Below, one piece after another: positions 1 to 64,000 of a stretch of 64,000 nt of DNA (positions are counted from its first letter, which is position 1; every line of letters begins with the position of its first letter). Below the pieces are notes generated by a model that had not been told where the DNA came from, made no database searches, and saw only the letters and a list, made by a program, of their open reading frames with translations. The stretch comes from Nitrospira lenta (GTDB lineage: Bacteria > Nitrospirota > Nitrospiria > Nitrospirales > Nitrospiraceae): NCBI RefSeq assembly GCF_900403705.1, contig NZ_OUNR01000001.1:372001-436000 (forward strand), read 5' to 3'. The position numbers and the translations under genes were made by a program.

Positions 1-366
1 AATCAATCGCTGCTACTTGCCGATCAAGTGGCCACACACCTCCATCTCCCTCTTTCGTTTACGAATCTCGTTCGGAGCGTCCCGTCAGAACCCCAAAGCA
101 CGTTGTCACGAAAAGAGCGGATGAAGAACCTTCGCCGGGCGTTTATCATTCGTCGCCCTGAATTGGTTGCTCAGAAACGCATCCTTCTTATCGATGACGT
201 CTTTACGACTGGCACAACCGTGAATGAATGTGCCAAGGTGCTCCGGAAGGCCGGAGCGGATGCCATCTTCGTCCTGACACTGGCGCGAACGATCGAGTCG
301 AACGTCGTGCCGGATCGAATCCTGGCCCAACGCGCCAACGGTCTACTCGAAGTCTTGAAGGGCTAG
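1..366 (+). CDS. comF: ComF family phosphoribosyltransferase, C-terminal part
   Basis: The open frame runs in from the window edge, so the N-terminus and any zinc finger are missing. The visible part has the ComF pattern: a region beginning NQSLLLADQVATHL, a basic RKERMKNLRRAF stretch and the PRPP-binding loop LLIDDVFTTGTTVNE, then a helix rich in Ala/Gly and VLTLAR. ComF proteins resemble phosphoribosyltransferases and are linked to DNA uptake in competent bacteria, but their substrate is poorly known. A GTG at 28 lies inside the domain and is unlikely to be the real start. The next gene begins 3 bp after the stop, so the two are probably co-transcribed. Confidence 0.85.
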   Translation, partial: NQSLLLADQVATHLHLPLSFTNLVRSVPSEPQSTLSRKERMKNLRRAFIIRRPELVAQKRILLIDDVFTTGTTVNECAKVLRKAGADAIFVLTLARTIESNVVPDRILAQRANGLLEVLKG

Positions 367-368
367 CC

Positions 369-713
369 ATGCCGATCTATGAATACTTCTGCCGCGATTG
401 CCGCAAGCGAAGCACCTTGCTCATACTCAGCCTATCCAGTCCGACTCCACCTGCATGCAAACACTGCGGGAGCCTGGCCGTCGACCGCCTCCTGTCAGGA
501 TTCTCCTCTCCAAAGTCCGAAGAGGCTCGGCTTGCATCCCTTTCAGACTCCGACAACCTCGACGGGCTGGATGAAAACGATCCGGAGTCCATGTCTCGCT
601 TTATGAAGCACATGGGGGACGAGATGGGTGAGGACGTCGAACAAGATGTCGAAGCTATGATGGATTCAGCCGACAATGGGGCCTCCCATGACGGGAGCAC
701 TGACAGTCTATGA
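369..713 (+). CDS. FmdB-type zinc ribbon protein
   Basis: A 114-residue protein starting MPIYEYFCRDCRK, the typical opening of the FmdB/CxxC_CxxC_SSSS regulatory family. Two pairs of cysteines (CRDC near residue 8 and CKHC near residue 36) would bind one zinc. The rest is acidic and Ser/Asp/Met rich, probably disordered. The family is widespread and usually called a putative regulator; its molecular role is not established. The start ATG lies 3 bp after the comF stop, which supports translational linkage. Confidence 0.85.
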   Translation: MPIYEYFCRDCRKRSTLLILSLSSPTPPACKHCGSLAVDRLLSGFSSPKSEEARLASLSDSDNLDGLDENDPESMSRFMKHMGDEMGEDVEQDVEAMMDSADNGASHDGSTDSL

Positions 714-820
714 CAGGCATTGTCATGTATTTTTACTTGACAATCCTCCCTCACTCTCTAAAATGGCCCTTACCTTCTGGAGTTTTATGAGAAACAGACC
801 CTCTCAGAACAGGTGGGACG

Positions 821-1018
821 ATGGGGACAGCCCCGAAGAGCGAATTGATGACGGTGTCGGAGACGTGTCTGTACCTGAAGATTACGACCCGCACCCTCTA
901 TCGCTATATACAGAACAGACAGATTCCAGCCTTCAAGCTTGGGAAAGAATGGCGATTCGTACGTTCGGATCTGGAACAGTGGATCCGCGACCGGACCAGA
1001 ACCGCCCTCCCGTCATAA
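821..1018 (+). CDS. small helix-turn-helix DNA-binding protein (excisionase/MerR-like)
   Basis: A 65-residue protein that is essentially one winged-helix domain of the excisionase type: MTVSETCLYLKITTRTLYRYIQ, then a wing containing PAFKLGKEWRF and a last helix ending LEQWI. Such proteins bind DNA and are found as phage excisionases and as chromosomal regulators. No integrase or att site is visible here, so a chromosomal regulator is more likely. The ATG at 821 follows an AGGTGGGA sequence at a good distance; an internal ATG at 848 would also keep the domain. It stands 15 bp before mraZ and may belong to the same transcript. Confidence 0.8.
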   Translation: MGTAPKSELMTVSETCLYLKITTRTLYRYIQNRQIPAFKLGKEWRFVRSDLEQWIRDRTRTALPS

Positions 1019-1032
1019 ACTAGGATCGACCT

Positions 1033-1473
1033 ATGTTCGCTGGCGAATATCTGTGCAAAGTGGATGAGAAGGGACGTTTTATCGTCCCCTCCCCGATCCG
1101 CGAGCAGATTGAAGCCGACGGCCAGGCCGTCACGTTCCTCAAGGGCCCGGAACAATCCCTCCTCATCTATTCCTTGAAGGAATGGGAAAAGGTGTTAGAC
1201 CGAACCAAGACGACGCTCGACGAAGACCAGAGCCGTCTCTTTATGCACTTTGTCGTGTCCGAGGCAGGCACGTCGGAAATCGACAAGACCGGACGCATCC
1301 TCATTCCAGGCCGTTTACGCAAACAGATCCCCCTGGATGAAGATCTCGAAATCATTCTGGTCGGGATGTATCATCGGATGGAAGTCTGGAACCCCAGTGA
1401 GTGGCGCCGCTACATTGCCCGCACCGAAGATCGCTACGAACAGAACATGTCGAAGATCCAGAACCTCCTGTAA
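1033..1473 (+). CDS. mraZ: transcriptional regulator MraZ
   Basis: A 146-residue protein with two AbrB-like MraZ halves, seen in MFAGEYLCKVDEKGRF and TSEIDKTGRILIPGRLR. MraZ forms ring-shaped oligomers and binds direct repeats in front of the division and cell-wall (dcw) cluster. Length and motifs are normal. Unusually, rsmH, ftsL and ftsI do not follow; instead a RusA-like resolvase and an HD-GYP protein do. So this is either an isolated mraZ or the organism has a split dcw cluster. Confidence 0.93.
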   Translation: MFAGEYLCKVDEKGRFIVPSPIREQIEADGQAVTFLKGPEQSLLIYSLKEWEKVLDRTKTTLDEDQSRLFMHFVVSEAGTSEIDKTGRILIPGRLRKQIPLDEDLEIILVGMYHRMEVWNPSEWRRYIARTEDRYEQNMSKIQNLL

Positions 1474-1482
1474 GTTCACTCC

Positions 1483-2055
1483 ATGCCTGCCGGACGACGT
1501 CGCACAGGCTCCCACCGCTCACAAGTCTCCGTTCGCGTCGTCTCCTATCGACCGGCAGCCAAATCTGAGCCCGTGTCGAAGCAACCGTCCGCCTCCGATC
1601 TACGCCCAACGGTTCGACAAACCCATCCACGAGTGCCCCTTCACATCCCTGAGTCATCCGCCGTCGTGACAGGCGAATCCCTCGACATCACGCTGCCGGT
1701 TCCCCCCAGCATCAATCACCAATACGCCACGGTCCAAGGCCGTCGGGTTCTCTCTTCAGCGGGTCGAACGTACAAGGAGCATGTCGGGCAACAGATCTGG
1801 CTGGCTCTGTCTCGATCGCCCCATAAGCGAGCGTTGCTGCATCGGCTTCAATCGGAATCCTTGGCCCTCTCTATCCGCTTTTATTTCACCTCGCCGCTCC
1901 GCCGCGATGTCGATGGCGGGCTCAAAATCGCCCAGGACGCCCTCTGTGAAGGCATCGGCCTCAATGACAATCGTATTGTGGAAACCCATCTCTACAAAGA
2001 TGTCGATCGAGCCAATCCCCGCATCCGAATTGCCCTCTCCCTGGCCGCTCGATAG
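1483..2055 (+). CDS. RusA-like Holliday junction resolvase
   Basis: The C-terminal 125 residues fit the RusA family: an opening ITLPVPPSINHQY and the acidic core RRDVDGGLKIAQDAL followed by LNDNRIVE. RusA is a dimeric endonuclease that resolves Holliday junctions and needs aspartates in this core for metal binding. In E. coli it comes from a prophage, but many chromosomes carry relatives. The first 65 or so residues are basic and of low complexity, and a later start is possible. Only 9 bp separate it from mraZ. Confidence 0.8.
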   Translation: MPAGRRRTGSHRSQVSVRVVSYRPAAKSEPVSKQPSASDLRPTVRQTHPRVPLHIPESSAVVTGESLDITLPVPPSINHQYATVQGRRVLSSAGRTYKEHVGQQIWLALSRSPHKRALLHRLQSESLALSIRFYFTSPLRRDVDGGLKIAQDALCEGIGLNDNRIVETHLYKDVDRANPRIRIALSLAAR

Positions 2056-2145
2056 TCGCCCCAATTCATCCCTGCAGCTTTAGATTCCAGCAAATCCGAC
2101 CGATACGGGTGTGAACTCTTTCATCTATTGATCTTACTCCTAGCC

Positions 2146-3393
2146 ATGGCCACGAAGACTATTTCGATCGATCAACTGCGCATTGGAATGTACGTCGCCA
2201 AAATCGACCTCTCCTGGTTTCGATCACCATTCCTCCGGCGCTCCTTGCTCATCAAACAGACCCCTCAAATTGAAAAACTACGCCGCGCCGGAGCCAAACA
2301 GATCGTCATCGATCTACTCCGCGGAGATGATGTCGCAGCGCCAATTGATCTTGATCCGCCGGTCTCCTCGCAAACGATCACCCTGGCACCGCAAACCCCT
2401 CCCTTGAAATCGGCTCCCAAGCCGCTCAGCCAGCTGAACGAAGAATACGCCCAGGCGCTGGTTGCCAGAAAACAACTGGAACAAACCGTTCATACGGTCT
2501 TCTCAGCAATATCGAAACGGGGATCTGTCGATCCTCAGGTAGCGGCGGAAGCGGTTCAGGAAGTTGCGATCGTCACCAGGACCCTCCCCAACTCAGCCAT
2601 CTTCATGGCGCTCAGCCAGCAGCGGGCAGGTGACTCGTCGCTCAGCCAACATGCCCTGTCCACCTGCACCTTAGCCCTTGTGGTGGGACAATCGTTCGGC
2701 TACAACCCGCTCGAACTCCAGGAGCTGGCCACAGCGGCACTGCTTCACGATATCGGCTTAGTCCAGATTCCAGACGCGATCATTCAGCGAAGCGCCAACA
2801 CCTCCAATCCACTGCCCGCACACGACCGACGCATTCTTCAGTCACATCCGCGCTTGGGCATCCTCGCGCTCGAACGCCAGGGAGGGTTTGGAACCAGAGT
2901 CTTACAGATGATCGGGGAACACCATATCCGTCTCGATGATTCCGGCTATCCCCCAGGCACCAAAGGCGAGTTTACGTCAGAGCGATCGCGCATCCTGATG
3001 ATTGCCGATTACTACGACGAGCTGCTTACCGGATTCGGCGGAGCCTCGCCACTCGCGCCCCATCAAGCGCTCCAACGGATTTTTCGAGAATCTCAGGAAG
3101 GCGCCTTCGATCAGGTAATTCTTTCGCGGTTCATCAAGTTGATCGGCATCTACCCCGTCCACAGCCGCGTGCGATTGAACACCAATGAGCGAGCGGTTGT
3201 GACGGAGCTGAATCCATCGACGCTGCACCAGCCCGTTGTCACGATCACGCACACTCCCAGCGGAAGTGAACCGCCCACTCCCCTCGTCGTCGACCTGTCA
3301 GACCCAGCGAATGCCGCCCCGGAGCGTGTTATTGATACGGTACTGGATTCCCCGGAACACCTCCATCCCGCCCCTTCTTCACGAGCAGCCTAG
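2146..3393 (+). CDS. HD-GYP domain protein with DUF3391 N-terminus
   Basis: About 415 residues. The N-terminus (ISIDQLRIGMYVAKIDLSW) matches the DUF3391 domain that often precedes HD-GYP. The HD-GYP domain spans roughly residues 150-335, with LLHDIGL, HPRLGILALER and HHIRLDDSGYPPG. HD-GYP enzymes degrade cyclic di-GMP. The usual HHE is HHI here, so one metal-site residue may be altered. A Pro/Ser-rich tail follows. The ATG at 2146 is preferred over the TTG at 2128 because homology begins at MATKTISI. Confidence 0.87.
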   Translation: MATKTISIDQLRIGMYVAKIDLSWFRSPFLRRSLLIKQTPQIEKLRRAGAKQIVIDLLRGDDVAAPIDLDPPVSSQTITLAPQTPPLKSAPKPLSQLNEEYAQALVARKQLEQTVHTVFSAISKRGSVDPQVAAEAVQEVAIVTRTLPNSAIFMALSQQRAGDSSLSQHALSTCTLALVVGQSFGYNPLELQELATAALLHDIGLVQIPDAIIQRSANTSNPLPAHDRRILQSHPRLGILALERQGGFGTRVLQMIGEHHIRLDDSGYPPGTKGEFTSERSRILMIADYYDELLTGFGGASPLAPHQALQRIFRESQEGAFDQVILSRFIKLIGIYPVHSRVRLNTNERAVVTELNPSTLHQPVVTITHTPSGSEPPTPLVVDLSDPANAAPERVIDTVLDSPEHLHPAPSSRAA

Positions 3394-3468
3394 CCCGCAG
3401 CAGAGCGCGCATCGGCACGTCGCCTATATCACCTGCGCATGCAGACGATAGACCCGCTGAAAGGATTG

Positions 3469-4707
3469 CTACTCGTAGCGTAACGCGTCAATGGGATTGA
3501 GGCGCGCCGCTTTATGGGCTGGATAGAGACCGAAGAAAAGACCCACTGCAAGCGAGAAGAGAAACGCGGCCAGCACTGTATTCCCGGAGATGATCGTCGG
3601 CCATCCGGCAATGACCGTGGTTAACCGGGCTCCCGCAATACCGAACAGAATGCCGAGCGTCCCGCCGACCACACTCAACGTCATCGCCTCGATTAAAAAC
3701 TGCATGAGAATATGCCGCCGCTTGGCGCCGACCGCCATCCGAATACCGATTTCCCGCGTCCGCTCGGTCACCGACACCAGCAAGATATTCATAATACCAA
3801 TGCCGCCGACCAGCAGCGAAACCGCCGCAATGGAGAGCAACATGACCGTCAACGTCTGGCTCGTGCCTTCTTGAACTTTCCCAATATCGACCTGCGTGCG
3901 GATCGTAAAATCATCGCCTTGTTCAACCTGGAGCCGGTGCCGGGCCCGCAAGAACTCACGAATCTGGTCGACGGCGGCAAATAAATCTTCCTGCCTCTCT
4001 GTGGCGGCAAACAACGCGCCGACCGATCCGATAAATTGCGTCCCGAACACCTTCCGCTCCGCGGTACTGAACGGGATGAACACGATATCGTCCTGATCCG
4101 ACCCTTGAGCCGATTGCCCCTTCGGAGCCAGCACCCCGATCACGCGAAACGGCACATTCTTGATGCGAATGACCGAACCGACCGGCTCCTCGCCCGCCTC
4201 AAACAGATTCTCCACCACTGTTTGCCCGACCAGCGCCACACGCACTGCGGCATCCAAATCCGCCTGAGTAAACGGGCCCCCGCTGGTAAAGGACCAGTCC
4301 CGGATCGTCAGATAGCTGGGGGACACTCCATTCACGGGCCCGTTCCAGTTCTTGTTCCCGTTCACACTCTGCATGACATCGCGTTTCGCCCAGCCGGTAT
4401 CCTGCAGCAGCGGAATCCGCTTCTTCATCTCCAGCGCATCGGACACCGTCAGCGTAACCGCGCCCCCCTGCCCGCCTCGAACGCCGCCGACGGTCGTCGA
4501 CCCAGGCAGCACGATGATGACATTGGTGCCCATGCTGGCGACTTGCGCCTGCACGGCGGCCTTGGCCCCTTCCCCGATACTGACCATCGCAATCACCGCA
4601 CCGACCCCGATGACGATCCCCAGCATCGTCAGTCCGGCTCGCAGCCGATTGCGACTGAGAACACGGATCGCAGTCATCAGCGTGAGAAGGAGAAAGGCCG
4701 GCATCAC
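3469..4707 (-). CDS. MacB-type ABC transporter permease
   Basis: A 412-residue membrane protein with the MacB_PCD/FtsX layout: an N-terminal helix (residues about 7-50, ending in a Gly-rich GIVIGVGAVIAMVSIGEGA), a large periplasmic domain, then three helices at the C-terminus with MNILLVSVTERTREIGIRM. The MacB mechanotransmission type moves peptides, toxins or lipoprotein-like substrates outward from the periplasm. It overlaps the upstream ATPase gene by 4 bp and an adaptor lies before that, so the three form one operon. No TolC-like outer-membrane gene is nearby. Confidence 0.9.
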   Translation of the reverse strand: MMPAFLLLTLMTAIRVLSRNRLRAGLTMLGIVIGVGAVIAMVSIGEGAKAAVQAQVASMGTNVIIVLPGSTTVGGVRGGQGGAVTLTVSDALEMKKRIPLLQDTGWAKRDVMQSVNGNKNWNGPVNGVSPSYLTIRDWSFTSGGPFTQADLDAAVRVALVGQTVVENLFEAGEEPVGSVIRIKNVPFRVIGVLAPKGQSAQGSDQDDIVFIPFSTAERKVFGTQFIGSVGALFAATERQEDLFAAVDQIREFLRARHRLQVEQGDDFTIRTQVDIGKVQEGTSQTLTVMLLSIAAVSLLVGGIGIMNILLVSVTERTREIGIRMAVGAKRRHILMQFLIEAMTLSVVGGTLGILFGIAGARLTTVIAGWPTIISGNTVLAAFLFSLAVGLFFGLYPAHKAARLNPIDALRYE

Positions 4708-5450
4708 TGCCTCGCCAGCGACGTCGAAGGCGCGGGCTTGGTGCGTCGATCGGTAAGGACCTGGCCGTCTTTGATCACAATTTCACGGGCGGCATAGGTC
4801 GCAATGTCGGGTTCATGCGTCACCAGAATTACCGTGATCCCCGCTTCCTTATTCAGCCGATCAAGAATGGTCATGATTTCACGGCTCGACTCCGTATCCA
4901 GGTTTCCAGTCGGTTCGTCGGCCAGCAACAGAGATGGCGTCGTGACCAGCGCACGGGCAATGGCCACCCGTTGTTGCTGCCCGCCGGACAATTGCGTCGG
5001 ATAATGCTGCTCCCGTCCTTTCAACCCCACACGCTCGAGTGCCGCCGCCGCCAGCGTCCGCTGTTCGCGAAGCGGGAGGCCGCGATAAAAGAGCGGCAGC
5101 TGCGCATTCTCCAACGCGCTGGTGCGGGGGATCAGATTGAAGCTTTGAAAGACAAACCCGATCTGCCGGTTCCGGATCTCCGCCAGCTCATCGGCGTGAA
5201 GCGCCGCGACATCGACGCCGTTCAACCAATAATGGCCGTTGCTGGGCTGATCCAAACAGCCCAGCATGTTCATCAGCGTCGACTTCCCCGATCCTGATGA
5301 ACCCATGATCGCGACAAACTCGCCTTGTTCGATGGTGAGATTCAACCCGCGAAGGGCCTGCACTTCCACATCGCCCAGACGATACACTTTCCACACATCT
5401 TGGCATTGAATCAACGAGACCTGTCGACCATTGCCGCTAGTCATGGGCAT
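4704..5450 (-). CDS. MacB-type ABC transporter ATP-binding protein
   Basis: A 248-residue ATPase with Walker A GSSGSGKST, Q-loop FQSFNLIPR, signature LSGGQQQR, Walker B LLLADEPTGNLD and the switch histidine in VTHEPD. These match the LolD/MacB subfamily. It should power the FtsX-like permease encoded directly downstream (4-bp ATGA overlap) and work with the adaptor upstream. The substrate cannot be told from sequence. Confidence 0.93.
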   Translation of the reverse strand: MPMTSGNGRQVSLIQCQDVWKVYRLGDVEVQALRGLNLTIEQGEFVAIMGSSGSGKSTLMNMLGCLDQPSNGHYWLNGVDVAALHADELAEIRNRQIGFVFQSFNLIPRTSALENAQLPLFYRGLPLREQRTLAAAALERVGLKGREQHYPTQLSGGQQQRVAIARALVTTPSLLLADEPTGNLDTESSREIMTILDRLNKEAGITVILVTHEPDIATYAAREIVIKDGQVLTDRRTKPAPSTSLARQ

Positions 5451-5501
5451 TCAGTCTCTTCGGCATGGGAACCACCGCAACAGAGCGAGGATGCATTCCG
5501 A

Positions 5502-6788
5502 CTACACACCCCGATCACGCGTACGGCGCTGTCCGCCGCCGCCACCGAAACCGGGCGGGAGCTCGCTCCCTTGTCGATTTGCCCGAGGCATGTCGAGCCC
5601 CACGATCACCGTATCCTGCTCTCCAAGCGAGCCGCCGACGACCTCCGTCCAAACACCATCGGAAATCCCCGTCTGAACCGACACGGAGACCAGCTCACCG
5701 GACTCCTCCTGCATCCACACCCTACGGGTAGGATTTCCAGGGTCCGCGGGACCGGACGATGGTCGGCTCGCCGCCGGCCGGCCTTCGGCCTTCACGCCTT
5801 TCCCTTCAGCCGATCCGCCTTCCGCACGGTCGCTCTTGGGCGGGGTAAAACGCAACGCCGCGTTCGGCACCTTGAGAACTTGCTCTTTTTGAGCCACGAC
5901 AATGGAAACATTCGCCGTCATCCCGGGCTTCAGACGCAAATCCTGATTGTCGACGGCGACCACGACATTGTAGGTCACCACATTCTGCACATTGATCGGC
6001 GCCAACCGCACCTGGCGGATCACACCTGAAAACCGCACACCGGGATACGCATCCACGGAAAATGTGGCATCCTTTCCCTCCCCGATCCCGCCGATATCCG
6101 ACTCACTCACATTGGTATCCACCTGCATCTTCGTCAGGTCGAGTGCGATGAGGAACAGATTCGGCGTAGCGAAACTGGCCGCAACGGTCTGCCCGACCTC
6201 AATATTTCTGGCCACCACAATGCCATCGACGGGTGAGCGAATCGTGGTGTATTTCAGCTCCAGCTCAGCCGAGTTCAATGCCGCGTCCGCCTGACGGACT
6301 TGCGCCTCGGCCACATGCACCTGCGCTTCCGCGCCCTGCGCGTTGGTCACGGCCACATCCACATCATTCTGCGAGACAAAGTTCTGATCGATCAGAGAAC
6401 GGACCCGTTCAAGTTCTCGTTTGCGCTGCGCTCCGTCGGTCTTGGCCCGAGCCACATTCGCCCGCGCCATTTCCAGATTACTCGCAGCCTGGTCCCGGCG
6501 GGCCTTAAACGGTTCCGGATCGATCACGGCGACGACGTCGCCGGCCCTCACCCGTGAATTGAAATCCGCATGAAGACTTTTGATCATCCCGGAGACTTGG
6601 GAGCCGACTTGCACCGACACCACCGGATTGATCGTGCCTGTCGCACTCACGACGGAGACAACGGAGCCGCGCTCGACCGCGGCGGTCCGGTACCGCACCG
6701 GCGCCTTGCGTTCTCCGGTGAAGAACACATACCCACCGATGGCAAGCCCCACCGCCAAAATACCGAGCACGATACCGAATCGTCGCAT
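5502..6788 (-). CDS. MacA/HlyD-type periplasmic adaptor
   Basis: A 428-residue protein with an N-terminal membrane anchor (MRRFGIVLGILAVGLAIGG) and the membrane-fusion layout: lipoyl half near residues 60-100, a long coiled-coil hairpin (about 100-180), second lipoyl half with RSPVDGIVVARNIEVGQTV, then beta-barrel domains. MacA adaptors link a MacB transporter to an outer-membrane channel. The C-terminal 100 residues carry a Glu/Gly/Lys/Pro-rich insert and end in a Gly-rich, Arg-rich tail. First gene of the operon with the ATPase and permease. Confidence 0.92.
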   Translation of the reverse strand: MRRFGIVLGILAVGLAIGGYVFFTGERKAPVRYRTAAVERGSVVSVVSATGTINPVVSVQVGSQVSGMIKSLHADFNSRVRAGDVVAVIDPEPFKARRDQAASNLEMARANVARAKTDGAQRKRELERVRSLIDQNFVSQNDVDVAVTNAQGAEAQVHVAEAQVRQADAALNSAELELKYTTIRSPVDGIVVARNIEVGQTVAASFATPNLFLIALDLTKMQVDTNVSESDIGGIGEGKDATFSVDAYPGVRFSGVIRQVRLAPINVQNVVTYNVVVAVDNQDLRLKPGMTANVSIVVAQKEQVLKVPNAALRFTPPKSDRAEGGSAEGKGVKAEGRPAASRPSSGPADPGNPTRRVWMQEESGELVSVSVQTGISDGVWTEVVGGSLGEQDTVIVGLDMPRANRQGSELPPGFGGGGGQRRTRDRGV

Positions 6789-6863
6789 AGGGAGGTCCTT
6801 ATCCGATCAGACGAACAATCATCATATCAGGAAGTGGCGGAACGATTCATTACGGGACAGGCG

Positions 6864-6907
6864 ATGAAAACACGAAGGCCGCTTCCCCTTGCAGGGAAAC
6901 GGCCTTC
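6864..6907 (-). terminator. intrinsic terminator after the coiled-coil lipoprotein gene
   Basis: On the minus strand the stem GAAGGCCG/CGGCCTTC (6900-6907 with 6874-6881) encloses a purine-rich loop and is followed by GTGTTTTC. It lies 30 bp past the stop of the gene at 6937-7641. Confidence 0.6.
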
Positions 6908-6936
6908 ATCGACCACACCCTCAGCCCTGGAACCGG

Positions 6937-7641
6937 TTAGGGGCTGACGGAAATACGATCCTTGATCATGTCGAAGGTTTCTTTGGGGACCACATTCTTG
7001 GCCACCAATTCGCCCTTCACACGATAGGGACGGTTCGTGACGATCCGATCGGCTTCGTCCTTCTTCAGCCCCAGGAACAACACCATATCGCTCGCAGACG
7101 CCTTGTTCACATTCATCGCCGCCGAGCCGGCTACGGGAGCACTCGGCGCAGGCGCCATCGGGGCCGCGCCAGGAAGCGGAGGGAGTGCCGCGGACGGCGT
7201 CAGCGAACCGGTCACCGAACGGGAGCGGTCCTTGAGCTCTTTCTGATACCGGGCCACCAACGACTTCAGCGTTTCATTGTGACGCTTCACATCTTCATAC
7301 TCTGCGCGCACATTCCGATTCTGTGAAGACACCGCTTTCAACTTATCTTCCAATTCTTTCGTGCGCGTATCGAGCGACCCGCGCTCTTTATCCCGGCCAT
7401 GCTCAATGCGCTGCAATTCGTCACGCGCCGCTTGCGCCTCGCCGCCGAACTTGACGTTCAGCTCCTTCAGCGTCTTCACCTGTTGTTCCATCGCGTTCTT
7501 CTGCTGGCGCGTCTTTTCCAGCTCCATCTTCGCGCTATCCGCATCCGCCAGCGCATCCTGATATTTCTTATTCGAGACCACGCAACCGCTGGTCATCATC
7601 GCGACGACCACCAGCACCGACAAGATCCACTCACGTCTCAT
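6937..7641 (-). CDS. coiled-coil lipoprotein with helix-hairpin-helix tail
   Basis: A 234-residue protein with a lipoprotein signal (VVVAMMTSGC), a long charged coiled coil (about residues 25-145, heptad-like KMELEKTRQQKNAMEQQ), a Pro/Ala linker (150-175), and a C-terminal region (NVNKASASDMVLFLGL and VAKNVVPKETFDMI) resembling the ComEA helix-hairpin-helix domain. That domain binds DNA in competence proteins but also acts as a general helical module. No family name can be given with confidence. A role in envelope DNA handling is only a guess. It ends at an intrinsic terminator. Confidence 0.8.
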   Translation of the reverse strand: MRREWILSVLVVVAMMTSGCVVSNKKYQDALADADSAKMELEKTRQQKNAMEQQVKTLKELNVKFGGEAQAARDELQRIEHGRDKERGSLDTRTKELEDKLKAVSSQNRNVRAEYEDVKRHNETLKSLVARYQKELKDRSRSVTGSLTPSAALPPLPGAAPMAPAPSAPVAGSAAMNVNKASASDMVLFLGLKKDEADRIVTNRPYRVKGELVAKNVVPKETFDMIKDRISVSP

Positions 7642-7920
7642 ACGAACCTCCCCCTCTTACGATAAACTACGCATTCGTGAGATCACTCGCCGCTCTGCAC
7701 CCAGAGCGCAACCCGTATCTCCAGTCTCACGATCCATGTCCAATTTGTGTGTATGCCATCAGTCCTTCTTTGTCAACATATTTGCGGCGGGTGCGGTGAC
7801 TCCATCTCGCTTCGACGCACCCGGCAAGAAGCGTCTGTGAGCTTGACGGCAGCGGATAGCTCTGTGATGATCGCACCGAGACGCCATCACCACCAGCACA
7901 CTTTTCACTACAGGAACATT

Positions 7921-8796
7921 ATGACTGAATGGGGACCTGCCTTAGCGGTTATCCTTGGCATTGTGGAAGGATTGACGGAGTTTCTGCCGGTCTCTTCGAC
8001 CGGACATCTGATTCTCGTGGGCCATGCACTCGGATTCACGGGCGATGCCGCCGCCAATGCGGAAATCTCGATTCAGCTCGGCGCTATCCTCGCCGTCATC
8101 GTCTTTGAACGAGAGAAAATCCGCCGCTTGCTCACCGGCGCCTGGCAGGAACAAGCCGCGTTGCACATCTTGCGACAGAGCGGCCGCCATCCGACCTGGC
8201 GCGCCTTGCTCCAAACGTCCATGCAGGCTCATCCGCACTTATGGTTTGTGATCGGGTTGGGGCTCGCCTTCCTCCCCGCCGCAAGCGTCGGCTTTCTCGC
8301 TCACGGATGGATTAAATCCGTGCTGTTCACGCCGCAAACCGTTGCCGCGACCTCAATCATCGGCGGACTGATCATTCTCGCGGTCGAAGCCCGGCAACCG
8401 AAAATCCACACCACGCAACTGGACCGGGTCTCGATCACGTCCGCCTTCTGGGTCGGCGTGGCGCAGTGTGCTTCGCTCATTCCCGGGATGTCACGATCCG
8501 GCTCCACCATCATCGGCGGCCTCCTCGCCGGACTCGATCGCAAGGTGGCGACTGAATACTCCTTCTTTCTCGCCTTGCCGACCATCATCGCCGCCACCGC
8601 GTATCAAATGCTGAAGGCGAACGCCACGTTCAATCAGGCCGACTATATGGCGCTCGGCATCGGCATGGTCGTGTCCTTCCTCGTGGCCTGGGCGGTCATT
8701 GCGGCGTTCCTGACCTACGTCCAGCGGCACACCCTGCGGGTGTTTGCTTATTATCGCATTGCGCTCGGCATCCTCGTGTTCATCGTCGTGCGCTAG
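7921..8796 (+). CDS. uppP: undecaprenyl-diphosphatase UppP (BacA)
   Basis: Integral membrane phosphatase that recycles undecaprenyl diphosphate for cell-wall synthesis and can give bacitracin resistance. Both signature regions are present: EGLTEFLPVSSTGHLILVGH near the N-terminus and PGMSRSGSTIIGGLLAGL near residue 190. Start at ATG 7921 gives 291 residues, close to the usual 270; the frame is open back to 7747 but that stretch lacks family similarity. About 25 residues between the first helices (QEQAALHILRQSGRH) are a small insert. Confidence 0.93.
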   Translation: MTEWGPALAVILGIVEGLTEFLPVSSTGHLILVGHALGFTGDAAANAEISIQLGAILAVIVFEREKIRRLLTGAWQEQAALHILRQSGRHPTWRALLQTSMQAHPHLWFVIGLGLAFLPAASVGFLAHGWIKSVLFTPQTVAATSIIGGLIILAVEARQPKIHTTQLDRVSITSAFWVGVAQCASLIPGMSRSGSTIIGGLLAGLDRKVATEYSFFLALPTIIAATAYQMLKANATFNQADYMALGIGMVVSFLVAWAVIAAFLTYVQRHTLRVFAYYRIALGILVFIVVR

Positions 8797-8909
8797 CCAG
8801 CCCTAGCCAGCTGCGCCGGGCAGTTTGTGGTGCAGGCAGTGGGAACGAGCCGCTGGGGGGACGATCGTGGTGACAGGGAAGACTGCGGGAGGCGCCGAGG
8901 AACGAACGT

Positions 8910-9446
8910 TTACGCGCCAGGAGTCTGCACCGAGGGAGCCTGCGGCACCGCCGGCGGAACATCCTGCTTTTCAAACATGAAGTAGATGACCAGGAAGATC
9001 ACTCCGACCGTGATCGCAGAATCCGCAACGTTGAATGCCGGCCAGTGATAGTTGTCGATATACACATCCAGGAAATCGATGACCTCCCCGAACCGTAGCC
9101 GGTCGATGAGATTGCCGACCGCGCCGCCGAGAATCGCCGACACGCTCAACCGGCCCATCCAATCCCGCTCAGGCATACGGTAGAGAATCGTACCGAGCAA
9201 CACCAGCGCAAAAATCGACGTGAGCCCGAAGAAGACCATCCGAAACGCATTGCTGCTCCCGGCCAGTAACCCGAACGCGGCGCCCGGATTGCGGATATAG
9301 GTCAGGCTGAACAGATTGGGAATAATCGGGATGGACTCGTGCAGCCGCATGGTTTGCACGATGTGCAATTTCGACAACTGATCGGTCACGATCACGCCGC
9401 CCGTCAGCGAAGCCAGAACCAGATTGCGCAACGTTGCACCGCTCAA
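8910..9446 (-). CDS. lspA: lipoprotein signal peptidase (signal peptidase II)
   Basis: Aspartic protease that cleaves lipoprotein signal peptides in the inner membrane. Motifs [17 protein letters not shown], the catalytic [14 protein letters not shown] and [12 protein letters not shown] are all visible, with four predicted membrane helices. The proposed start is TTG at 9446. It overlaps the ileS TGA, lies 7 bp after GGAGG, and gives 178 residues, the family norm. The frame is open to 9533 but the extra residues are antisense-like and basic. ileS-lspA order is a common conserved pair. Confidence 0.93.
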
Positions 9447-12256
9447 CGGATGGCCTCCAGACACCGGTCGCACAACGTCGGATGTTCCGCATCGGCGCCG
9501 ACCGCCTCGCGATAGTTCCAACAGCGCTCGCATTTGGCGGCCGACGACTTCGTCACCGCTATCTGAATCCCCGTCTGCCCGGCAGCACTTCGGGAAAGCG
9601 TCACTTTTGAGACGATGAAGATCGTCCCGAGATCTTTCTCGTAAGGGGCCAAGAACTGATAGGCCGTGGCGTCCGCCTCGAGCTGAACATGCGCTTCGAG
9701 CGACGATCCGATCACCTTGTCGCGGCGGCTCGTCTCAAGCATCCCCTGCACCTGGCTGCGATACTCCAACAAGGTCTCCCAGCGTGCCGCCAACTCCGCA
9801 TTGCGCCACGACGGATCGACCTCCGGGAATGAGGCCAAATGCACACTCTGCGCGCCGAGCCCTCCGGGGACCTGCGCAGACACCACCCGCCAGATCTCCT
9901 CCGCCGTGAAGCTCAGGATCGGCGCCATGAGTTTCGTCATCGCCATTACGATATCGAACAGCACGGTCTGCGATCCGCGGCGCAGCGGAGAATCGGTCCG
10001 GAATGTATAGAGCCGGTCTTTCAGAATGTCGAGATAGACAGAGCTCAGATCCACCGAGCAAAAGTTATTGAGCGCGTGGAAAATCGTATGAAACTCAAAG
10101 TCGTCATAGGACTTCCGCACCCGTGGGATCAGCTCGCTCAGCCGATGCAGGGCCCACCGGTCCAACTCAGGCAACTGCTCGTAGGGGATGCGGTCTTTCG
10201 CCGGATCGAAGTCATACAGATTGCTCAACAGAAAACGGGAAGTATTTCTGATCTTCCGATAGGCCTCGATGAGATGGGTCAGGATTTCAGGTGAAATTCT
10301 GAGATCATCGCGATAGTCCTGCGCCGACACCCACAGACGCAGAATCTCTGCACCGGATTGCTTGATGACATCCTGTGGCGCGACCACATTGCCCGCCGAC
10401 TTGGACATCTTCTTGCCCTGCCCATCAAGGACAAATCCGTGGGTCAGCACGGCCTTATACGGGGCTCGATGATCGGTCGTCACTCCGGTCAATAACGCAC
10501 TATGGAACCAGCCGCGATGCTGGTCGGACCCTTCGAGGTAGAGATCGGCCGGCCACCACTTTCTGGGCTTGAGCACAGCGGCAAAGCTCACGCCGGATTC
10601 AAACCAGACGTCGAGAATGTCCCGCTCTTTTTCAAACACAGTCCCGCCGCACGTGGCACAAGCAGTCCCGGCAGGGAGCAGTTCCGCGGCGGATCGCTCG
10701 AACCAAACATCCGCGCCCTTCGACTCCATGAGATCGGCGACGTGATCGATAATCTTCGGATCGGCCAACACCGTGCGGCACGCCACACAGGTAAAACCGG
10801 GAATCGGCACGCCCCACACGCGCTGGCGCGAGAGACACCAGTCCGGCCGGTTTTGGATCATGCCGTTGATCCGATCGCGGCCATAGGCCGGAATCCACCG
10901 AACCCGCTCGATCTCCGCCAAGGCTTCCTTGCGGAGATCGTTCGTCTCCATCGACACAAACCACTGTTCAGTGGCCCGGAAAATGACCGGACTCTTACAG
11001 CGCCAGCAATGCGGATAGGAATGATTGAGCGAGCCATGCCCCAGCAGCCGCCCATTGGCCTGAAGGAATTCCACAATTTTCGGATTGGCCTTGAACACAT
11101 GCTGTCCGGCGAATTCTTTGACCACATCCGTAAACCGCCCGCCGTTATCGACCGGGGCCAGGATTTCCAGCTTCTCGCCGACCGACGCGCTCGCATTGTG
11201 GTTGAGGACCAGAATATAGTCCTCCATCCCGTGGCCCGGCGCGATATGCACGCAGCCGGTTCCCTGATCCAGCGTCACAAAGTCGCCGAGCAGAATCGGA
11301 GACAACCCGGTCGACAGCGACCGTTGCGTTTCCAATCCTTCGAAACCCTCTCCGCCCTTCTTCACGCCGATGACGCGATAGTCTTCGAGCTTGCACTCCT
11401 TTGCGACGCTCGCTAAGAGCTTCTCGGCGACGATCAGCAGTTCGTGGCCGACCTGGACAAAAGCATAGTCGAAATCGCGATGGAGGCAGACCGCTTGATT
11501 GGCCGGAAGCGTCCACGGCGTGGTGGTCCAGATGACGACCGACACCGACGTGATGCCGTCGGGAAATGCGACGCCGGGGAATGTGGCGCTGAGCACCGAC
11601 GGCGATGTCACGATCGGAAATTTCACATACACCCACGGCGAGGTGTGGTTGTCGTACTCGACTTCCGCTTCCGCCAAGGCGGTTTGATCCTGCGTGCACC
11701 ACAACACCGGCTTGAGGCCTTTATAGACCCCGCCACGCTCGACAAACTTCCCGAACTCGCGCACGATCGATGCTTCATACGCCGACGTCATCGTGCGATA
11801 GGGCTGCTGCCACTCGCCCAAGACTCCGAGCCGCTGAAATTCCTCACGCTGAATCGCGACGTACTTCTCGGCATAATCGCGGCAGAGTTTGCGAATGGCC
11901 AGCGTATCCAACTCTTTTTTCTTGTCGCCCAACTCCTTCATGACCTGATGCTCGATCGGCAAGCCGTGACAGTCCCACCCCGGCACATAGGGAGCCTGGA
12001 AGCCCGCCATCGTCTTGGACTTCACGATGATGTCTTTGAGAATCTTGTTCAGCGCATGGCCGATGTGAATGCGCCCGTTCGCATAGGGAGGGCCATCGTG
12101 CAATACGTAACGCGGGCGCCCCTGGCCGGCCGCCTGGATCTGCTCGTAGAGCTTCTCCTGCGCCCACCAGGCCAGCATCTCCGGCTCCCGCTGCGGCAAA
12201 TTCGCCTTCATCGGGAAATCAGTCTTCGGCAGATTCAGTGTGGCTTTATAATCCAT
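9443..12256 (-). CDS. ileS: isoleucyl-tRNA synthetase
   Basis: Class I aminoacyl-tRNA synthetase, 937 residues, normal for the bacterial type. Visible motifs are the HIGH-like [13 protein letters not shown], the KMSKS loop [12 protein letters not shown] and the C-terminal zinc site CERCW with LCDRC. The ATG at 12256 ([20 protein letters not shown]) matches the usual N-terminus; the frame is open 30 bp further up without similarity. It is followed by overlapping lspA. Confidence 0.97.
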
Positions 12257-12338
12257 AGCAATAGAGCAGACGCCAGGTCGTTCCAAGTGAATTGACGGGT
12301 GAATATACCGGAAGGAAGGGGGATGGTACCAGTGCTAA

Positions 12339-13442
12339 CTAGCTGACGGACATCATGCGGTCGAGTGCGATCTTCGCCCAGCGCTTGTCTTCGTCGGGCA
12401 CCACGATGTGATTCACAACATGGCCGTCAGCGAGGTTTTCCATGGCCCAGCAAAGATGCGCGCCATCGATGCGGAACATAGTGGCGCATTGGCAGACGGT
12501 GGAAGAGAGGAAGAACACCTTCTTATCGGTCAGATCGCGCTTCAAGCGGTTCACCAGATTCAACTCTGTGCCTACCGCCCAGGCGGTGCCGGCCGGCGCC
12601 GCCGTCACCGTCTTGATGATGAACTCGGTCGATCCCGAGAGATCCGCCTTGTTCACCACATCTTCGTGGCATTCCGGGTGGACGATCACCTTGCCGTCAG
12701 GAAATTGCTTCCGGAAATTGTCGATATGGACCGGCTGAAACATCTGGTGCACGCTACAATGGCCCTTCCAGAGAATCAGCTTGGCCCGCTGAATGGCTTC
12801 TCGCGTATTGCCGCCGTTGGGTTGAAACGGATCCCACACGATCATCTGTTCGCGCGGCAGCCCCATCTTGTTGGCCGTGTTGCGGCCTAAATGCTCGTCG
12901 GGAAAAAAGAGAATCTTCTCGCGTCTGGCCCAGCTCCACTCAATGACCGCTCTCGCATTAGATGAGGTGCACGTAATCCCGCCATGCTCACCGCAAAAAG
13001 CTTTGAGAACCGCAGCGGAGTTCACATAGACCGCCGGCATCACCGTCTCTTCCACCGGCAAGATGCGCCCCAACGTCTCCCAACATTGATCGACCTGTTC
13101 GATCGCCGCCATATCCGCCATGGAGCAACCGGCAGCCATGTCAGGGAGAATCACCGTTTGTTGCGACCTGCTCAGGATATCCGCGGTCTCCGCCATAAAA
13201 TGAACGCCGCAGAACACGATATAGGGCCGCTCGGAACGCTCCGCTGCCAGCTTCGACAGCAACAACGAGTCGCCGCGAAAGTCCGCATGCTCAATGACTT
13301 CGTCCCGTTGGTAGTTATGCCCCAGGATCATAACCCGATCACCCAAGGCGCGCTTCGCCTCAGCTGTTCGGCGAAAGAGTTCCTCGGACGAAATCCCTTG
13401 GTAGTCAGTGATGGATCTGGGTACGGTTATCGTCGCCTTCAC
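12339..13442 (-). CDS. nadA: quinolinate synthase NadA
   Basis: Makes quinolinate from iminoaspartate and dihydroxyacetone phosphate for NAD synthesis, using a [4Fe-4S] cluster held by three cysteines. Family blocks seen: VMILGHNYQRDEV, FCGVHFMAETADIL, DMAAGCSMADMA, GGITCTSSNA, HPECHEDVV and STVCQCATMF. Likely cluster ligands are the cysteines in AAGC, HPEC and near the C-terminus. Two in-frame GTG codons (13448 and 13442) precede the conserved part; 13442 is better placed after GAGG. About 367 residues. Confidence 0.94.
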   Translation of the reverse strand: MKATITVPRSITDYQGISSEELFRRTAEAKRALGDRVMILGHNYQRDEVIEHADFRGDSLLLSKLAAERSERPYIVFCGVHFMAETADILSRSQQTVILPDMAAGCSMADMAAIEQVDQCWETLGRILPVEETVMPAVYVNSAAVLKAFCGEHGGITCTSSNARAVIEWSWARREKILFFPDEHLGRNTANKMGLPREQMIVWDPFQPNGGNTREAIQRAKLILWKGHCSVHQMFQPVHIDNFRKQFPDGKVIVHPECHEDVVNKADLSGSTEFIIKTVTAAPAGTAWAVGTELNLVNRLKRDLTDKKVFFLSSTVCQCATMFRIDGAHLCWAMENLADGHVVNHIVVPDEDKRWAKIALDRMMSVS

Positions 13443-13587
13443 ACACACCTCAGCAATAATCCAAGAGACTGGATTCTACGTTAGCCCCATCTCACAATCA
13501 ACGAACCGGCTTCGTGAAGAAGGCCTAGCGGCTCGGTAGGCCTATTAGCCCGTTGACAACGACCGGGGCCGAGCATACGATCTTTCT

Positions 13588-13676
13588 CATAGCTAGGGGG
13601 GCCATCAGGCTGAGAGTCCGAATGATCGGACGACCCTCACAACCTGACCTGGGTAATACCAGCGTAGGGAAGCGGA
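13588..13676 (+). promoter_or_regulatory. TPP riboswitch (THI element)
   Basis: The leader contains the conserved TPP aptamer pieces in order: GGGGGGCC, CAGGCTGAGAGT, the variable P3 hairpin, ACCCTCACAACCTGACCTGGGTAATACC in two blocks, and GCGTAGGGAAGC. It precedes thiC by about 110 bp and an intrinsic terminator stands between, so TPP binding probably favours early termination. Confidence 0.95.
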
Positions 13677-13707
13677 CACGTCGCCGGACCACCGGGACGA
13701 CTTTCAG

Positions 13708-13739
13708 CCGCACCCCTCCTGTCAGGTGCGGTTTTTTTT
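13708..13739 (+). terminator. riboswitch-controlled intrinsic terminator
   Basis: Stem CCGCACC (13708-13714) with GGTGCGG (13725-13731), then eight T residues (13732-13739). Its place between the TPP aptamer and thiC makes it the expression platform. Confidence 0.9.
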
Positions 13740-13761
13740 GCATCACATGCTCCGCCCATAA

Positions 13762-15690
<1,929 letters not shown>

Positions 15691-15697
15691 AACGCGA

Positions 15698-15818
15698 GGA
15701 TGCTCAAAACGGTCATCCTGCAAGGCGTGAGGCGAATCGAAACCGGAGGCGTACCCTCAGGGGTACGTTGAGGATTTCGATGGGCCGAGAACGCAGCTGG
15801 GGATCGTTTTCAGCATCC
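15698..15818. repeat. structured dispersed repeat, copy 1
   Basis: A 121-bp element with imperfect terminal inverted repeats (GGATGCTCAAAACG at the left; complement of CGTTTTCAGCATCC at the right), an inner hairpin GTACCC-TCAG-GGGTAC and a shared block GTTGAGGATTT...CGAGAACGCAGCTGGGGA. Copy 2 lies at 16665-16787 in the same orientation. It fills the thiC-thi4 gap. Likely a REP/MITE-like intergenic element. Confidence 0.8.
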
Positions 15819-15837
15819 GTTGAACGGAGAAATAGCT

Positions 15838-16638
15838 ATGAGTAAACCGCAACCAGCCCCATTACGAGAACGAGATATTACCCGGCAGATCGCGCGGGAA
15901 TATTATAAAGAGTTCGATTCACTCATCGAGAGCGACGTCATCATCGTCGGCGCCGGGCCCTCCGGTCTGATTTGCGCCCACGACCTGGCGAAGATGGGCT
16001 TCCGTACCCTCGTGGTTGAACAGAGCCTCGCACTCGGCGGCGGCTTCTGGCATGGCGGCTATCTGATGAACAAGGCCACCATCTGCGAGCCGGCCAATGA
16101 AATTCTTGAAGAGATCGGCGTGCCTTGCAAGAAGATCAACGAGTGCGAAGGGATGTACATGGTCGATCCCCCGCATGCGACGGGCGCGCTCGTCGCCGCC
16201 GCCTACCGGGGCGGGGCGAAGGTGTTGAACCTCACCCGGGTGGTTGATTTGATCTTGAGAAAAGACGGCATTCTCGAAGGCATCGTGGTGAACAACACCA
16301 CCGCCGAGATGGCCGGTCACGACTTCATCCACGTCGATCCCATCGCGCTGGAGGGTAAGATCGTGGTCGATGCCACCGGGCACGATGCCATCGTCGTCGA
16401 CCTGCTCCACAAACGCGGCCTCTACAAGGCCGTACCGGGCAACGGCGCCATGTGGGTTTCACGATCCGAGCAGGAAGTGATGGACCGGACCGGCGAAGTC
16501 TATCCGAACTGCTTCGTCATCGGACTCGCCGTCGCCGCCGTGTACGGCACCCCGCGCATGGGCCCAGCCTTCGGCTCGATGCTGCTCTCAGGACGCTACG
16601 GAGCGGAACTGATTAAGAAGAAACTCAAACCGGAATAG
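15838..16638 (+). CDS. thi4: Thi4-type thiazole synthase (sulfide-dependent type)
   Basis: Makes the ADP-thiazole precursor of thiamine from NAD, glycine and sulfur. The N-terminal Rossmann site is VIIVGAGPSGLICAHDL, followed by GGGFWHGGYLMNK; the C-terminus has RMGPAFGSMLLSG. In yeast Thi4 the sulfur donor cysteine sits in a CMDP sequence; here the aligned residue is His165 in FIHVDPIAL, as in archaeal enzymes that use free sulfide and turn over repeatedly. That assignment comes from motif comparison. ATG 15838 follows CGGAG and gives 266 residues. Pairs with thiC upstream. Confidence 0.92.
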   Translation: MSKPQPAPLRERDITRQIAREYYKEFDSLIESDVIIVGAGPSGLICAHDLAKMGFRTLVVEQSLALGGGFWHGGYLMNKATICEPANEILEEIGVPCKKINECEGMYMVDPPHATGALVAAAYRGGAKVLNLTRVVDLILRKDGILEGIVVNNTTAEMAGHDFIHVDPIALEGKIVVDATGHDAIVVDLLHKRGLYKAVPGNGAMWVSRSEQEVMDRTGEVYPNCFVIGLAVAAVYGTPRMGPAFGSMLLSGRYGAELIKKKLKPE

Positions 16639-16664
16639 ACAGGGGAGAAATCCCTACCCCCTCA

Positions 16665-16787
16665 CAGGCTGATCAAACAGGTCAGCCGGCGAGGCCGCAG
16701 AGAGGGCGAACCCGCAGGCGTACTTCTCAGTACGTTGAGGAGTTTGCACGAACGAGAACGAAGCTGGGGACCTTTTTCATCAGCCTG
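16665..16787. repeat. structured dispersed repeat, copy 2
   Basis: A 123-bp relative of copy 1. The core (GGCGTAC, CTCAG, GTACGTTGAGGA, CGAGAACGAAGCTGGGGA) is shared, but the ends differ: CAGGCTGATCAAACAGGTC at the left pairs with the complement of GGACCTTTTTCATCAGCCTG at the right. Pairing is kept although sequence has changed. It ends 6 bp before the TPR gene start. Confidence 0.8.
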
Positions 16788-16793
16788 ACCACC

Positions 16794-17309
16794 ATGGATG
16801 TACAAGATTTTTTAGAGCAAGGCCAAGGCCGTGAAGAGGACAAGCGCGAAGCCTGGCACCTCTTTCAGCAGGCCTATGAACGCCAGATGAAGGGCGACCT
16901 GGAAGAGGCCGTCAATCTCTACAAGAAATCGCTGACCGTGCATCCCACAGCTGAAGCCTACACCTTTCTCGGTTGGACCTACAGTTTCATGGGACGGCTG
17001 GATGACGCCATCGAGGAATGCCATAACGCCATCGCACAGGACCCCGACTTCGGCAACCCCTACAATGACATCGGCGCCTATCTGATCGAAAAAGGCGACT
17101 TCGACGAAGCGATTGTCTGGTTTCAGAAAGCCATGCAGGCCAGGCGTTATGAAAGTCCGGCCTTCCCGCACCTGAACATCGGCCGGGTCTACGAGAAAAA
17201 AGGCCGTTGGACCGAGGCGATCGAGGCCTACAAGAAAGCGCTCACGCTCAACCCCAACTATGCGCTCGCGAAAAAATCGCTGGGGCGGCTGATCAGTTCC
17301 TTAAATTAG
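16794..17309 (+). CDS. tetratricopeptide repeat protein
   Basis: A 171-residue soluble protein with three to four TPR units, e.g. GDLEEAVNLYKKSLTVHPTA, GRLDDAIEECHNAIAQDPDF and WTEAIEAYKKALTLNPNY. TPRs bind partner proteins; no catalytic domain is present and no signal peptide is seen. It is followed after 6 bp by a receiver-like gene and then ygfZ, and the three are probably one transcript. The partner is unknown. Confidence 0.88.
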   Translation: MDVQDFLEQGQGREEDKREAWHLFQQAYERQMKGDLEEAVNLYKKSLTVHPTAEAYTFLGWTYSFMGRLDDAIEECHNAIAQDPDFGNPYNDIGAYLIEKGDFDEAIVWFQKAMQARRYESPAFPHLNIGRVYEKKGRWTEAIEAYKKALTLNPNYALAKKSLGRLISSLN

Positions 17310-17315
17310 GATTGC

Positions 17316-17699
17316 ATGGACCACACCGAACGCACCATCCTCGTCGCCGTGACCGATATCTTCTTCTACACGAAAGTCCGCGATGCTTTGCGCACCGGCG
17401 GCTACCGCATCGAGAAGGCCAGGGCTCAACAGGACATCGCAGAAAAAACGACTGCCACGGCGCCGACAGCCGTGATCCTGGATATGAACGACCTGATCAT
17501 CGATGCCTTTCAAGCCATCGAAACCCTGAAAGGCGATGCGCGGTCGAAGTCCATTCCCATTCTCGCCTATGCCAACCATGAAGAAGTCGATACCTGGAAC
17601 AGGGCCAAGGCACTGGGCGTCACAAAGATTGTCTCCCGCAACGAGTTCTCGGCCAGGACCAAGGATCTGGTCGATGAAGTACAGAAGGGCGCCCGATGA
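17316..17699 (+). CDS. single-domain receiver-like protein
   Basis: A 127-residue protein with the alternating beta/alpha pattern of response regulator receivers: RTILVAVTDIFFYTKVRDAL, then AVILDMNDLIIDAFQAIETL with an Asp in the phosphoacceptor position, and GVTKIVSRNEF near the end. The usual acidic pair after the first strand is weak (one Asp). There is no output domain. Such stand-alone receivers act by protein contact. Overlaps ygfZ by 4 bp. Confidence 0.72.
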   Translation: MDHTERTILVAVTDIFFYTKVRDALRTGGYRIEKARAQQDIAEKTTATAPTAVILDMNDLIIDAFQAIETLKGDARSKSIPILAYANHEEVDTWNRAKALGVTKIVSRNEFSARTKDLVDEVQKGAR

Positions 17700-18787
17700 A
17701 ACAATCCCGTCTGCACGCGCAACAGGTCCAACTCGGGGCGACGTTTGGAGAGGTCACCGGCTGGGAGGTGCCTGACCACTATGGAGACTGGCGCGCTGAG
17801 TATGACGCAGTCCGTCAGGCCGTCGGCCTTGCCGACCTTTCCCACCGCGGCAAAGTCAGGGTCACCGGCGACGATCGAGTGAAGTGGCTACAAAGCGTCA
17901 TCAGCAACGACCTCCTCCCCCTACAGCCCGGCCAGGGCCGCTACTCCAGCTTTCTGACGCACAAGGGGAAGATGCTCACCTACTTCCGCTGCTACGTGTT
18001 GACCGACGCCGTCATGCTCGAAGACGTCGGAGAAATCGGCGACGCGACGTATGCCGCGCTCAAGAAGTTTCTTCTCTATGGAACAAAAGCCAAGATGGAA
18101 AACTGTGCGGAGAGCTGGGGGTTGCTGCTCGTCAGCGGTCCCAAAGCCGCGCAGACCGTGAAATCCGCCTTCGGCGTCGATTGCAGCGACTTGCAGCCGA
18201 TCAATTTTGTGACCGCCCAGATCGGCGGACACCAGGCCCTGGTCATTCGAACAGAAGAAACCGGCGAAGTCGATCTGGAAATTCTGCTTCCCGCCGATGC
18301 GCTCGCCACGGCCTGGACCAGCCTTATGGAAACCGGTGCGCCGCTCGGCATCAAGCCGGTCGGCAGTCAGGCTCTCGAAGCCTTGCGCATGGAAGCCGGC
18401 ATTCCCAAAGCAGGATCTGAGCTGAACGAAGAGATCGTCCCGCCGGAAGCGAATCTCGAAGGCAAGGCGTTCAGCCTCACCAAAGGCTGCTATCCTGGAC
18501 AGGAAGTTGTCGCCAGGATGGACACCTACGGCAATGTGCGCCGAAAATTGACGGGGCTCGTAGTGGGCGATGGGACCATTCCTCCCAAAGGCGCCAAGCT
18601 GTTCAGCGGAGATCGCGAAGTAGGCTGGATCAGCAGCGCCACAGCATCACCGCAGCAGAACGGCATCATCGTGTTCGGATTTCCGCTACGCGATTTCAGT
18701 AAGGCAGGAACGATGTTATCGATCGAGGTCGAAGGCAGGAAACACGACGCGACGGTAGCGGATCTGCCCTTCTACCGCCGCGCCTAG
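17696..18787 (+). CDS. ygfZ: folate-binding protein YgfZ
   Basis: A 363-residue relative of the GcvT aminomethyltransferase fold. The YgfZ signature is present as TKGCYPGQEVVARMDTYG, including the key Cys. YgfZ helps maintain or repair certain Fe-S enzymes in a folate-dependent way. Start ATG overlaps the stop of the receiver gene. Closeness to thiC and nadA, both Fe-S enzymes, is consistent but not proof of a link. Confidence 0.93.
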   Translation: MKQSRLHAQQVQLGATFGEVTGWEVPDHYGDWRAEYDAVRQAVGLADLSHRGKVRVTGDDRVKWLQSVISNDLLPLQPGQGRYSSFLTHKGKMLTYFRCYVLTDAVMLEDVGEIGDATYAALKKFLLYGTKAKMENCAESWGLLLVSGPKAAQTVKSAFGVDCSDLQPINFVTAQIGGHQALVIRTEETGEVDLEILLPADALATAWTSLMETGAPLGIKPVGSQALEALRMEAGIPKAGSELNEEIVPPEANLEGKAFSLTKGCYPGQEVVARMDTYGNVRRKLTGLVVGDGTIPPKGAKLFSGDREVGWISSATASPQQNGIIVFGFPLRDFSKAGTMLSIEVEGRKHDATVADLPFYRRA

Positions 18788-18794
18788 CAGACAA

Positions 18795-19277
18795 TTACTT
18801 CTCTGGATTTCTCGCAGCCGAGACTGCCTTGGCAAAGGCCAACAGGCTCGCCCGCTCTGCGTCGTCCAACGCCAATAAGAGATGCGCTTCTTCGCCGTGC
18901 ATCAAACGCAGGCTCAGGAACGGCTCTTCCTTGCGCTTTTCCTTGTTGTCCCACATCGCATCGATCACCTGCACTTTATCCAACTGCCCGACCGACACCA
19001 CGTCGTACCGGAAGTAGGAATCGCCGATGACGATATCGAACACGACATTGCCGGCGGTGAGCAACACCAGATTGAACCGGCCCTGATCTTCGTACCCCTC
19101 CGGCAAAAACTTATTGATATGGAACAAGGCCACTTTGCGATCGCCCAGGGCGGCGCGGAACTTTTCTTTCAGCGCCTGATAGTCGATCTGTAACGCTTTT
19201 TCATCCGGGCTCGTTGCCGCTGCCGCCGCATCTTCCGCTCGCTGATAGATTTCATCTGCTGACATCAACCCTGCCAT
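18795..19277 (-). CDS. hypothetical protein, 160 residues
   Basis: Not recognised. The protein is soluble and acidic, with an N-terminal helical part (ADEIYQRAEDAAAAATSPDE) and a central region of beta strands (FNLVLLTAGNVVFDIVIGDSY, first 20 as seen) rather like a PH-like or small beta-barrel fold. No cysteines or enzyme motifs are visible. Ends convergently 5 bp from ygfZ. A GGGGAGA sequence lies upstream of the ATG, supporting a real gene. Confidence 0.7.
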   Translation of the reverse strand: MAGLMSADEIYQRAEDAAAAATSPDEKALQIDYQALKEKFRAALGDRKVALFHINKFLPEGYEDQGRFNLVLLTAGNVVFDIVIGDSYFRYDVVSVGQLDKVQVIDAMWDNKEKRKEEPFLSLRLMHGEEAHLLLALDDAERASLLAFAKAVSAARNPEK

Positions 19278-19316
19278 AACGTGATCTCCCCTCTATGTCG
19301 TGCTATCCGACGTGAT

Positions 19317-19574
19317 TTATAAAACTGCGTCCGCTATTTTCCGTGCCTTGATCGCCCGCACCACTCCGATGACCCCGAGCCCGGCCCAGGCAAACTCCAA
19401 CAGAATGAACCCCACCCGCTGATCCTCAATCGCCACCACGCCCAACAGCAGCGATCCGATGATGTTCAAGGCCAGGTAGCCTGCATCCAGTTCGCGCCAG
19501 ATCCCGCTTTGGATCAACGCATAGGCGGTCAGCACCATGAGCGCGCCGACAACCGACAACACCTGGAACAGCAT
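19317..19574 (-). CDS. small membrane protein, CBU_0592-like
   Basis: An 85-residue protein with three hydrophobic segments: FQVLSVVGALMVLTAYALIQ, LALNIIGSLLLGVVAI and GFILLEFAWAGLGVIGVVRA. The pattern, including GSLLL and a helix with LEFAW, fits the CBU_0592 family of small membrane proteins with unknown function. It stands alone on the minus strand. Confidence 0.72.
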   Translation of the reverse strand: MLFQVLSVVGALMVLTAYALIQSGIWRELDAGYLALNIIGSLLLGVVAIEDQRVGFILLEFAWAGLGVIGVVRAIKARKIADAVL

Positions 19575-19666
19575 AGTGGGGACGCTCCTGCATACCGGCT
19601 CGAATCGAGCTGGTACGGTAACTGGCCCGTGGTCGGGAATGCAAGAGGGATATTAACGCCGGCCAG

Positions 19667-21145
19667 CTACTTCGCCGAGAGGTGATGGGAGAAACGAACG
19701 GCTCCCTTATCGTCGAGCACGGTCACATCGAATGCAGAGCTGGAAACCCGCACCAGACCGAAATTGTAGTACCCGCCTTCTTGAATCAGATTCGTCGCGT
19801 TGAGCGCCAGCGTCGGAGGCGACATGCGTCCTGGCGCTGCGGAAAGCGGTCCCGCCACAAACTCATGAAAATCAGGCACCCCGTCCCCGTTCGGGTCGTA
19901 TGCACTGGCTTGCACGTAGTGCACATCCCCCGCCAGGAACACCACATTCTTGAGATGCTGCGTGAGAATCGTATCGACGATCAGCTGCCGTTCATACTCA
20001 AACCCTGTCCCATCAGGCCCGCCCGCCCATCCATCGTTACCGGGGACCGTCGCCCCTCCCCCCTTGGGGATCGACAGCGGGACCGACGTCGCGATTACCT
20101 TCCACGTAGCCTGCGAATGACGCAACCCCTGCAACAACCACCGCAACTGCTCCTTGCCGAGCATCGTCTTCTCCTGCCCGTCCGGATCCGAATTTCTGCT
20201 GCGATATTGGCGATCGTCCAGAATGAACAGTTCCATATCCGCGCCATAGCGCACCGTCCGATACAGCCGCTGCGGATCGTCGGAGGGCGACGCAATCGGC
20301 CAATACTCGCGCAAGGCCTGACGACCCGCCGGCATCTGCGCTTCATACGGTCCGGCGAAGTTATTCTTCACTTCATGATCGTCCCAGGTCACATACACCG
20401 GCACCGATGCCAGAAACCGTCGCAACGGCAGCGACCCGCGCTGATACCGATGCCGCGCCCGATACTGGTCCAGCGTGGTAGCTTTAAAATCAGCCCCCGG
20501 TTCGTTGGGAGGCGCAGGACAGACATCATCGCTATAAATCGTGTCCCCCAGAAACAGGAAGAAGTCGAGGGGCTGTCGCCGCAGGACATCAAAGATCGGA
20601 TACCCGTCCGCTCCGACCCGGCACCGCTGCTGACCACCCAGATCGCCGCTCCACGCAAACGTGACCGGGACCGACGTCCCCTCATCCGGCAGCGTCATGA
20701 ACTCCCCGCGCGCCGCCAGCACCGCGTCGATATGTTCATGCGGCACAGCCACAGGCCCCACCAGCACGTGATACCGATAGTGCGTGCGGGGAACCAAGCC
20801 GGACAGCGGAATCGTCGCCGTAAAATCGCTCTCCGCCGTCGTGGTCACTCGATTCGTCCGCAAGAGAGGCCACACCACCGTTCCCATCTTCTCCGCCGCA
20901 TCCCAGGCCGACGCAGGCGCCCATTCGATGTGCACCATCGCCGGACCATCCGTTCGCGTCCATAACGCGGCGCTATGCCCGGTGACATCGCCGACCGCGA
21001 TCCCTTGCGGAAGCGTCTCCGGCTTGATCACCACCTCAGCCTGAAACGGACTGCCTGGAGGCAATCCCTCTCGTGAAGCAGACGTGCAACCGGCCGGAAT
21101 AAGAGACAGCAGAATCGTGGCAATCAGCGGGGTAATAAATCGCAT
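19667..21145 (-). CDS. PhoD-like alkaline phosphatase, lipoprotein
   Basis: A 492-residue protein with a lipoprotein signal (IATILLSLIPAGC). It has an N-terminal PhoD domain (GDVTGHSAALWTRTDG) and a metallophosphatase domain with FLGDTIYSDD, VTWDDHEVKNNF and FLAGDVHYVQ, which supply the metal ligands of the PhoD family (phosphodiesterase/phosphomonoesterase, often Ca/Fe-dependent). ATG 21145 matches the signal peptide; the frame is open upstream without similarity. Probably acts in the periplasm or on the outer membrane to release phosphate. Confidence 0.9.
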   Translation of the reverse strand: MRFITPLIATILLSLIPAGCTSASREGLPPGSPFQAEVVIKPETLPQGIAVGDVTGHSAALWTRTDGPAMVHIEWAPASAWDAAEKMGTVVWPLLRTNRVTTTAESDFTATIPLSGLVPRTHYRYHVLVGPVAVPHEHIDAVLAARGEFMTLPDEGTSVPVTFAWSGDLGGQQRCRVGADGYPIFDVLRRQPLDFFLFLGDTIYSDDVCPAPPNEPGADFKATTLDQYRARHRYQRGSLPLRRFLASVPVYVTWDDHEVKNNFAGPYEAQMPAGRQALREYWPIASPSDDPQRLYRTVRYGADMELFILDDRQYRSRNSDPDGQEKTMLGKEQLRWLLQGLRHSQATWKVIATSVPLSIPKGGGATVPGNDGWAGGPDGTGFEYERQLIVDTILTQHLKNVVFLAGDVHYVQASAYDPNGDGVPDFHEFVAGPLSAAPGRMSPPTLALNATNLIQEGGYYNFGLVRVSSSAFDVTVLDDKGAVRFSHHLSAK

Positions 21146-21250
21146 GGACAGTCCTTTTTCTATGAAGCTGGAGGGATCAAGCCCGGCACTGAGGCCTTGA
21201 AAATGAGAGGCACCCACCGGCATACTGCGCTCTATTACACGAGGCACACT

Positions 21251-21487
21251 ATGCATGACGTCAACTGCTGCGCACCAAACTGCCAATCCAATCCCTACGC
21301 ACCGGCGGGCACCAAGTCCCTGTGCAAGGACCATTTCCTGAATTTCCTCACCTGGCGCCGCCGCCGTGGCCCGCAAATGTTCCTGAAGTACGCCGCCATG
21401 ACGATGGAAGAGCGCGACACCGTCTCCGCCGAATGGCAGAAGACCATCCAAATTGACGAAGTCCCCTCCAACTCTCCGAAGAGTTAA
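21251..21487 (+). CDS. small Cys-rich hypothetical protein
   Basis: A 78-residue protein from ATG 21251 (an open frame reaches 21197). Its N-terminus has CCAPNCQSNPYAP and SLCKDHF, a Cys/His spacing that could bind one metal ion, followed by a basic WRRRRG stretch and a helix. No family recognised. The compact metal-site-plus-basic layout suggests nucleic-acid binding, which is a guess. Confidence 0.6.
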   Translation: MHDVNCCAPNCQSNPYAPAGTKSLCKDHFLNFLTWRRRRGPQMFLKYAAMTMEERDTVSAEWQKTIQIDEVPSNSPKS

Positions 21488-21554
21488 CAGACAGGTCCGC
21501 TGAAAAGGTCTCAGGCCTTCTATCCCGCGGTCGAACACAATCGCAGAGCCATCC

Positions 21555-21633
21555 CCTGCGCACGTTGGGCGAGCATCGCCCGTAATTTAGACATACGATT
21601 GAATCACGCAGGCGCGGTGAGCGAGCACAGAAC
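21555..21633. repeat. 79-bp direct repeat flanking a toxin-antitoxin pair, copy A
   Basis: Begins CCTGCGCACGTTGGGCGAGC and ends AGCGAGCACAGAAC. It aligns without gaps with 22335-22413, with roughly 70 percent identical positions by eye. Each copy contains the motif TGCGC...GCGAGCA twice. It lies just downstream of the toxin gene. Confidence 0.7.
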
Positions 21634-21648
21634 ACCACCCCACCTTCT

Positions 21649-21948
21649 CTACTTGCCCACACCTCTCACTTTCCAATAACCAGGACGCCGGTATTGATGC
21701 GCGACTGCCTCAATGCGCAAAACATCACCAGCGACGTTGTAATACAGGGTAAACGGAAAGCGGGTCAGAATGAACTTCCGAAGATTTTGATCGGCTGGAG
21801 TCCCAATCTCAGGCTGGTCAAGCAAGAGATCTGTTGCACGGCGAATCTCAGCTTCAAATCGCTCGCCTAAACCTGGCACTTGCTGTTCATAGTACACAGC
21901 GGCTTCAATGAGTTCCAACTCCGCTTCGGGGTGGAACTCCAGCGTCAT
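21649..21948 (-). CDS. RelE/ParE-family toxin
   Basis: A 99-residue basic protein with the RelE/ParE layout: LEFHPEAELELIEAAVYYEQ, a helix with FEAEIRRATDLL, and strands LRKFILTRFPFTLYYNV and RIEAVAHQYRRPGYW. ParE types poison gyrase and RelE types cleave mRNA at the ribosome; sequence does not decide which. The start overlaps the antitoxin gene by 4 bp, the usual antitoxin-first order. Confidence 0.9.
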   Translation of the reverse strand: MTLEFHPEAELELIEAAVYYEQQVPGLGERFEAEIRRATDLLLDQPEIGTPADQNLRKFILTRFPFTLYYNVAGDVLRIEAVAHQYRRPGYWKVRGVGK

Positions 21949-22178
21949 TTCTTCAGGCGGGCGCGAAGATGATCAAACACCTGTTGGGCTGGAACTGGCT
22001 GCACCTTCCCCTCGGCGATCTCTCGATGACGACGTTGGGCTTCCCTCAACCAGGCCTGCTCGACATTCGTGTCAGCCGGGCCATCGAGTTCACCGATCAG
22101 CACCTTCAACAACTCGGTCTTGTCCTCGAAACTCAACGACCGGATCTTTGCTTCGATCTGGGCAACATCGCTGGACAT
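21945..22178 (-). CDS. addiction module antitoxin (Unstab_antitox type)
   Basis: A 77-residue protein, MSSDVAQIEAKIRSLSFEDK onward, with helix ELLKVLIGEL and a C-terminal AWLREAQRRHREIAEGK, fitting the putative addiction-module component family (PF09720 type). ATG 22178 follows GGAGG by 5 bp and is preferred to the earlier in-frame codon at 22196. It should neutralise the ParE/RelE toxin encoded by the overlapping next gene and may repress the pair. Confidence 0.88.
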   Translation of the reverse strand: MSSDVAQIEAKIRSLSFEDKTELLKVLIGELDGPADTNVEQAWLREAQRRHREIAEGKVQPVPAQQVFDHLRARLKK

Positions 22179-22313
22179 AGCGACCTCCAGGTTCACAACT
22201 CAATCCCGCATTTTCTATATGAAGAGGACTCTACCCAGCAGGTTGAAAGATGTCAAACCATGGCTCAAGCCTACCTCAAACAGACCATTCTCCTCCCTGA
22301 CCATCCAAACAAG

Positions 22314-22431
22314 CGGGTCGTTGTGTGGTTTTCTCCTGCGCGCATTGAGCGAGCACCGCCCTTAATGTGAGCTTTTGATAGACTCTTGCGTGCGCGCTCA
22401 GCGAGCACAGAAAACTACACAACAACCCGCA
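22314..22431. repeat. inverted repeat containing direct repeat copy B
   Basis: Copy B of the 79-bp repeat is 22335-22413. It is extended by arms GGGTCGTTGTGTGGTTTTCT (22315-22334) and AGAAAACTACACAACAACCC (22410-22429), which are complementary apart from two positions, so the whole can form a long hairpin. Copy A lacks these arms. Confidence 0.7.
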
Positions 22432-22436
22432 TCCCT

Positions 22437-22829
22437 CTAGCCCATGACCGCCGACCCATGATGATGAATCATGAGCCACTCGTCGCCGATGCGTTCGAAG
22501 AGGTTGGTCGCGAGCACTTTGGCCTCTTGCGGCTCGTCGGATTGCTGACTGGTAATGCTTTCGACGCAGATCACCCAGGCCATGTCGCCCGCGACCTGGA
22601 TCATGACCTCGGACAATTCAAATTGCATGGAGAAGGTATTGTTAAAAATCAGCACCCAGGAATCGCGCACTTCGGGCCAGTCCGACCGTAGCGTCCAGCC
22701 GGGATGAATGCAGGTGACATATTCCTGATGCGCCCAGACACGATCCATCTTGGCGATATCGAGGCTCCCGAAGGCCTCGTAGAAAGCTTGATTGGCTTTA
22801 GTGACTTCGTCGATGCGTTGTTCGAGCAT
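22437..22829 (-). CDS. SnoaL/NTF2-like protein
   Basis: A 130-residue protein with the NTF2-like cone pattern: VTKANQAFYEAFGSLDIAKM, HQEYVTCIHPGW, RDSWVLIFNNT and a C-terminal strand pair ending LMIHHHGSAVMG. This fits the SnoaL_3/DUF4440-type group, whose members are varied small-molecule enzymes or binding proteins. No specific function can be given. ATG follows GGAGG on the minus strand. Confidence 0.8.
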   Translation of the reverse strand: MLEQRIDEVTKANQAFYEAFGSLDIAKMDRVWAHQEYVTCIHPGWTLRSDWPEVRDSWVLIFNNTFSMQFELSEVMIQVAGDMAWVICVESITSQQSDEPQEAKVLATNLFERIGDEWLMIHHHGSAVMG

Positions 22830-22890
22830 GCGGCCTCCTCCGTGAGAGAGGCATCATACTGCAATCACCAGCAGGAGGGCGAGGAGAGAA

Positions 22891-23328
22891 TCACGTCCAG
22901 AGGCCAGAAGGCGGCAGCTCAGAGGAGCGCCTGGACCGAGCGACCTCTTGAATCAGCAGCGGGAACTGTTCTCGCAGATGGTGCTTATCGATGGCCCGGT
23001 CAACCAGTGGCATCCTCCGCGCAATGGCGAGATGGACTTCATCGAAGGACATGATGACCACTCGAACGGACGCATTCCATTGCTTGATCAGTTCGACCGC
23101 TTCGAGGCCACCCATGTCCGGCATATTGGCATCCATCAACACCAGATCAGGGTGCCGTTCAGAAAGGCAACCGAGGGCCTCTTTGGCCGATCCGCAAATC
23201 CCGGCGACCTTGACCAGGGGCACCCCGCGCAACCAGCCCTCCAAAGCGCGGAGGAGGACCTGATGGTCGTCAACCACCAACACCCTGACCGGGCCTCCCT
23301 CTGAGCGGTGATGATTACCCAGCCGCAT
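22891..23328 (-). CDS. receiver-only response regulator
   Basis: A 145-residue NarL-type receiver: VRVLVVDDHQVLLRALEGWL, phosphoacceptor in DLVLMDANMPDMGGLE, and conserved Lys in RAIDKHHL. The LuxR-type DNA-binding domain that normally follows is absent; the protein ends with a short Arg/Ser tail. It overlaps the preceding small gene by 14 bp; an internal GTG near 23283 after GGGAGG is an alternative start. The kinase at 24365-26197 is a possible partner. Confidence 0.8.
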   Translation of the reverse strand: MRLGNHHRSEGGPVRVLVVDDHQVLLRALEGWLRGVPLVKVAGICGSAKEALGCLSERHPDLVLMDANMPDMGGLEAVELIKQWNASVRVVIMSFDEVHLAIARRMPLVDRAIDKHHLREQFPLLIQEVARSRRSSELPPSGLWT

Positions 23329-23593
23329 CTGGATTGAGACCTTGAGGCGGCCAGGGAACTCCCACGCCGAATTGCCTCGCCATTTTGTAAATTCCGATCA
23401 TCGACTCAGCCCGCAAACAGGCCTGCTCATCGCTCGACAGATTGGTCAGAACCCATCCTTTTGGTTCGCGGCGAAACGTTCTGCCTGCCGACAGACCGGC
23501 AACGGCGTCGGAATCGCCGGTCACCAAATACTCTTCCCCTTCAGGCCCCTTCACCAAAAGTCCAATGACAACCATCACACCCTCATATGACAC
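23315..23593 (-). CDS. hypothetical protein, 92 residues
   Basis: Not recognised. Starts MSYEGVMVVIGLLVKGPEGE, followed by strands and a helix with SSDEQACLRAESMIGIYKMA. No signal peptide or metal motif. It overlaps the receiver-only regulator and probably forms a two-gene transcript with it. Confidence 0.55.
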   Translation of the reverse strand: MSYEGVMVVIGLLVKGPEGEEYLVTGDSDAVAGLSAGRTFRREPKGWVLTNLSSDEQACLRAESMIGIYKMARQFGVGVPWPPQGLNPDAAG

Positions 23594-23714
23594 AGCAGAA
23601 GGCGATCGCCGATCAGGCTGATAGTCTTACCAGAGGCATTGCGCGTGACCTAGTGAGGAAATTCCTGATGGCCCGAGCGAGAACGAATGATCTGGATAGC
23701 AAACAGTCCGAGTT

Positions 23715-24368
23715 TTATGAGGAGGGATGAACCAACCCGAACTGGATCGCAAACCGGACGAGCCCGGCGACATCATGAATATCCAAACGCTCCATGAGTT
23801 GCGAACGATGCGTCTCGACCGTTTTCGTGCTGAGGCTCAACCGGAAGGCAATCTCTTTGGTCGAGTGGCCTTCGGCGATGAGCTGTAAAATCTCCCGCTG
23901 ACGCGGGCTGAGCCGATCGAGCGGGTTGACTGGATACGCCCCGTCATGCTGATAGGCCTCAAGGGCGTACCGGGCCACCGAAGGAGTCAGATACTGCTCC
24001 CCTCTGCTGACGGTTCTGATTGCCAGTTCCAATTCCTGAATATCGGCGCCTTTCAATAAGTACCCGGTGACCCCGGCCTTCAGCGCCTGCCGAAGGTACT
24101 CTTCATTGGCATGCATCGATAAGATCACGACCTTGACCTTCGGCCAGCTCTTTGTGATTCGGCTGGCGGCCTCCAATCCATTCAACCCGGGCATCGCAAT
24201 GTCCATGAGCACCAAATCAGGCTGCTGCACCTCCACCGCCTTGACGGCGGCCTGTCCATCGCTGACCTCAGCCACCACCAAAACGCCGCCCATCTTATCC
24301 AGAAGCGCATGGATTCCGGCCCTGACCAGCTGATGATCTTCGGCCAACAGCACGCGGACCTTCGTCAT
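23715..24368 (-). CDS. NarL/FixJ-type response regulator
   Basis: A 217-residue regulator with receiver (VRVLLAEDHQLVRAGIHALL, acceptor in DLVLMDIAMPGLNG, Lys in GYLLKGAD) and a LuxR-type HTH (LSPRQREILQLIAEGHSTKE, then SLSTKTVETHRSQL). ATG 24368 overlaps the kinase gene by 4 bp, so the two are a cognate pair. The target genes are not visible in the sequence. Confidence 0.94.
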   Translation of the reverse strand: MTKVRVLLAEDHQLVRAGIHALLDKMGGVLVVAEVSDGQAAVKAVEVQQPDLVLMDIAMPGLNGLEAASRITKSWPKVKVVILSMHANEEYLRQALKAGVTGYLLKGADIQELELAIRTVSRGEQYLTPSVARYALEAYQHDGAYPVNPLDRLSPRQREILQLIAEGHSTKEIAFRLSLSTKTVETHRSQLMERLDIHDVAGLVRFAIQFGLVHPSS

Positions 24369-26197
24369 AATGACAATGCCTCCTGCTGCAGCTCGGTACG
24401 CGGGACGGAGAAGATCAAAGACGTTCCCTGCCCGATGATCGACTGGATTGTCATAGTGCCCCCGACCAGGCTGATCCGCTCCTCCATCCCCAACATGCCC
24501 AGACTCGATCCCTGCTGAGCCCGGACCCGCATCGCCGCCACGTCGAACCCACACCCGTCATCCTGGGCCACCACGCGAACCTCCTCGGACACCACCGCAA
24601 GAGAGAGCGACACGGATGAGGCCTTGGCATGACGAACGATATTGGTCATCGCTTCCTGCACGACGCGAAAGCACGCGATGCTCCGAGAGCCCGTCAAAAT
24701 CAGCGGCGCCTCGTCCAGATGCAACTGCAACTTCCACCCGGCCCGTTCCGCCTGCCTGGTCGCATACCAGCGCAGCGCCGGCACCAGCCCGAGATCGTCC
24801 AACAGCGAAGGCCGCAAATCCAGCGCCAGGCTCCGCACTCGGGCCAATAGCTGGTCGCTGATCTCGATGCTTTCGTTCAACTCCAGGGAAGGCTCTGTCC
24901 CTTGCCGGTCACGCTGCACCTGCTGCAAATTCAATTTGAGCACCGTCAGGGCCTGGCCGATTTCATCATGAAGATCCTGCGCCACGGCGCGTCGCTCCGC
25001 TTCCTGCACGTCAAAAAGGCGCTGGGCCAATGTCCGGGCCCGCACGGTGGCATTGCCGAGTTCAGCCGTGCGCTCGGCCACGCGCAACTCCAGCATCGCA
25101 TGTGCTTCCCGGAGCAGATCTTCAGCCTTTCTCCATTCCGTCACATCGTCCACAATGAAGGAGCACCGCACGACCCCGCTCGCTCCGTGATTGATCAGCG
25201 CGACCGTCGCCAGTAACGATCGCCGCTCCACCTTGCCCCCGCGCATATCATAGTGCTCATATTCAAACCGCACAGGCGACCGGCCATTGATACAGAGCCG
25301 ATAGTGATTCAGCCACATGCGGACCACGTCTCGAGACATGCCCAATTCGGAGGCGGTCCGCCCGCGCATCGCCTCCTGCAGCGTGCCCATAAACCTGGCC
25401 GTCGCCCGGTTGACCGACAGATTCCGAATGTCGTCGTCAAGAATTTCCACGACGCCCATCATGAGCGACGCGCTTTCAAAGAACGCCTGGAGCGTGACTT
25501 CACTGTGTTTGTACGACGCTTCCACCTCCAGCTTTGCCGTGATGTCGTGCGCAATGGTGGACAGCCCCACGACGAAACCGAACTGGTTTCGAATCGGAGA
25601 CCGGCTCAGCGACAAGGCAATCACGGTTCCATCGCAATGCAGCCACGCCGTGTCGTAGGGAAGCGCCGCTTCTCCTGACAGCAACTGCCGGCTCTTCTCC
25701 GCATCTTCACCGGCCTGTTTCGGCGCCATGATTGTGCTTAGGTGAAATCCGATCCGCTCAGAAGGGCCATAGCCGAACAGGCGTTCGGCCGCCCCGTTCC
25801 AGCTGACGACGACGCCGTTCAAATCCTGGCTAATGATCGCGTCCACGGACGAATTGACCAGCGCAGCCAATTGCCGGGCATTTCGGTCCATTGCCGCCAC
25901 ACGGCTTCGGTTCACCAGCACGGCCATGACCCAGAAAAGCGCGACACTGAGCGTGCGGTTCAGAAAGTCCGCATCCGCCGAAACCCCGCTGGGAGAAAGA
26001 ACCAATCCGGCACAGACGAGGAGCGTCGCCAGACCCGCCGCAAGATACGCAGACCAGGCCTGTTCCAACCAGAGCGTGAGCACGATCGGCACCGCATAGA
26101 GCAGAAACCCCTGATACCCCAGCGGCGTAAGGCAATCCAGCAGGAATGTCCCTGCCAGTATCAGGCCGATCGTGATATGGATTGTTCGAGTTGTCAT
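24365..26197 (-). CDS. membrane PAS sensor histidine kinase (HisKA_3)
   Basis: A 610-residue kinase. Residues 1-100 form three to four membrane helices (IGLILAGTFLLDCLTPLGYQ). Two PAS/PAC domains follow, ending at HDITAKLEVEAS and DDVTEWRKAEDLL, then a HisKA_3 dimerisation helix with the phosphorylated His in QDLHDEIGQAL, and an ATPase domain with DDGCGFD and GMLGMEERI. NarL-type partner is encoded next with 4-bp overlap. The N-terminal membrane region is related to that of the kinase at 29841. Confidence 0.93.
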   Translation of the reverse strand: MTTRTIHITIGLILAGTFLLDCLTPLGYQGFLLYAVPIVLTLWLEQAWSAYLAAGLATLLVCAGLVLSPSGVSADADFLNRTLSVALFWVMAVLVNRSRVAAMDRNARQLAALVNSSVDAIISQDLNGVVVSWNGAAERLFGYGPSERIGFHLSTIMAPKQAGEDAEKSRQLLSGEAALPYDTAWLHCDGTVIALSLSRSPIRNQFGFVVGLSTIAHDITAKLEVEASYKHSEVTLQAFFESASLMMGVVEILDDDIRNLSVNRATARFMGTLQEAMRGRTASELGMSRDVVRMWLNHYRLCINGRSPVRFEYEHYDMRGGKVERRSLLATVALINHGASGVVRCSFIVDDVTEWRKAEDLLREAHAMLELRVAERTAELGNATVRARTLAQRLFDVQEAERRAVAQDLHDEIGQALTVLKLNLQQVQRDRQGTEPSLELNESIEISDQLLARVRSLALDLRPSLLDDLGLVPALRWYATRQAERAGWKLQLHLDEAPLILTGSRSIACFRVVQEAMTNIVRHAKASSVSLSLAVVSEEVRVVAQDDGCGFDVAAMRVRAQQGSSLGMLGMEERISLVGGTMTIQSIIGQGTSLIFSVPRTELQQEALSL

Positions 26198-26487
26198 TGC
26201 CTGCGGCGCACGCGATGACTGAAGCTGCCGAGCTCACTGAGCCGTCCCGTCATCCCACGCAAGGACGCACACCCGGAGGCCTCTCGGCATAGGAACTCTG
26301 CGATGGAACAACCTTGATGTAAGGAGTATGGCCTGTCGGCCATGGAATGGCTGAGGACATCCGGCACAGAACCTGTGCGGCATGAAGGAGCACACATGAA
26401 TGGGAGGCATCCTACAGGAAAGCCCCCAACAGAAGCAGTACTACGGCGAGCATTCTCGCATCAGGCTTTTCCTTATAGTAAAATACC
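26198..26487. other. intergenic region with no recognised feature
   Basis: About 290 bp between the kinase start and the DMT transporter stop, both on the minus strand. It should carry the kinase promoter. I see no RNA gene, clear terminator or repeat. Confidence 0.4.
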
Positions 26488-27408
26488 TTATTCTTGAGAA
26501 CGTTCCGTGCCGGCCGGCATCGTCGTGAATCGATCGACCACCCAGACACCGGCGAGGATCAACGCGATCCCCATGAACTCGACCGGACCGACCGCCTCAT
26601 GCAGAATCAGCGCCGAAAGAGCGACCGCGGCAACCGGCGTGAGGTTGCCGAGAATCGACGCCCGGGAGGGCCCGATGCCTTGCACCCCGAACAACCAGGC
26701 TTGCTGCGCCACGGCCGTGGCAAAGACGACGAGATAGCCGAGCGCCAGCCAATCCGGCATCGTGACCGAGGCCACACCCGCATCGAACATCTTGCGATCG
26801 GTCCAGAGAAGGGGAATCTGAACGACCGTGGCGACCAGCAGCGTGGTCCAGTTGACGGTCAAGGGAGAGATCCGGTCCATCACGGCGCGGCTGCCGATGC
26901 TATAGAGCGCCCAGCTCACCACCCCGAGAAACACGAGCAACCCGCCGAACACCGGATGTTCGCCGGCGGCTTGAAATCCTGCAATCGACACCAGCGCCAC
27001 CCCGGCGCACGACAGCAGCCCCCCGGCCCACACCGATCGGAGCGGCACATCCTGAATCATCACGGCGGACAGCAGCGCCGTCACGACCGGAGCGGAGCCG
27101 ATAATGACGCCCGCCACCGCTCCGCTGACATAGTTCAGCCCGTACAAAATCAACAGATGGTTCCCGAGCACTCCAAGACCGAGCAGAAAAAGCGTCCGCA
27201 AATCAGCGGGTGTGAATCTGACCAGCGTACCCTCCTGCCACCACCAGGTGGTGAACAGAATCGCCAATCCGCCGATATCGCGCAACACAGAAGCTTCCAC
27301 GGCAGAAAACGACCCCAGAGCCAGCTTCTGCGCGACAATCGACCCGCCCCACAACACAGCGGCAAGCCCAAGCGCCCCGTAGGCCGCACTGGTGGACGAC
27401 GACTTCAC
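26488..27408 (-). CDS. EamA/DMT-family transporter
   Basis: A 306-residue membrane protein with about ten hydrophobic helices in two EamA halves, first AAVLWGGSIVAQKLALGSFS, second LGVVSWALYSIGSRAVMDRI. The drug/metabolite superfamily exports amino acids, nucleosides and other small molecules; substrate unknown. Its start overlaps the stop of the O-methyltransferase gene by 4 bp, so it is the second gene of that pair. Confidence 0.9.
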   Translation of the reverse strand: MKSSSTSAAYGALGLAAVLWGGSIVAQKLALGSFSAVEASVLRDIGGLAILFTTWWWQEGTLVRFTPADLRTLFLLGLGVLGNHLLILYGLNYVSGAVAGVIIGSAPVVTALLSAVMIQDVPLRSVWAGGLLSCAGVALVSIAGFQAAGEHPVFGGLLVFLGVVSWALYSIGSRAVMDRISPLTVNWTTLLVATVVQIPLLWTDRKMFDAGVASVTMPDWLALGYLVVFATAVAQQAWLFGVQGIGPSRASILGNLTPVAAVALSALILHEAVGPVEFMGIALILAGVWVVDRFTTMPAGTERSQE

Positions 27409-28058
27409 GACGCCGGCCCTTTCTTCCGAATTACCAGGACGCCGTCGCGAACCGTGACCAATACCGCCGTCACGCGCGCATCGCTAGCCACCGTCCGATT
27501 CAATTCCTGAATCGCCGCCGTCTTCTCATCAGGCGGCGGCTGCATCAGCACCTCGCCGTCCCAGAGCACATTGTCGATCAGAATGACGCCGGTGGGCGAC
27601 AGCAGATCGAACGCCCGGCGATAGTAGTTCAGGTAATTGACCTTGTCGGCGTCGATAAAGATCACATCGAACGGACCGGCCAGCTCGCGCATGGTCTCCA
27701 ATGCCGGTCCGAGGCGGATCTCGATCTTCTTGCCGTGCGGACTGTTCGCAAAATGGGTTCGTCCCAGGGCTGCCGATGTTTCATCGATCTCACACGTGAT
27801 CACGCGGCCATCGGCAGGGATCGCTTCCGCAAAACAGAGGGCACTGTAGCCGGTAAACATCCCGATCTCCAGCACCCGCGTCGCGCCCACCAACTGCGCC
27901 ATCATCTTGAGGAAGGCTCCTTCCAGCGGTCCGACCAGCATCTGGGCATGCGCCATCGTCCGTTGCGTGTCTTCGCGCAGCGCTCGGGCCACGTCCGATT
28001 CCGGCATGGAATGCGCCTGGGCATAGGCCTCGATCTCGGGAGCCACGAGCATCTTCAT
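27405..28058 (-). CDS. class I SAM-dependent O-methyltransferase
   Basis: A 217-residue enzyme of the caffeoyl-CoA/catechol O-methyltransferase type: VLEIGMFTGYSALCFAEAIP (SAM site I), FDVIFIDADKVNYLNYYR (metal/SAM) and GVILIDNVLWDGEV. The DADK motif provides ligands for the divalent metal used by this family. Bacterial members methylate small hydroxylated compounds; the natural substrate is unknown. The overlapping DMT exporter may move its product out, which is an inference. Confidence 0.9.
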   Translation of the reverse strand: MKMLVAPEIEAYAQAHSMPESDVARALREDTQRTMAHAQMLVGPLEGAFLKMMAQLVGATRVLEIGMFTGYSALCFAEAIPADGRVITCEIDETSAALGRTHFANSPHGKKIEIRLGPALETMRELAGPFDVIFIDADKVNYLNYYRRAFDLLSPTGVILIDNVLWDGEVLMQPPPDEKTAAIQELNRTVASDARVTAVLVTVRDGVLVIRKKGPAS

Positions 28059-28161
28059 TCGCGATCCTTTCGTCTCATTTCCGCATCATTTGAAAAACTC
28101 TGTCTGTCTTGCGTAGACTGCCTGAAGAATCGAGATCTTAGCATAAGCGAGGAGGCCGGAC

Positions 28162-29694
28162 GTGAAGACTGTCGCGACGCTTGCACCCCTGACAACCCAG
28201 CTGTTGGAGATCACCAGAATCAACAGCGCCGCATCCGTCTTGTCCTGGGATCAGGAAACGTACATGCCCGCCGGTGGCGGGGAAGCGCGCGCGGAGCAGA
28301 TCGCCGTACTCCAAGGTATCGCACACGACAAACTCGTCGCCCCGGACATCGAACGATTCCTCGCCGCTACCGTCGACCCGGCGACCGGACAGGCCATCGA
28401 TCAACCGGGCGACCTGTGGGACGAACCCTCACGCTCGTTGCTCCGTGAGATCTGGCGCGATTTCAGCCGCGCGAAAAAGCTCCCCTCCGATTTTGTGATC
28501 CGCCTCAGCCGGGAAACCTCCCTGGCACAACAGGTCTGGGCCGAAGCCAAAGCGCAGAACAACTTCCGCCAGTTTCTCCCTAACCTCCGCACGGTGTTGG
28601 CGCTCAAGCGGGAAGAGGCTGAATACCTCGGGTACGAGACCTCGCCCTACGATGCGATGCTGGACGCCTACGAACCCGGGGCCACCATCGCCACGCTCCG
28701 GCCGCTGTTCGCCCAGATGAAAGCGCGTCTCGTGCCGCTGCTCAAGCGCGTGACCCAGAGCCCGAATCAGATCGACGACCGCATTCTCCGGCATGCGTAC
28801 GATCAGACCCGGCAGCTGGAATTCGGCCGGCTGGTACTGGTCGCCATGGGCTATGATTTCGAGCGCGGACGGCTGGATCTCTCCGCCCATCCGTTCACGA
28901 CGTCGTTCCATCCGACCGACGTGCGCGTGACCACTCGCATCCATGAGCACGAACTCCAATCCTGTCTCTTCAGCTGTATTCACGAAGGCGGCCACGGCCT
29001 CTACGACCAAGGACTCGACCAGCGCTACTTCGGGACGCCGCTCGGAGAATCCGTGTCGCTCGGTATCCACGAGAGTCAGTCACGCATGTGGGAAAACTCC
29101 GTAGGGCGGTCACGCGCGTTCTGGCAGTTCTTCTACCCGATCCTGCAACAGACGTTTCACGACCAATTGCACGGTATCGATCTGGAGCACTTCTATGCCG
29201 CGATCAATTGCGTGAAGCCCTCCTTAATCCGCGTCGAAGCCGATGAGCTGACCTACAATCTGCACATCATGCTCCGCTTCGAAATCGAGCAGGATCTCAT
29301 CGAAGGCCGGACCAACCCCGGCGATTTACCGGACATCTGGAACCAGAAGATGCAAGACTATCTCGGCATCACGCCCCCGACTGATGCCGAAGGCGTGTTG
29401 CAGGACGTCCACTGGTCGTTCGGCGCCTTTGGGTACTTCCCGACCTATACCCTGGGCAACCTCTATTCAGTTCAGTTCTTCGAACAAGCCAAGCTGGAAA
29501 TGCCCCACTTGAACGAGGAGATCGCGGCCGGCCAATTGCTGGGGCTGCGCCGCTGGCTGGAACAGAAAATCCACCGTTGGGGCCGCATGTTTACCCCTGA
29601 CCATCTCGCCCGGCGCGTGACGGGGACGAGTCTCAACCCCGAGCCCTTCCTGACCTACCTGGAAACGAAGTACAGCGAGCTCTACAAGCTGTAA
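28162..29694 (+). CDS. M32 carboxypeptidase (Taq type)
   Basis: A 510-residue metallocarboxypeptidase, normal length for family M32. Zinc site HEGGH in SCIHEGGHGLYDQGL, with the third-ligand region GIHESQSRMWENSVG and a typical ELTYNLHIMLRFEIE block. Starts with GTG after GAGGAGG. Soluble, no signal peptide; it removes C-terminal residues from peptides in the cytoplasm. Divergent from the O-methyltransferase, with a 103-bp promoter region between. Confidence 0.95.
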   Translation: MKTVATLAPLTTQLLEITRINSAASVLSWDQETYMPAGGGEARAEQIAVLQGIAHDKLVAPDIERFLAATVDPATGQAIDQPGDLWDEPSRSLLREIWRDFSRAKKLPSDFVIRLSRETSLAQQVWAEAKAQNNFRQFLPNLRTVLALKREEAEYLGYETSPYDAMLDAYEPGATIATLRPLFAQMKARLVPLLKRVTQSPNQIDDRILRHAYDQTRQLEFGRLVLVAMGYDFERGRLDLSAHPFTTSFHPTDVRVTTRIHEHELQSCLFSCIHEGGHGLYDQGLDQRYFGTPLGESVSLGIHESQSRMWENSVGRSRAFWQFFYPILQQTFHDQLHGIDLEHFYAAINCVKPSLIRVEADELTYNLHIMLRFEIEQDLIEGRTNPGDLPDIWNQKMQDYLGITPPTDAEGVLQDVHWSFGAFGYFPTYTLGNLYSVQFFEQAKLEMPHLNEEIAAGQLLGLRRWLEQKIHRWGRMFTPDHLARRVTGTSLNPEPFLTYLETKYSELYKL

Positions 29695-29840
29695 CACCCG
29701 CTTGAGATTAGCTGCGCCGGCGGCAATTGCCTCTAGGCCATAAGACCCTACCGCCGCGATTCGTAAATGGCTACCATCCGTCTTCGTTGGTCTCGTTATG
29801 TCTGTCATGACCTGGCGGTGCATATGGAGGCGACAGACGC

Positions 29841-32459
29841 GTGATTCCGCAGCCAAACTCCAGGTTGGCAATCAGTGTGGTCCTCAGCACAATCGTCGTG
29901 TTCATCGGCGATATCCTCATCCCGCTTGGCTATGCGGAAGTTATCCTGTATCTCGTCCCGCTCCTCCTGAGCTCGTTCCTGTATCAACCACAGCTCCCGT
30001 TTCGCATCGCCGGCGCCAGTGCTGCGCTGATCGTGGTCGGTTTTGCACTCTCTCCGCCAGGCGCCCCGATTGCTTATGCCGTCCTGAATCGGTCCTTGGT
30101 CGTGATCGTGCTCTGGATGACGGCCTTTGGACTCCGCCGATTGATCCGGGACCGCATCGCACACCTCCAGACCGAGCGGCGCTGGCAACTCTTGTCGCAG
30201 CACACGCAAGATATTTTGTGGGATTGGAATATCGTGACCAATGACTATTGGTGGAGCGACAAAGGTCGGACGCTCTTCGAGGAGGATACCCGCACCACGC
30301 CGTCCATCGAAGCCTGGCAATCGCGGCTGCACCCGAACGATCGCGACCGTATACGGCGAGACATCCACGCCGCGATCGAGAGCGGGCAATCCGGCTGGAC
30401 CGGTGAGTACCAGTTGCAAGTCCGGGGCGGCGCCTATCGCACCTTTCTGGATCGCGGCACTATCATCCGAAACGAGTCAGGCTCAGCGATCCGCATGATC
30501 GGCGCAATGATCGATATCACCGCGCGCACGCAAGCCGAAGAAGCGCTGCAACTGTCCGAAACGCGGTTCGCCAATCTCGTGAATAATCTGGATAGTATCG
30601 TCTGGGAAGCCGCGCCTGACACGTTGGCCTTCACCTTCGTCAGCCCGCACGCGGAAGCGCTCCTGGGCTACCCCGTACGCCAGTGGCTGGAAGACCCGGC
30701 GTTTTGGGCCAACCACATTCACCCGGAGGACCGTGAGGCCACCGTGCAAGCATGCCTCACGGCAACGGCCCATGGGCTCAACTATCCCGCGGAATACCGC
30801 ATGATCGCCGCAGATGGGCGAATCGTCTGGATCCACGCGGTCGTCACCGTCACCTGCGAAGAGGGCCGCCCGAAGACGGTGCAGGGCGTCCTCATCGACA
30901 TCACCAGCCAAAAGCATCTGCAAGCCGCGTTGTGCCAAAGCGAGGAACGGCTGGCGCTCGCCGCAGAAGGTTCGACCGATGCGTGGTGGGATGAACACCG
31001 TCTGCCGGGGCGCTCCCTCCTGGATCGGGAAAGTTCAGTCTGGTGGTCGCCTAAAATCAGAGACATTCTGGCGCTGAATGAGTCAGATCCGTTTCACACG
31101 CTCGCCCACTGGGCTCAGCGGTTACACCCCGACGACAGCGATCGGGTTTTTGCCGCCCTGCGGACACATCTCCAGCAGCAGACGCCCTTCGACGTCGAAT
31201 ACCGTATTCGAACGAACCGGGGGGACTACCGCTGGCTTCAGGGACGCGGCCGGGCCATCAGAGACGCGCACGGCGAACCTCAGCGTATGGCCGGATCCTG
31301 CCGGGACATCACGGATCGAAAGCTTGCAGAGGAGGCCCTCCGCCGGAGCGAGATGCAATTGAAGGAGGCTCAACGCATCGCGGGGCTCGGGAGCTGGGAA
31401 TGGACCAGCGATGCCGCCGTCACCTGGTCGGATGAGAGTTACCGCATCTTCGGCTACGGCCCCCACAGCGTCCTTCCATCCTACGATCTGTTTGTCGAAT
31501 CCTTGCATCCGGATGACCGCCGGCGGGTCATCGACACCTTGCACGAGACACTGTCCCTCAACGCGCCCTTTGACTTGGTCTGCCGTATTCTTCGTCCATC
31601 AGGAGAGGCGCGCCACATCCGCTGCCGCGGGGAAGTGACCCTCGATACAACCGGCACCCCGCTGCGCGTCGCCGGGACCGTCGAAGACATCACGGACCGG
31701 CATTTGGCCGACGCCAAACTTCGCACGGCCTATGAACGATTGCAGAAAGTCACCCGGCAGGCCGCCACGGCGGAAGAAAACGAACGTCGCCGGATTGCCC
31801 GGGAAATTCACGATGAACTCGGGCAACTGCTGACCGCCATGCGCTTTCAACTGACCTCGTTGAAAAAAAGCCTGCGCGCGCACGGCCACGATATCCGTCT
31901 GAGCGATCTCCTGAACCTGAACGATTCCATGCTCAATCAGGTCCGCCATGTCAGCACGTCCCTCCGTCCCGCAATTCTGGATGAACTCGGGTTGATTCCC
32001 GCGGTGCAGACCTACGCGCAACAATTTGAAATACGAACCGGGATCGCCTGCGACGTCGCCGTCGATCCCGCCCTCGTCGAGGTCCCCTTCGATGATGCGA
32101 CAGCCTCAGCCGTCTTCCGAATTGTGCAGGAGCTTCTGACGAACGTCCTGCGTCACGCGCGCGCAATGGCGGTGGCCATCTCGCTGACCCGCGCGCAGGA
32201 CCTGCTTGCGGTGGTGGTCTACGATAATGGAACCGGCATCACGCCGGACCATCAGACCCGGCACGACTCGTTCGGTCTGAAAGGGATCACCGAGCGCGCC
32301 GCGCTCCTTGACGGCACCTTTACGATTGCGCCCCATCCGTTGGAAGGCACGGTCGCCACACTGCGTATCCCGATGGCGGTCCTTCTTCCTCCGCCTTCCA
32401 CCGCCACCTACCCCTCACGCCTGGCCCAGGAGGGACATGAAAATCCTGTTGGTCGATGA
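29841..32459 (+). CDS. multi-PAS membrane histidine kinase (HisKA_3)
   Basis: An 872-residue kinase starting with GTG after GGAGG. The N-terminus has three to four membrane helices (VVFIGDILIPLGYAEVILYL) resembling the kinase at 24365. Four PAS/PAC units follow, each closing with a DIT-x-K/R-x-AE-type linker (DITARTQAEEAL, DITSQKHLQAAL, DITDRKLAEEAL, DITDRHLADAKL). The dimerisation helix has the phospho-His in REIHDELGQLL; the ATPase domain has DNGTGITP and GLKGITERA. Its regulator overlaps by 23 bp. Confidence 0.94.
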   Translation: MIPQPNSRLAISVVLSTIVVFIGDILIPLGYAEVILYLVPLLLSSFLYQPQLPFRIAGASAALIVVGFALSPPGAPIAYAVLNRSLVVIVLWMTAFGLRRLIRDRIAHLQTERRWQLLSQHTQDILWDWNIVTNDYWWSDKGRTLFEEDTRTTPSIEAWQSRLHPNDRDRIRRDIHAAIESGQSGWTGEYQLQVRGGAYRTFLDRGTIIRNESGSAIRMIGAMIDITARTQAEEALQLSETRFANLVNNLDSIVWEAAPDTLAFTFVSPHAEALLGYPVRQWLEDPAFWANHIHPEDREATVQACLTATAHGLNYPAEYRMIAADGRIVWIHAVVTVTCEEGRPKTVQGVLIDITSQKHLQAALCQSEERLALAAEGSTDAWWDEHRLPGRSLLDRESSVWWSPKIRDILALNESDPFHTLAHWAQRLHPDDSDRVFAALRTHLQQQTPFDVEYRIRTNRGDYRWLQGRGRAIRDAHGEPQRMAGSCRDITDRKLAEEALRRSEMQLKEAQRIAGLGSWEWTSDAAVTWSDESYRIFGYGPHSVLPSYDLFVESLHPDDRRRVIDTLHETLSLNAPFDLVCRILRPSGEARHIRCRGEVTLDTTGTPLRVAGTVEDITDRHLADAKLRTAYERLQKVTRQAATAEENERRRIAREIHDELGQLLTAMRFQLTSLKKSLRAHGHDIRLSDLLNLNDSMLNQVRHVSTSLRPAILDELGLIPAVQTYAQQFEIRTGIACDVAVDPALVEVPFDDATASAVFRIVQELLTNVLRHARAMAVAISLTRAQDLLAVVVYDNGTGITPDHQTRHDSFGLKGITERAALLDGTFTIAPHPLEGTVATLRIPMAVLLPPPSTATYPSRLAQEGHENPVGR

Positions 32460-33072
32460 CCATGCGCTGGTTCGCCGCGGTGTGGCCCATGTGCTTCGAG
32501 AAGACCTTCCCGATCTGACGATCGTCGAGAAAGGCACCGCGCAGGATGCGATTGAGGCGGCGCAAGCCATGCCGTGGGATCTCGTCATTCTCGATATCAA
32601 CCTGCCTGACAAGAGCGGGCTCGACGCGCTCAAAGACATCAAGCGCGTCTGCCCCGATCTCCCGGTGCTGATCCTGAGCCTCTACCCGGAAGCACACTAC
32701 GCACGACGCGCGTTGAAAGCCGACGCCGCCGGTTATCTCACCAAAGATACCGCGCCGGAAGAAGTCACGACCGCCGTGAAGCGCATTTTGCAAGGAGGCC
32801 GTTATGTCAGCGCCGCGCTGGCGGAACAACTCGCCGCCGACCTCGGCACTGCCTTCGGTGAGGCACACGAACCGCACGAGACGCTCTCGGACCGGGAACT
32901 CGAAGTGCTTCGCCTCATCGGATCGGGACACACTCCCACTGAAGTTGCGGAACAACTCACCCTCAGCATTAAAACCGTCAGCACCTATCGGGCCCGCATC
33001 CTTGAGAAGTTGAATCTTCGCACAACGGCCGAACTGATCCGCTTTGCCGTAGATCATCAGCTGGCCAAGTAA
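32437..33072 (+). CDS. NarL/FixJ-type response regulator
   Basis: A 211-residue regulator: receiver MKILLVDDHALVRRGVAHVL with acceptor DLVILDINLPDKSGLD and Lys in GYLTKDTAPEE, then a LuxR-type HTH (LSDRELEVLRLIGSGHTPTE, SIKTVSTYRARI). ATG 32437 follows CAGGAGGG and lies inside the end of the kinase gene, so kinase and regulator are a translationally coupled pair. Confidence 0.94.
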   Translation: MKILLVDDHALVRRGVAHVLREDLPDLTIVEKGTAQDAIEAAQAMPWDLVILDINLPDKSGLDALKDIKRVCPDLPVLILSLYPEAHYARRALKADAAGYLTKDTAPEEVTTAVKRILQGGRYVSAALAEQLAADLGTAFGEAHEPHETLSDRELEVLRLIGSGHTPTEVAEQLTLSIKTVSTYRARILEKLNLRTTAELIRFAVDHQLAK

Positions 33073-33226
33073 CTCCCGCTCTCCACACAGGCGTGTCAGC
33101 ATTTGTCCGACACGCGAGCCCTAGTGACTCCTACTTCAGAGTCAGACTGCTGCCGATTGTCAAAATCCTCACTTACGCGCACATTTCTACTGAGATGTTC
33201 CTATACCACTTGGGTAGGCCACGATA

Positions 33227-33997
33227 ATGTCCATACGGCCGTCACACAGCGCAACTCACACCATCGTCATTGCGGAACGGGAATTGCCGACTCGCCTGGG
33301 GCTTCACGCGATTCTGACCGACCAGCCGGGCTTATCTCTGCCGCCGCCCGTTGCCACCGCGATCGAGTTACTCGAGGCGGTGGATCAATACCATCCCGAT
33401 GCCGTCCTGATAGGCACATGGTTTTCAGACGGCAACGGGATCGATCTCTGCCGGACCCTTCTTCGCCGATACCCCACGATGCGCATACTTCTCGTCGCCA
33501 ATACCGCCAACGCGCAACTCCTGATGCACGCGGTACAGGCCGGTGCGCTAGGACTCATTCTGAAAACGACCCCCTCTGCTCAGGTACCCGGGATTGTCGC
33601 TCAGGCGCTGGCGGGAGAACCCACCTTTGACCATGACCTGGTGGGCACCGCCTTGAAGTGGATGGGCGGGCAAGCAGAGTCTCCGCAGGGACTGCATCCG
33701 CAGCTCTCGCCGAGACATCAACAGATTCTCCCGCTCCTGAGTGATGGCCTCACCAACAAAGAAATCGGCCTGCAACTCCATTTGAGCGAGAAGACCGTCA
33801 AAAACTATCTCGCCGATCTCTTCGACCGGCTACACATGACGCGCCGCTCTCAAGTCGCCGCCTGGTTCATCGGCCAAACCGTCCAACAGCCCCTTCCTCG
33901 CAATCCGCTCATGAGGGCCGAGAAGATCTGGGAACGGCCGCGGCTCTACGCATTCAGTCAAGAGGAGTTCTTACATGCCCACCATTCTGCTCATTAG
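33227..33997 (+). CDS. LuxR-type regulator with degenerate receiver
   Basis: A 256-residue protein with NarL layout and an intact HTH (LSPRHQQILPLLSDGLTNKE, LSEKTVKNYLADLF). The receiver lacks the key acids: the pair after strand 1 is ER (IVIAERELPTRLGL) and the acceptor position is Gly (DAVLIGTWFSDG); the Lys is kept (LILKTT). It cannot be phosphorylated in the normal way and may be constitutive or ligand-controlled. A C-terminal extension of about 40 residues follows the HTH. Overlaps the next gene by 23 bp. Confidence 0.87.
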   Translation: MSIRPSHSATHTIVIAERELPTRLGLHAILTDQPGLSLPPPVATAIELLEAVDQYHPDAVLIGTWFSDGNGIDLCRTLLRRYPTMRILLVANTANAQLLMHAVQAGALGLILKTTPSAQVPGIVAQALAGEPTFDHDLVGTALKWMGGQAESPQGLHPQLSPRHQQILPLLSDGLTNKEIGLQLHLSEKTVKNYLADLFDRLHMTRRSQVAAWFIGQTVQQPLPRNPLMRAEKIWERPRLYAFSQEEFLHAHHSAH

Positions 33998-34388
33998 TGA
34001 CGATGACACCTTCCGAAACACACTCCGCCAGTCTATGGGGAAAGACGGAGCGGCCGTGCTCGGCGTACCCAACACGCGAGCGATCTTGAGCCAGCCGGGG
34101 ACAAGACAAGTGTCCGGCTATGATTTAATTGTCGCGGAGGTGCTTGCAACCGATCATGACGGGCTCTCGCGGCTGGTGCTGTTTCGCAATCTGCATCCCA
34201 ATACACCCTTCATCGCCGTGACGCGCGAAGACCAGAGCACGGGACTGGCCTATGGCGGCGCTGCCGCTCGCGCGCTGCATGCCTGGCTCGTTCCCGTCGC
34301 AACCGACTCCATGGCCGGACTGACCGACACTACCGCCCGCGCCCTAAATGGCGAATTGCCGCCCACGCAGAAAACGCATACCCGCTGA
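33975..34388 (+). CDS. stand-alone pseudo-receiver
   Basis: A 137-residue receiver-like protein, MPTILLISDDDTFRNTLRQS with an intact acidic cluster, but the acceptor position appears to be Glu (YDLIVAEVLATDHDG) and the conserved Lys is not obvious. Glu can mimic phosphorylated Asp. No output domain. Translationally coupled to the degenerate LuxR-type regulator upstream, so the two may interact. Confidence 0.65.
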   Translation: MPTILLISDDDTFRNTLRQSMGKDGAAVLGVPNTRAILSQPGTRQVSGYDLIVAEVLATDHDGLSRLVLFRNLHPNTPFIAVTREDQSTGLAYGGAAARALHAWLVPVATDSMAGLTDTTARALNGELPPTQKTHTR

Positions 34389-34430
34389 CACTTGAGGCCC
34401 TCAGGTATAGACTCTCGCACACCTCACCTA

Positions 34431-34446
34431 CTCGCCGGCCGGCGAG
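34431..34446. repeat. perfect 16-bp palindrome
   Basis: CTCGCCGGCCGGCGAG between two convergent genes. No T-tract on either side, so it is not a clear terminator. It could be a protein site or a weak hairpin. Confidence 0.5.
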
Positions 34447-34474
34447 GGCATTGGCGAGGACGCGGGTCGAACGG

Positions 34475-35038
34475 CTAGTACCCCATCGCGATGTTGAGTT
34501 TGGCAAGAACGGCCGGCGGCAGCGTGAATTCCGCCTGCACCTCGATACGATGCGGAACCAGCAGCGTCGTGTGGAAGACAATGTCGCGGATGGGAATCTT
34601 GAACTCAGGATCTTGCGGGGTGCTCAGTTCGACGGCCTCGACCGAATTCGTGATGGCCCCGCTGTCTTGCGGACCATAGGTCGTCATGACGGCATCGATA
34701 ATCTCCTTCACTTTTTCATTCGGCTCCACGCCCTCGATGCTTTTGAGCAAGAGTGGAATCACCTCCTCTTTCGCCTGATCAGATAAGGTAAAGTTCTCGA
34801 CCCGCTCTTTCCGGCGCAGGGACATCAGATCATTGTCCAGATCCTTGCTGAAGGCGCCGTACGCGAACCGGAAAAACTCAAAATGAAACCCCTTGAACCC
34901 CTTCCCGAACGTCTGGAGTTCGCAGAGAAATCCCAGCTGCTGCAACTTAACGTCACTCAGCAACCCGTGCGGCTCTGCAAGATACAGCACATAGAGAAGC
35001 AGCGCCCGGTCCACCGTAATCTGATTCGGCTTTCTCAT
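34475..35038 (-). CDS. Panacea/SocA-like hypothetical protein
   Basis: A 187-residue protein. The first half (RALLLYVLYLAEPHGLLSDV, KLQQLGFLCELQ, FRFAYGAFSKDLDNDL) has the order and spacing of SocA/YwgA/Panacea-type domains, which act as toxin-neutralising or proteolysis-adaptor modules. The second half is not recognised and contains beta strands. No partner toxin is visible next to it. The domain call is tentative. Confidence 0.6.
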   Translation of the reverse strand: MRKPNQITVDRALLLYVLYLAEPHGLLSDVKLQQLGFLCELQTFGKGFKGFHFEFFRFAYGAFSKDLDNDLMSLRRKERVENFTLSDQAKEEVIPLLLKSIEGVEPNEKVKEIIDAVMTTYGPQDSGAITNSVEAVELSTPQDPEFKIPIRDIVFHTTLLVPHRIEVQAEFTLPPAVLAKLNIAMGY

Positions 35039-35184
35039 CTATGGTCTCCATGAATCTTCAAATGATCGAACTATAGACAGCTCGCTGGAGAATCGTCAAA
35101 CCCATCGCGCACGCCATTCTCCTCTTGACCCTCCGCCGACTTTCGTCTTTAATGTCGGTTCGTGAAGGAGGATCGACGGACTCT

Positions 35185-35616
35185 ATGCCCAAGCATGCGA
35201 AAGAAATGGAAGCGCTGAAAGCGCACCTCGGCAAACACCAGCTCAAGTACACGCGCCAGCGCGAACTCATCCTGGAGGCCTTCCTGCAGCAGGAACACAT
35301 CACCGCGGAAGAAATGTATCATCAGCTGGCGAAGAAAGATCCGCATCTGGGGCTCGCGACCATCTATCGCACACTCAACCTGTTTTGCGAAGCCGGCCTG
35401 GCGCAAGCGCGGCATTTTGGCACGCAAACGCAATACGACAATATCTCCCACAAGGGTCACCACGACCATCTGATCTGCACCGACTGCGGCAAGATCGTGG
35501 AGTTCGAAAACTGCGAAATCGAAAAGCTTCAGCAAGAAGTCGCCACCCGGAACGGCTTCACCATCTCCACTCACCGCCTCGAGCTCTACGGCCTCTGCGG
35601 ACGCTGCCGTCATTGA
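35185..35616 (+). CDS. fur: Fur-family metal-responsive regulator
   Basis: A 143-residue regulator: winged helix with KYTRQRELILEAFLQQEH and GLATIYRTLNLFCEAG, then the dimerisation domain with HKGHHDHLICTDCGKIVEF and a last CGRC. The two CxxC pairs and HHDH match Fur-type zinc and sensor sites. Fur fits better than Zur or PerR because the ferric iron transporter starts 70 bp downstream, but sequence alone does not settle the metal. ATG 35185 preferred; ATG 35152 is possible. Confidence 0.88.
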   Translation: MPKHAKEMEALKAHLGKHQLKYTRQRELILEAFLQQEHITAEEMYHQLAKKDPHLGLATIYRTLNLFCEAGLAQARHFGTQTQYDNISHKGHHDHLICTDCGKIVEFENCEIEKLQQEVATRNGFTISTHRLELYGLCGRCRH

Positions 35617-35642
35617 CCCCTGCCGACTTTTTTGCTATTTTC

Positions 35643-35659
35643 TTGAGACGATTTATCAA
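35643..35659. promoter_or_regulatory. candidate Fur-type operator before the ferric transporter
   Basis: TTGAGACGATTTATCAA, half-sites TTGAGA and TATCAA spaced by 5 bp, located 27 bp before the binding-protein start. It matches the form of sites at 43036 and 58337. Confidence 0.5.
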
Positions 35660-35686
35660 TTTCAATTGCGAGGCACACCGCGCACT

Positions 35687-36751
35687 ATGGCTACTTTTCG
35701 GGAACGACTTCGCGCCTCCCTCCCCATGCTTCACCGTCGGTACATACACGCGCTGCTGCTCCTCCTTACCCTCAGCTCATTCCCCTTTCTGCCGGCGGAT
35801 TCATTTGCGGCTGACAAGCTGGTCGTCTACTCCGGCCGAGCAGAGCGTTTGATCAAGCCGGTGTTCGATGCGTTTACCGCAAAAACAGGCATCCAGGTGG
35901 ATCTCCTGTCATCCGGCACCACCGAACTCGTCAACCGATTGAAGGCGGAAGGCGACCGGACCCCGGCAGACCTATTGTTAACTAATGATGCCGGAAGCCT
36001 TGAACTCGCACGCGAAGCCGGACTCCTGCGGCCGCTCAACATGCGCGAGATCGAGCGCGCTATTCCTTCGCAGTTCCGCGCCGCGGACAATAGCTGGGTC
36101 GGTCTCTCCGGCCGCTTCTGGATTATTGTGTACAACACGACGATGGTGAAGCCCGATCAGCTCAACTCCCTGCTTGACCTGGCGAACCCCCAATGGAAAG
36201 ACAAGCTCGCGATTCCCAACTCAGGCAGTGAGTATCTTCAGGCAGGCGTGTCGGTGATCCGCGCCACTCACGGCGACGAGCGCACCAAGAAATTCCTGGA
36301 AGGCCTGCGTGACAACGCCGGCTCACAGGTCTACCAGAAAAGCTCTCAGATCGTGGATGCCGTGGCCAAAGGGCAGGTTGCCGTGGGCATCGTGAATCAT
36401 TATTACGTCTATCGCCATCTTGCCACGCAGCCCGCCGCGCCGTTGGCCGTCATCATGCCGGATCAAAAAGAAGGCGGGATGGGCGCGATCATGAACGTGA
36501 CAGGGATCGGCATCACCAAGTCGAGCACCCATGTCGATACGGCAAAGCTGCTGATCGAGTTCCTCGTCGCACAAGCCGGACAGAAGATGTTCGCCGACCT
36601 GGATAAAGAGTACCCGCTGCACCCGGAGGTCAAGGCCGATCCGGCATTGGTCGACCGGAAGAGCTTTCGCGCCGCTCAGGTGCCGCTGACACGATTGGCC
36701 GAGCTCCGGGAACCGACCCTCATGCTCATCGAGCAAGTGGGCCTCCGCTAA
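35687..36751 (+). CDS. fbpA: ferric iron ABC transporter substrate-binding protein
   Basis: About 354 residues with a cleavable signal peptide (ALLLLLTLSSFPFLPADSFA). The mature part opens KLVVYSGRAERLIKPVFDAF, the FbpA/FutA start, and contains the tyrosine pair VNHYYVYRHL that binds Fe(III) in this family. It delivers periplasmic ferric iron to the permease encoded 15 bp downstream. A Fur-type site precedes it and a fur-like gene lies just upstream. ATG 35687 is the chosen start; 35726 is an alternative. Confidence 0.92.
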   Translation: MATFRERLRASLPMLHRRYIHALLLLLTLSSFPFLPADSFAADKLVVYSGRAERLIKPVFDAFTAKTGIQVDLLSSGTTELVNRLKAEGDRTPADLLLTNDAGSLELAREAGLLRPLNMREIERAIPSQFRAADNSWVGLSGRFWIIVYNTTMVKPDQLNSLLDLANPQWKDKLAIPNSGSEYLQAGVSVIRATHGDERTKKFLEGLRDNAGSQVYQKSSQIVDAVAKGQVAVGIVNHYYVYRHLATQPAAPLAVIMPDQKEGGMGAIMNVTGIGITKSSTHVDTAKLLIEFLVAQAGQKMFADLDKEYPLHPEVKADPALVDRKSFRAAQVPLTRLAELREPTLMLIEQVGLR

Positions 36752-36766
36752 TACACGAGGCCCGTT

Positions 36767-38350
36767 GTGACCACGCTTCGCCAGCAGCTCACCTCTCCGC
36801 TGCAACTTGCCGCCATTGCCACGGCGGGGCTGATTCTGTTGCCGCTCGGCTATGTCACCGTCCTCGCACTCTCGGCCGACCCCGCCGTCTGGTCTCGCCT
36901 GTGGGCGACGAGAATTCCTGAGCTGCTGTTCAATACGATTGCCCTTGCAGGGGCTGTCGCCGCCCTCACATTACTTCTGGGAGTCTCTACGGCATGGTTG
37001 GTGGTCCGTTTCGATTTTCCGGGACGCCGCCTCTGGGAAGCCGCGTTGATCCTTCCCCTCGCTATGCCCACCTACGTCCTAGCCTACGTCTACACCTATC
37101 TCCTCGGATTCGGCGGACCGGTGGAGCATCTGTGGCAACTCTGGGCCGGGCCGCAAGCCCGCATCGTGTCACCGCAGAGTTTTTGGGGCACGACGCTCGT
37201 CATGGCCCTGGATACCTTTCCCTTCGTCTATCTGCTCACCCGCAGCGCCCTCTTAAGTCTGAATGTGTCGTTCGAGGAAGTGGCGCGAGTCTGCGGAGTA
37301 TCCCGAGCCATGACACTCTGGCGCGTGACGCTCCCCCTCATACGCCCGTCGATCGCTGCGGGAGTCGCACTGGTCATTCTTTATGTGGTCTCCGATTTTG
37401 GCGCGGTCTCGCTGCTGCGCTATCAGACACTAACCTACGCCGTCTTCCAACAAATGACTGGGCGCTCCGACAATACCGCCGCGAGTATCCTGAGTGTATT
37501 GTTGGTGATCCTGGCCCTGCTGTTTCTTGTCACGGAGCGTTGGTTCCGCCAACGCAGCCGCTTCTACCAGACCACCGGCCGCTACCGGCCTCCGCAACGC
37601 ATCCGCTGTTCCTGGCTGGGAGCGGCTTCGATCACCGCGTTCATGAGTCTGATCGTCGCGATGTCCTTCGGTATTCCCGCCTACTTGCTGATCACCTGGA
37701 GCCTCTCGCCGGAAGCGCAAGCCATCATCGATAGCCGATTCTTCGGCTTTATCTGGAACAGCGCTCTGCTGGCCGCAGCGGCCGCAACGGTCGGCGTGAT
37801 CATCGGCCTGCCCCTGGCCTATCTGGCAAGCCGGCGTCCGACAGCGCTGAATATCGGCTGTCTCCAAGCCGCCTATGCCGGCTATGTACTCCCTGGACCG
37901 GTCGCCGCATTGGCGGTGCTCGTCCTCTGTCTGAAGATTGCCCCGGTGATGTACGGGACAATCCTGCTGTTGGTCATCGCCTATGTCATCCACTTTCTTC
38001 CCGCCGGGCTTCAAGCCCTGGAACCGGCCCTGCAGCAGATCACGCCAAACCTCGAAGAAGTCGCCCGCACCTTGGGGCTGGGCGTCCGCGAGACCTGGCG
38101 CCGCGTGACCTTGCCGCTGGTGCGCAACGGCTTTATCGTCGCCTGGGTGCTCATGTTTCTTCAGACGATGAAAGAGCTGCCGGCCACGTTGCTCTTGCGC
38201 CCGGTTGGCTTCGACACATTAGCCATCCGCGTCTGGCTGGAAGCGAGCGAGGAGTATTTTCAATTGGCGGCGCCTGCGGCGCTGCTCATTGTCTTATTGA
38301 GTCTGCCGGCCCTATTCCTATTAGTCTCAAAAGACTGGAGAGCCGCGTAA
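36767..38350 (+). CDS. fbpB: ferric iron ABC transporter permease (fused double type)
   Basis: A 527-residue inner-membrane protein with about twelve helices in two halves. Each half carries an EAA-type loop: EVARVCGVSRAMTLWRVTLP and EEVARTLGLGVRETWRRVTL. This fused layout is typical of FbpB/AfuB/HitB ferric permeases. GTG start, 15 bp after fbpA; fbpC follows after about 30 bp. Confidence 0.93.
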   Translation: MTTLRQQLTSPLQLAAIATAGLILLPLGYVTVLALSADPAVWSRLWATRIPELLFNTIALAGAVAALTLLLGVSTAWLVVRFDFPGRRLWEAALILPLAMPTYVLAYVYTYLLGFGGPVEHLWQLWAGPQARIVSPQSFWGTTLVMALDTFPFVYLLTRSALLSLNVSFEEVARVCGVSRAMTLWRVTLPLIRPSIAAGVALVILYVVSDFGAVSLLRYQTLTYAVFQQMTGRSDNTAASILSVLLVILALLFLVTERWFRQRSRFYQTTGRYRPPQRIRCSWLGAASITAFMSLIVAMSFGIPAYLLITWSLSPEAQAIIDSRFFGFIWNSALLAAAAATVGVIIGLPLAYLASRRPTALNIGCLQAAYAGYVLPGPVAALAVLVLCLKIAPVMYGTILLLVIAYVIHFLPAGLQALEPALQQITPNLEEVARTLGLGVRETWRRVTLPLVRNGFIVAWVLMFLQTMKELPATLLLRPVGFDTLAIRVWLEASEEYFQLAAPAALLIVLLSLPALFLLVSKDWRAA

Positions 38351-38381
38351 GAGGCAACGCCTCAACCCAGCGGTGGAATAT

Positions 38382-39485
38382 ATGCACACTGAACCACATC
38401 AGGCCCTCAACCAGCCGGACCTCTATCAGCCCGCTTCCAATGTGCTGGAGCTGCGCACCGTCGCCTGCGCCTATGAAACCGGACGGCCGGCCATTCGCAA
38501 TATCTCCTTTGCTGCGCGCGAGGGAGAAATTCTCTGTCTGCTGGGTCCCTCCGGTTGTGGAAAGACCACGATCCTCCGGGCGATTGCCGGCTTCGAACCG
38601 GTCCGATCCGGCGAACTGTTTCTCTCCGGCCGCCTGGTGTCGAATGCGAATCTCACCGTCCCGACCGAAGAGCGGCGCGTCGGCATGGTCTTCCAGGAAT
38701 ATGCGCTGTTTCCTCATCTGCGCGTGGCGGACAACATCGCCTTCGGCCTCCAACACCTCTCGCGAGGCGACCGGAAGTGCCAGATTCAAGAAATGCTCAC
38801 GCTCACCGGTCTTGAAGGGTTTGATCGCCGCTATCCGCATGAGCTCTCCGGCGGACAACAGCAGCGCGTCGCGCTCGCCCGCGCACTCGTGCAAAATCCC
38901 GTCGTCCTCTTACTGGATGAACCCTTCAGCAATCTGGATCCGGACATGGCCGGACGAATGCGCCAGGACCTCCATGCGCTGTTGCGGCGTACCAAAACGA
39001 CGACCATCCTCGTGACGCACGATCACGAAGAGGCCTTTGCCATGGCCGACCGGATTGCCGTCTTGAACCAGGGCGTGCTGGAACAGATGGATACGCCGGA
39101 ATTGATCTACCACATGCCGGCCAGTCCCTTCGTCGCGGATTTTGTGGGACAAGCCGACTTCATTCAGGGCGACATCCGTGACGGAATGATTCATACCGAG
39201 TTGGGCGAATTTCCCAACACACTCCCCGTCGTGGACGGCGCGGCCGTGACCGTGATGATCCGGCCCGACGATATCCACCTGCTGCCGGCCAAGGGCGCGA
39301 GCGCTCGAATCATCGGTCGTCAGTTCCGGGGATCTGAAAATCTCTATACGGTCCGCCTTCCCTCCGGGCAGATCGTCCACAGCAGTGAGGGCTCGACGAG
39401 CGTGTATCAGGAAGGGACCGCCGTTGAACTCCAAGTCTTGGCTACCCACACGGTGGTATTCCCCGCCCCCTTTCCGGCAGCCTAA
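38382..39485 (+). CDS. fbpC: ferric iron ABC transporter ATP-binding protein
   Basis: About 367 residues. ATPase motifs: Walker A LGPSGCGKTT, Q-loop FQEYALFPHL, signature LSGGQQQR, Walker B LLLDEPFSNLD, switch His in VTHDHEEA. A C-terminal TOBE-like domain (VMIRPDDIHLLPAKGA) fits the FbpC group. Powers the permease encoded upstream. ATG 38382 is likely; a GTG 9 bp earlier is in frame. Confidence 0.93.
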   Translation: MHTEPHQALNQPDLYQPASNVLELRTVACAYETGRPAIRNISFAAREGEILCLLGPSGCGKTTILRAIAGFEPVRSGELFLSGRLVSNANLTVPTEERRVGMVFQEYALFPHLRVADNIAFGLQHLSRGDRKCQIQEMLTLTGLEGFDRRYPHELSGGQQQRVALARALVQNPVVLLLDEPFSNLDPDMAGRMRQDLHALLRRTKTTTILVTHDHEEAFAMADRIAVLNQGVLEQMDTPELIYHMPASPFVADFVGQADFIQGDIRDGMIHTELGEFPNTLPVVDGAAVTVMIRPDDIHLLPAKGASARIIGRQFRGSENLYTVRLPSGQIVHSSEGSTSVYQEGTAVELQVLATHTVVFPAPFPAA

Positions 39486-39605
39486 ACGCGTGCCGCCGTC
39501 CAGTTGACAGGCCTTTTCCCCATCTGGCATTGATGGTAGGCACACAAGCCGATTCCGCGCCGCCGGTGCTGATTGAGAACCGGCGCTATCGAAGGAGCAC
39601 AGGTA

Positions 39606-40040
39606 ATGGATTCACTGAAACACGTCGTGGACTATGGCATCATCGGATTGTTGCTCGGCCTGAGCCTGTGGTCGGTCGCCGTCGCCGTTGAACGCTGGCT
39701 CTTCTACCGTAACATCAACGCCGCTCACTACCCCAACGCCCAGGTATTCGAAATCGCCCTGACGAAGCGATTGGTGATCATCGGCACGGTTGCAGCCAAC
39801 GCCCCCTACATCGGGCTGTTGGGCACCGTCTTGGGCATCATGCTGACATTCCACACCATGGGCACCTCCGGCACCATGGCGGTCAACACGATCATGATCG
39901 GATTGAGCCTCGCCCTGAAAGCCACCGCCGTGGGATTGCTCGTCGCGATTCCCTGTGTGGTCATGAATAACATTCTCCGTCGCCGGGTCGCCGAACTGCT
40001 GACCCAGTACAAGGTGGATCATGGATCGTCAGCAAGTTGA
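39606..40040 (+). CDS. exbB: ExbB-type proton channel subunit
   Basis: A 144-residue protein with three membrane helices, including VAANAPYIGLLGTVLGIMLT and LALKATAVGLLVAIPCVVMN, the conserved MotA/TolQ/ExbB region. With ExbD it uses the proton gradient to energise TonB. It is the short form lacking part of the cytoplasmic domain. ATG 39606 follows AAGGAG. Overlaps exbD by 20 bp. Confidence 0.92.
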   Translation: MDSLKHVVDYGIIGLLLGLSLWSVAVAVERWLFYRNINAAHYPNAQVFEIALTKRLVIIGTVAANAPYIGLLGTVLGIMLTFHTMGTSGTMAVNTIMIGLSLALKATAVGLLVAIPCVVMNNILRRRVAELLTQYKVDHGSSAS

Positions 40041-40398
40041 TCAGATCAATGTCATCCCGCTCGTGGACGTCATGCTCGTGCTGCTGGTCATCGTACTGAC
40101 GACCGCCACCTTCATCAGCACCGGACAAATCCCCGTCAATCTCGCCAAAGCGAAGTCGGTCAGCGACCGCAAAGACGTGCCCCTCGTCATTACCCTCACA
40201 TCAGAAGGGCATCTATTCCTGAATGACAAGCCGATACCGGATGACGGCCTGCCCGCTGCGCTCGGGGAAGAATCGCGCGACGCGGCGGTGGTCGTTCGGG
40301 CGGATAAAGTGACCGTGCTCGAGCGCTTCGTCGCCCTCGTCGATGAAGTTAGAGGATTGGGGTTTCAACAGGTCAGCCTTGAGGTGATCCGGTTGTGA
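40021..40398 (+). CDS. exbD: ExbD-type biopolymer transport protein
   Basis: A 125-residue protein with one N-terminal helix containing the proton-path Asp (INVIPLVDVMLVLLVIVLTT) and a periplasmic ExbD domain. Partner of ExbB upstream and TonB downstream; the tonB ATG overlaps the exbD stop. Confidence 0.93.
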   Translation: MDRQQVDQINVIPLVDVMLVLLVIVLTTATFISTGQIPVNLAKAKSVSDRKDVPLVITLTSEGHLFLNDKPIPDDGLPAALGEESRDAAVVVRADKVTVLERFVALVDEVRGLGFQQVSLEVIRL

Positions 40399-41444
40399 TG
40401 TCCGTGCGGAATCAAGATCGACTGCGCGCAGGCGGGGCACATACAGCCGGATGGCTGGTGTCGCTTGGCTTCCATGGCAGCTTGGTGCTCGGAGCGATGG
40501 TCTTGCTTCAACAGATGCAACTGACGCAGCTGGAGGAACCATTCGAATGGAATGTCGCCATGGTTCAGCCCGCCGCGACGCCACCCTCACCGGCTGCCGC
40601 CAACGAGTCACCGCCGATTCCGCCGACACCATCACAGGCTCTCGCTCCGAGACGCCCGGAACCCACACCAGCTCAGCCCGTGCCGTCTCCCGTTGTTCCC
40701 GCCCCAGCACCAGCGATTGACACCCACCTCCCCCCTCCTCGTACTGAGCCGGCCCCTTCTCCCTCGATCCACGCCGCAGCACCCTCAACGCCCGAGCCCA
40801 TGCCTGAACCAGTTCGCGAGCACCCACGCCCTCAGCTATCCGCCGCCATGAAATCGCCTGAGGCATCACCCCCAACGCCCCCGACCGACCGGCTACCAAC
40901 CGCGCAGGTACAGGCACCCGCCGAACCACTCGAAACTTCGGCACCTGCCAGTCCAGCAACCAGCCCTCCGGAACCAACAGCTGTCCCGCCCGAGCCTGTT
41001 CGCAGACAGGTCGATGTCCCTCAGCAACCACTGCCTGCGCCCAGCAGGACCGCGGAGGCATCCACGGCAACCAATCAGCCCGCAGCGACAGTCGCCACGG
41101 AAGTGGCCGCGCTCACTCCGCCGAGTCAGTCCAACACAGCCAAGCCTGATGATGGCTGGCTCTCAACGCTGATGGGGAAATGGATTGCCGATCTGGAAAA
41201 ACACTATCCCGCAACCCTACGGCTGGAAGGCATACAGGGGAAAGTCGTGCTTGTAGCAATGCTCCATGAGAATGGAACACTGACGGATGTGAGAATCGCA
41301 AAAAGCTCAGGAAATACTGTGCTCGATCACGCGGCGATTGCCGATGTGGAGCAAGGCCCACCGATCAAGCTCTCCCGCCCGCTCGGTCGTCCACAACGCC
41401 CCATCAAGTTTTCGATCAGTTACGACCTAAAAATTACTCGGTGA
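40398..41444 (+). CDS. tonB: TonB energy transducer, first copy
   Basis: About 348 residues: N-terminal helix (GWLVSLGFHGSLVLGAMVLL), a very long Pro/Ala/Thr/Ser-rich periplasmic spacer (residues about 55-260), and a C-terminal TonB fold with GKVVLVAMLHENGTLTDVRI and IKFSISYDLKITR. It transfers energy to TonB-dependent receptors. ATG 40398 shares its A with the exbD stop. A copy of its last codons lies downstream (41500-41544). Confidence 0.92.
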   Translation: MSVRNQDRLRAGGAHTAGWLVSLGFHGSLVLGAMVLLQQMQLTQLEEPFEWNVAMVQPAATPPSPAAANESPPIPPTPSQALAPRRPEPTPAQPVPSPVVPAPAPAIDTHLPPPRTEPAPSPSIHAAAPSTPEPMPEPVREHPRPQLSAAMKSPEASPPTPPTDRLPTAQVQAPAEPLETSAPASPATSPPEPTAVPPEPVRRQVDVPQQPLPAPSRTAEASTATNQPAATVATEVAALTPPSQSNTAKPDDGWLSTLMGKWIADLEKHYPATLRLEGIQGKVVLVAMLHENGTLTDVRIAKSSGNTVLDHAAIADVEQGPPIKLSRPLGRPQRPIKFSISYDLKITR

Positions 41445-41499
41445 TGGCCGATCGGCTTGATCGTACAGTCCGACTCTCGTCAGTTCTGCTACTACTCTC

Positions 41500-41544
41500 C
41501 CGCTCAAACTTTCGATCAATTACGATCTGAAAACGGGTCGGTAA
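41500..41544 (+). pseudogene. remnant of a tonB 3' end
   Basis: Read in frame this stretch gives PLKLSINYDLKTGR and a stop, nearly the same as the tonB end PIKFSISYDLKITR and stop 100 bp upstream. No upstream coding part remains. It looks like a leftover of a second tonB after deletion or recombination. The end of the minus-strand lipoprotein gene runs over it. Confidence 0.65.
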
Positions 41545-41890
41545 TTTTCGCCGGCTTCATCGCACAGTCCTGGTCATGCCAGTCGCGCAGCATTCCCTGC
41601 TGATCGAATGTGAGCTGATAGGCCCGGCAATATTCCTCTCTGGCATACCCGCTATAGCCGCTGGTCCCGCTGCCTCGCACAAAATATGTCCAGAGGACGC
41701 GTCCGTCCGGCTGCGGCTCCTGCTTATGGGGAGCTCCATAGCGCTTGGCCACCTCATCCTGCGTGACCTGATTCACTTTGCTCTGGAAATAGCCCGTTTC
41801 AAACTCCCCGCAAGCACCACAGAAAACCAGCCCCAGAACCAGACAACACCGAATCCATCGCATCATCGCATACGCCCGCCTTTGAGCCAT
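41516..41890 (-). CDS. small lipoprotein, hypothetical
   Basis: A 124-residue protein with a lipoprotein signal (CCLVLGLVFCGAC) and a region like SmpA/OmlA small lipoproteins (SKVNQVTQDEVAKRYGAPHK). Strands with WTYFVRGSG and CRAYQLTFDQQG follow. The last 10 residues are encoded by the reverse strand of the tonB remnant, so the C-terminus may be a recent addition. Function unknown. Confidence 0.65.
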   Translation of the reverse strand: MAQRRAYAMMRWIRCCLVLGLVFCGACGEFETGYFQSKVNQVTQDEVAKRYGAPHKQEPQPDGRVLWTYFVRGSGTSGYSGYAREEYCRAYQLTFDQQGMLRDWHDQDCAMKPAKITDPFSDRN

Positions 41891-41917
41891 CGTACCCCCT
41901 TCTCGAAAGAAATCTTC

Positions 41918-42934
41918 TTATGGATACCGTAGCCGGGATCGCAGTCCTGAGGAGACAGTCATCCTCCCGCGATCATCGATGATGACGGCTTCGACGTCCG
42001 GAAGGCGCTCGACCAGCGCCATTCCACGCTCTGGCCCAAGAACAAAAATACCTGTATCAAGCCCATCCGCGACTGTCCCTTCGGTGGCAATCACGGTGAC
42101 ACTCTGACATTTCCTCGCGGGCTCTAGCAATACCGGATCGAGGATATGGTGATACCGTATACCCGCCCGCTCAAAATACCGCTCGTAATCCCCGGCAGTC
42201 GAAATGGCTTCGTCCTGCAGATCGATCGTCGCGACCAGTGCACCGTCTTGTCGAGGATGGCGGATACCGACCGAAAATCCTTTCATCCCAGGCAAATTGC
42301 CGAACGCCTTAATGTCGCCGGACAACGCAATGACGCCTCCTATCGCGCCGGCCTTCTTCATCGCGTCGGCCGCCCGATCGGCGGCATACCCTTTACCGAT
42401 CCCGCCAATATCAATTCGCATCCCCCGTACAGGCAGAAAAATAGTATGGGCTGTTCGATCAACTCGGATCGCAGACCAATCGATCAACGGCTTCAGTGAC
42501 TGCAATTCCGCATGACTGGGAATCCGCTGATCGTCGACTACGCTCCAGGCTTCGACTGCAGGGCCAATTGCAATGTTAAACCCACCTTCGGTTAAACCAG
42601 CCATTTCAAGCGAACGCAGAACCACCTCCAAGGTTTCAGGACCAACCGCCACAGGCTCTCGTCCCGCGGCGGCATTCACCTGAGATACGTCACTGGTTTG
42701 AATCCACGTACTGAGAAGCTGCTCTAGTCGCTTCACCTCATGAAACCCCGCGTCCATTGAAGCCTGCGCAATGGCCTTAGTCGGAGCGACCGTCGTGATG
42801 GAGACCAGCGTCCCCATATGCATCTGGGCTCGTTTCCCCACGACAGGCGGTTCAGTGGAGCGGATCGTCCCACACCCCGCAAGCAGGATAACCATCACCC
42901 CCCCGATCACTCCTGAGAACCACGCTCGCATCAT
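41918..42934 (-). CDS. apbE: FAD:protein FMN transferase ApbE, lipoprotein
   Basis: About 338 residues, anchored by a lipoprotein signal (GVMVILLAGC). ApbE motifs: HMGTLVSITTVA, DIGGIGKGYAADRAADAM, LSGDIKAFGN and STAGDYERYFERAGIRYHH. It attaches FMN covalently to Thr/Ser in exported flavoproteins. The likely client is the FMN-binding protein at 45352-46038. ATG 42934 or 42931 follow the signal peptide. Divergent from the zinc-finger/porin cluster, sharing the Fur-type site. Confidence 0.92.
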   Translation of the reverse strand: MMRAWFSGVIGGVMVILLAGCGTIRSTEPPVVGKRAQMHMGTLVSITTVAPTKAIAQASMDAGFHEVKRLEQLLSTWIQTSDVSQVNAAAGREPVAVGPETLEVVLRSLEMAGLTEGGFNIAIGPAVEAWSVVDDQRIPSHAELQSLKPLIDWSAIRVDRTAHTIFLPVRGMRIDIGGIGKGYAADRAADAMKKAGAIGGVIALSGDIKAFGNLPGMKGFSVGIRHPRQDGALVATIDLQDEAISTAGDYERYFERAGIRYHHILDPVLLEPARKCQSVTVIATEGTVADGLDTGIFVLGPERGMALVERLPDVEAVIIDDRGRMTVSSGLRSRLRYP

Positions 42935-43035
42935 AATTTCACCATTTCCAGCGCCAAACCACACAACCACCCAGCCGTACGGCCTCACTATGCGGCACGC
43001 GATACCCTCTTGACAATGGAACCTCTAGCGAGATA

Positions 43036-43052
43036 CTAATAATCGTTCTCAA
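43036..43052. promoter_or_regulatory. candidate Fur-type operator between apbE and the porin cluster
   Basis: CTAATAATCGTTCTCAA; closely resembles classical Fur boxes (AATAATC-TTCTC). It sits 28 bp before the Com-type gene and about 100 bp before apbE, so it could control both directions. Confidence 0.6.
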
Positions 43053-43079
43053 TTTCATTTACCAGGATTGCCGACCACT

Positions 43080-43259
43080 ATGATCACTACATCAGCCTCA
43101 AATTCTGACACGTGTCATGGCACTGAAACCCGCTGCGAATGCGGGCAACTGATCGCTAAAGTGCGCGGGCAAGGGATCGAACTGAAATGCAAACGCTGCA
43201 AACGCATTGTCATCATTCCCTTCTCGTCCATCGAAGGATGGAGCACCGTCGCATCGTGA
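43080..43259 (+). CDS. Com-type zinc-finger protein, first copy
   Basis: A 59-residue protein with CECGQLIAKVRGQGIELKCK and KCKRC, i.e. two Cys pairs spaced as in the Mu Com zinc finger. Com of phage Mu binds the mom mRNA and lets it be translated. Chromosomal Com-like genes are known but hardly studied. It is the first gene after the Fur-type site and precedes a porin by 134 bp. A second copy lies at 51110. The role in activating the following gene is a hypothesis. Confidence 0.8.
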   Translation: MITTSASNSDTCHGTETRCECGQLIAKVRGQGIELKCKRCKRIVIIPFSSIEGWSTVAS

Positions 43260-43393
43260 GTCGATTCACGAAAGGAGGTCTCCACAGAACTACTGCAGCA
43301 TTCATTCGAGATGCCGTGCTGTGTACATACGCCAGACCAGAGACCGTCGAGTCCCGAGTCAGACCACAACCCAACTCACCGTGGAGGATACCG

Positions 43394-44842
43394 ATGAAGA
43401 TGCGGTCAATCCTCGGGGCTCTCATCATCGCCAGTTTGTCGGCTGTGCCGGCCTTGGCAGTCGATATGACCCCGGAGGAAATCAAGAAGTTAGTCGATGA
43501 CGCCGTGAACAAGAAGATGCAGGAGCACGAACGGCGAGAAAGTTCAGCCGAACGAAGCCTGGAGCGGAAGGACGGCCAACCCGGCACAGCGCAATATCCT
43601 ATGGCCTCCGGCCCTATCACCGACATTCGAGTCGAACGCAAGGGCGAAGAAAAGATTCCCTTGGGATTCGGATCGACCGGATCAGGAAAACTGATCTACG
43701 CGAAACCGTTCTTAAGCGCGCCCAAAGCGACGGTCGGCGGATATGTCGATGTGATGTACAACAATCTGTCGCGCCCCAATCTGGACAATCCTAGCCGCAA
43801 CAGTTTCGGCCAACAACGGCTGGTGCCGTTTATTTACGCCGACATTACAGATCATATTAAGTTTGCGACGGAACTCGAGTTTGAGCGAGGCGGAGCAAAT
43901 GCCCCTCAGACTGGCGATGGATCTTTTCAGATCGAGTTCGCCCAGCTGGACTATTTGATCCATGAAGCTATTAATCTGCGCGCCGGTATCCTGCTGATGC
44001 CGGTCGGCAAGTTCAACTTGCTGCACGATTCGCCGTTGAACGATCTCGTTGATCGTCCGATGGTCTCCCGCATCATTATCCCTAGCACCTGGTTCGAAGC
44101 CGGCGCTGGTATCTATGGAACTTTATACCCGACCTCTTTATCGAAGATCGACTACGAACTCTATGCGGTGAACGGCATGAGTTCGACGGCCGGAACCATC
44201 AACGATCTTGGAGTGCGCAGTGTGCGCGGCAGCGTCTCGCGAGATCGCGATCAAAGCAAGGCCATCGTCGGCCGGGTCGCCATCAGCCCGATGCTGGGAA
44301 TCGAAGTGGCCGGGTCCGGGTATCACGGACAACTGAATCCCGGTGGACAGACCAATAACGGGATCACCGGCGTCAGCAACATCACCATTGGAGCCGTAGA
44401 CTGGACGCTGCAACGAGGTCCTTTCGAGGTCATCGGAGAAGCTGCCTGGACAACCATTACGAATCCAGGGATCGGCCCGGGTAAGATGAGCGGCTACTAC
44501 GTGCAAGGTAACTACCACTTCATGCCGGAATTCCTGAAGACCTGGGCACCCAGTCACTTCACGGACGCATCGACATTTACCGCCGTCGTCCGGTGGGAAC
44601 AGGTCGATACCGATGTCGGCGACCGAACCCTGAACAACGCAGGCGGAGGCAACCGGCGGGAACTTAACCGGCTGACCCTGGGCCTCAACTTCAGGCCGAT
44701 TGAAGACACGGTCATTAAATTTGACTGGCAGCTCAACACTCAGAACAACGCAAGAGGGCTCGTTCCAGCTGGCGACCTGGCAACGAATACCAGTCTCTTA
44801 AATGGCAACGGCTTCCTGATTCAAGCCGCCACGTACTTCTAG
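43394..44842 (+). CDS. outer-membrane porin with coiled-coil N-terminus, first copy
   Basis: A 482-residue protein with signal peptide (LGALIIASLSAVPALA), a short predicted coiled coil (IKKLVDDAVNKKMQEHERRE), then a beta-barrel starting at GSTGSGKLIYAKPFL and ending ATYF with terminal Phe, the outer-membrane assembly signal. Aromatic girdle strands such as MSGYYVQGNYHFMPEF repeat. It resembles OprP/OprO-like or other 16-strand porins; substrate unknown. ATG 43394 after GGAGGA. A paralogue lies at 46785. Confidence 0.87.
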   Translation: MKMRSILGALIIASLSAVPALAVDMTPEEIKKLVDDAVNKKMQEHERRESSAERSLERKDGQPGTAQYPMASGPITDIRVERKGEEKIPLGFGSTGSGKLIYAKPFLSAPKATVGGYVDVMYNNLSRPNLDNPSRNSFGQQRLVPFIYADITDHIKFATELEFERGGANAPQTGDGSFQIEFAQLDYLIHEAINLRAGILLMPVGKFNLLHDSPLNDLVDRPMVSRIIIPSTWFEAGAGIYGTLYPTSLSKIDYELYAVNGMSSTAGTINDLGVRSVRGSVSRDRDQSKAIVGRVAISPMLGIEVAGSGYHGQLNPGGQTNNGITGVSNITIGAVDWTLQRGPFEVIGEAAWTTITNPGIGPGKMSGYYVQGNYHFMPEFLKTWAPSHFTDASTFTAVVRWEQVDTDVGDRTLNNAGGGNRRELNRLTLGLNFRPIEDTVIKFDWQLNTQNNARGLVPAGDLATNTSLLNGNGFLIQAATYF

Positions 44843-44851
44843 AAGAACCAT

Positions 44852-44880
44852 GAGGGGCCGCCTCGGAAAGGGGCGGCCTC
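44852..44880. other. hairpin between porin and lipoprotein genes
   Basis: GAGGGGCCGCC and GGCGGCCTC form a stem 10 bp after the porin stop, without a T-tract. It may set mRNA ends or stability rather than stop transcription. Confidence 0.5.
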
Positions 44881-44908
44881 TCAGCGAACAATAAGGCCGC
44901 GTACTATT

Positions 44909-45367
44909 ATGATGATGAAACGACTCGTTCCCCTCCTCCTGATGCCGGTGTTACTCACGGCCTGCGCCTCCATGAGTGGCATGCAGCAGCGGTTTGCGGT
45001 GTGCAGCTATGACCACGCCTGGGATGCGGCCCTTGATGCAGTGAAGGATCGCGCGGTCGTGACGAAAGACAAAGAAGACGGAATGATCGTCACCGGCTGG
45101 CTCGAAATTCCCATGCCAGGACGGACCTTTGGTGCCCTCCAACGCGATTTGGGGGATAGCAGAGATCGGTCCCGTATCACCCTGGTCGTCAAGCGTCTCA
45201 ACGATGTCACCAAGATCAGTTTTACCGAAGAGCGGCAGCGCTGGGCGTTCCGCGGCGGCTCACGCCTCTTCGGTTGGGCCTCCACCGATCCCTCGGCGGA
45301 AGTCATGGCCGATGTACAAAGCCGTCTGGATACAAAACTAAAGGAGCAAGGATGTTCTCTCAGCTGA
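44909..45367 (+). CDS. lipoprotein, hypothetical (BamC-like fold possible)
   Basis: A 152-residue protein with a clear lipoprotein signal (LLLMPVLLTACAS). The mature part has an alpha/beta pattern with HAWDAALDAVKDRAVVTKDK and SRITLVVKRLNDVTKISFTE, as in small BamC- or DUF3568-like domains. Lies between porin and FMN-binding protein and overlaps the latter's start by 16 bp, so it is part of this cluster. It could be an assembly or docking lipoprotein. Confidence 0.75.
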   Translation: MMMKRLVPLLLMPVLLTACASMSGMQQRFAVCSYDHAWDAALDAVKDRAVVTKDKEDGMIVTGWLEIPMPGRTFGALQRDLGDSRDRSRITLVVKRLNDVTKISFTEERQRWAFRGGSRLFGWASTDPSAEVMADVQSRLDTKLKEQGCSLS

Positions 45368-46038
45368 GTGCGTTCCGCACCGTTACGACCGTCTTGGTGT
45401 TAGTGGTCTCAGCTCTCCCGGCCTTTGCCGGCGAAAAGATCTGGGATAACGAGTTGCACCGATTTCTGAAAGACGACGACTTCAAGTATGAAGAATTTAT
45501 GACGGAAGAGGAGGCCGTGAAAACCATCCTCCCGAAGTCGCACCGCATACACAAGGAGCTAATCCGCCTGACACCGGACAAGAAAGAGCTCATCGAGCAG
45601 CGAATCGGCTGGAAGTTCCCAGAAGAATCCTTTGAGCTATACATCGGAGAGACCGGAGACAAGATCGACGGCTATGCCATGATCCACAACACCATCGGCA
45701 AGTACAAACACATGACCTATATGGTCGGCGTCGATTCGAAGGGCGCCTGCACGGACGTGGAGCTGCTGGTCTTTCGCGATGCCAGAGGCAGTGAGGTCGG
45801 GAAAAAGCGGTTCAATGCGCAATATGACGGTAGAACGGTATCCGACCCTATCCGGATCAACAAGGACATCATCAATATCAGCGGTGCCACCATGTCCGTC
45901 CGATCGATGAGCGCCGGCGTCAAGCGGGTCCTGGTCCTGGTCGACGAGTTTTACCTGAAGCCGGCCGGGCTGGGGAGCGATACCGTCACATCTCGCAAAT
46001 CTGAGAAGGGCATCTTTACATCCATTTTCGGCGACTAA
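45352..46038 (+). CDS. exported FMN-binding domain protein
   Basis: A 228-residue protein with signal peptide (TVTTVLVLVVSALPAFAGEK) and an FMN-binding domain as in RnfG/NqrC. The flavin attachment sequence is SGAT (residues 177-180, in NISGATMSVRSM), where Thr180 would carry FMN. The usual Asp three residues before is absent (Ile), so it is slightly atypical. ApbE encoded nearby is the likely modifying enzyme. ATG 45352 follows AAGGAG. Expected to pass electrons in the periplasm. Confidence 0.87.
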   Translation: MFSQLSAFRTVTTVLVLVVSALPAFAGEKIWDNELHRFLKDDDFKYEEFMTEEEAVKTILPKSHRIHKELIRLTPDKKELIEQRIGWKFPEESFELYIGETGDKIDGYAMIHNTIGKYKHMTYMVGVDSKGACTDVELLVFRDARGSEVGKKRFNAQYDGRTVSDPIRINKDIINISGATMSVRSMSAGVKRVLVLVDEFYLKPAGLGSDTVTSRKSEKGIFTSIFGD

Positions 46039-46062
46039 CCGAAGCGGACCGAGCGTCCCCCT

Positions 46063-46581
46063 ATGAAAAATTTTAATCAACGATTCAAACTCCGGGACTC
46101 CGACCGGCATATCAGACTGCTGTACACACAGTTCTTGTTCTTGATGCTGATCGGATTTCTGTTTTCGTTCTTTTGGGCTCACAGCATGACCAGCTTGTCG
46201 CCACAAGGCATTGCGGAACACTACCGGGGATCGGATGCCACGTTCGGCGAGCCGATGTCATTCAGAGAACTGGCGGAAGTCACGCATTTCCACCTCTTCA
46301 CCATGCCGGTGGTGTTCATGATTCTGGTCCACGTGTTGTATTTGACGAGCGCCAGCCAGGCCATGAAGGTCTGGATGACGTGGCTCTCTTTTGCCGGTGT
46401 CGGGTTGGATTTACTGTCTCCCTGGTTGATCAGCTACGTGTCGCCCGTCTTCGTGCTGACGATGTTGACCGGCGATACGCTGATGATGGTGACATTTTTG
46501 ATTATGATGTGGATTCCCTTGCGTGAGATGTGGATTCTCAAGCAACCACTGATGGGCGGGAAACGCTCCGAGGAAACCTAG
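46063..46581 (+). CDS. four-helix membrane protein with HFHLF motif
   Basis: A 172-residue integral membrane protein, four hydrophobic helices: LFLMLIGFLFSFFW, HFHLFTMPVVFMILVHVLYL, WMTWLSFAGVGLDLLSPWLI and VFVLTMLTGDTLMMVTFLIM. Histidines in helix 2 (HFHLF and later H) could bind heme b, as in small membrane cytochromes. I do not recognise a named family with certainty. Similar genes sit beside exported FMN-binding proteins in other bacteria to my knowledge. It may carry electrons from the quinone pool to the flavoprotein (inference). Confidence 0.7.
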   Translation: MKNFNQRFKLRDSDRHIRLLYTQFLFLMLIGFLFSFFWAHSMTSLSPQGIAEHYRGSDATFGEPMSFRELAEVTHFHLFTMPVVFMILVHVLYLTSASQAMKVWMTWLSFAGVGLDLLSPWLISYVSPVFVLTMLTGDTLMMVTFLIMMWIPLREMWILKQPLMGGKRSEET

Positions 46582-46784
46582 CGACTACCAGCGCGGTCCT
46601 GACAATCTACAACGGCCAGAGGTTTTTCACCCAGAGCCCACGTTCACACAAGTGATCTTGGGGTTTGTGTTGTTCGTGTGTGTACTCGTGGGGAAAAGAG
46701 CGTCAACAGCAACCACTACCACAGGCCAGAGGCCCCAGCGCCCCGAGTCATACCTTCACCATCAACTGTAGAGGAATATCAGTC

Positions 46785-48281
46785 ATGAAGACGGCATTAC
46801 GACTCGGCTTACTGATCATCGCATTCTGGCCAGGAGTTCCCGCATTCGCGGAAGACAAGAATCTTGAGGATCGCCTCAAGCAGGTGGAAGAGGAGTTGCG
46901 CCAATATCGCGCCGCCGCGAAGCAATCTCAGGATCATGAACGGCGGGACGGGGCTTCAACCGCGTCGAATGAACCGGGGATCGGCTCCCTTCCCGAGGTC
47001 GGCAGAGACCTTCGTACCTCGACAGCAGCCCCCTTGTCGTTCGGATCGAGCGGATCAGGCCGCTTGGTCTATGCCAAGCCGTTTGTGGCAGCCCCGAAAG
47101 CCATCGTGGGAGGCTACATGGATATTCAGTATCGAAGCCACCGCAAAGGAGTCATGGAGACCGGCGACTATAACGCCATACGAAATAACGAGGGCGTTAC
47201 AAACGGATTCGACCAACAGCGTTTCGTGCCGTTTATTTATGCGGATATTACCGAGCATCTGAAGTTCGCCTCGGAAATGGAGATTGAACATGGAATTCGA
47301 GGGGCCGGAGAAATAGAAATCAGCCTCGAATTTGCGCATTTGGACTACCTCGTCAGCGAGCCGTTCAATATTCGCGCAGGTATTCTCTTGATCCCGATCG
47401 GCAAGTTTAACTTGCTCCACGACTCTCCGCTGAACGACCTGACGGATCGTCCGCTGGTCAGTCAGTTCATTATTCCCTCGACCATGTCTGAAACCGGCGC
47501 GGGCTTCTACGGCACGTTCTACCCAGGGGCGACCGGCAAACTCGACTACGAACTCTATGTGACGACCGGCCCCTGCGGATACAACCCTACCGGCGAACCG
47601 CGCATCAATGAGGAAACCGGCACCAAAAACTCGCGCCAGAGAAAATGCGAAAACACCGCGGACGGACTCGATATCAACAATGGCAAAGCGGTCTCAGGCC
47701 GTGTGGCCTTTAGCCCTGTCCTCGGCATCGAAGTCGCCGGATCCGGGTATTTCGGCAACTCCTCCCCGAGCAGCTATAACCCCCTGAGCATTACGGCCAT
47801 CGACTGGACACTCCAGAAAGGGCCGTTCGAGATCATCGGTGAAGCGGCCTGGGCCTATGCAAGAGGAAATTCACGCGCCATTGCCGGCAACACCTTCAAC
47901 AGCATTGCGCCAGGCACCATCCTGACGGGAATCAATACGTTCAACCCTCTGGCCGCTCCGCCGCAGCGGATGCAGGGGTTCTACATCCAGGGCAACTATC
48001 ACTTTATGCCGTCCTTCTTGACGGCGCTGTCACCCAAGCGATTCGGCGAGGGTTCAACCTTCACCGCGGTGATTCGTTATGACCAGGTCAACTTGAATAG
48101 AGATAACCGGGGCGAGAACCAAGGCCAGCTGGAACAGATTTCCTTCGGTCTGAACTATCGGCCGGTCGAAGATGCGGTCTTCAAGATCAGCTACCAATAT
48201 ATGCCCAAGGCCTTTAATCCGAACAGCGGGCAACGCATCCACGACAGTGCGCTGGTCGTTTCAGCAGCCACCTATTTCTAA
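46785..48281 (+). CDS. outer-membrane porin with coiled-coil N-terminus, second copy
   Basis: A 498-residue paralogue of the porin at 43394: signal peptide (LGLLIIAFWPGVPAFA), coiled coil (LEDRLKQVEEELRQYRAAAK), then barrel start FGSSGSGRLVYAKPFVAAPK and blocks shared with the first copy such as GKFNLLHDSPLNDL and QGNYHFMPSFL; ends ATYF. It has an extra loop with two cysteines (CGYNPTG and QRKCEN) not in the first copy. Substrate unknown. Confidence 0.87.
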   Translation: MKTALRLGLLIIAFWPGVPAFAEDKNLEDRLKQVEEELRQYRAAAKQSQDHERRDGASTASNEPGIGSLPEVGRDLRTSTAAPLSFGSSGSGRLVYAKPFVAAPKAIVGGYMDIQYRSHRKGVMETGDYNAIRNNEGVTNGFDQQRFVPFIYADITEHLKFASEMEIEHGIRGAGEIEISLEFAHLDYLVSEPFNIRAGILLIPIGKFNLLHDSPLNDLTDRPLVSQFIIPSTMSETGAGFYGTFYPGATGKLDYELYVTTGPCGYNPTGEPRINEETGTKNSRQRKCENTADGLDINNGKAVSGRVAFSPVLGIEVAGSGYFGNSSPSSYNPLSITAIDWTLQKGPFEIIGEAAWAYARGNSRAIAGNTFNSIAPGTILTGINTFNPLAAPPQRMQGFYIQGNYHFMPSFLTALSPKRFGEGSTFTAVIRYDQVNLNRDNRGENQGQLEQISFGLNYRPVEDAVFKISYQYMPKAFNPNSGQRIHDSALVVSAATYF

Positions 48282-48288
48282 TGACGCA

Positions 48289-48320
48289 GGGCCGGGGGCT
48301 CCAACAGAAGTCCCCGGCCC
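48289..48320 (+). other. strong hairpin after the second porin gene
   Basis: GGGCCGGGG (48289-48297) pairs with CCCCGGCCC (48312-48320) just past the porin stop. There is no T-tract. Probably lowers expression of the following genes or protects porin mRNA. Confidence 0.55.
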
Positions 48321-48343
48321 GCTCCGTCTCATGGAGACCCTGC

Positions 48344-49078
48344 ATGACCGTTGAAACGGACACAATCGTCACAACCGTACGATCTCGCATCGTCGCCATG
48401 CTGAGTAAGATCGACGGCCTCCGATTGCCTCATCGCTCCCGGCGCGATGTCGAGTCTATTCTCGTTCGCCAGGTGACCAAGGAAATCGACCGTGCATTGC
48501 CCTGGCAGGCCGGCCATGCACGCCATACCGCCGATATCGCCCTCATGATCGGCCGCACCGCAGCCCTCGACGCCGAGGCTTTGCACCACCTCAAGCTCGC
48601 CGCCTTCCTGCATGACATTGGACTCTTAATGCTCTCGCCGCATCTGACGAACACTCGCACAGCGCTCGAACCGGAGGCCTACGTCGCCGTGCAACAACAT
48701 GCCCGGCTCGGAGCCACTGTCCTCGAACCCTTTGCCTTCTTGCAGGAGGCATCCGTTCTCATCGCCCATCACCACGAACGCTGGGACGGCTCAGGCTATC
48801 CCTATGGAATCCGCGGCGCATACATTCCTCTGGGCGCGAGAATTCTGGCCATCGCCGATGCGTTCGATGCCATCGTCGTCCCTGACGCGCCGGTCCGATC
48901 TCTTCGTAACAGCATTGCGATGAACATTCTCCGCGTCGCATCCGGCACTCAATTCGATCCCCAGTTGGTTCAACTCTTGGACGGTTGCCTCAGTGAGGGA
49001 GAACATGATCAGAATTCGACGCTGAACTCCCCGCGTCAATTCGTTGCTTCTGATCGCATGAAAGAGGACGCGTCATGA
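48344..49078 (+). CDS. HD-GYP domain phosphodiesterase
   Basis: About 244 residues, mainly one HD-GYP domain with full motifs: HARHTADIALMIG, FLHDIGLLML, HARLGATVLEPF and HHHERWDGSGYPYG. Predicted to hydrolyse cyclic di-GMP. No sensor domain or membrane helix is seen, so it may be regulated by expression. ATG 48344 is chosen; the frame is open to the porin stop. It overlaps the cytochrome gene by 4 bp. Confidence 0.88.
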   Translation: MTVETDTIVTTVRSRIVAMLSKIDGLRLPHRSRRDVESILVRQVTKEIDRALPWQAGHARHTADIALMIGRTAALDAEALHHLKLAAFLHDIGLLMLSPHLTNTRTALEPEAYVAVQQHARLGATVLEPFAFLQEASVLIAHHHERWDGSGYPYGIRGAYIPLGARILAIADAFDAIVVPDAPVRSLRNSIAMNILRVASGTQFDPQLVQLLDGCLSEGEHDQNSTLNSPRQFVASDRMKEDAS

Positions 49079-50823
49079 CACATCACAGATCCCACACCCG
49101 CACTCCCATTTCCGCCCTACTCAGCTTCATGGGACTTATCGGCCTCGTTGCCGGATATGGATGCTCCGGAGGAGACAGCTCTTCCGGGAAAGCCCCGACA
49201 ACAATCGCCGCCGGCACCGCGGGAGCCGAAGAAGCAGTCGGAGAGCGACTGTTCCTCGAAACCCGCTTTGCGCAGGCGTTCAAAGTATTTATGGACAACG
49301 GTGGCGCCGTCAATGATCCGAATGCGGGCGATGCTGTTATGAGTACCGTGGAGACGACCGGCGCGCCGATCACACCCGGCCCATTTGCCGGCAGATCGAT
49401 GAATTGCCGCGCCTGCCACCTGGTCGATGATGTGCTGACCGCGCCAGGCGGCGGCATGCGCACCTATGCCGACTTTGCCCGCCGCAGTCCAATTCCGGCG
49501 AGAGCCGATGGAAAAACTCATGCGCCCCGCAATTCTCCGGCGCTCGTCAACTCGATGCTGGATCGGCCGGATGGCGTCCTCTTCCATTTCGATGCGGAGT
49601 TCAATTCGATGGAAGACCTGGTCGCTGCCACCTTCACTGGCCGAAACTTCGGCTGGCTCCCAGGGGAAAAAGCCCAAGCCATCGCGCATCTCGCGCGCGT
49701 GGTTCGAGGCGACGACGGCGCAGGAGACCTTGCCCAGCAGTTCGACGGCGTATCCTATGGAACGTTATTTACCGGATCCGCCCCAGCTATTCCAGACGAG
49801 TTCCGTCTGCCTCCGCAGTTCCGCGCATTCATCGGATCCAGCACCGACCAGCAAGTCTTCGACGCTGTCGTAAAAGTGGTGTCCGCCTACGTGAACGGAC
49901 TCCGTTTCTCGCAAGCCGAAGACAGCGGAGCCCTCATTCGCTCCCCCTTCGACGTCTTTCTGGAACGCAATGGCTTGCCGCAGCAACCGGATGCCAACGA
50001 AACGCCGATTGACTACAGCCGGCGCTTGCGGACATTGATCACCGCGCCGGGGTTTACCCCGCAATTTGTAGCCGTGAACCCGAATCGGTCAAATGGCCAG
50101 TTTCAATTCCACGCGCAGAGCTTTACCTTTGGCGCAACAGAACTCGACGGGCTGAAGATGTTTCTCGCGGAACCGGCGGCCAGTACCGCCTCACCGACAG
50201 AACTGACGGCCGGAAGAATCGGCAACTGTCTCGCCTGCCATGCCGCGCCGAACTTTACCGACTTCAAACTGCACAACACCGGCACGACGCAGAAAGAGTA
50301 CGACGCCATTCACGGCGCCGGCCAATTTGCCAGCCTGTCTATTCCGAACCTGACTACGCGCAACGGGAACTACAATCAGTTTCTTCCAGCTACCGAAACG
50401 CACCCGGCCGCGCAGGAACCGTTCAGATCGATCCCGACACTGTCGAATCCGGCGCTGACGGATCTGGGAGTTTGGAATGTCTTTGCCAATCCCGACATTC
50501 CAAACCCACAGGCCAAAATTCGCACCCTGCTGTGCGACAACCAAGTGCCCTGTCTTCAATCCGATGCTACCCTGCTGGATCGAGCGATCGCCCGCTTCAA
50601 GACGCCGGGGCTCCGCGACCTGAGCCACTCCCCTCCATTCATGCATACCGGACAGTTCGACACACTGACCGATATCATCGTGTTTTATCGAGACGTCTCT
50701 ACGCAAGCCAGAGCCGCGACCCTGCGCAACGGAGCCTCGCAGCTGCAAGGCATCGCGCTGACGACGGGAGATATCGCACCGCTCGTCGCATTCTTGAAAT
50801 CACTCGATGAGGACTATCAATAG
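49075..50823 (+). CDS. di-heme cytochrome c peroxidase-like protein
   Basis: A 582-residue exported protein. The N-terminus has a hydrophobic segment and a Cys (VAGYGCSGG) that may be lipidated, though the site is not ideal. Two c-type heme motifs: CRACH (residues 111-115) and CLACH (385-389). The layout is that of the CcpA/MauG superfamily, but longer than classic peroxidases (about 340 residues). Family members reduce peroxide or carry out radical oxidations. It may instead pass electrons in the envelope system encoded upstream. Confidence 0.87.
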   Translation: MTHHRSHTRTPISALLSFMGLIGLVAGYGCSGGDSSSGKAPTTIAAGTAGAEEAVGERLFLETRFAQAFKVFMDNGGAVNDPNAGDAVMSTVETTGAPITPGPFAGRSMNCRACHLVDDVLTAPGGGMRTYADFARRSPIPARADGKTHAPRNSPALVNSMLDRPDGVLFHFDAEFNSMEDLVAATFTGRNFGWLPGEKAQAIAHLARVVRGDDGAGDLAQQFDGVSYGTLFTGSAPAIPDEFRLPPQFRAFIGSSTDQQVFDAVVKVVSAYVNGLRFSQAEDSGALIRSPFDVFLERNGLPQQPDANETPIDYSRRLRTLITAPGFTPQFVAVNPNRSNGQFQFHAQSFTFGATELDGLKMFLAEPAASTASPTELTAGRIGNCLACHAAPNFTDFKLHNTGTTQKEYDAIHGAGQFASLSIPNLTTRNGNYNQFLPATETHPAAQEPFRSIPTLSNPALTDLGVWNVFANPDIPNPQAKIRTLLCDNQVPCLQSDATLLDRAIARFKTPGLRDLSHSPPFMHTGQFDTLTDIIVFYRDVSTQARAATLRNGASQLQGIALTTGDIAPLVAFLKSLDEDYQ

Positions 50824-50851
50824 TCGAACTAGACGGAAACGAACACGACCA

Positions 50852-50942
50852 GCCGGCGCCCTCCACGCGCCGGCAAGGGAGTGGGAGGCCAACGCCTCCC
50901 ACTTCACGGACGGGGGCCTTCAGTCCTCCTGAGGCCCCCCGT
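50852..50942. other. three consecutive stem-loops after the cytochrome gene
   Basis: GCCGGCGC/GCGCCGGC (50852-50874), GTGGGAGGC/GCCTCCCAC (50881-50902) and ACGGGGGCCT/AGGCCCCCCGT (50910-50942) follow each other closely. None has a T-tract. Together with the terminator at 51022 they mark the 3' end of the cluster. Confidence 0.65.
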
Positions 50943-51021
50943 CCCACCTTCTTGAATACACAGTACGTCCGCTGATCTTCCATTGATCAGTACGGGCAAG
51001 GCCAACGGACCCATCGTCCAG

Positions 51022-51056
51022 AGCCCATGGTCAGACACTGGCCATGGGCTTTTTTT
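51022..51056 (+). terminator. intrinsic terminator of the porin/FMN/cytochrome cluster
   Basis: Perfect 9-bp stem AGCCCATGG (51022-51030) with CCATGGGCT (51042-51050) and seven T residues. Confidence 0.92.
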
Positions 51057-51109
51057 ATGGCACCGTTTACGGAGCAGCGGCTCCAGCTTCAAGTCAGGAG
51101 CGGACACGC

Positions 51110-51280
51110 GTGGATGGACAGAGCCGACAACCAGCGCATGACGGCAGCCTGCGCTGCGCCTGCGGACAACTGATTGCCCGCTGGACAAGGGCCGGCGTGG
51201 AAATCAAATGCAAACGGTGTCGCCGGCTGGTGTGCGTCCCACTTGAATTGATCCGCGGGACGCCGCCCAGGATGTCCTAG
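51110..51280 (+). CDS. Com-type zinc-finger protein, second copy
   Basis: A 56-residue paralogue of the protein at 43080: LRCACGQLIARWTRAGVEIK and KCKRCRRLVCVP hold the same two Cys pairs. GTG 51110 follows AGGAG by 9 bp; an ATG at 51044 in the same frame lies inside the terminator and is not usable. It heads the next gene group (AraC regulator and exporter), just as the first copy heads the porin group. Function unknown; Mu Com binds RNA. Confidence 0.75.
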   Translation: MDGQSRQPAHDGSLRCACGQLIARWTRAGVEIKCKRCRRLVCVPLELIRGTPPRMS

Positions 51281-51452
51281 TCACAGTCGTTCAACCACGC
51301 CACACACATGCGTGTGGGAAGGCCAGAGGACGTGAGTCCAGAGCCCGATATTGCAACAGGGTCATTGCGTCCGTCTTGCCGGCGCCGCCGCGCTGACAGG
51401 ACGTATTGGAATGGGATTCGCGCCACACATGACGAAGCCTTCGGAGTCAATC

Positions 51453-51989
51453 ATGCTTACTGGACGTATTCACACCCTCACGGCAGAACTGAGCCGCTAT
51501 GCCCCGCAATGGGCCGATCGACTCGCCCAGGTGAAATCGGAACGCGAACTGCTGGAAGTGGTCAGCTCCCTGTTCAACCTGGCGCACATCCTCAAGCCGG
51601 AAGACGAGGACACGGCGCCCCCGCAGCCATCGCTTCCCACGCGCATTCACAAGTTTATGACCGACAATCTTCACAGGGGCTTGACCCTCAAACTCCTATC
51701 GCAGTTTCTCGGATACTCGGAAAAGTACTGCTCGGACCTCTTCCACAGCACGATGGGCGAATCGTTCTCCGCGCATCTGAAGCGTCGCCGTCTTGAAATC
51801 GCCAGCCGCTTGCTGGAGACCACGGACAAGGGCGTGGCTGAAATTGCGACGGTTATCGGATTCTGCGATCAGTTTGCGTTCAGCCATTTCTTTAAACGCG
51901 CGACCGGCCAATCTCCGATCCAGTTTCGATCAGAACGCAGCCGGCGGCTCTCCAAACCACGCCCAGGCCCGGCAAGGAACCCCTCATGA
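51453..51989 (+). CDS. AraC-family transcriptional regulator
   Basis: About 178 residues. The C-terminal AraC domain is complete: first HTH LTLKLLSQFLGYSEKYCSDL, second HTH GVAEIATVIGFCDQFAFSHF, ending FFKRATGQSPIQFR. The short N-terminal part is helical and not a cupin. ATG 51453 follows GGAG by 7 bp; in-frame ATGs at 51411 and 51429 are alternatives. Its stop overlaps the adaptor gene by 4 bp, so it probably controls the exporter encoded next. Confidence 0.88.
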   Translation: MLTGRIHTLTAELSRYAPQWADRLAQVKSERELLEVVSSLFNLAHILKPEDEDTAPPQPSLPTRIHKFMTDNLHRGLTLKLLSQFLGYSEKYCSDLFHSTMGESFSAHLKRRRLEIASRLLETTDKGVAEIATVIGFCDQFAFSHFFKRATGQSPIQFRSERSRRLSKPRPGPARNPS

Positions 51990-53245
51990 CGTCCCCGCCG
52001 ATTCGAGATGCGGATGTGTCCGTCCTCACCTTGCCACGGGAAGAATCCCCGCAAGAACCCCGCCCATCAAAGCGCTGGCTCAGATGGGTCGGGGCCGGCA
52101 TCGCCGGCTGCGGCTTCTTGGCGGGACTCTATTGGATGCTGCCGGAATTTTCCGCCTTGCCGGAAGTTGACACGGCGCCGGTACGGATCGTCGGAGGCGC
52201 CATGCCGTCATCAATGTTGAGCGCCAGTGGCTATGTCGTCGCGCAGCGACAAGCCTCTGTCGCGTCCAAAGGCACCGGCCGCCTGGAATATCTCGCCGTC
52301 TCCGTCGGCAGTCGCGTCACGACCGGTGACATCATTGCCCGGGTTCAACAGGACGATGTCCAAGCCGTTCAGCGCCAGGTACAGGCGCGCTTGGATGTGG
52401 CAAAAGCCGCGTTGACCAACGCCCAAGCCGAACACCGGGATGCCCGGCTCAGCTATGCGCGAGCCCAAGCCTTGCTGCCCAATCAGTTTGTGTCGCAAGC
52501 CGAGTTCGACACCACCGCCACGCGCCTCCGGCGCGCGGAAGCGACGGTGCGATCGGCGGCGGCGGCCATTACGGCGGCGGAAGCCGACGTCCAGACAGCC
52601 GACGTCATGTTGGAGAACACGCTGATACGCGCGCCGTTCGACGGCACCGTCTTAAAGAAATTTGCCGAGATCGGCGAAGTGGTCGCGCCCATGGCCAGCT
52701 CTGCCAGTTCGCGTGGCGCGGTGGTCCTCATCGCGGATATGACCTCGCTCGCGGTAGAGACGGAGATCTCAGAATCGTCGTTCTCACAAATCGCGCAGGG
52801 CCAATCAGCCGAGATCACTCTGGACGCCCTCCAGGGCAAGCACTATCCCGCGATGGTCGAACAAATCGTGCCGACAGCCGACCGATCCAAAGGCACGGTG
52901 TTGGCGAAAGTTCGCTTCGTCGAGCGTGACGATCGTGTCCTCCCTGAAATGAGCGCCAAGGTCTCCTTCTTACCGGTGGTGCGGACGAACGAGTCGGCTG
53001 CACCGCGGCTGTTCGTTCCTTCATCCGCGCTTGTGCAGCACAACGGCCGGCCCATCCTCTATGTGCTCGAAAACGAGACCGTCCGCGAAGTCTCCGTTGA
53101 AGAAGTATCCCGGAGCGGCGGAGACAGCGAAGTGCGCGGAACCCTGACCGCGTCGTCACACGTCATCCTTGCGCCGCCGTCATCGCTGCACACGGGCATG
53201 AACGTCCGGTCACGAATCCCCCAGCGAGAGGAGCCTCAGCCATGA
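51986..53245 (+). CDS. HlyD-type periplasmic adaptor of an ABC exporter
   Basis: A 419-residue membrane-fusion protein with one N-terminal helix (VGAGIAGCGFLAGLYWML), lipoyl half (GRLEYLAVSVGSRVTTGDII), an alpha hairpin (about residues 130-205), second lipoyl half (LIRAPFDGTVLKKFAEIGEV) and barrel domains. Works with the ATPase and two FtsX-like permeases that follow, all overlapping or closely spaced. Substrate unknown; DevBCA- and MacAB-like systems move lipids, peptides or siderophores. Confidence 0.9.
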   Translation: MTSPPIRDADVSVLTLPREESPQEPRPSKRWLRWVGAGIAGCGFLAGLYWMLPEFSALPEVDTAPVRIVGGAMPSSMLSASGYVVAQRQASVASKGTGRLEYLAVSVGSRVTTGDIIARVQQDDVQAVQRQVQARLDVAKAALTNAQAEHRDARLSYARAQALLPNQFVSQAEFDTTATRLRRAEATVRSAAAAITAAEADVQTADVMLENTLIRAPFDGTVLKKFAEIGEVVAPMASSASSRGAVVLIADMTSLAVETEISESSFSQIAQGQSAEITLDALQGKHYPAMVEQIVPTADRSKGTVLAKVRFVERDDRVLPEMSAKVSFLPVVRTNESAAPRLFVPSSALVQHNGRPILYVLENETVREVSVEEVSRSGGDSEVRGTLTASSHVILAPPSSLHTGMNVRSRIPQREEPQP

Positions 53246-53922
53246 CCGCCTCTGTTGTTGAATTCCAGCACGTCTCCAAATCCTATTTTCGAGGAGAACA
53301 AGAAATCCCGGTTCTCAAAGACTTCAGCTTGTCTGTACCCCCCGGACGATTTCTTGCCATCATGGGCCCGTCCGGATCCGGCAAGACGACCATCCTCAAT
53401 CTGGTCGCCGGACTCGACCGTCCGACCCAGGGAACAATCCGCGCGGCTGGGTTGGCCGTCTCACAGCAAGGGGAGTCCGATCTCGCCCAATGGCGAGCCA
53501 GGCACATTGGCTTCATCTTCCAGTTCTACAATCTTATTCCGGTGTTGACCGCATCGGAAAACGTCGAATTGCCGCTGCTGCTGAGTACCCTGACGCGGCA
53601 CCAACGCGTCAAGCACGTCCAGGCGGCCCTCGGGCTCGTCGGGTTAACGGACCGGATCCATCACTATCCCCGTCAGTTGTCCGGAGGACAGGAGCAACGC
53701 GTCGGGATCGCGCGCGCCATTGTCAGCGACCCCACGATCTTACTGGCGGATGAGCCCACCGGGAATCTCGATCGAACCGCGGCCGAATCCGTCATGGCGC
53801 TCCTCTCGCGGCTGCATCGGGACCTTAACAAGACCATTCTCATGGTGACCCACGATCCACGGGCCGCCGAATACGCTCAAGAGACTCTCCAGTTCGATAA
53901 AGGAACGGTGACGAGCTCATGA
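53242..53922 (+). CDS. ABC exporter ATP-binding protein (LolD/DevA-like)
   Basis: A 226-residue ATPase: Walker A GPSGSGKTT, Q-loop FQFYNLIPVL, signature LSGGQEQRVGIAR, Walker B LLADEPTGNLD and switch His in VTHDPRAA. Overlaps its neighbours on both sides by 4 bp. Confidence 0.93.
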   Translation: MTASVVEFQHVSKSYFRGEQEIPVLKDFSLSVPPGRFLAIMGPSGSGKTTILNLVAGLDRPTQGTIRAAGLAVSQQGESDLAQWRARHIGFIFQFYNLIPVLTASENVELPLLLSTLTRHQRVKHVQAALGLVGLTDRIHHYPRQLSGGQEQRVGIARAIVSDPTILLADEPTGNLDRTAAESVMALLSRLHRDLNKTILMVTHDPRAAEYAQETLQFDKGTVTSS

Positions 53923-55088
53923 CGTTCGGGACATTGATCGTTCGTAATCTTCGGCGGCATCCCCTGCGCGTCGTGCTGACTGCGCTCGGCATCGCCACGG
54001 TCATCCTCGCCTTCAATCTAATTGTCACGACGGTCCGCGCCTGGTACGCAGGCGTCGAGGCCTCGGTCCCGAACCGACTGATCACTCGCCAGGCCGCCTC
54101 GCTGTCCATTCATCTTCCGCTCGCCTATCGAGACCGTATCGCCGCGCTGGATGGAGTGACCGGCGTCAGCTACGCCAACTGGTTCGGCGGCGTCTACCGG
54201 GATGCCAAGGGATTCTTCCCGCAGTTCGCCGTTGAGCCGGCGTCGTTTCTGGACCTTCATCCAGAACTGTCTGTACCGGCAGCGGAGCGCCAAGCGTTTC
54301 TCACTGATCGAAGGGGATGTCTGATCGGTCGCCGGCTGGCAGCGCTCTACGGATGGAAAGTCGGCGATGTCATCGCGCTCAAAGGGACACTCTATCCCGG
54401 AGACTGGGAATTCGTCGTGCGCGGGATCTATCGCGGGGCCGACGCCGCCACGGATGAAACCTGGATGCTCCTGCGCTGGGATTATATGAACGAACGCCGA
54501 CAGCAATTAGACCCCGATCGAGCCGGCACGGTCGGCTGGTACGTCATTCGCATTGCCGATCCCTCTCTCGCCGGGCGCGTGAGCCGATCGATCGATGCAG
54601 AATTTGCCAATTCCACTTCGGAGACCAGGACAGAAACCGAGCAAGCGTTTCAAGCCGGATTCGTCGCCATGTCCGGATCCATCATCAACGCACTGAAGCT
54701 GCTGGCGATCGTACTCAACGGCGTTACCTTGCTGGTGCTCGCCAACACCCTCGTGATGGCCGTGCGCGAACGCACGAAGGAGCTGGCCGTCCTGCGGACG
54801 CTCGGATTTCAGCCACGGCATCTGGCGGGCTTGGTCACGGGAGAAGCGCTGCTCATTGCGGTCATAGGCTCGGCCCTGGGCATTGCCATCACCATTCCCG
54901 CCTCACACCTGTATGGAACCCTCGTGGCCGCTAAACTGGGAAATTTCTTCCAACATTTGACCCTGTACCCGAGCACCTTGTTACTGAGCGCCTTCGTCAC
55001 ACTGGGGATCGCCGTCTGCGCGGCGGCATTTCCTATCGTGGCCCTGTTGCGCGACAAGGTTGCGGAGGACTTGCATAACGCCGGATAG
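53919..55088 (+). CDS. FtsX-like ABC permease, first subunit
   Basis: A 389-residue protein: N-terminal helix (VVLTALGIATVILAFNLIVT), large periplasmic domain, three C-terminal helices with NTLVMAVRERTKELAVLRTL, the FtsX signature. Forms a heterodimer with the next gene product. Confidence 0.9.
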   Translation: MTFGTLIVRNLRRHPLRVVLTALGIATVILAFNLIVTTVRAWYAGVEASVPNRLITRQAASLSIHLPLAYRDRIAALDGVTGVSYANWFGGVYRDAKGFFPQFAVEPASFLDLHPELSVPAAERQAFLTDRRGCLIGRRLAALYGWKVGDVIALKGTLYPGDWEFVVRGIYRGADAATDETWMLLRWDYMNERRQQLDPDRAGTVGWYVIRIADPSLAGRVSRSIDAEFANSTSETRTETEQAFQAGFVAMSGSIINALKLLAIVLNGVTLLVLANTLVMAVRERTKELAVLRTLGFQPRHLAGLVTGEALLIAVIGSALGIAITIPASHLYGTLVAAKLGNFFQHLTLYPSTLLLSAFVTLGIAVCAAAFPIVALLRDKVAEDLHNAG

Positions 55089-55099
55089 GACCCTGATCC

Positions 55100-56272
55100 A
55101 TGACACTTCTCTTGGCCTACAGTCTCCGAAACGTCTGGGTGCGGAGCAGTACGGCAGCGCTGACCATCGCGGGCCTGGCACTGGTCAGCCTGATCCTGCT
55201 GGCGGTCCTCATGCTGGGCAATGGATTGAACCGGGCATTGATCGAAAGCGGTTCACCGGACAATGTCCTTCTGCTGCGGAAAGGCGCGACCACGGAGATC
55301 GCGAGCGGGATCTACCGCGATCAAGCGCACATCGTGAGCACGCTCGCCGACATCGCGCGCACGCCCGGCGGCGCTCCCCTGGCGATCCCCGAATTGGTCG
55401 CCCTGATCAGCCTCGCAAAAAGCGGGACCGACTCCCCTGCCAATGTGGTGGTCCGAGGAACACAGCCGGAAGCCTTCGCGCTGCGTCCGCAGGTTCGGCT
55501 GACCCAGGGGCGCGCCTGGCAACCCGGCACGACTGAAATCGTCATCGGCGCTCAAATCGCCGCGCGCTTTCTCCGTGACGGTATCGGCACGCATCTACGT
55601 ATCGGGAAACGGGACTGGCTCGTCGTCGGTATCGCGGAGGCGCAGGGCACCGCCTTTGAGTCCGAGATTTGGGGCGACGTCGACCAACTCATGTCCGCGT
55701 ATGGACGGGACTCCTACTCGTCGCTCACCTTACGTCTCTCCAGCCTGTCGGCCTTTCACGCGCTGGATGCCGCCATCGCGGCAGACACCAGACTCCTGCT
55801 GCAAGTGAAACGAGAACGCGAGTATTACCTCGAGAAATCGCTGGCGATGGCCACCTTCATTCGCCTCCTGGGCTTCACCTTCACCTTCATCTTTGCCGTG
55901 GGCGCGGTCCTGGGAGGCACCATGACCATGTACGGCGCCGTCGCGTCCCGCACAAGGGAGATCGGGATGCTGAGGGCGCTGGGATTCAAGCCGCGCCAAA
56001 TTCTCTCGGCCTTCTTGTTTGAGTCCCTGCTGCTCGGCGCCTTGGCCGGGCTGTTGGCAATCGGCGGCGGCACGGCCTTGCAGTTTGTCACGCTCTCGAC
56101 GATGAACTTCAGCACGTTCTCAGAACTCGCCTTTCGCCTAACACTGACTCCCGCCTCCGCTCTGATTACGATGGCGTTTGCGCTGGGCATCAGCATGATC
56201 GGCGGAATCCCTCCGGCGGTTCGGGCAGCCCGCTTGTCTGTCGCCGCCGCATTACGCGCCCCCGGCCGATAA
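55100..56272 (+). CDS. FtsX-like ABC permease, second subunit
   Basis: A 390-residue protein with the same layout: helix near residues 15-45 (LTIAGLALVSLILLAVLMLG), periplasmic domain, and C-terminal helices with MYGAVASRTREIGMLRALGF. Last gene of the AraC/adaptor/ATPase/permease operon. Two separate permeases distinguish it from the MacB-type system at 3.5 kb. Confidence 0.9.
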   Translation: MTLLLAYSLRNVWVRSSTAALTIAGLALVSLILLAVLMLGNGLNRALIESGSPDNVLLLRKGATTEIASGIYRDQAHIVSTLADIARTPGGAPLAIPELVALISLAKSGTDSPANVVVRGTQPEAFALRPQVRLTQGRAWQPGTTEIVIGAQIAARFLRDGIGTHLRIGKRDWLVVGIAEAQGTAFESEIWGDVDQLMSAYGRDSYSSLTLRLSSLSAFHALDAAIAADTRLLLQVKREREYYLEKSLAMATFIRLLGFTFTFIFAVGAVLGGTMTMYGAVASRTREIGMLRALGFKPRQILSAFLFESLLLGALAGLLAIGGGTALQFVTLSTMNFSTFSELAFRLTLTPASALITMAFALGISMIGGIPPAVRAARLSVAAALRAPGR

Positions 56273-56461
56273 CCCGTCCCCCTCTCTTCCTCGGCAAACG
56301 AATCGGTCTTGGATCGGAGCATGAGGGCAATGAGCATACGATTCCAGCACCTGAACATGGCGTCCGAATCGCAACCGGCGTAGGTAGCTGCATGTGACAT
56401 ATGCGTGTGACTACAGATACCGGTGTTGCGGTGGCATTCCAATTTATTGGAGGAGGGACAC

Positions 56462-57058
56462 ATGAAGGGAATAGCACAGACGATGCACCGAACGGTTTGG
56501 AGCTTCTTACTGTGCAGCTTGCTCGCACTCAACGCTCAGGCGGCAACAGTGTATGATGAAGCCCTGCGGGGCGACCTCTCCAACGACCACCTACACCCCA
56601 CTGCTGTAACCCTCGGGGTCGGGCAGAACCTGATCTTGGGTTCTACCGTTCACCAGCCTTCGCTGGATCGAGATTTTTTCACGGTGACCATCGGTGCAGG
56701 CCACGCGTTGAATGCTATCGTGTTGTCGAGCTATACGACCACCGACGACCAGTCGTTCTTCGGCCTGGCCCGTGGAAGCGACTTTAAGACGTTAGGGTTC
56801 AGTAGCCTCTCAGGGTGGGCCCTGATCGGCACACTGCCCGGACTTTCAGTCGGGGACAATCTGCTCGACTTCGTTGCCGATGGCCCGATTGGGCCAGGAG
56901 CCTATAGTTTCTGGCTTCAGGAAACAGAGGGAACGACAACCTACACGCTGGATTACCAAGTCGCTCCCGTTCCAATTCCAGCTGCGCTGCCGCTGTTTTT
57001 GTCCGGCCTGTTGGGCATCGGAGCGATGGCTCGCAAGGTGCGATACACAATGCGATGA
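56462..57058 (+). CDS. VPLPA/PEP-CTERM sorted protein, first copy
   Basis: A 198-residue exported protein. Signal peptide (SFLLCSLLALNAQAATVYDE), a beta-rich body, and a C-terminal sorting signal: APVPIPAALPLFLSGLLGIG, then AMARKVRYTMR, i.e. VPxPA, a hydrophobic helix and a basic tail. Exosortase-type enzymes cut and anchor or secrete such proteins, often with exopolysaccharide. No exosortase gene lies in this window. ATG 56462 after GGAGGAGGG. Confidence 0.85.
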   Translation: MKGIAQTMHRTVWSFLLCSLLALNAQAATVYDEALRGDLSNDHLHPTAVTLGVGQNLILGSTVHQPSLDRDFFTVTIGAGHALNAIVLSSYTTTDDQSFFGLARGSDFKTLGFSSLSGWALIGTLPGLSVGDNLLDFVADGPIGPGAYSFWLQETEGTTTYTLDYQVAPVPIPAALPLFLSGLLGIGAMARKVRYTMR

Positions 57059-57185
57059 ATGTGACCGCAGTGGTACCTCCACGTGCGGAGTCATCGGCTG
57101 AGCTGAAAAGGCGCCAGGTGCGCGGATGGTTCGATCTCACAACAGCGTCAACGTAAATACCCCGAGCCGCTTCACGGGAGCAGCA

Positions 57186-57953
57186 ATGTCTTTTTTCGAT
57201 CTCGGGCACCATACCTTTTCACAGGTTTACCGACAGCGTGACATCCAAAAAGCGAGACGCGCGGTTGAACGCATCTGCAAGAATGTCCGGCCCGAAGACA
57301 ATGCGTGGCGCACCCGTATCACCCCTCTTTCAGCTCTACCTGAGCACCGCAACCCTGGGCTCAGGCCCGATTCCCTTTGAGAGATTCCGTTTCTGATTGG
57401 GGAACTTCCGACCCTTTCAGAAGCGCTGAAAGAGTTCGTTCTGCATCAGCCGTTATGGGACATTGCAAAAGCGCTACTCGGTTCAAACGATGTCGTCTAT
57501 CATTTTTCGAATGTCACCAGAAAACCGGCCCGGGTCGGCCCCAATCTCTCCTGGCATCGCGATTACCCAAACCGCTACATCTGCCCGGCCAAGGCGTGCA
57601 CGTTCCTCCGGGCGTTGATTCCGCTTGAAGGAATGTATGACGCAAACGGTTGCACGGAAGCTCTTCCCCAAAGCCATACCATCACCGATGAGGAAGCGAT
57701 TCAGGAGGAAAAGAACAAGGCTTTCGATTTGCGCCAAATCGTCTCTCTCAACGCGGAGGCGGGAGACGTGGTGATAATTCACTCAAAGCTGTTGCACGGC
57801 GGACGAGAGAACCGATCAACGCGGGAAAGAAATCTGGTGGTGATTCAATTGGGCGTGAACACCGATACGTTTCTGCACTGGAACGCAGAACGCTTTTCAG
57901 GTCTTACCAGAGAGGCGATCTTAGAGGAACAATACTCCAATGCATGCCTGTGA
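57186..57953 (+). pseudogene. frameshifted phytanoyl-CoA dioxygenase (PhyH) gene
   Basis: Coding similarity continues over the whole stretch but not in one frame. Frame A runs from ATG 57186 (MSFFDLGHHTFSQVYRQRD) to about 57305; the sensible reading then moves to frame B (APVSPLFQLYLSTATLGSGP, about 57310-57392) and back to frame A (LIGELPTLSEALKEF onward) to 57953. Frame A has a TGA at 57378 inside the shifted part. Fe(II) ligands remain: His-x-Asp in SWHRDYPN and the later His and Arg in LLHGGRENRS. Two compensating single-base changes, real or sequencing errors, explain it. Confidence 0.75.
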
Positions 57954-58336
57954 ATCGCATCGAGATCGTACGGCGGCAACGTATGGCACTCACTTCATGA
58001 AGACACGATTGCGCGGGATGAGTCCTGCCGCGATCTACACGCACATCTTTGTCGGGAGTGAAGACCGCTTTGCACCCTATTGCATAACGCCTAAAGCGAC
58101 GCTCGTTGCCGGTTCTCGTAATTCACCCACACCATAAAACGGCCCTCCCCTCACCGCATACCACCCGTCGACAACTCCAATCTCCGTTACAACTGCCTAG
58201 CAGACCCCAAACTCGTAGCGCGTATCTCGATCGAACACAGTTATCTGAAACACACTTCAGCGGGACATCTGGAAAGAGAACATGCGCACCAGGCGGCTAA
58301 ACATAGCCACAGGACGGCGGAACCCTGTATATGAGT
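57954..58336. other. intergenic region before the second tonB
   Basis: About 380 bp. Short open frames exist but none has a ribosome site or known motif. It probably carries the promoter for tonB, together with the Fur-type site at its right end. Confidence 0.4.
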
Positions 58337-58353
58337 TTGAGAATTGATCTCAA
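58337..58353. promoter_or_regulatory. candidate Fur-type operator before the second tonB
   Basis: TTGAGAATTGATCTCAA, with perfectly complementary 6-bp ends TTGAGA and TCTCAA, 20 bp before the start codon. Best palindrome of the three sites. Confidence 0.65.
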
Positions 58354-58373
58354 TTGTTCAGAAAGTCGTTCCC

Positions 58374-59510
58374 ATGGCACCTCTCGATCATAACCACGCA
58401 CTGCTCACGGATCTTCAGTCGGCCTTTCTGTCGCAAGACCGGGCATTGTCATGGGCCTGTTCTGTCTGCTTTCACACCATGGCACTGGCGGTGGCTGCGG
58501 TCTCTGCGGTCTCACTGAGGGAAGTCCCCCAGGCCCCGACTCTCGTGTCCCACATGGAGTTCCTTCTTACCGATCCGCAAAGCGAAGCGGACCAGACGGC
58601 CTCCCCTGATTCGCTCGGTTCAGCCAATCCGGCGGCATCCCAAGAAACGGCCGCCCTTGCTGAAGATTCCTCACCGGTCACGTCCCCCCCGCCTCCTTCA
58701 ATCCAGGCATCTTCTGCAGAAGTGGTTGAACCACACCCCGTCAACGAACCATCGAAGGTTCAACCAATGGAGCGGCAGGTCACCCCTGCCGCACCGGCAC
58801 TGCACACGACAGCAAAATCTACCGCCGCGAGTGATCCCGTTCCCATGGACGGTCCGATGCCAATCAAACGGCCGATTGAGCCCATGCCGCCTCTGAATGA
58901 ATCCCGTCCGCCCACCGACTGGTCTCCCTCCGATGCGAAGACGAGCCCCGTCACGGAGACCGTCGCCACGAATGTCCACGATCACGCGGAGCTGTCGTCG
59001 CCTGTTCCACCGGAGCGTGCGCAGCATCCTGTCGAGGCAAGCGCCAGCGTCGCGCCGGCGTCACCGCACAATAAGGAGGCGGCCTCCTTGCCGCAAACAG
59101 ATCTCGCATCTGCGACCGATTCACAAACCGGTGATTCAGGCTCCTCCGCCACTTCCTCCTCGGACACCGTCGCTCTGAACCATCCAACGATCGCACGGGC
59201 GGTTCCGGCGACACAGCACTTGGCATGGCTGACGGAATTGCTGAGACGACAGATCCTGAGCCTCCAAGCCTATCCCCATAGGGCTCGCACACAAGGCTGG
59301 GAAGGGATCGTCATTGTCAAAACCACGATCAAGAGCGATGGCACCCTGGTTGAAGCGGTAGTCACGAAAAGTTCGGGGTACGACGCGCTTGACGAGGATG
59401 CGCTGCAACTGATGCATCGAGTCTGTCCGATTCATTTGCCGCGAGACCTTGGGCAGTCCCAAATCGCGGTCATGATTCCCATCCGTTACAGACTCGATGA
59501 ATTCAACTGA
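58374..59510 (+). CDS. tonB: TonB energy transducer, second copy
   Basis: A 378-residue protein with an N-terminal helix (SVCFHTMALAVAAVSAVSL), a long Pro/Ser/Thr-rich spacer (about residues 60-275) and a C-terminal TonB domain: GWEGIVIVKTTIKSDGTLVE, KSSGYDALDEDALQLM and a final strand IAVMIPIRYRLDEF. It likely serves the receptor at 62434 and shares ExbB/ExbD with the first copy. ATG 58374 chosen because the earlier in-frame codon falls in the operator. Confidence 0.9.
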   Translation: MAPLDHNHALLTDLQSAFLSQDRALSWACSVCFHTMALAVAAVSAVSLREVPQAPTLVSHMEFLLTDPQSEADQTASPDSLGSANPAASQETAALAEDSSPVTSPPPPSIQASSAEVVEPHPVNEPSKVQPMERQVTPAAPALHTTAKSTAASDPVPMDGPMPIKRPIEPMPPLNESRPPTDWSPSDAKTSPVTETVATNVHDHAELSSPVPPERAQHPVEASASVAPASPHNKEAASLPQTDLASATDSQTGDSGSSATSSSDTVALNHPTIARAVPATQHLAWLTELLRRQILSLQAYPHRARTQGWEGIVIVKTTIKSDGTLVEAVVTKSSGYDALDEDALQLMHRVCPIHLPRDLGQSQIAVMIPIRYRLDEFN

Positions 59511-59539
59511 CTCGACTGGTGCATGAAGGAGGGAACGAC

Positions 59540-61225
59540 ATGTTCACATTCAGACAAACGACAGGAAGTCTGGCCATCCTGTTCATCTTCGGCATCGGCT
59601 GGATGCCGGCCCATGCCGCACCTGTGCCCAAGGTCGGTTTCCTCGTCGTCGCTCCTGACCGCGGGTTCCTCGGCAATCAGGAAATCCGCTCGCTCGTCGC
59701 GGAGTTCAAGAAATCCTACCCCGCCGCGCTCGGGTTGATCGGGAAAGACTACACCGGGGTGCAGGGCGAATATGCCGCATATCTCACCCGTGCAGCCCAG
59801 GAGTTGAAACAGAACGGCGTCACGGAGATCGTCGCCATTCCGCTGTTTCTGTCTGACGCCGATCCGCTGCTCACGCGAATCAGACCGCTCATAGCGGCCT
59901 ATTCTGGGGAGCTACCCGTGCGGTGGGCGCCGGCGATGGCGCACGACTATCTGATCGGGCAAATCGTGCTCGACCGTATCGCTGCGCTCAGCGCGGCCTC
60001 TGAATCGGATCGATTGATCCTCGTCGGCGCCGGCGCAACGGACGAGGCCAATGAACACCGGTTGAAAGCCGACCTGGAACATCTCCTGGCCTACGTCGCG
60101 CGATACCGATCCTTCCGCGAGACAGACGTCGTCGTGTACTACGAGCGCGACGCGACTAATGCCGAACAGAAAAACAAGGACATCAAAGCCCACCTTTTGT
60201 CCCGAATGGCGAAACAAGGCCGGACCCTGTTGGTGCCCGTCTTCATCGGCCCGAAATTCGATTACTCCATGTCGCTGGCAGCCTGGATGGATGCCCAATT
60301 CAAGCATACCAATGCGGCCTATAAGCCGGACGAATTGCTGCCTCACCCGAACGCCCTCTTGTGGTTGAAAAAGACGGCCAACCGCGAGACCGCCTTAGCC
60401 TCGAACGAGATTGGCGTCGTAATCATGCCTCACGGGTCAACCCAGCCCTGGAACGACGCCGTTGAAACAACCATCACGCCACTCAGGTCCAAGTATCCGA
60501 TCGAGATGGCCTATGGCATGGGCGATCCGCATATCATTCAGGACGCCGTCTCCCGTCTTGAGCAGCAGGGAATCAGACGGATCGTTTTTGTCCGAATGTA
60601 TGCCTTGGATCACCATATGAAACCGGTCACGGACTACATTCTCGGCCTGGCCGAGAGTGCCCCTGCAGGCGGACACGATCATGCGTCTGAGGTCCCGCCT
60701 CAAGTCAGAACAGCCGCGCTCTTCTCCACCTTCGGAGGCTACGAGCAGAATCCGGAGATCGCCCTCGTTCTGCACAAACGGATCGCCGAGCTGAGCAAAG
60801 ACCCAGCCAATGAGACCGTGGTGCTGCTGGCGCACGGCGAGGGCACTGACGAGGGGGATGCTCAATGGATTTCCGTCATGAATCAGAACATCGCCCGGCT
60901 TCGCCTGGACCCTCACTGCGCCAAACTGAAAGCCATCACGGCGCTGACTGTCAGAGAAGACTGGCCCAAGGAACGGGAGCAGGCGGTTGCTGCCGTCCGC
61001 ACAATGATCGAAGAAGCGAGCAAACAGGGACGCGTGCTCGTCATCGCCAATCGCCTGTACGGATCGGGGCCTTACAAGACCATGCTCAGCGGGTTGAATT
61101 TTGAGTTGAGTGAAAAGGGGTTGGTCGATCCCGTGCTCACGCGATGGCTGGAGGACGGGCTGACGCGCATGACGGCGGAGTTGATCCCGTCAAAAAGCGA
61201 ACAATCCGCCGCCGCCCATCCCTAG
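59540..61225 (+). CDS. secreted tandem CbiX-like chelatase
   Basis: A 561-residue protein with a cleavable signal peptide (LAILFIFGIGWMPAHA). It appears to hold four CbiX/sirohydrochlorin-chelatase-like modules. Modules 3 and 4 keep the catalytic-type His: IMPHGST (His298) and LAHGEGTDEG (His432). Modules 1 and 2 have VVAPDRG and LVGAGATDEA, where His is lost. CbiX-type enzymes insert Co or Fe into tetrapyrroles, usually in the cytoplasm. An exported form next to tonB and a heme-type receptor could handle metal-tetrapyrroles in the periplasm. ATG 59540 after GAAGGAGGG. Confidence 0.8.
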   Translation: MFTFRQTTGSLAILFIFGIGWMPAHAAPVPKVGFLVVAPDRGFLGNQEIRSLVAEFKKSYPAALGLIGKDYTGVQGEYAAYLTRAAQELKQNGVTEIVAIPLFLSDADPLLTRIRPLIAAYSGELPVRWAPAMAHDYLIGQIVLDRIAALSAASESDRLILVGAGATDEANEHRLKADLEHLLAYVARYRSFRETDVVVYYERDATNAEQKNKDIKAHLLSRMAKQGRTLLVPVFIGPKFDYSMSLAAWMDAQFKHTNAAYKPDELLPHPNALLWLKKTANRETALASNEIGVVIMPHGSTQPWNDAVETTITPLRSKYPIEMAYGMGDPHIIQDAVSRLEQQGIRRIVFVRMYALDHHMKPVTDYILGLAESAPAGGHDHASEVPPQVRTAALFSTFGGYEQNPEIALVLHKRIAELSKDPANETVVLLAHGEGTDEGDAQWISVMNQNIARLRLDPHCAKLKAITALTVREDWPKEREQAVAAVRTMIEEASKQGRVLVIANRLYGSGPYKTMLSGLNFELSEKGLVDPVLTRWLEDGLTRMTAELIPSKSEQSAAAHP

Positions 61226-61412
61226 TCGTCTTTGTTCATGTCCATTCGCCGCGCACGCGCCGACAGGACGAGAGACGGGGTTTCGGAACAAGGCCGGGAG
61301 CGTTCCGAGCGGAATGAATCAGGAAGACCACGGGTTGAGGATCGCAAACAGGCAGCCACCCTCACGGGCCATCCGGCTGCGCACCGCGGGCGAAGACAAA
61401 GGACAAGACCGT

Positions 61413-61607
61413 ATGTCGACACGGGTAGATAACGCCGAAGTTAAGTCGCGGCTCTCCGCGTTGTATGACGAGCTCATTACGCACGACGGGTTCGCGGAGA
61501 TGTCCGTGGAGATCCGCCTCCTCAAGCGCGGACAGAAAGAAGTGATCCTCCATTGCGGCAGGCAATACCGGTTCGTCATCAACTGCCCTGACGCCCCAGG
61601 GCGATAA
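61413..61607 (+). CDS. small hypothetical protein, 64 residues
   Basis: From ATG 61413 (after AAAGGACAAG): MSTRVDNAEVKSRLSALYDE, then EIRLLKRGQKEVILHCGRQY with two cysteines in the last third. Not recognised. The helix-then-strands layout is compact and charged. Lies between the CbiX-like gene and a VPLPA-CTERM gene, same strand. Confidence 0.55.
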   Translation: MSTRVDNAEVKSRLSALYDELITHDGFAEMSVEIRLLKRGQKEVILHCGRQYRFVINCPDAPGR

Positions 61608-61757
61608 CGAAAGGAGGGCTGAGGGCTTCGGCATGTTTTTGTTACCGACGTTGAGGCAGGCGGTGCGGGGCCGCTGCTTTATTTTGACAGCCGCCGGCCG
61701 TATTCCGGCCTCAGCGAGTGAGGCGGTGAAGGCCAATCAGTGAAAGGGATTCTTGCC

Positions 61758-62384
61758 ATGAACAACAGAACGTCACTTTTTACAGGGGGCCTGCTCGGCC
61801 TGGGGCTCTTGCTGGCCGCCGGCCAGCCGGCGCATGCCGTGCAGGCCGTTTGGGACGGCGCGTATACGCAGGTGGGGCCGCACTATGCCGAATGGAACGC
61901 GTTCAACGACAACATTCCTGGTGGGAATATTCAGGACAACACACCGGATGTCAGCCATATCGGCGGCGGGAACATCTACAGCCCTTCCTCTCCAACAGCG
62001 TTTACCCTGACGGCAGGCAATCTGGGCAGCGGAACGTCTAACGTGTTTCTGCGGGTCGCCACCGTGGGCGCGTTCGATACCACGCTCAACCAGAGTCTCA
62101 CCGGGTTCACGCTGAACGGCGTCTCCGGCGCCTACTCGCAGTTGTTCAACGAAACCATCACCGGCGGATTCGGCGGGAACGAAGTCGAAGGCCTTGTGAG
62201 CTGGCTGGGTGTGACGCACACCGGATCGTTGAATATCGCGTTCCACGCCATCGGCAGCAGCGTGAGCCTGGACCAGCTTTCCCTTGATGTGGCCCCGGTG
62301 CCATTACCCGCCGCAGTGTACCTGATGGGTTCTGGACTTGCGGGAATCGCGGCCATGGCTCGGCGCAGACAGCGAGCCGTCTAA
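61758..62384 (+). CDS. VPLPA-CTERM sorted protein, second copy
   Basis: A 208-residue exported protein with signal peptide (LLGLGLLLAAGQPAHA), a Gly/Asn/Thr-rich beta body and a textbook C-terminus: APVPLPAAVYLMGSGLAGIA followed by AMARRRQRAV. Sorted by an exosortase-type system elsewhere in the genome. Its place between a CbiX-like chelatase and a TonB-dependent receptor suggests a surface protein tied to the same uptake function, which is an inference. Confidence 0.88.
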   Translation: MNNRTSLFTGGLLGLGLLLAAGQPAHAVQAVWDGAYTQVGPHYAEWNAFNDNIPGGNIQDNTPDVSHIGGGNIYSPSSPTAFTLTAGNLGSGTSNVFLRVATVGAFDTTLNQSLTGFTLNGVSGAYSQLFNETITGGFGGNEVEGLVSWLGVTHTGSLNIAFHAIGSSVSLDQLSLDVAPVPLPAAVYLMGSGLAGIAAMARRRQRAV

Positions 62385-62410
62385 GGATCCTGGTCTATTC
62401 CGCATAGGAG

Positions 62411-62434
62411 TGGCCGCCTGCCGAAGGGCGGCCA
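62411..62434 (+). other. hairpin at the start of the receptor gene
   Basis: TGGCCGCC (62411-62418) pairs with GGCGGCCA (62427-62434); the first base of the proposed ATG is the last base of the stem. It may end the previous transcript or limit translation start. Confidence 0.5.
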
Positions 62435-64000
62435 TGCGAATGCGTATATGCAGCATGAATTGCGCACACTGGGGAATTGTCATGACGGTCGTGGCACTGC
62501 TGCATGCATGGCCTGTTCAGGGGGGGGCGGCGGATATTCGTCCGTTGCCCAACCCGCTGCCCGCAGATCAGGAACGCCGGAGTATCGCCGCGAGCAGCCC
62601 AGCGCCAGCGGCGCTGAGCCAAGCCACGACCGCGGAACAGAACCGTGGGGAGAGCCGATCGCACATGACAGAGCGCAATGACACTGCGGCTGCGCGGCCA
62701 TCGATGGAGACGCCGAGTCTTGAGCAAGGAGACACGCTGATGATCGCGGAAGTGGAAGTGACAGGGAGACGCGAGGCCGTCGAATTCGATCCGACGCGCT
62801 CGCGCACGACCCTGACCGCCAAGGAACTAGAACGCCGGCAGTCGGACAATGTCTTCACGGTGCTCCAGGATACCCCCGGCGTCTCGGTCAACGGCGGACC
62901 GCTCGCCAGCGGCATGAAATTCAACATTCGCGGTTTCAGTGACTCAGAAGACGTGCTGATCAAGCTCGACGGCGCCATGCGCAATTTCGAGAAGTACCGC
63001 TTCGGCAGCGGCGTCTTCATCGAGCCTGAATTATTGAAAGCCATCGAGGTGACACGCGGGCCGGCGGGCGCGCTGCAAGGCTCCGGCGCGATCGGCGGAG
63101 TGGTGGAGATGCGGACCAAGGACGCCGCCGACCTCCTGGCGCCCGGGGATCGCGCAGGCGCGCGCATCAAGAGCGGGTGGTCCAGCAACAATGACGAAAA
63201 GCTTGGATCGGCGAGTGTCTATGGCGTCGTGCTCGATTCGATCGATCTCCTCGCCAATTTCACCCGGCGCTGGTCTGGCGACATCACCACGGCGAGCGGC
63301 GACCCATTAAAAAACACGAAGTCGAACCGCTTGAGCGGATTGGCAAAGGCGACGTACCGCCCGCGGCCCGGCGCATCGATCACCTTCGCAGAGACGTACT
63401 CCCAGGAAAGCACCTTGCAGCCCTTTGACGCCACGATCGGTATTCCCGGGGTGTTTGGATTTGTGCGGCGAGCCGTGACCGACAGCACTCCCACCGCCAA
63501 TTTCGAATACACGCCGGCCTCGCACACGCTTGCGCCCTGGATCAATCTCAGAGGCACGCTCGGTCATACGAGCACCAGCGTCACCGATTCCGATAGACAA
63601 AATGCCAAAGGCGTGTTGATCCCGAACTCGCCTACAAATTTCTTCGACTACCGGATTCTGACGCTCGATCTGAGAAACACCTCTATGCTGCGCATCAACC
63701 CCGTGCGCAATGCGCTCACCTACGGCATCCAATACAACCACAACAGCCGCACGACCAAGACCGAGCAGGTCAGCCCCGTCGGACGACAGACCGTGGACAA
63801 CCTGAGTCAGCCGTCAGGTCTCAAGTCCAATCTGGCCTTCATGGTGGAGGATCGACTGGAGATCGGCGACATGACTTTCACCGCCGGCCTCCGCCACGAC
63901 CAGTATGCCGTCGAGGTCAACGCACAAGAGACTCGCACTCTGTTGCAAACCGAAGGCCGCAGCCCGCGCATTGAATTCGCGAAGACCGTGCCCAGCGCCG
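62434..64000 (+). CDS. TonB-dependent receptor, heme/hemoglobin-type, N-terminal part
   Basis: An open frame continues past the window end. Signal-like N-terminus (MRMRICSMNCAHWGIVMTVV, ending near HAWPVQGG), a Pro/Ala/Ser-rich stretch of about 70 residues, then the plug domain: VEVTGRREAVEFDPTRS, FTVLQDTPGVSVNGGP, FNIRGFSDSEDVLIKLDGAM, RFGSGVFIEPELLKAIEVTR and GSGAIGGVVEMRTKDAADLL. The phrases around FGSGVFIEPELLK and TKDAADLL resemble hemoglobin/heme receptors. Barrel strands follow. The start could also be ATG 62455 or 62482. Confidence 0.88.
   Translation, partial: MRMRICSMNCAHWGIVMTVVALLHAWPVQGGAADIRPLPNPLPADQERRSIAASSPAPAALSQATTAEQNRGESRSHMTERNDTAAARPSMETPSLEQGDTLMIAEVEVTGRREAVEFDPTRSRTTLTAKELERRQSDNVFTVLQDTPGVSVNGGPLASGMKFNIRGFSDSEDVLIKLDGAMRNFEKYRFGSGVFIEPELLKAIEVTRGPAGALQGSGAIGGVVEMRTKDAADLLAPGDRAGARIKSGWSSNNDEKLGSASVYGVVLDSIDLLANFTRRWSGDITTASGDPLKNTKSNRLSGLAKATYRPRPGASITFAETYSQESTLQPFDATIGIPGVFGFVRRAVTDSTPTANFEYTPASHTLAPWINLRGTLGHTSTSVTDSDRQNAKGVLIPNSPTNFFDYRILTLDLRNTSMLRINPVRNALTYGIQYNHNSRTTKTEQVSPVGRQTVDNLSQPSGLKSNLAFMVEDRLEIGDMTFTAGLRHDQYAVEVNAQETRTLLQTEGRSPRIEFAKTVPSA

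Follow-up and report, generated by a model that had tools for sequence, protein, structure and literature searches.

What does an exported protein built of four chelatase-like modules do between a tonB gene and the gene of a heme-type TonB-dependent receptor? The question is raised by a 64,000-nucleotide stretch of the Nitrospira lenta genome (contig NZ_OUNR01000001.1, positions 372,001 to 436,000; hereafter the window, to whose first letter positions refer), where export signals, fold, conserved histidines, neighbourhood, Fur-type boxes and the metal triad of a companion protein could be read from the sequence. The explanation that we favour, with modest confidence, is a Fur-controlled, TonB-dependent heme uptake in which the four-module protein, CbiX4, would act as carrier, and the companion, CbiX2, together with a reduction step, as remover or exchanger of the metal. 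Its parts differ in strength: the locus very likely serves iron uptake, its ligand is probably heme, and de-chelation of heme by CbiX2 is a possibility that we rate somewhat below even.

The CbiX4 reading frame begins with ATG behind a strong Shine-Dalgarno sequence (AAGGAGGG), ends with TAG and is separated from the tonB stop by 29 bases (Table 1). Its N-terminus, MFTFRQTTGSLAILFIFGIGWMPAHA followed by AP, reads by eye as a Sec signal peptide, and signal peptides are also present on CbiX2 and on distant CbiX4 homologues. Against Pfam CbiX the protein scores 28.4 bits (cut-off 22) with module 1 as the best stretch, the matches to NCBIfam CfbA are weak and located on module 3, and the predicted secondary structure consists of four beta-alpha repeats. 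CbiX4 is present in 20 of 296 Nitrospirota genomes, from 10 genera; the Manganitrophus homologue is a "hypothetical protein" in public annotation, and our searches of the open-access literature turned up neither a four-module CbiX nor a Nitrospira locus of this kind. In one Nitrospira genome (L070) and on one Manganitrophus plasmid (L089) the gene is in pieces or rearranged, by decay or assembly error. A tandem CbiX4 pair, 34% identical to the window's protein and accompanied by several near-consensus Fur boxes, occurs at L066:1498-6484, and both of its copies are without His near 358/359.

Table 1. Features of the locus in the window, all on the forward strand
Feature	Position	Strand	Remarks
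AraC-type regulator and MacA/ABC/two-permease exporter	51351..56272	+	upstream of tonB-CbiX4 in related loci too
Fur-type box TTTGAGAATTGATCTCA	58336..58352	+	21 bases 5' of tonB ATG
tonB	58374..59510	+	TonB_C 2.6e-14
CbiX4, exported four-module class II chelatase-fold protein, 561 aa	59540..61225	+	
CbiX4 signal peptide	59540..59617	+	cleavage after AHA, judged by eye
CbiX4 module 1 (residues 32-150)	59633..59989	+	without active-site His; from secondary structure and alignment
CbiX4 module 2 (residues 157-283)	60008..60388	+	active-site position without His; H269 (60344-60346) invariant, 24/24
CbiX4 module 3 (residues 291-418)	60410..60793	+	invariant H298, codon 60431-60433
CbiX4 module 4 (residues 425-548)	60812..61183	+	invariant H432, codon 60833-60835
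Small ORF, 64 aa, putative	61413..61607	+	between CbiX4 and receptor
Exported VPLPA-CTERM (PEP-CTERM-type) protein	61740..62384	+	TIGR03370 2.2e-8
TonB-dependent receptor, heme type	62434..64000	+	runs to about 64857, beyond the window; Plug and barrel

The putative 64-residue frame gave no family match in a profile search; it also stands beside CbiX4 in L056 (77%), with a similar frame in L016 and L017, and the gene of the VPLPA-CTERM protein is retained in L011, L017, L056 and L070. Exported proteins of the VPLPA/PEP-CTERM type, a surface-sorting tag that here accompanies heme-type receptors, are encoded on both sides of the operon, at 56456-57058 and between the small frame and the receptor. 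No dedicated inner-membrane importer for heme or ferrous iron was seen in the operon, and the ABC genes adjoining it are of the MacAB/Lol exporter type.

The top structural match of modules 1-2 (residues 31-287) is Bacillus SirB (Z 17.3, rmsd 3.6, 230 residues aligned), followed by ferrochelatases, CbiX (4ccs), periplasmic CbiK and Porphyromonas gingivalis FetB, which we take to be the same protein as IhtB. Modules 3-4, folded alone, match SirB (Z 13.0, rmsd 4.2, 226 aligned), CbiK-P (Z 11.6) and FetB (9b86; Z 11.2), and their best Foldseek match is periplasmic CbiK 2xvx (3.5e-5). Unrelated folds enter the lists at Z of about 9-10. A type I periplasmic-binding-protein fold was considered and rejected, its Z of about 8-10 lying below the 13-17 of SirB, and a PDB sequence search with CbiX4 alone or with modules 1-2 returned nothing useful. 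With pLDDT 69 and pTM 0.45 and 0.56, confidence in the models is moderate, so that they support the fold and not its fine geometry. By sequence and fold CbiX4 belongs to the class II chelatase fold superfamily (CbiX/SirB/CbiK), modelled as two SirB-like bilobal units within one chain.

Regulation by iron is suggested by a palindrome, TGAGAATTGATCTCA, which lies 5' of tonB as a Fur-type box. It was noticed by eye and its pattern was chosen after inspection, so that its score in the window carries little weight. A Fur-type box occupies the same position in all ten Nitrospira-type loci, in some of them as a variant nearer to the Fur consensus (TGAGAATAATTATCA in L015), and the mean pairwise identity among the ten is 0.84 in the box, 0.62 in the left flank and 0.30 in the right flank. 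Boxes that depart from the consensus in no more than one position also lie beside CbiX4 genes or operons in L063, L065, L066 and L067; near the distant CbiX4 genes of L065-L067, four near-consensus boxes were seen against 0.0 expected. The single FUR-family gene of the genome is encoded inside the window at 35236-35589, and this gene and the promoter box would place the CbiX4 locus in the Fur regulon. About 12-23 kb upstream of the locus, an iron cluster (35125-46038) includes Fur, an FbpABC-type solute-binding protein with permease and ATPase, exbB-exbD-tonB, an ApbE flavin transferase, a porin and an exported FMN_bind protein, and suggests extracytosolic flavin-based reduction.

The gene order of the Nitrospira-type loci is AraC-MacA-ABC-permeases-tonB-CbiX4-receptor-(regulator)-CbiX2-PepSY, and in other genera CbiX4 is found alongside TonB, ExbB, receptors, sigma/FecR, PepSY_TM and a ZIP-type gene. 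For instance, a distant relative (L065) has the order exbB-exbD-tonB-CbiX4-receptor-HmuY, the last belonging to a heme-carrier family (9.3e-19), and Manganitrophus plasmids carry CbiX4 with a sigma-factor-like gene, a receptor, PepSY and a ferritin-like gene. TonB or a TonB-dependent receptor lies within about 9 kb of CbiX4 in 15 of the 17 loci fetched, against a background of 4.6% of the N. lenta genome within that distance of either (own locus left out); the 17 loci are not all independent, and the enrichment holds even at a background of 20%. A sequence-only reading of the window had described an exported protein of four CbiX-type modules between TonB and a receptor, and had proposed structure prediction and a search for the same gene order elsewhere. 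This part of it stands: export signal and modules agree with Pfam CbiX, secondary structure and fold, both halves have SirB as top match, TonB and the receptor are real by TonB_C and receptor profiles, and the uptake neighbourhood is conserved in other genomes. Of the two results named there as refuting, a fold unlike that of chelatases and a neighbourhood that is not kept, neither came about.

The complete receptor matches the heme receptor model TIGR01785 at 2.3e-91 and 307.3 bits, just below the cut-off of 316.85, and a motif search of the window's receptor found no FRAP/NPNL motifs. Might the substrate of the locus instead be a ferric siderophore or some other chelate of iron, with CbiX4 as a chelatase-fold binding protein for that ligand? 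Several receptor types do occur in the same slot, two of them swapping in the Nitrospira-type loci, L063 has sigma-FecR genes and L088 a sigma-factor-like gene, and PepSY reductases also serve siderophores. However, the best receptor profile is that for heme, HmuY adjoins CbiX4 in L065 and CbiX2 in L087, and the fold is that of tetrapyrrole enzymes, and we consider a siderophore or other chelate unlikely.

CbiX2, an exported two-module protein of 313 aa, has its gene shortly beyond the end of the window, downstream of the receptor gene (C1:438527-439468; window-equivalent 66527-67468), and matches Pfam CbiX at 58.2 bits (1.1e-15). Its triad H40-E77-H110 (L013 numbering) is intact, matches that of CfbA and SirB, and is kept in all aligned copies from Nitrospira and Persicobacter. 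Full CbiX2 is present in nine of the 296 Nitrospirota genomes, each of which also has CbiX4, and is absent from 11 of the 20 genomes with CbiX4. In Bacteroidota the orthologue, a lipoprotein, is about 48-50% identical to CbiX2 and has the same triad; its gene lies beside those of a receptor and HmuY, both of which it precedes on plasmids of Persicobacter (Bacteroidota). On two of these plasmids a single reading frame of 1223 or 1211 aa lies between CbiX2 and HmuY (L087:9851-13522 and L090:8893-12528), and in L087 its start resembles a membrane FMN_bind and 4Fe-4S reductase while its end is a Plug with a TonB receptor barrel; such a fusion of a reductase of the inner membrane with a receptor of the outer membrane is difficult to account for. 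In L015 (14605-16245) and L072 an exported protein like animal heme peroxidase adjoins the CbiX2-PepSY genes. In N. lenta, CbiX2 is followed on its 3' side by a PepSY_TM-like (PepSY-type) gene and then by bacterioferritin genes on the other strand, and a connection of PepSY-like clusters with Fur and with the reduction of iron outside the cytosol has been described (PMC8238504).

SirB holds its metal by His10, Glu43 and His76, and CfbA, being a symmetric dimer, has two His-Glu-His sets (PMC11301274). In an alignment of 24 full-length CbiX4 homologues from about ten genera, the only invariant histidines (24/24) are H269, H298 and H432. The active-site histidines are H298 (PHGST) of module 3 and H432 (AHGEG) of module 4, while nearly all homologues lack His at the equivalent positions of modules 1 and 2, just as had been noticed in the window's sequence. 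The equivalent of Glu43 in module 3 is Gly326, the His75/76 position falls on Lys361 in a profile alignment to CfbA, and the sites of modules 1, 2 and 4 are more decayed than that of module 3; the His-Glu-His site of SirB and CfbA is incomplete in all four modules, with the first His alone kept (H298, H432). A His pair in a "DHHM" motif was tried as the second catalytic His and rejected, since it shifts between 358 and 359, is missing in L065 and L066, and is not the residue that the CfbA alignment selects.

An active periplasmic chelatase or de-chelatase, whose modules 3-4 use H298, H358/H359 and H432 on the metal, would accord with the invariance of H298 and H432, with the His that most sequences have at 358 or 359, and with metal exchange by FetB as a precedent (PMC13402209). 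The replacement by Gly326 and Lys361, the L065 and L066 copies without any His in the 358/359 region, and the intact triad of the companion CbiX2 argue against it, and we regard it as quite unlikely. Judged on its residues, CbiX4 appears to stand outside the active class II chelatases. The sequence-only proposal that CbiX4 loads or strips metal in the periplasm is thus not upheld, as its modules lack the His-Glu-His set (PMC11301274) and the exported CbiX2, by virtue of its triad, is the better candidate enzyme; a tetrapyrrole such as heme, also named there, is still the most likely ligand, with binding as what we infer. Since most catalytic residues of CbiX4 are gone, heme carrying is the more likely role. 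The counterparts of H298 and H432 in the CfbA dimer are His9 and His9', and because these are the first histidines of two halves that face one cleft, a tetrapyrrole site shared by both is plausible by analogy. That CbiX4 is instead a biosynthesis or salvage chelatase for cobalamin, siroheme or F430 with a misread export signal is very improbable, for although CbiX and CfbA profiles match, this role is set aside by the signal peptides on CbiX4, CbiX2 and distant homologues, the Fur-type boxes with the uptake neighbourhood, and further CbiX genes elsewhere in the genome, which could serve biosynthesis.

In our preferred reading, heme uptake with CbiX4 as carrier, the receptor would bring heme, a metallo-tetrapyrrole, into the periplasm with energy from TonB. 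CbiX4, a catalytically degenerate chelatase, would bind the tetrapyrrole and serve as a periplasmic carrier or buffer; the binding site probably lies between H298 and H432, in the cleft of modules 3-4. From this carrier CbiX2 with its full His-Glu-His site may remove or exchange the metal. Heme as ligand, binding rather than catalysis by CbiX4, de-chelation by CbiX2 and reduction by PepSY are the steps that we infer. The adjacent PepSY-type membrane protein would aid CbiX2 by reducing iron, which might then be stored by the bacterioferritin encoded next door; a reductase is included because Bacteroides HmuS, a de-chelatase that frees iron from heme, needs a reductant (PMC12583661), and because PepSY is tied to iron reduction (PMC8238504). 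HmuS is a functional parallel to the CbiX2 model, with a CobN-type fold unrelated to CbiX. The Pfam profiles used, for HO-1-type heme oxygenase, HemS and the C-terminal domain of FeoB, gave no match in the genome, and its one FecCD importer, apart from a weaker second match, lies beside a different receptor. More tentatively, Nitrospirota and in part Bacteroidota may share an envelope route to heme iron without HO-1-type heme oxygenase, in which a dead CbiX4 carrier, CbiX2 and flavin- or PepSY-type reduction would yield periplasmic Fe(II).

The closest precedent is IhtB/FetB of the P. gingivalis IhtABCDE locus, an exported CbiK-like protein which, as CbiX4, is encoded beside a TonB-dependent receptor, whose structure (9b86) matches both CbiX4 halves, and which is thought to take metal from heme (PMC10913741, PMC13402209). 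FetB, a lipoprotein, is about half as large as CbiX4 and works with an ABC importer, IhtCDE, whereas CbiX4 has four modules and an incomplete active site, with tonB in its operon and a second exported CbiX; neither a lipobox in CbiX4 nor IhtCDE-like importer genes in the operon were found. Desulfovibrio vulgaris CbiK-P (2xvx), also exported and of the class II chelatase fold, has two modules instead of four and, unlike CbiX4, is not known to be linked to a TonB receptor; it is an active cobaltochelatase that binds heme at its subunit interface. According to the title of a paper cited in PMC11301274, it has turned into a heme-binding protein. Bacillus SirB (CbiX-L) and archaeal CfbA (CbiX-S) share the fold and are cytoplasmic enzymes with a His-Glu-His site (PMC11301274). 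A duplication of the single module of CbiX-S is known to have led to the two-module CbiX-L (PMC7689651); CbiX4 takes this another stage on, with four modules whose sites have decayed.

The module history of class II chelatases, so far from one to two, is hereby extended to four. Furthermore, the pairing of a decayed with an intact exported CbiX could allow direct tests of heme de-chelation by a chelatase fold outside Porphyromonas. Nitrite-oxidising and comammox Nitrospira are rich in heme enzymes, and their iron acquisition is poorly described; the locus provides a concrete candidate for heme uptake in these bacteria.
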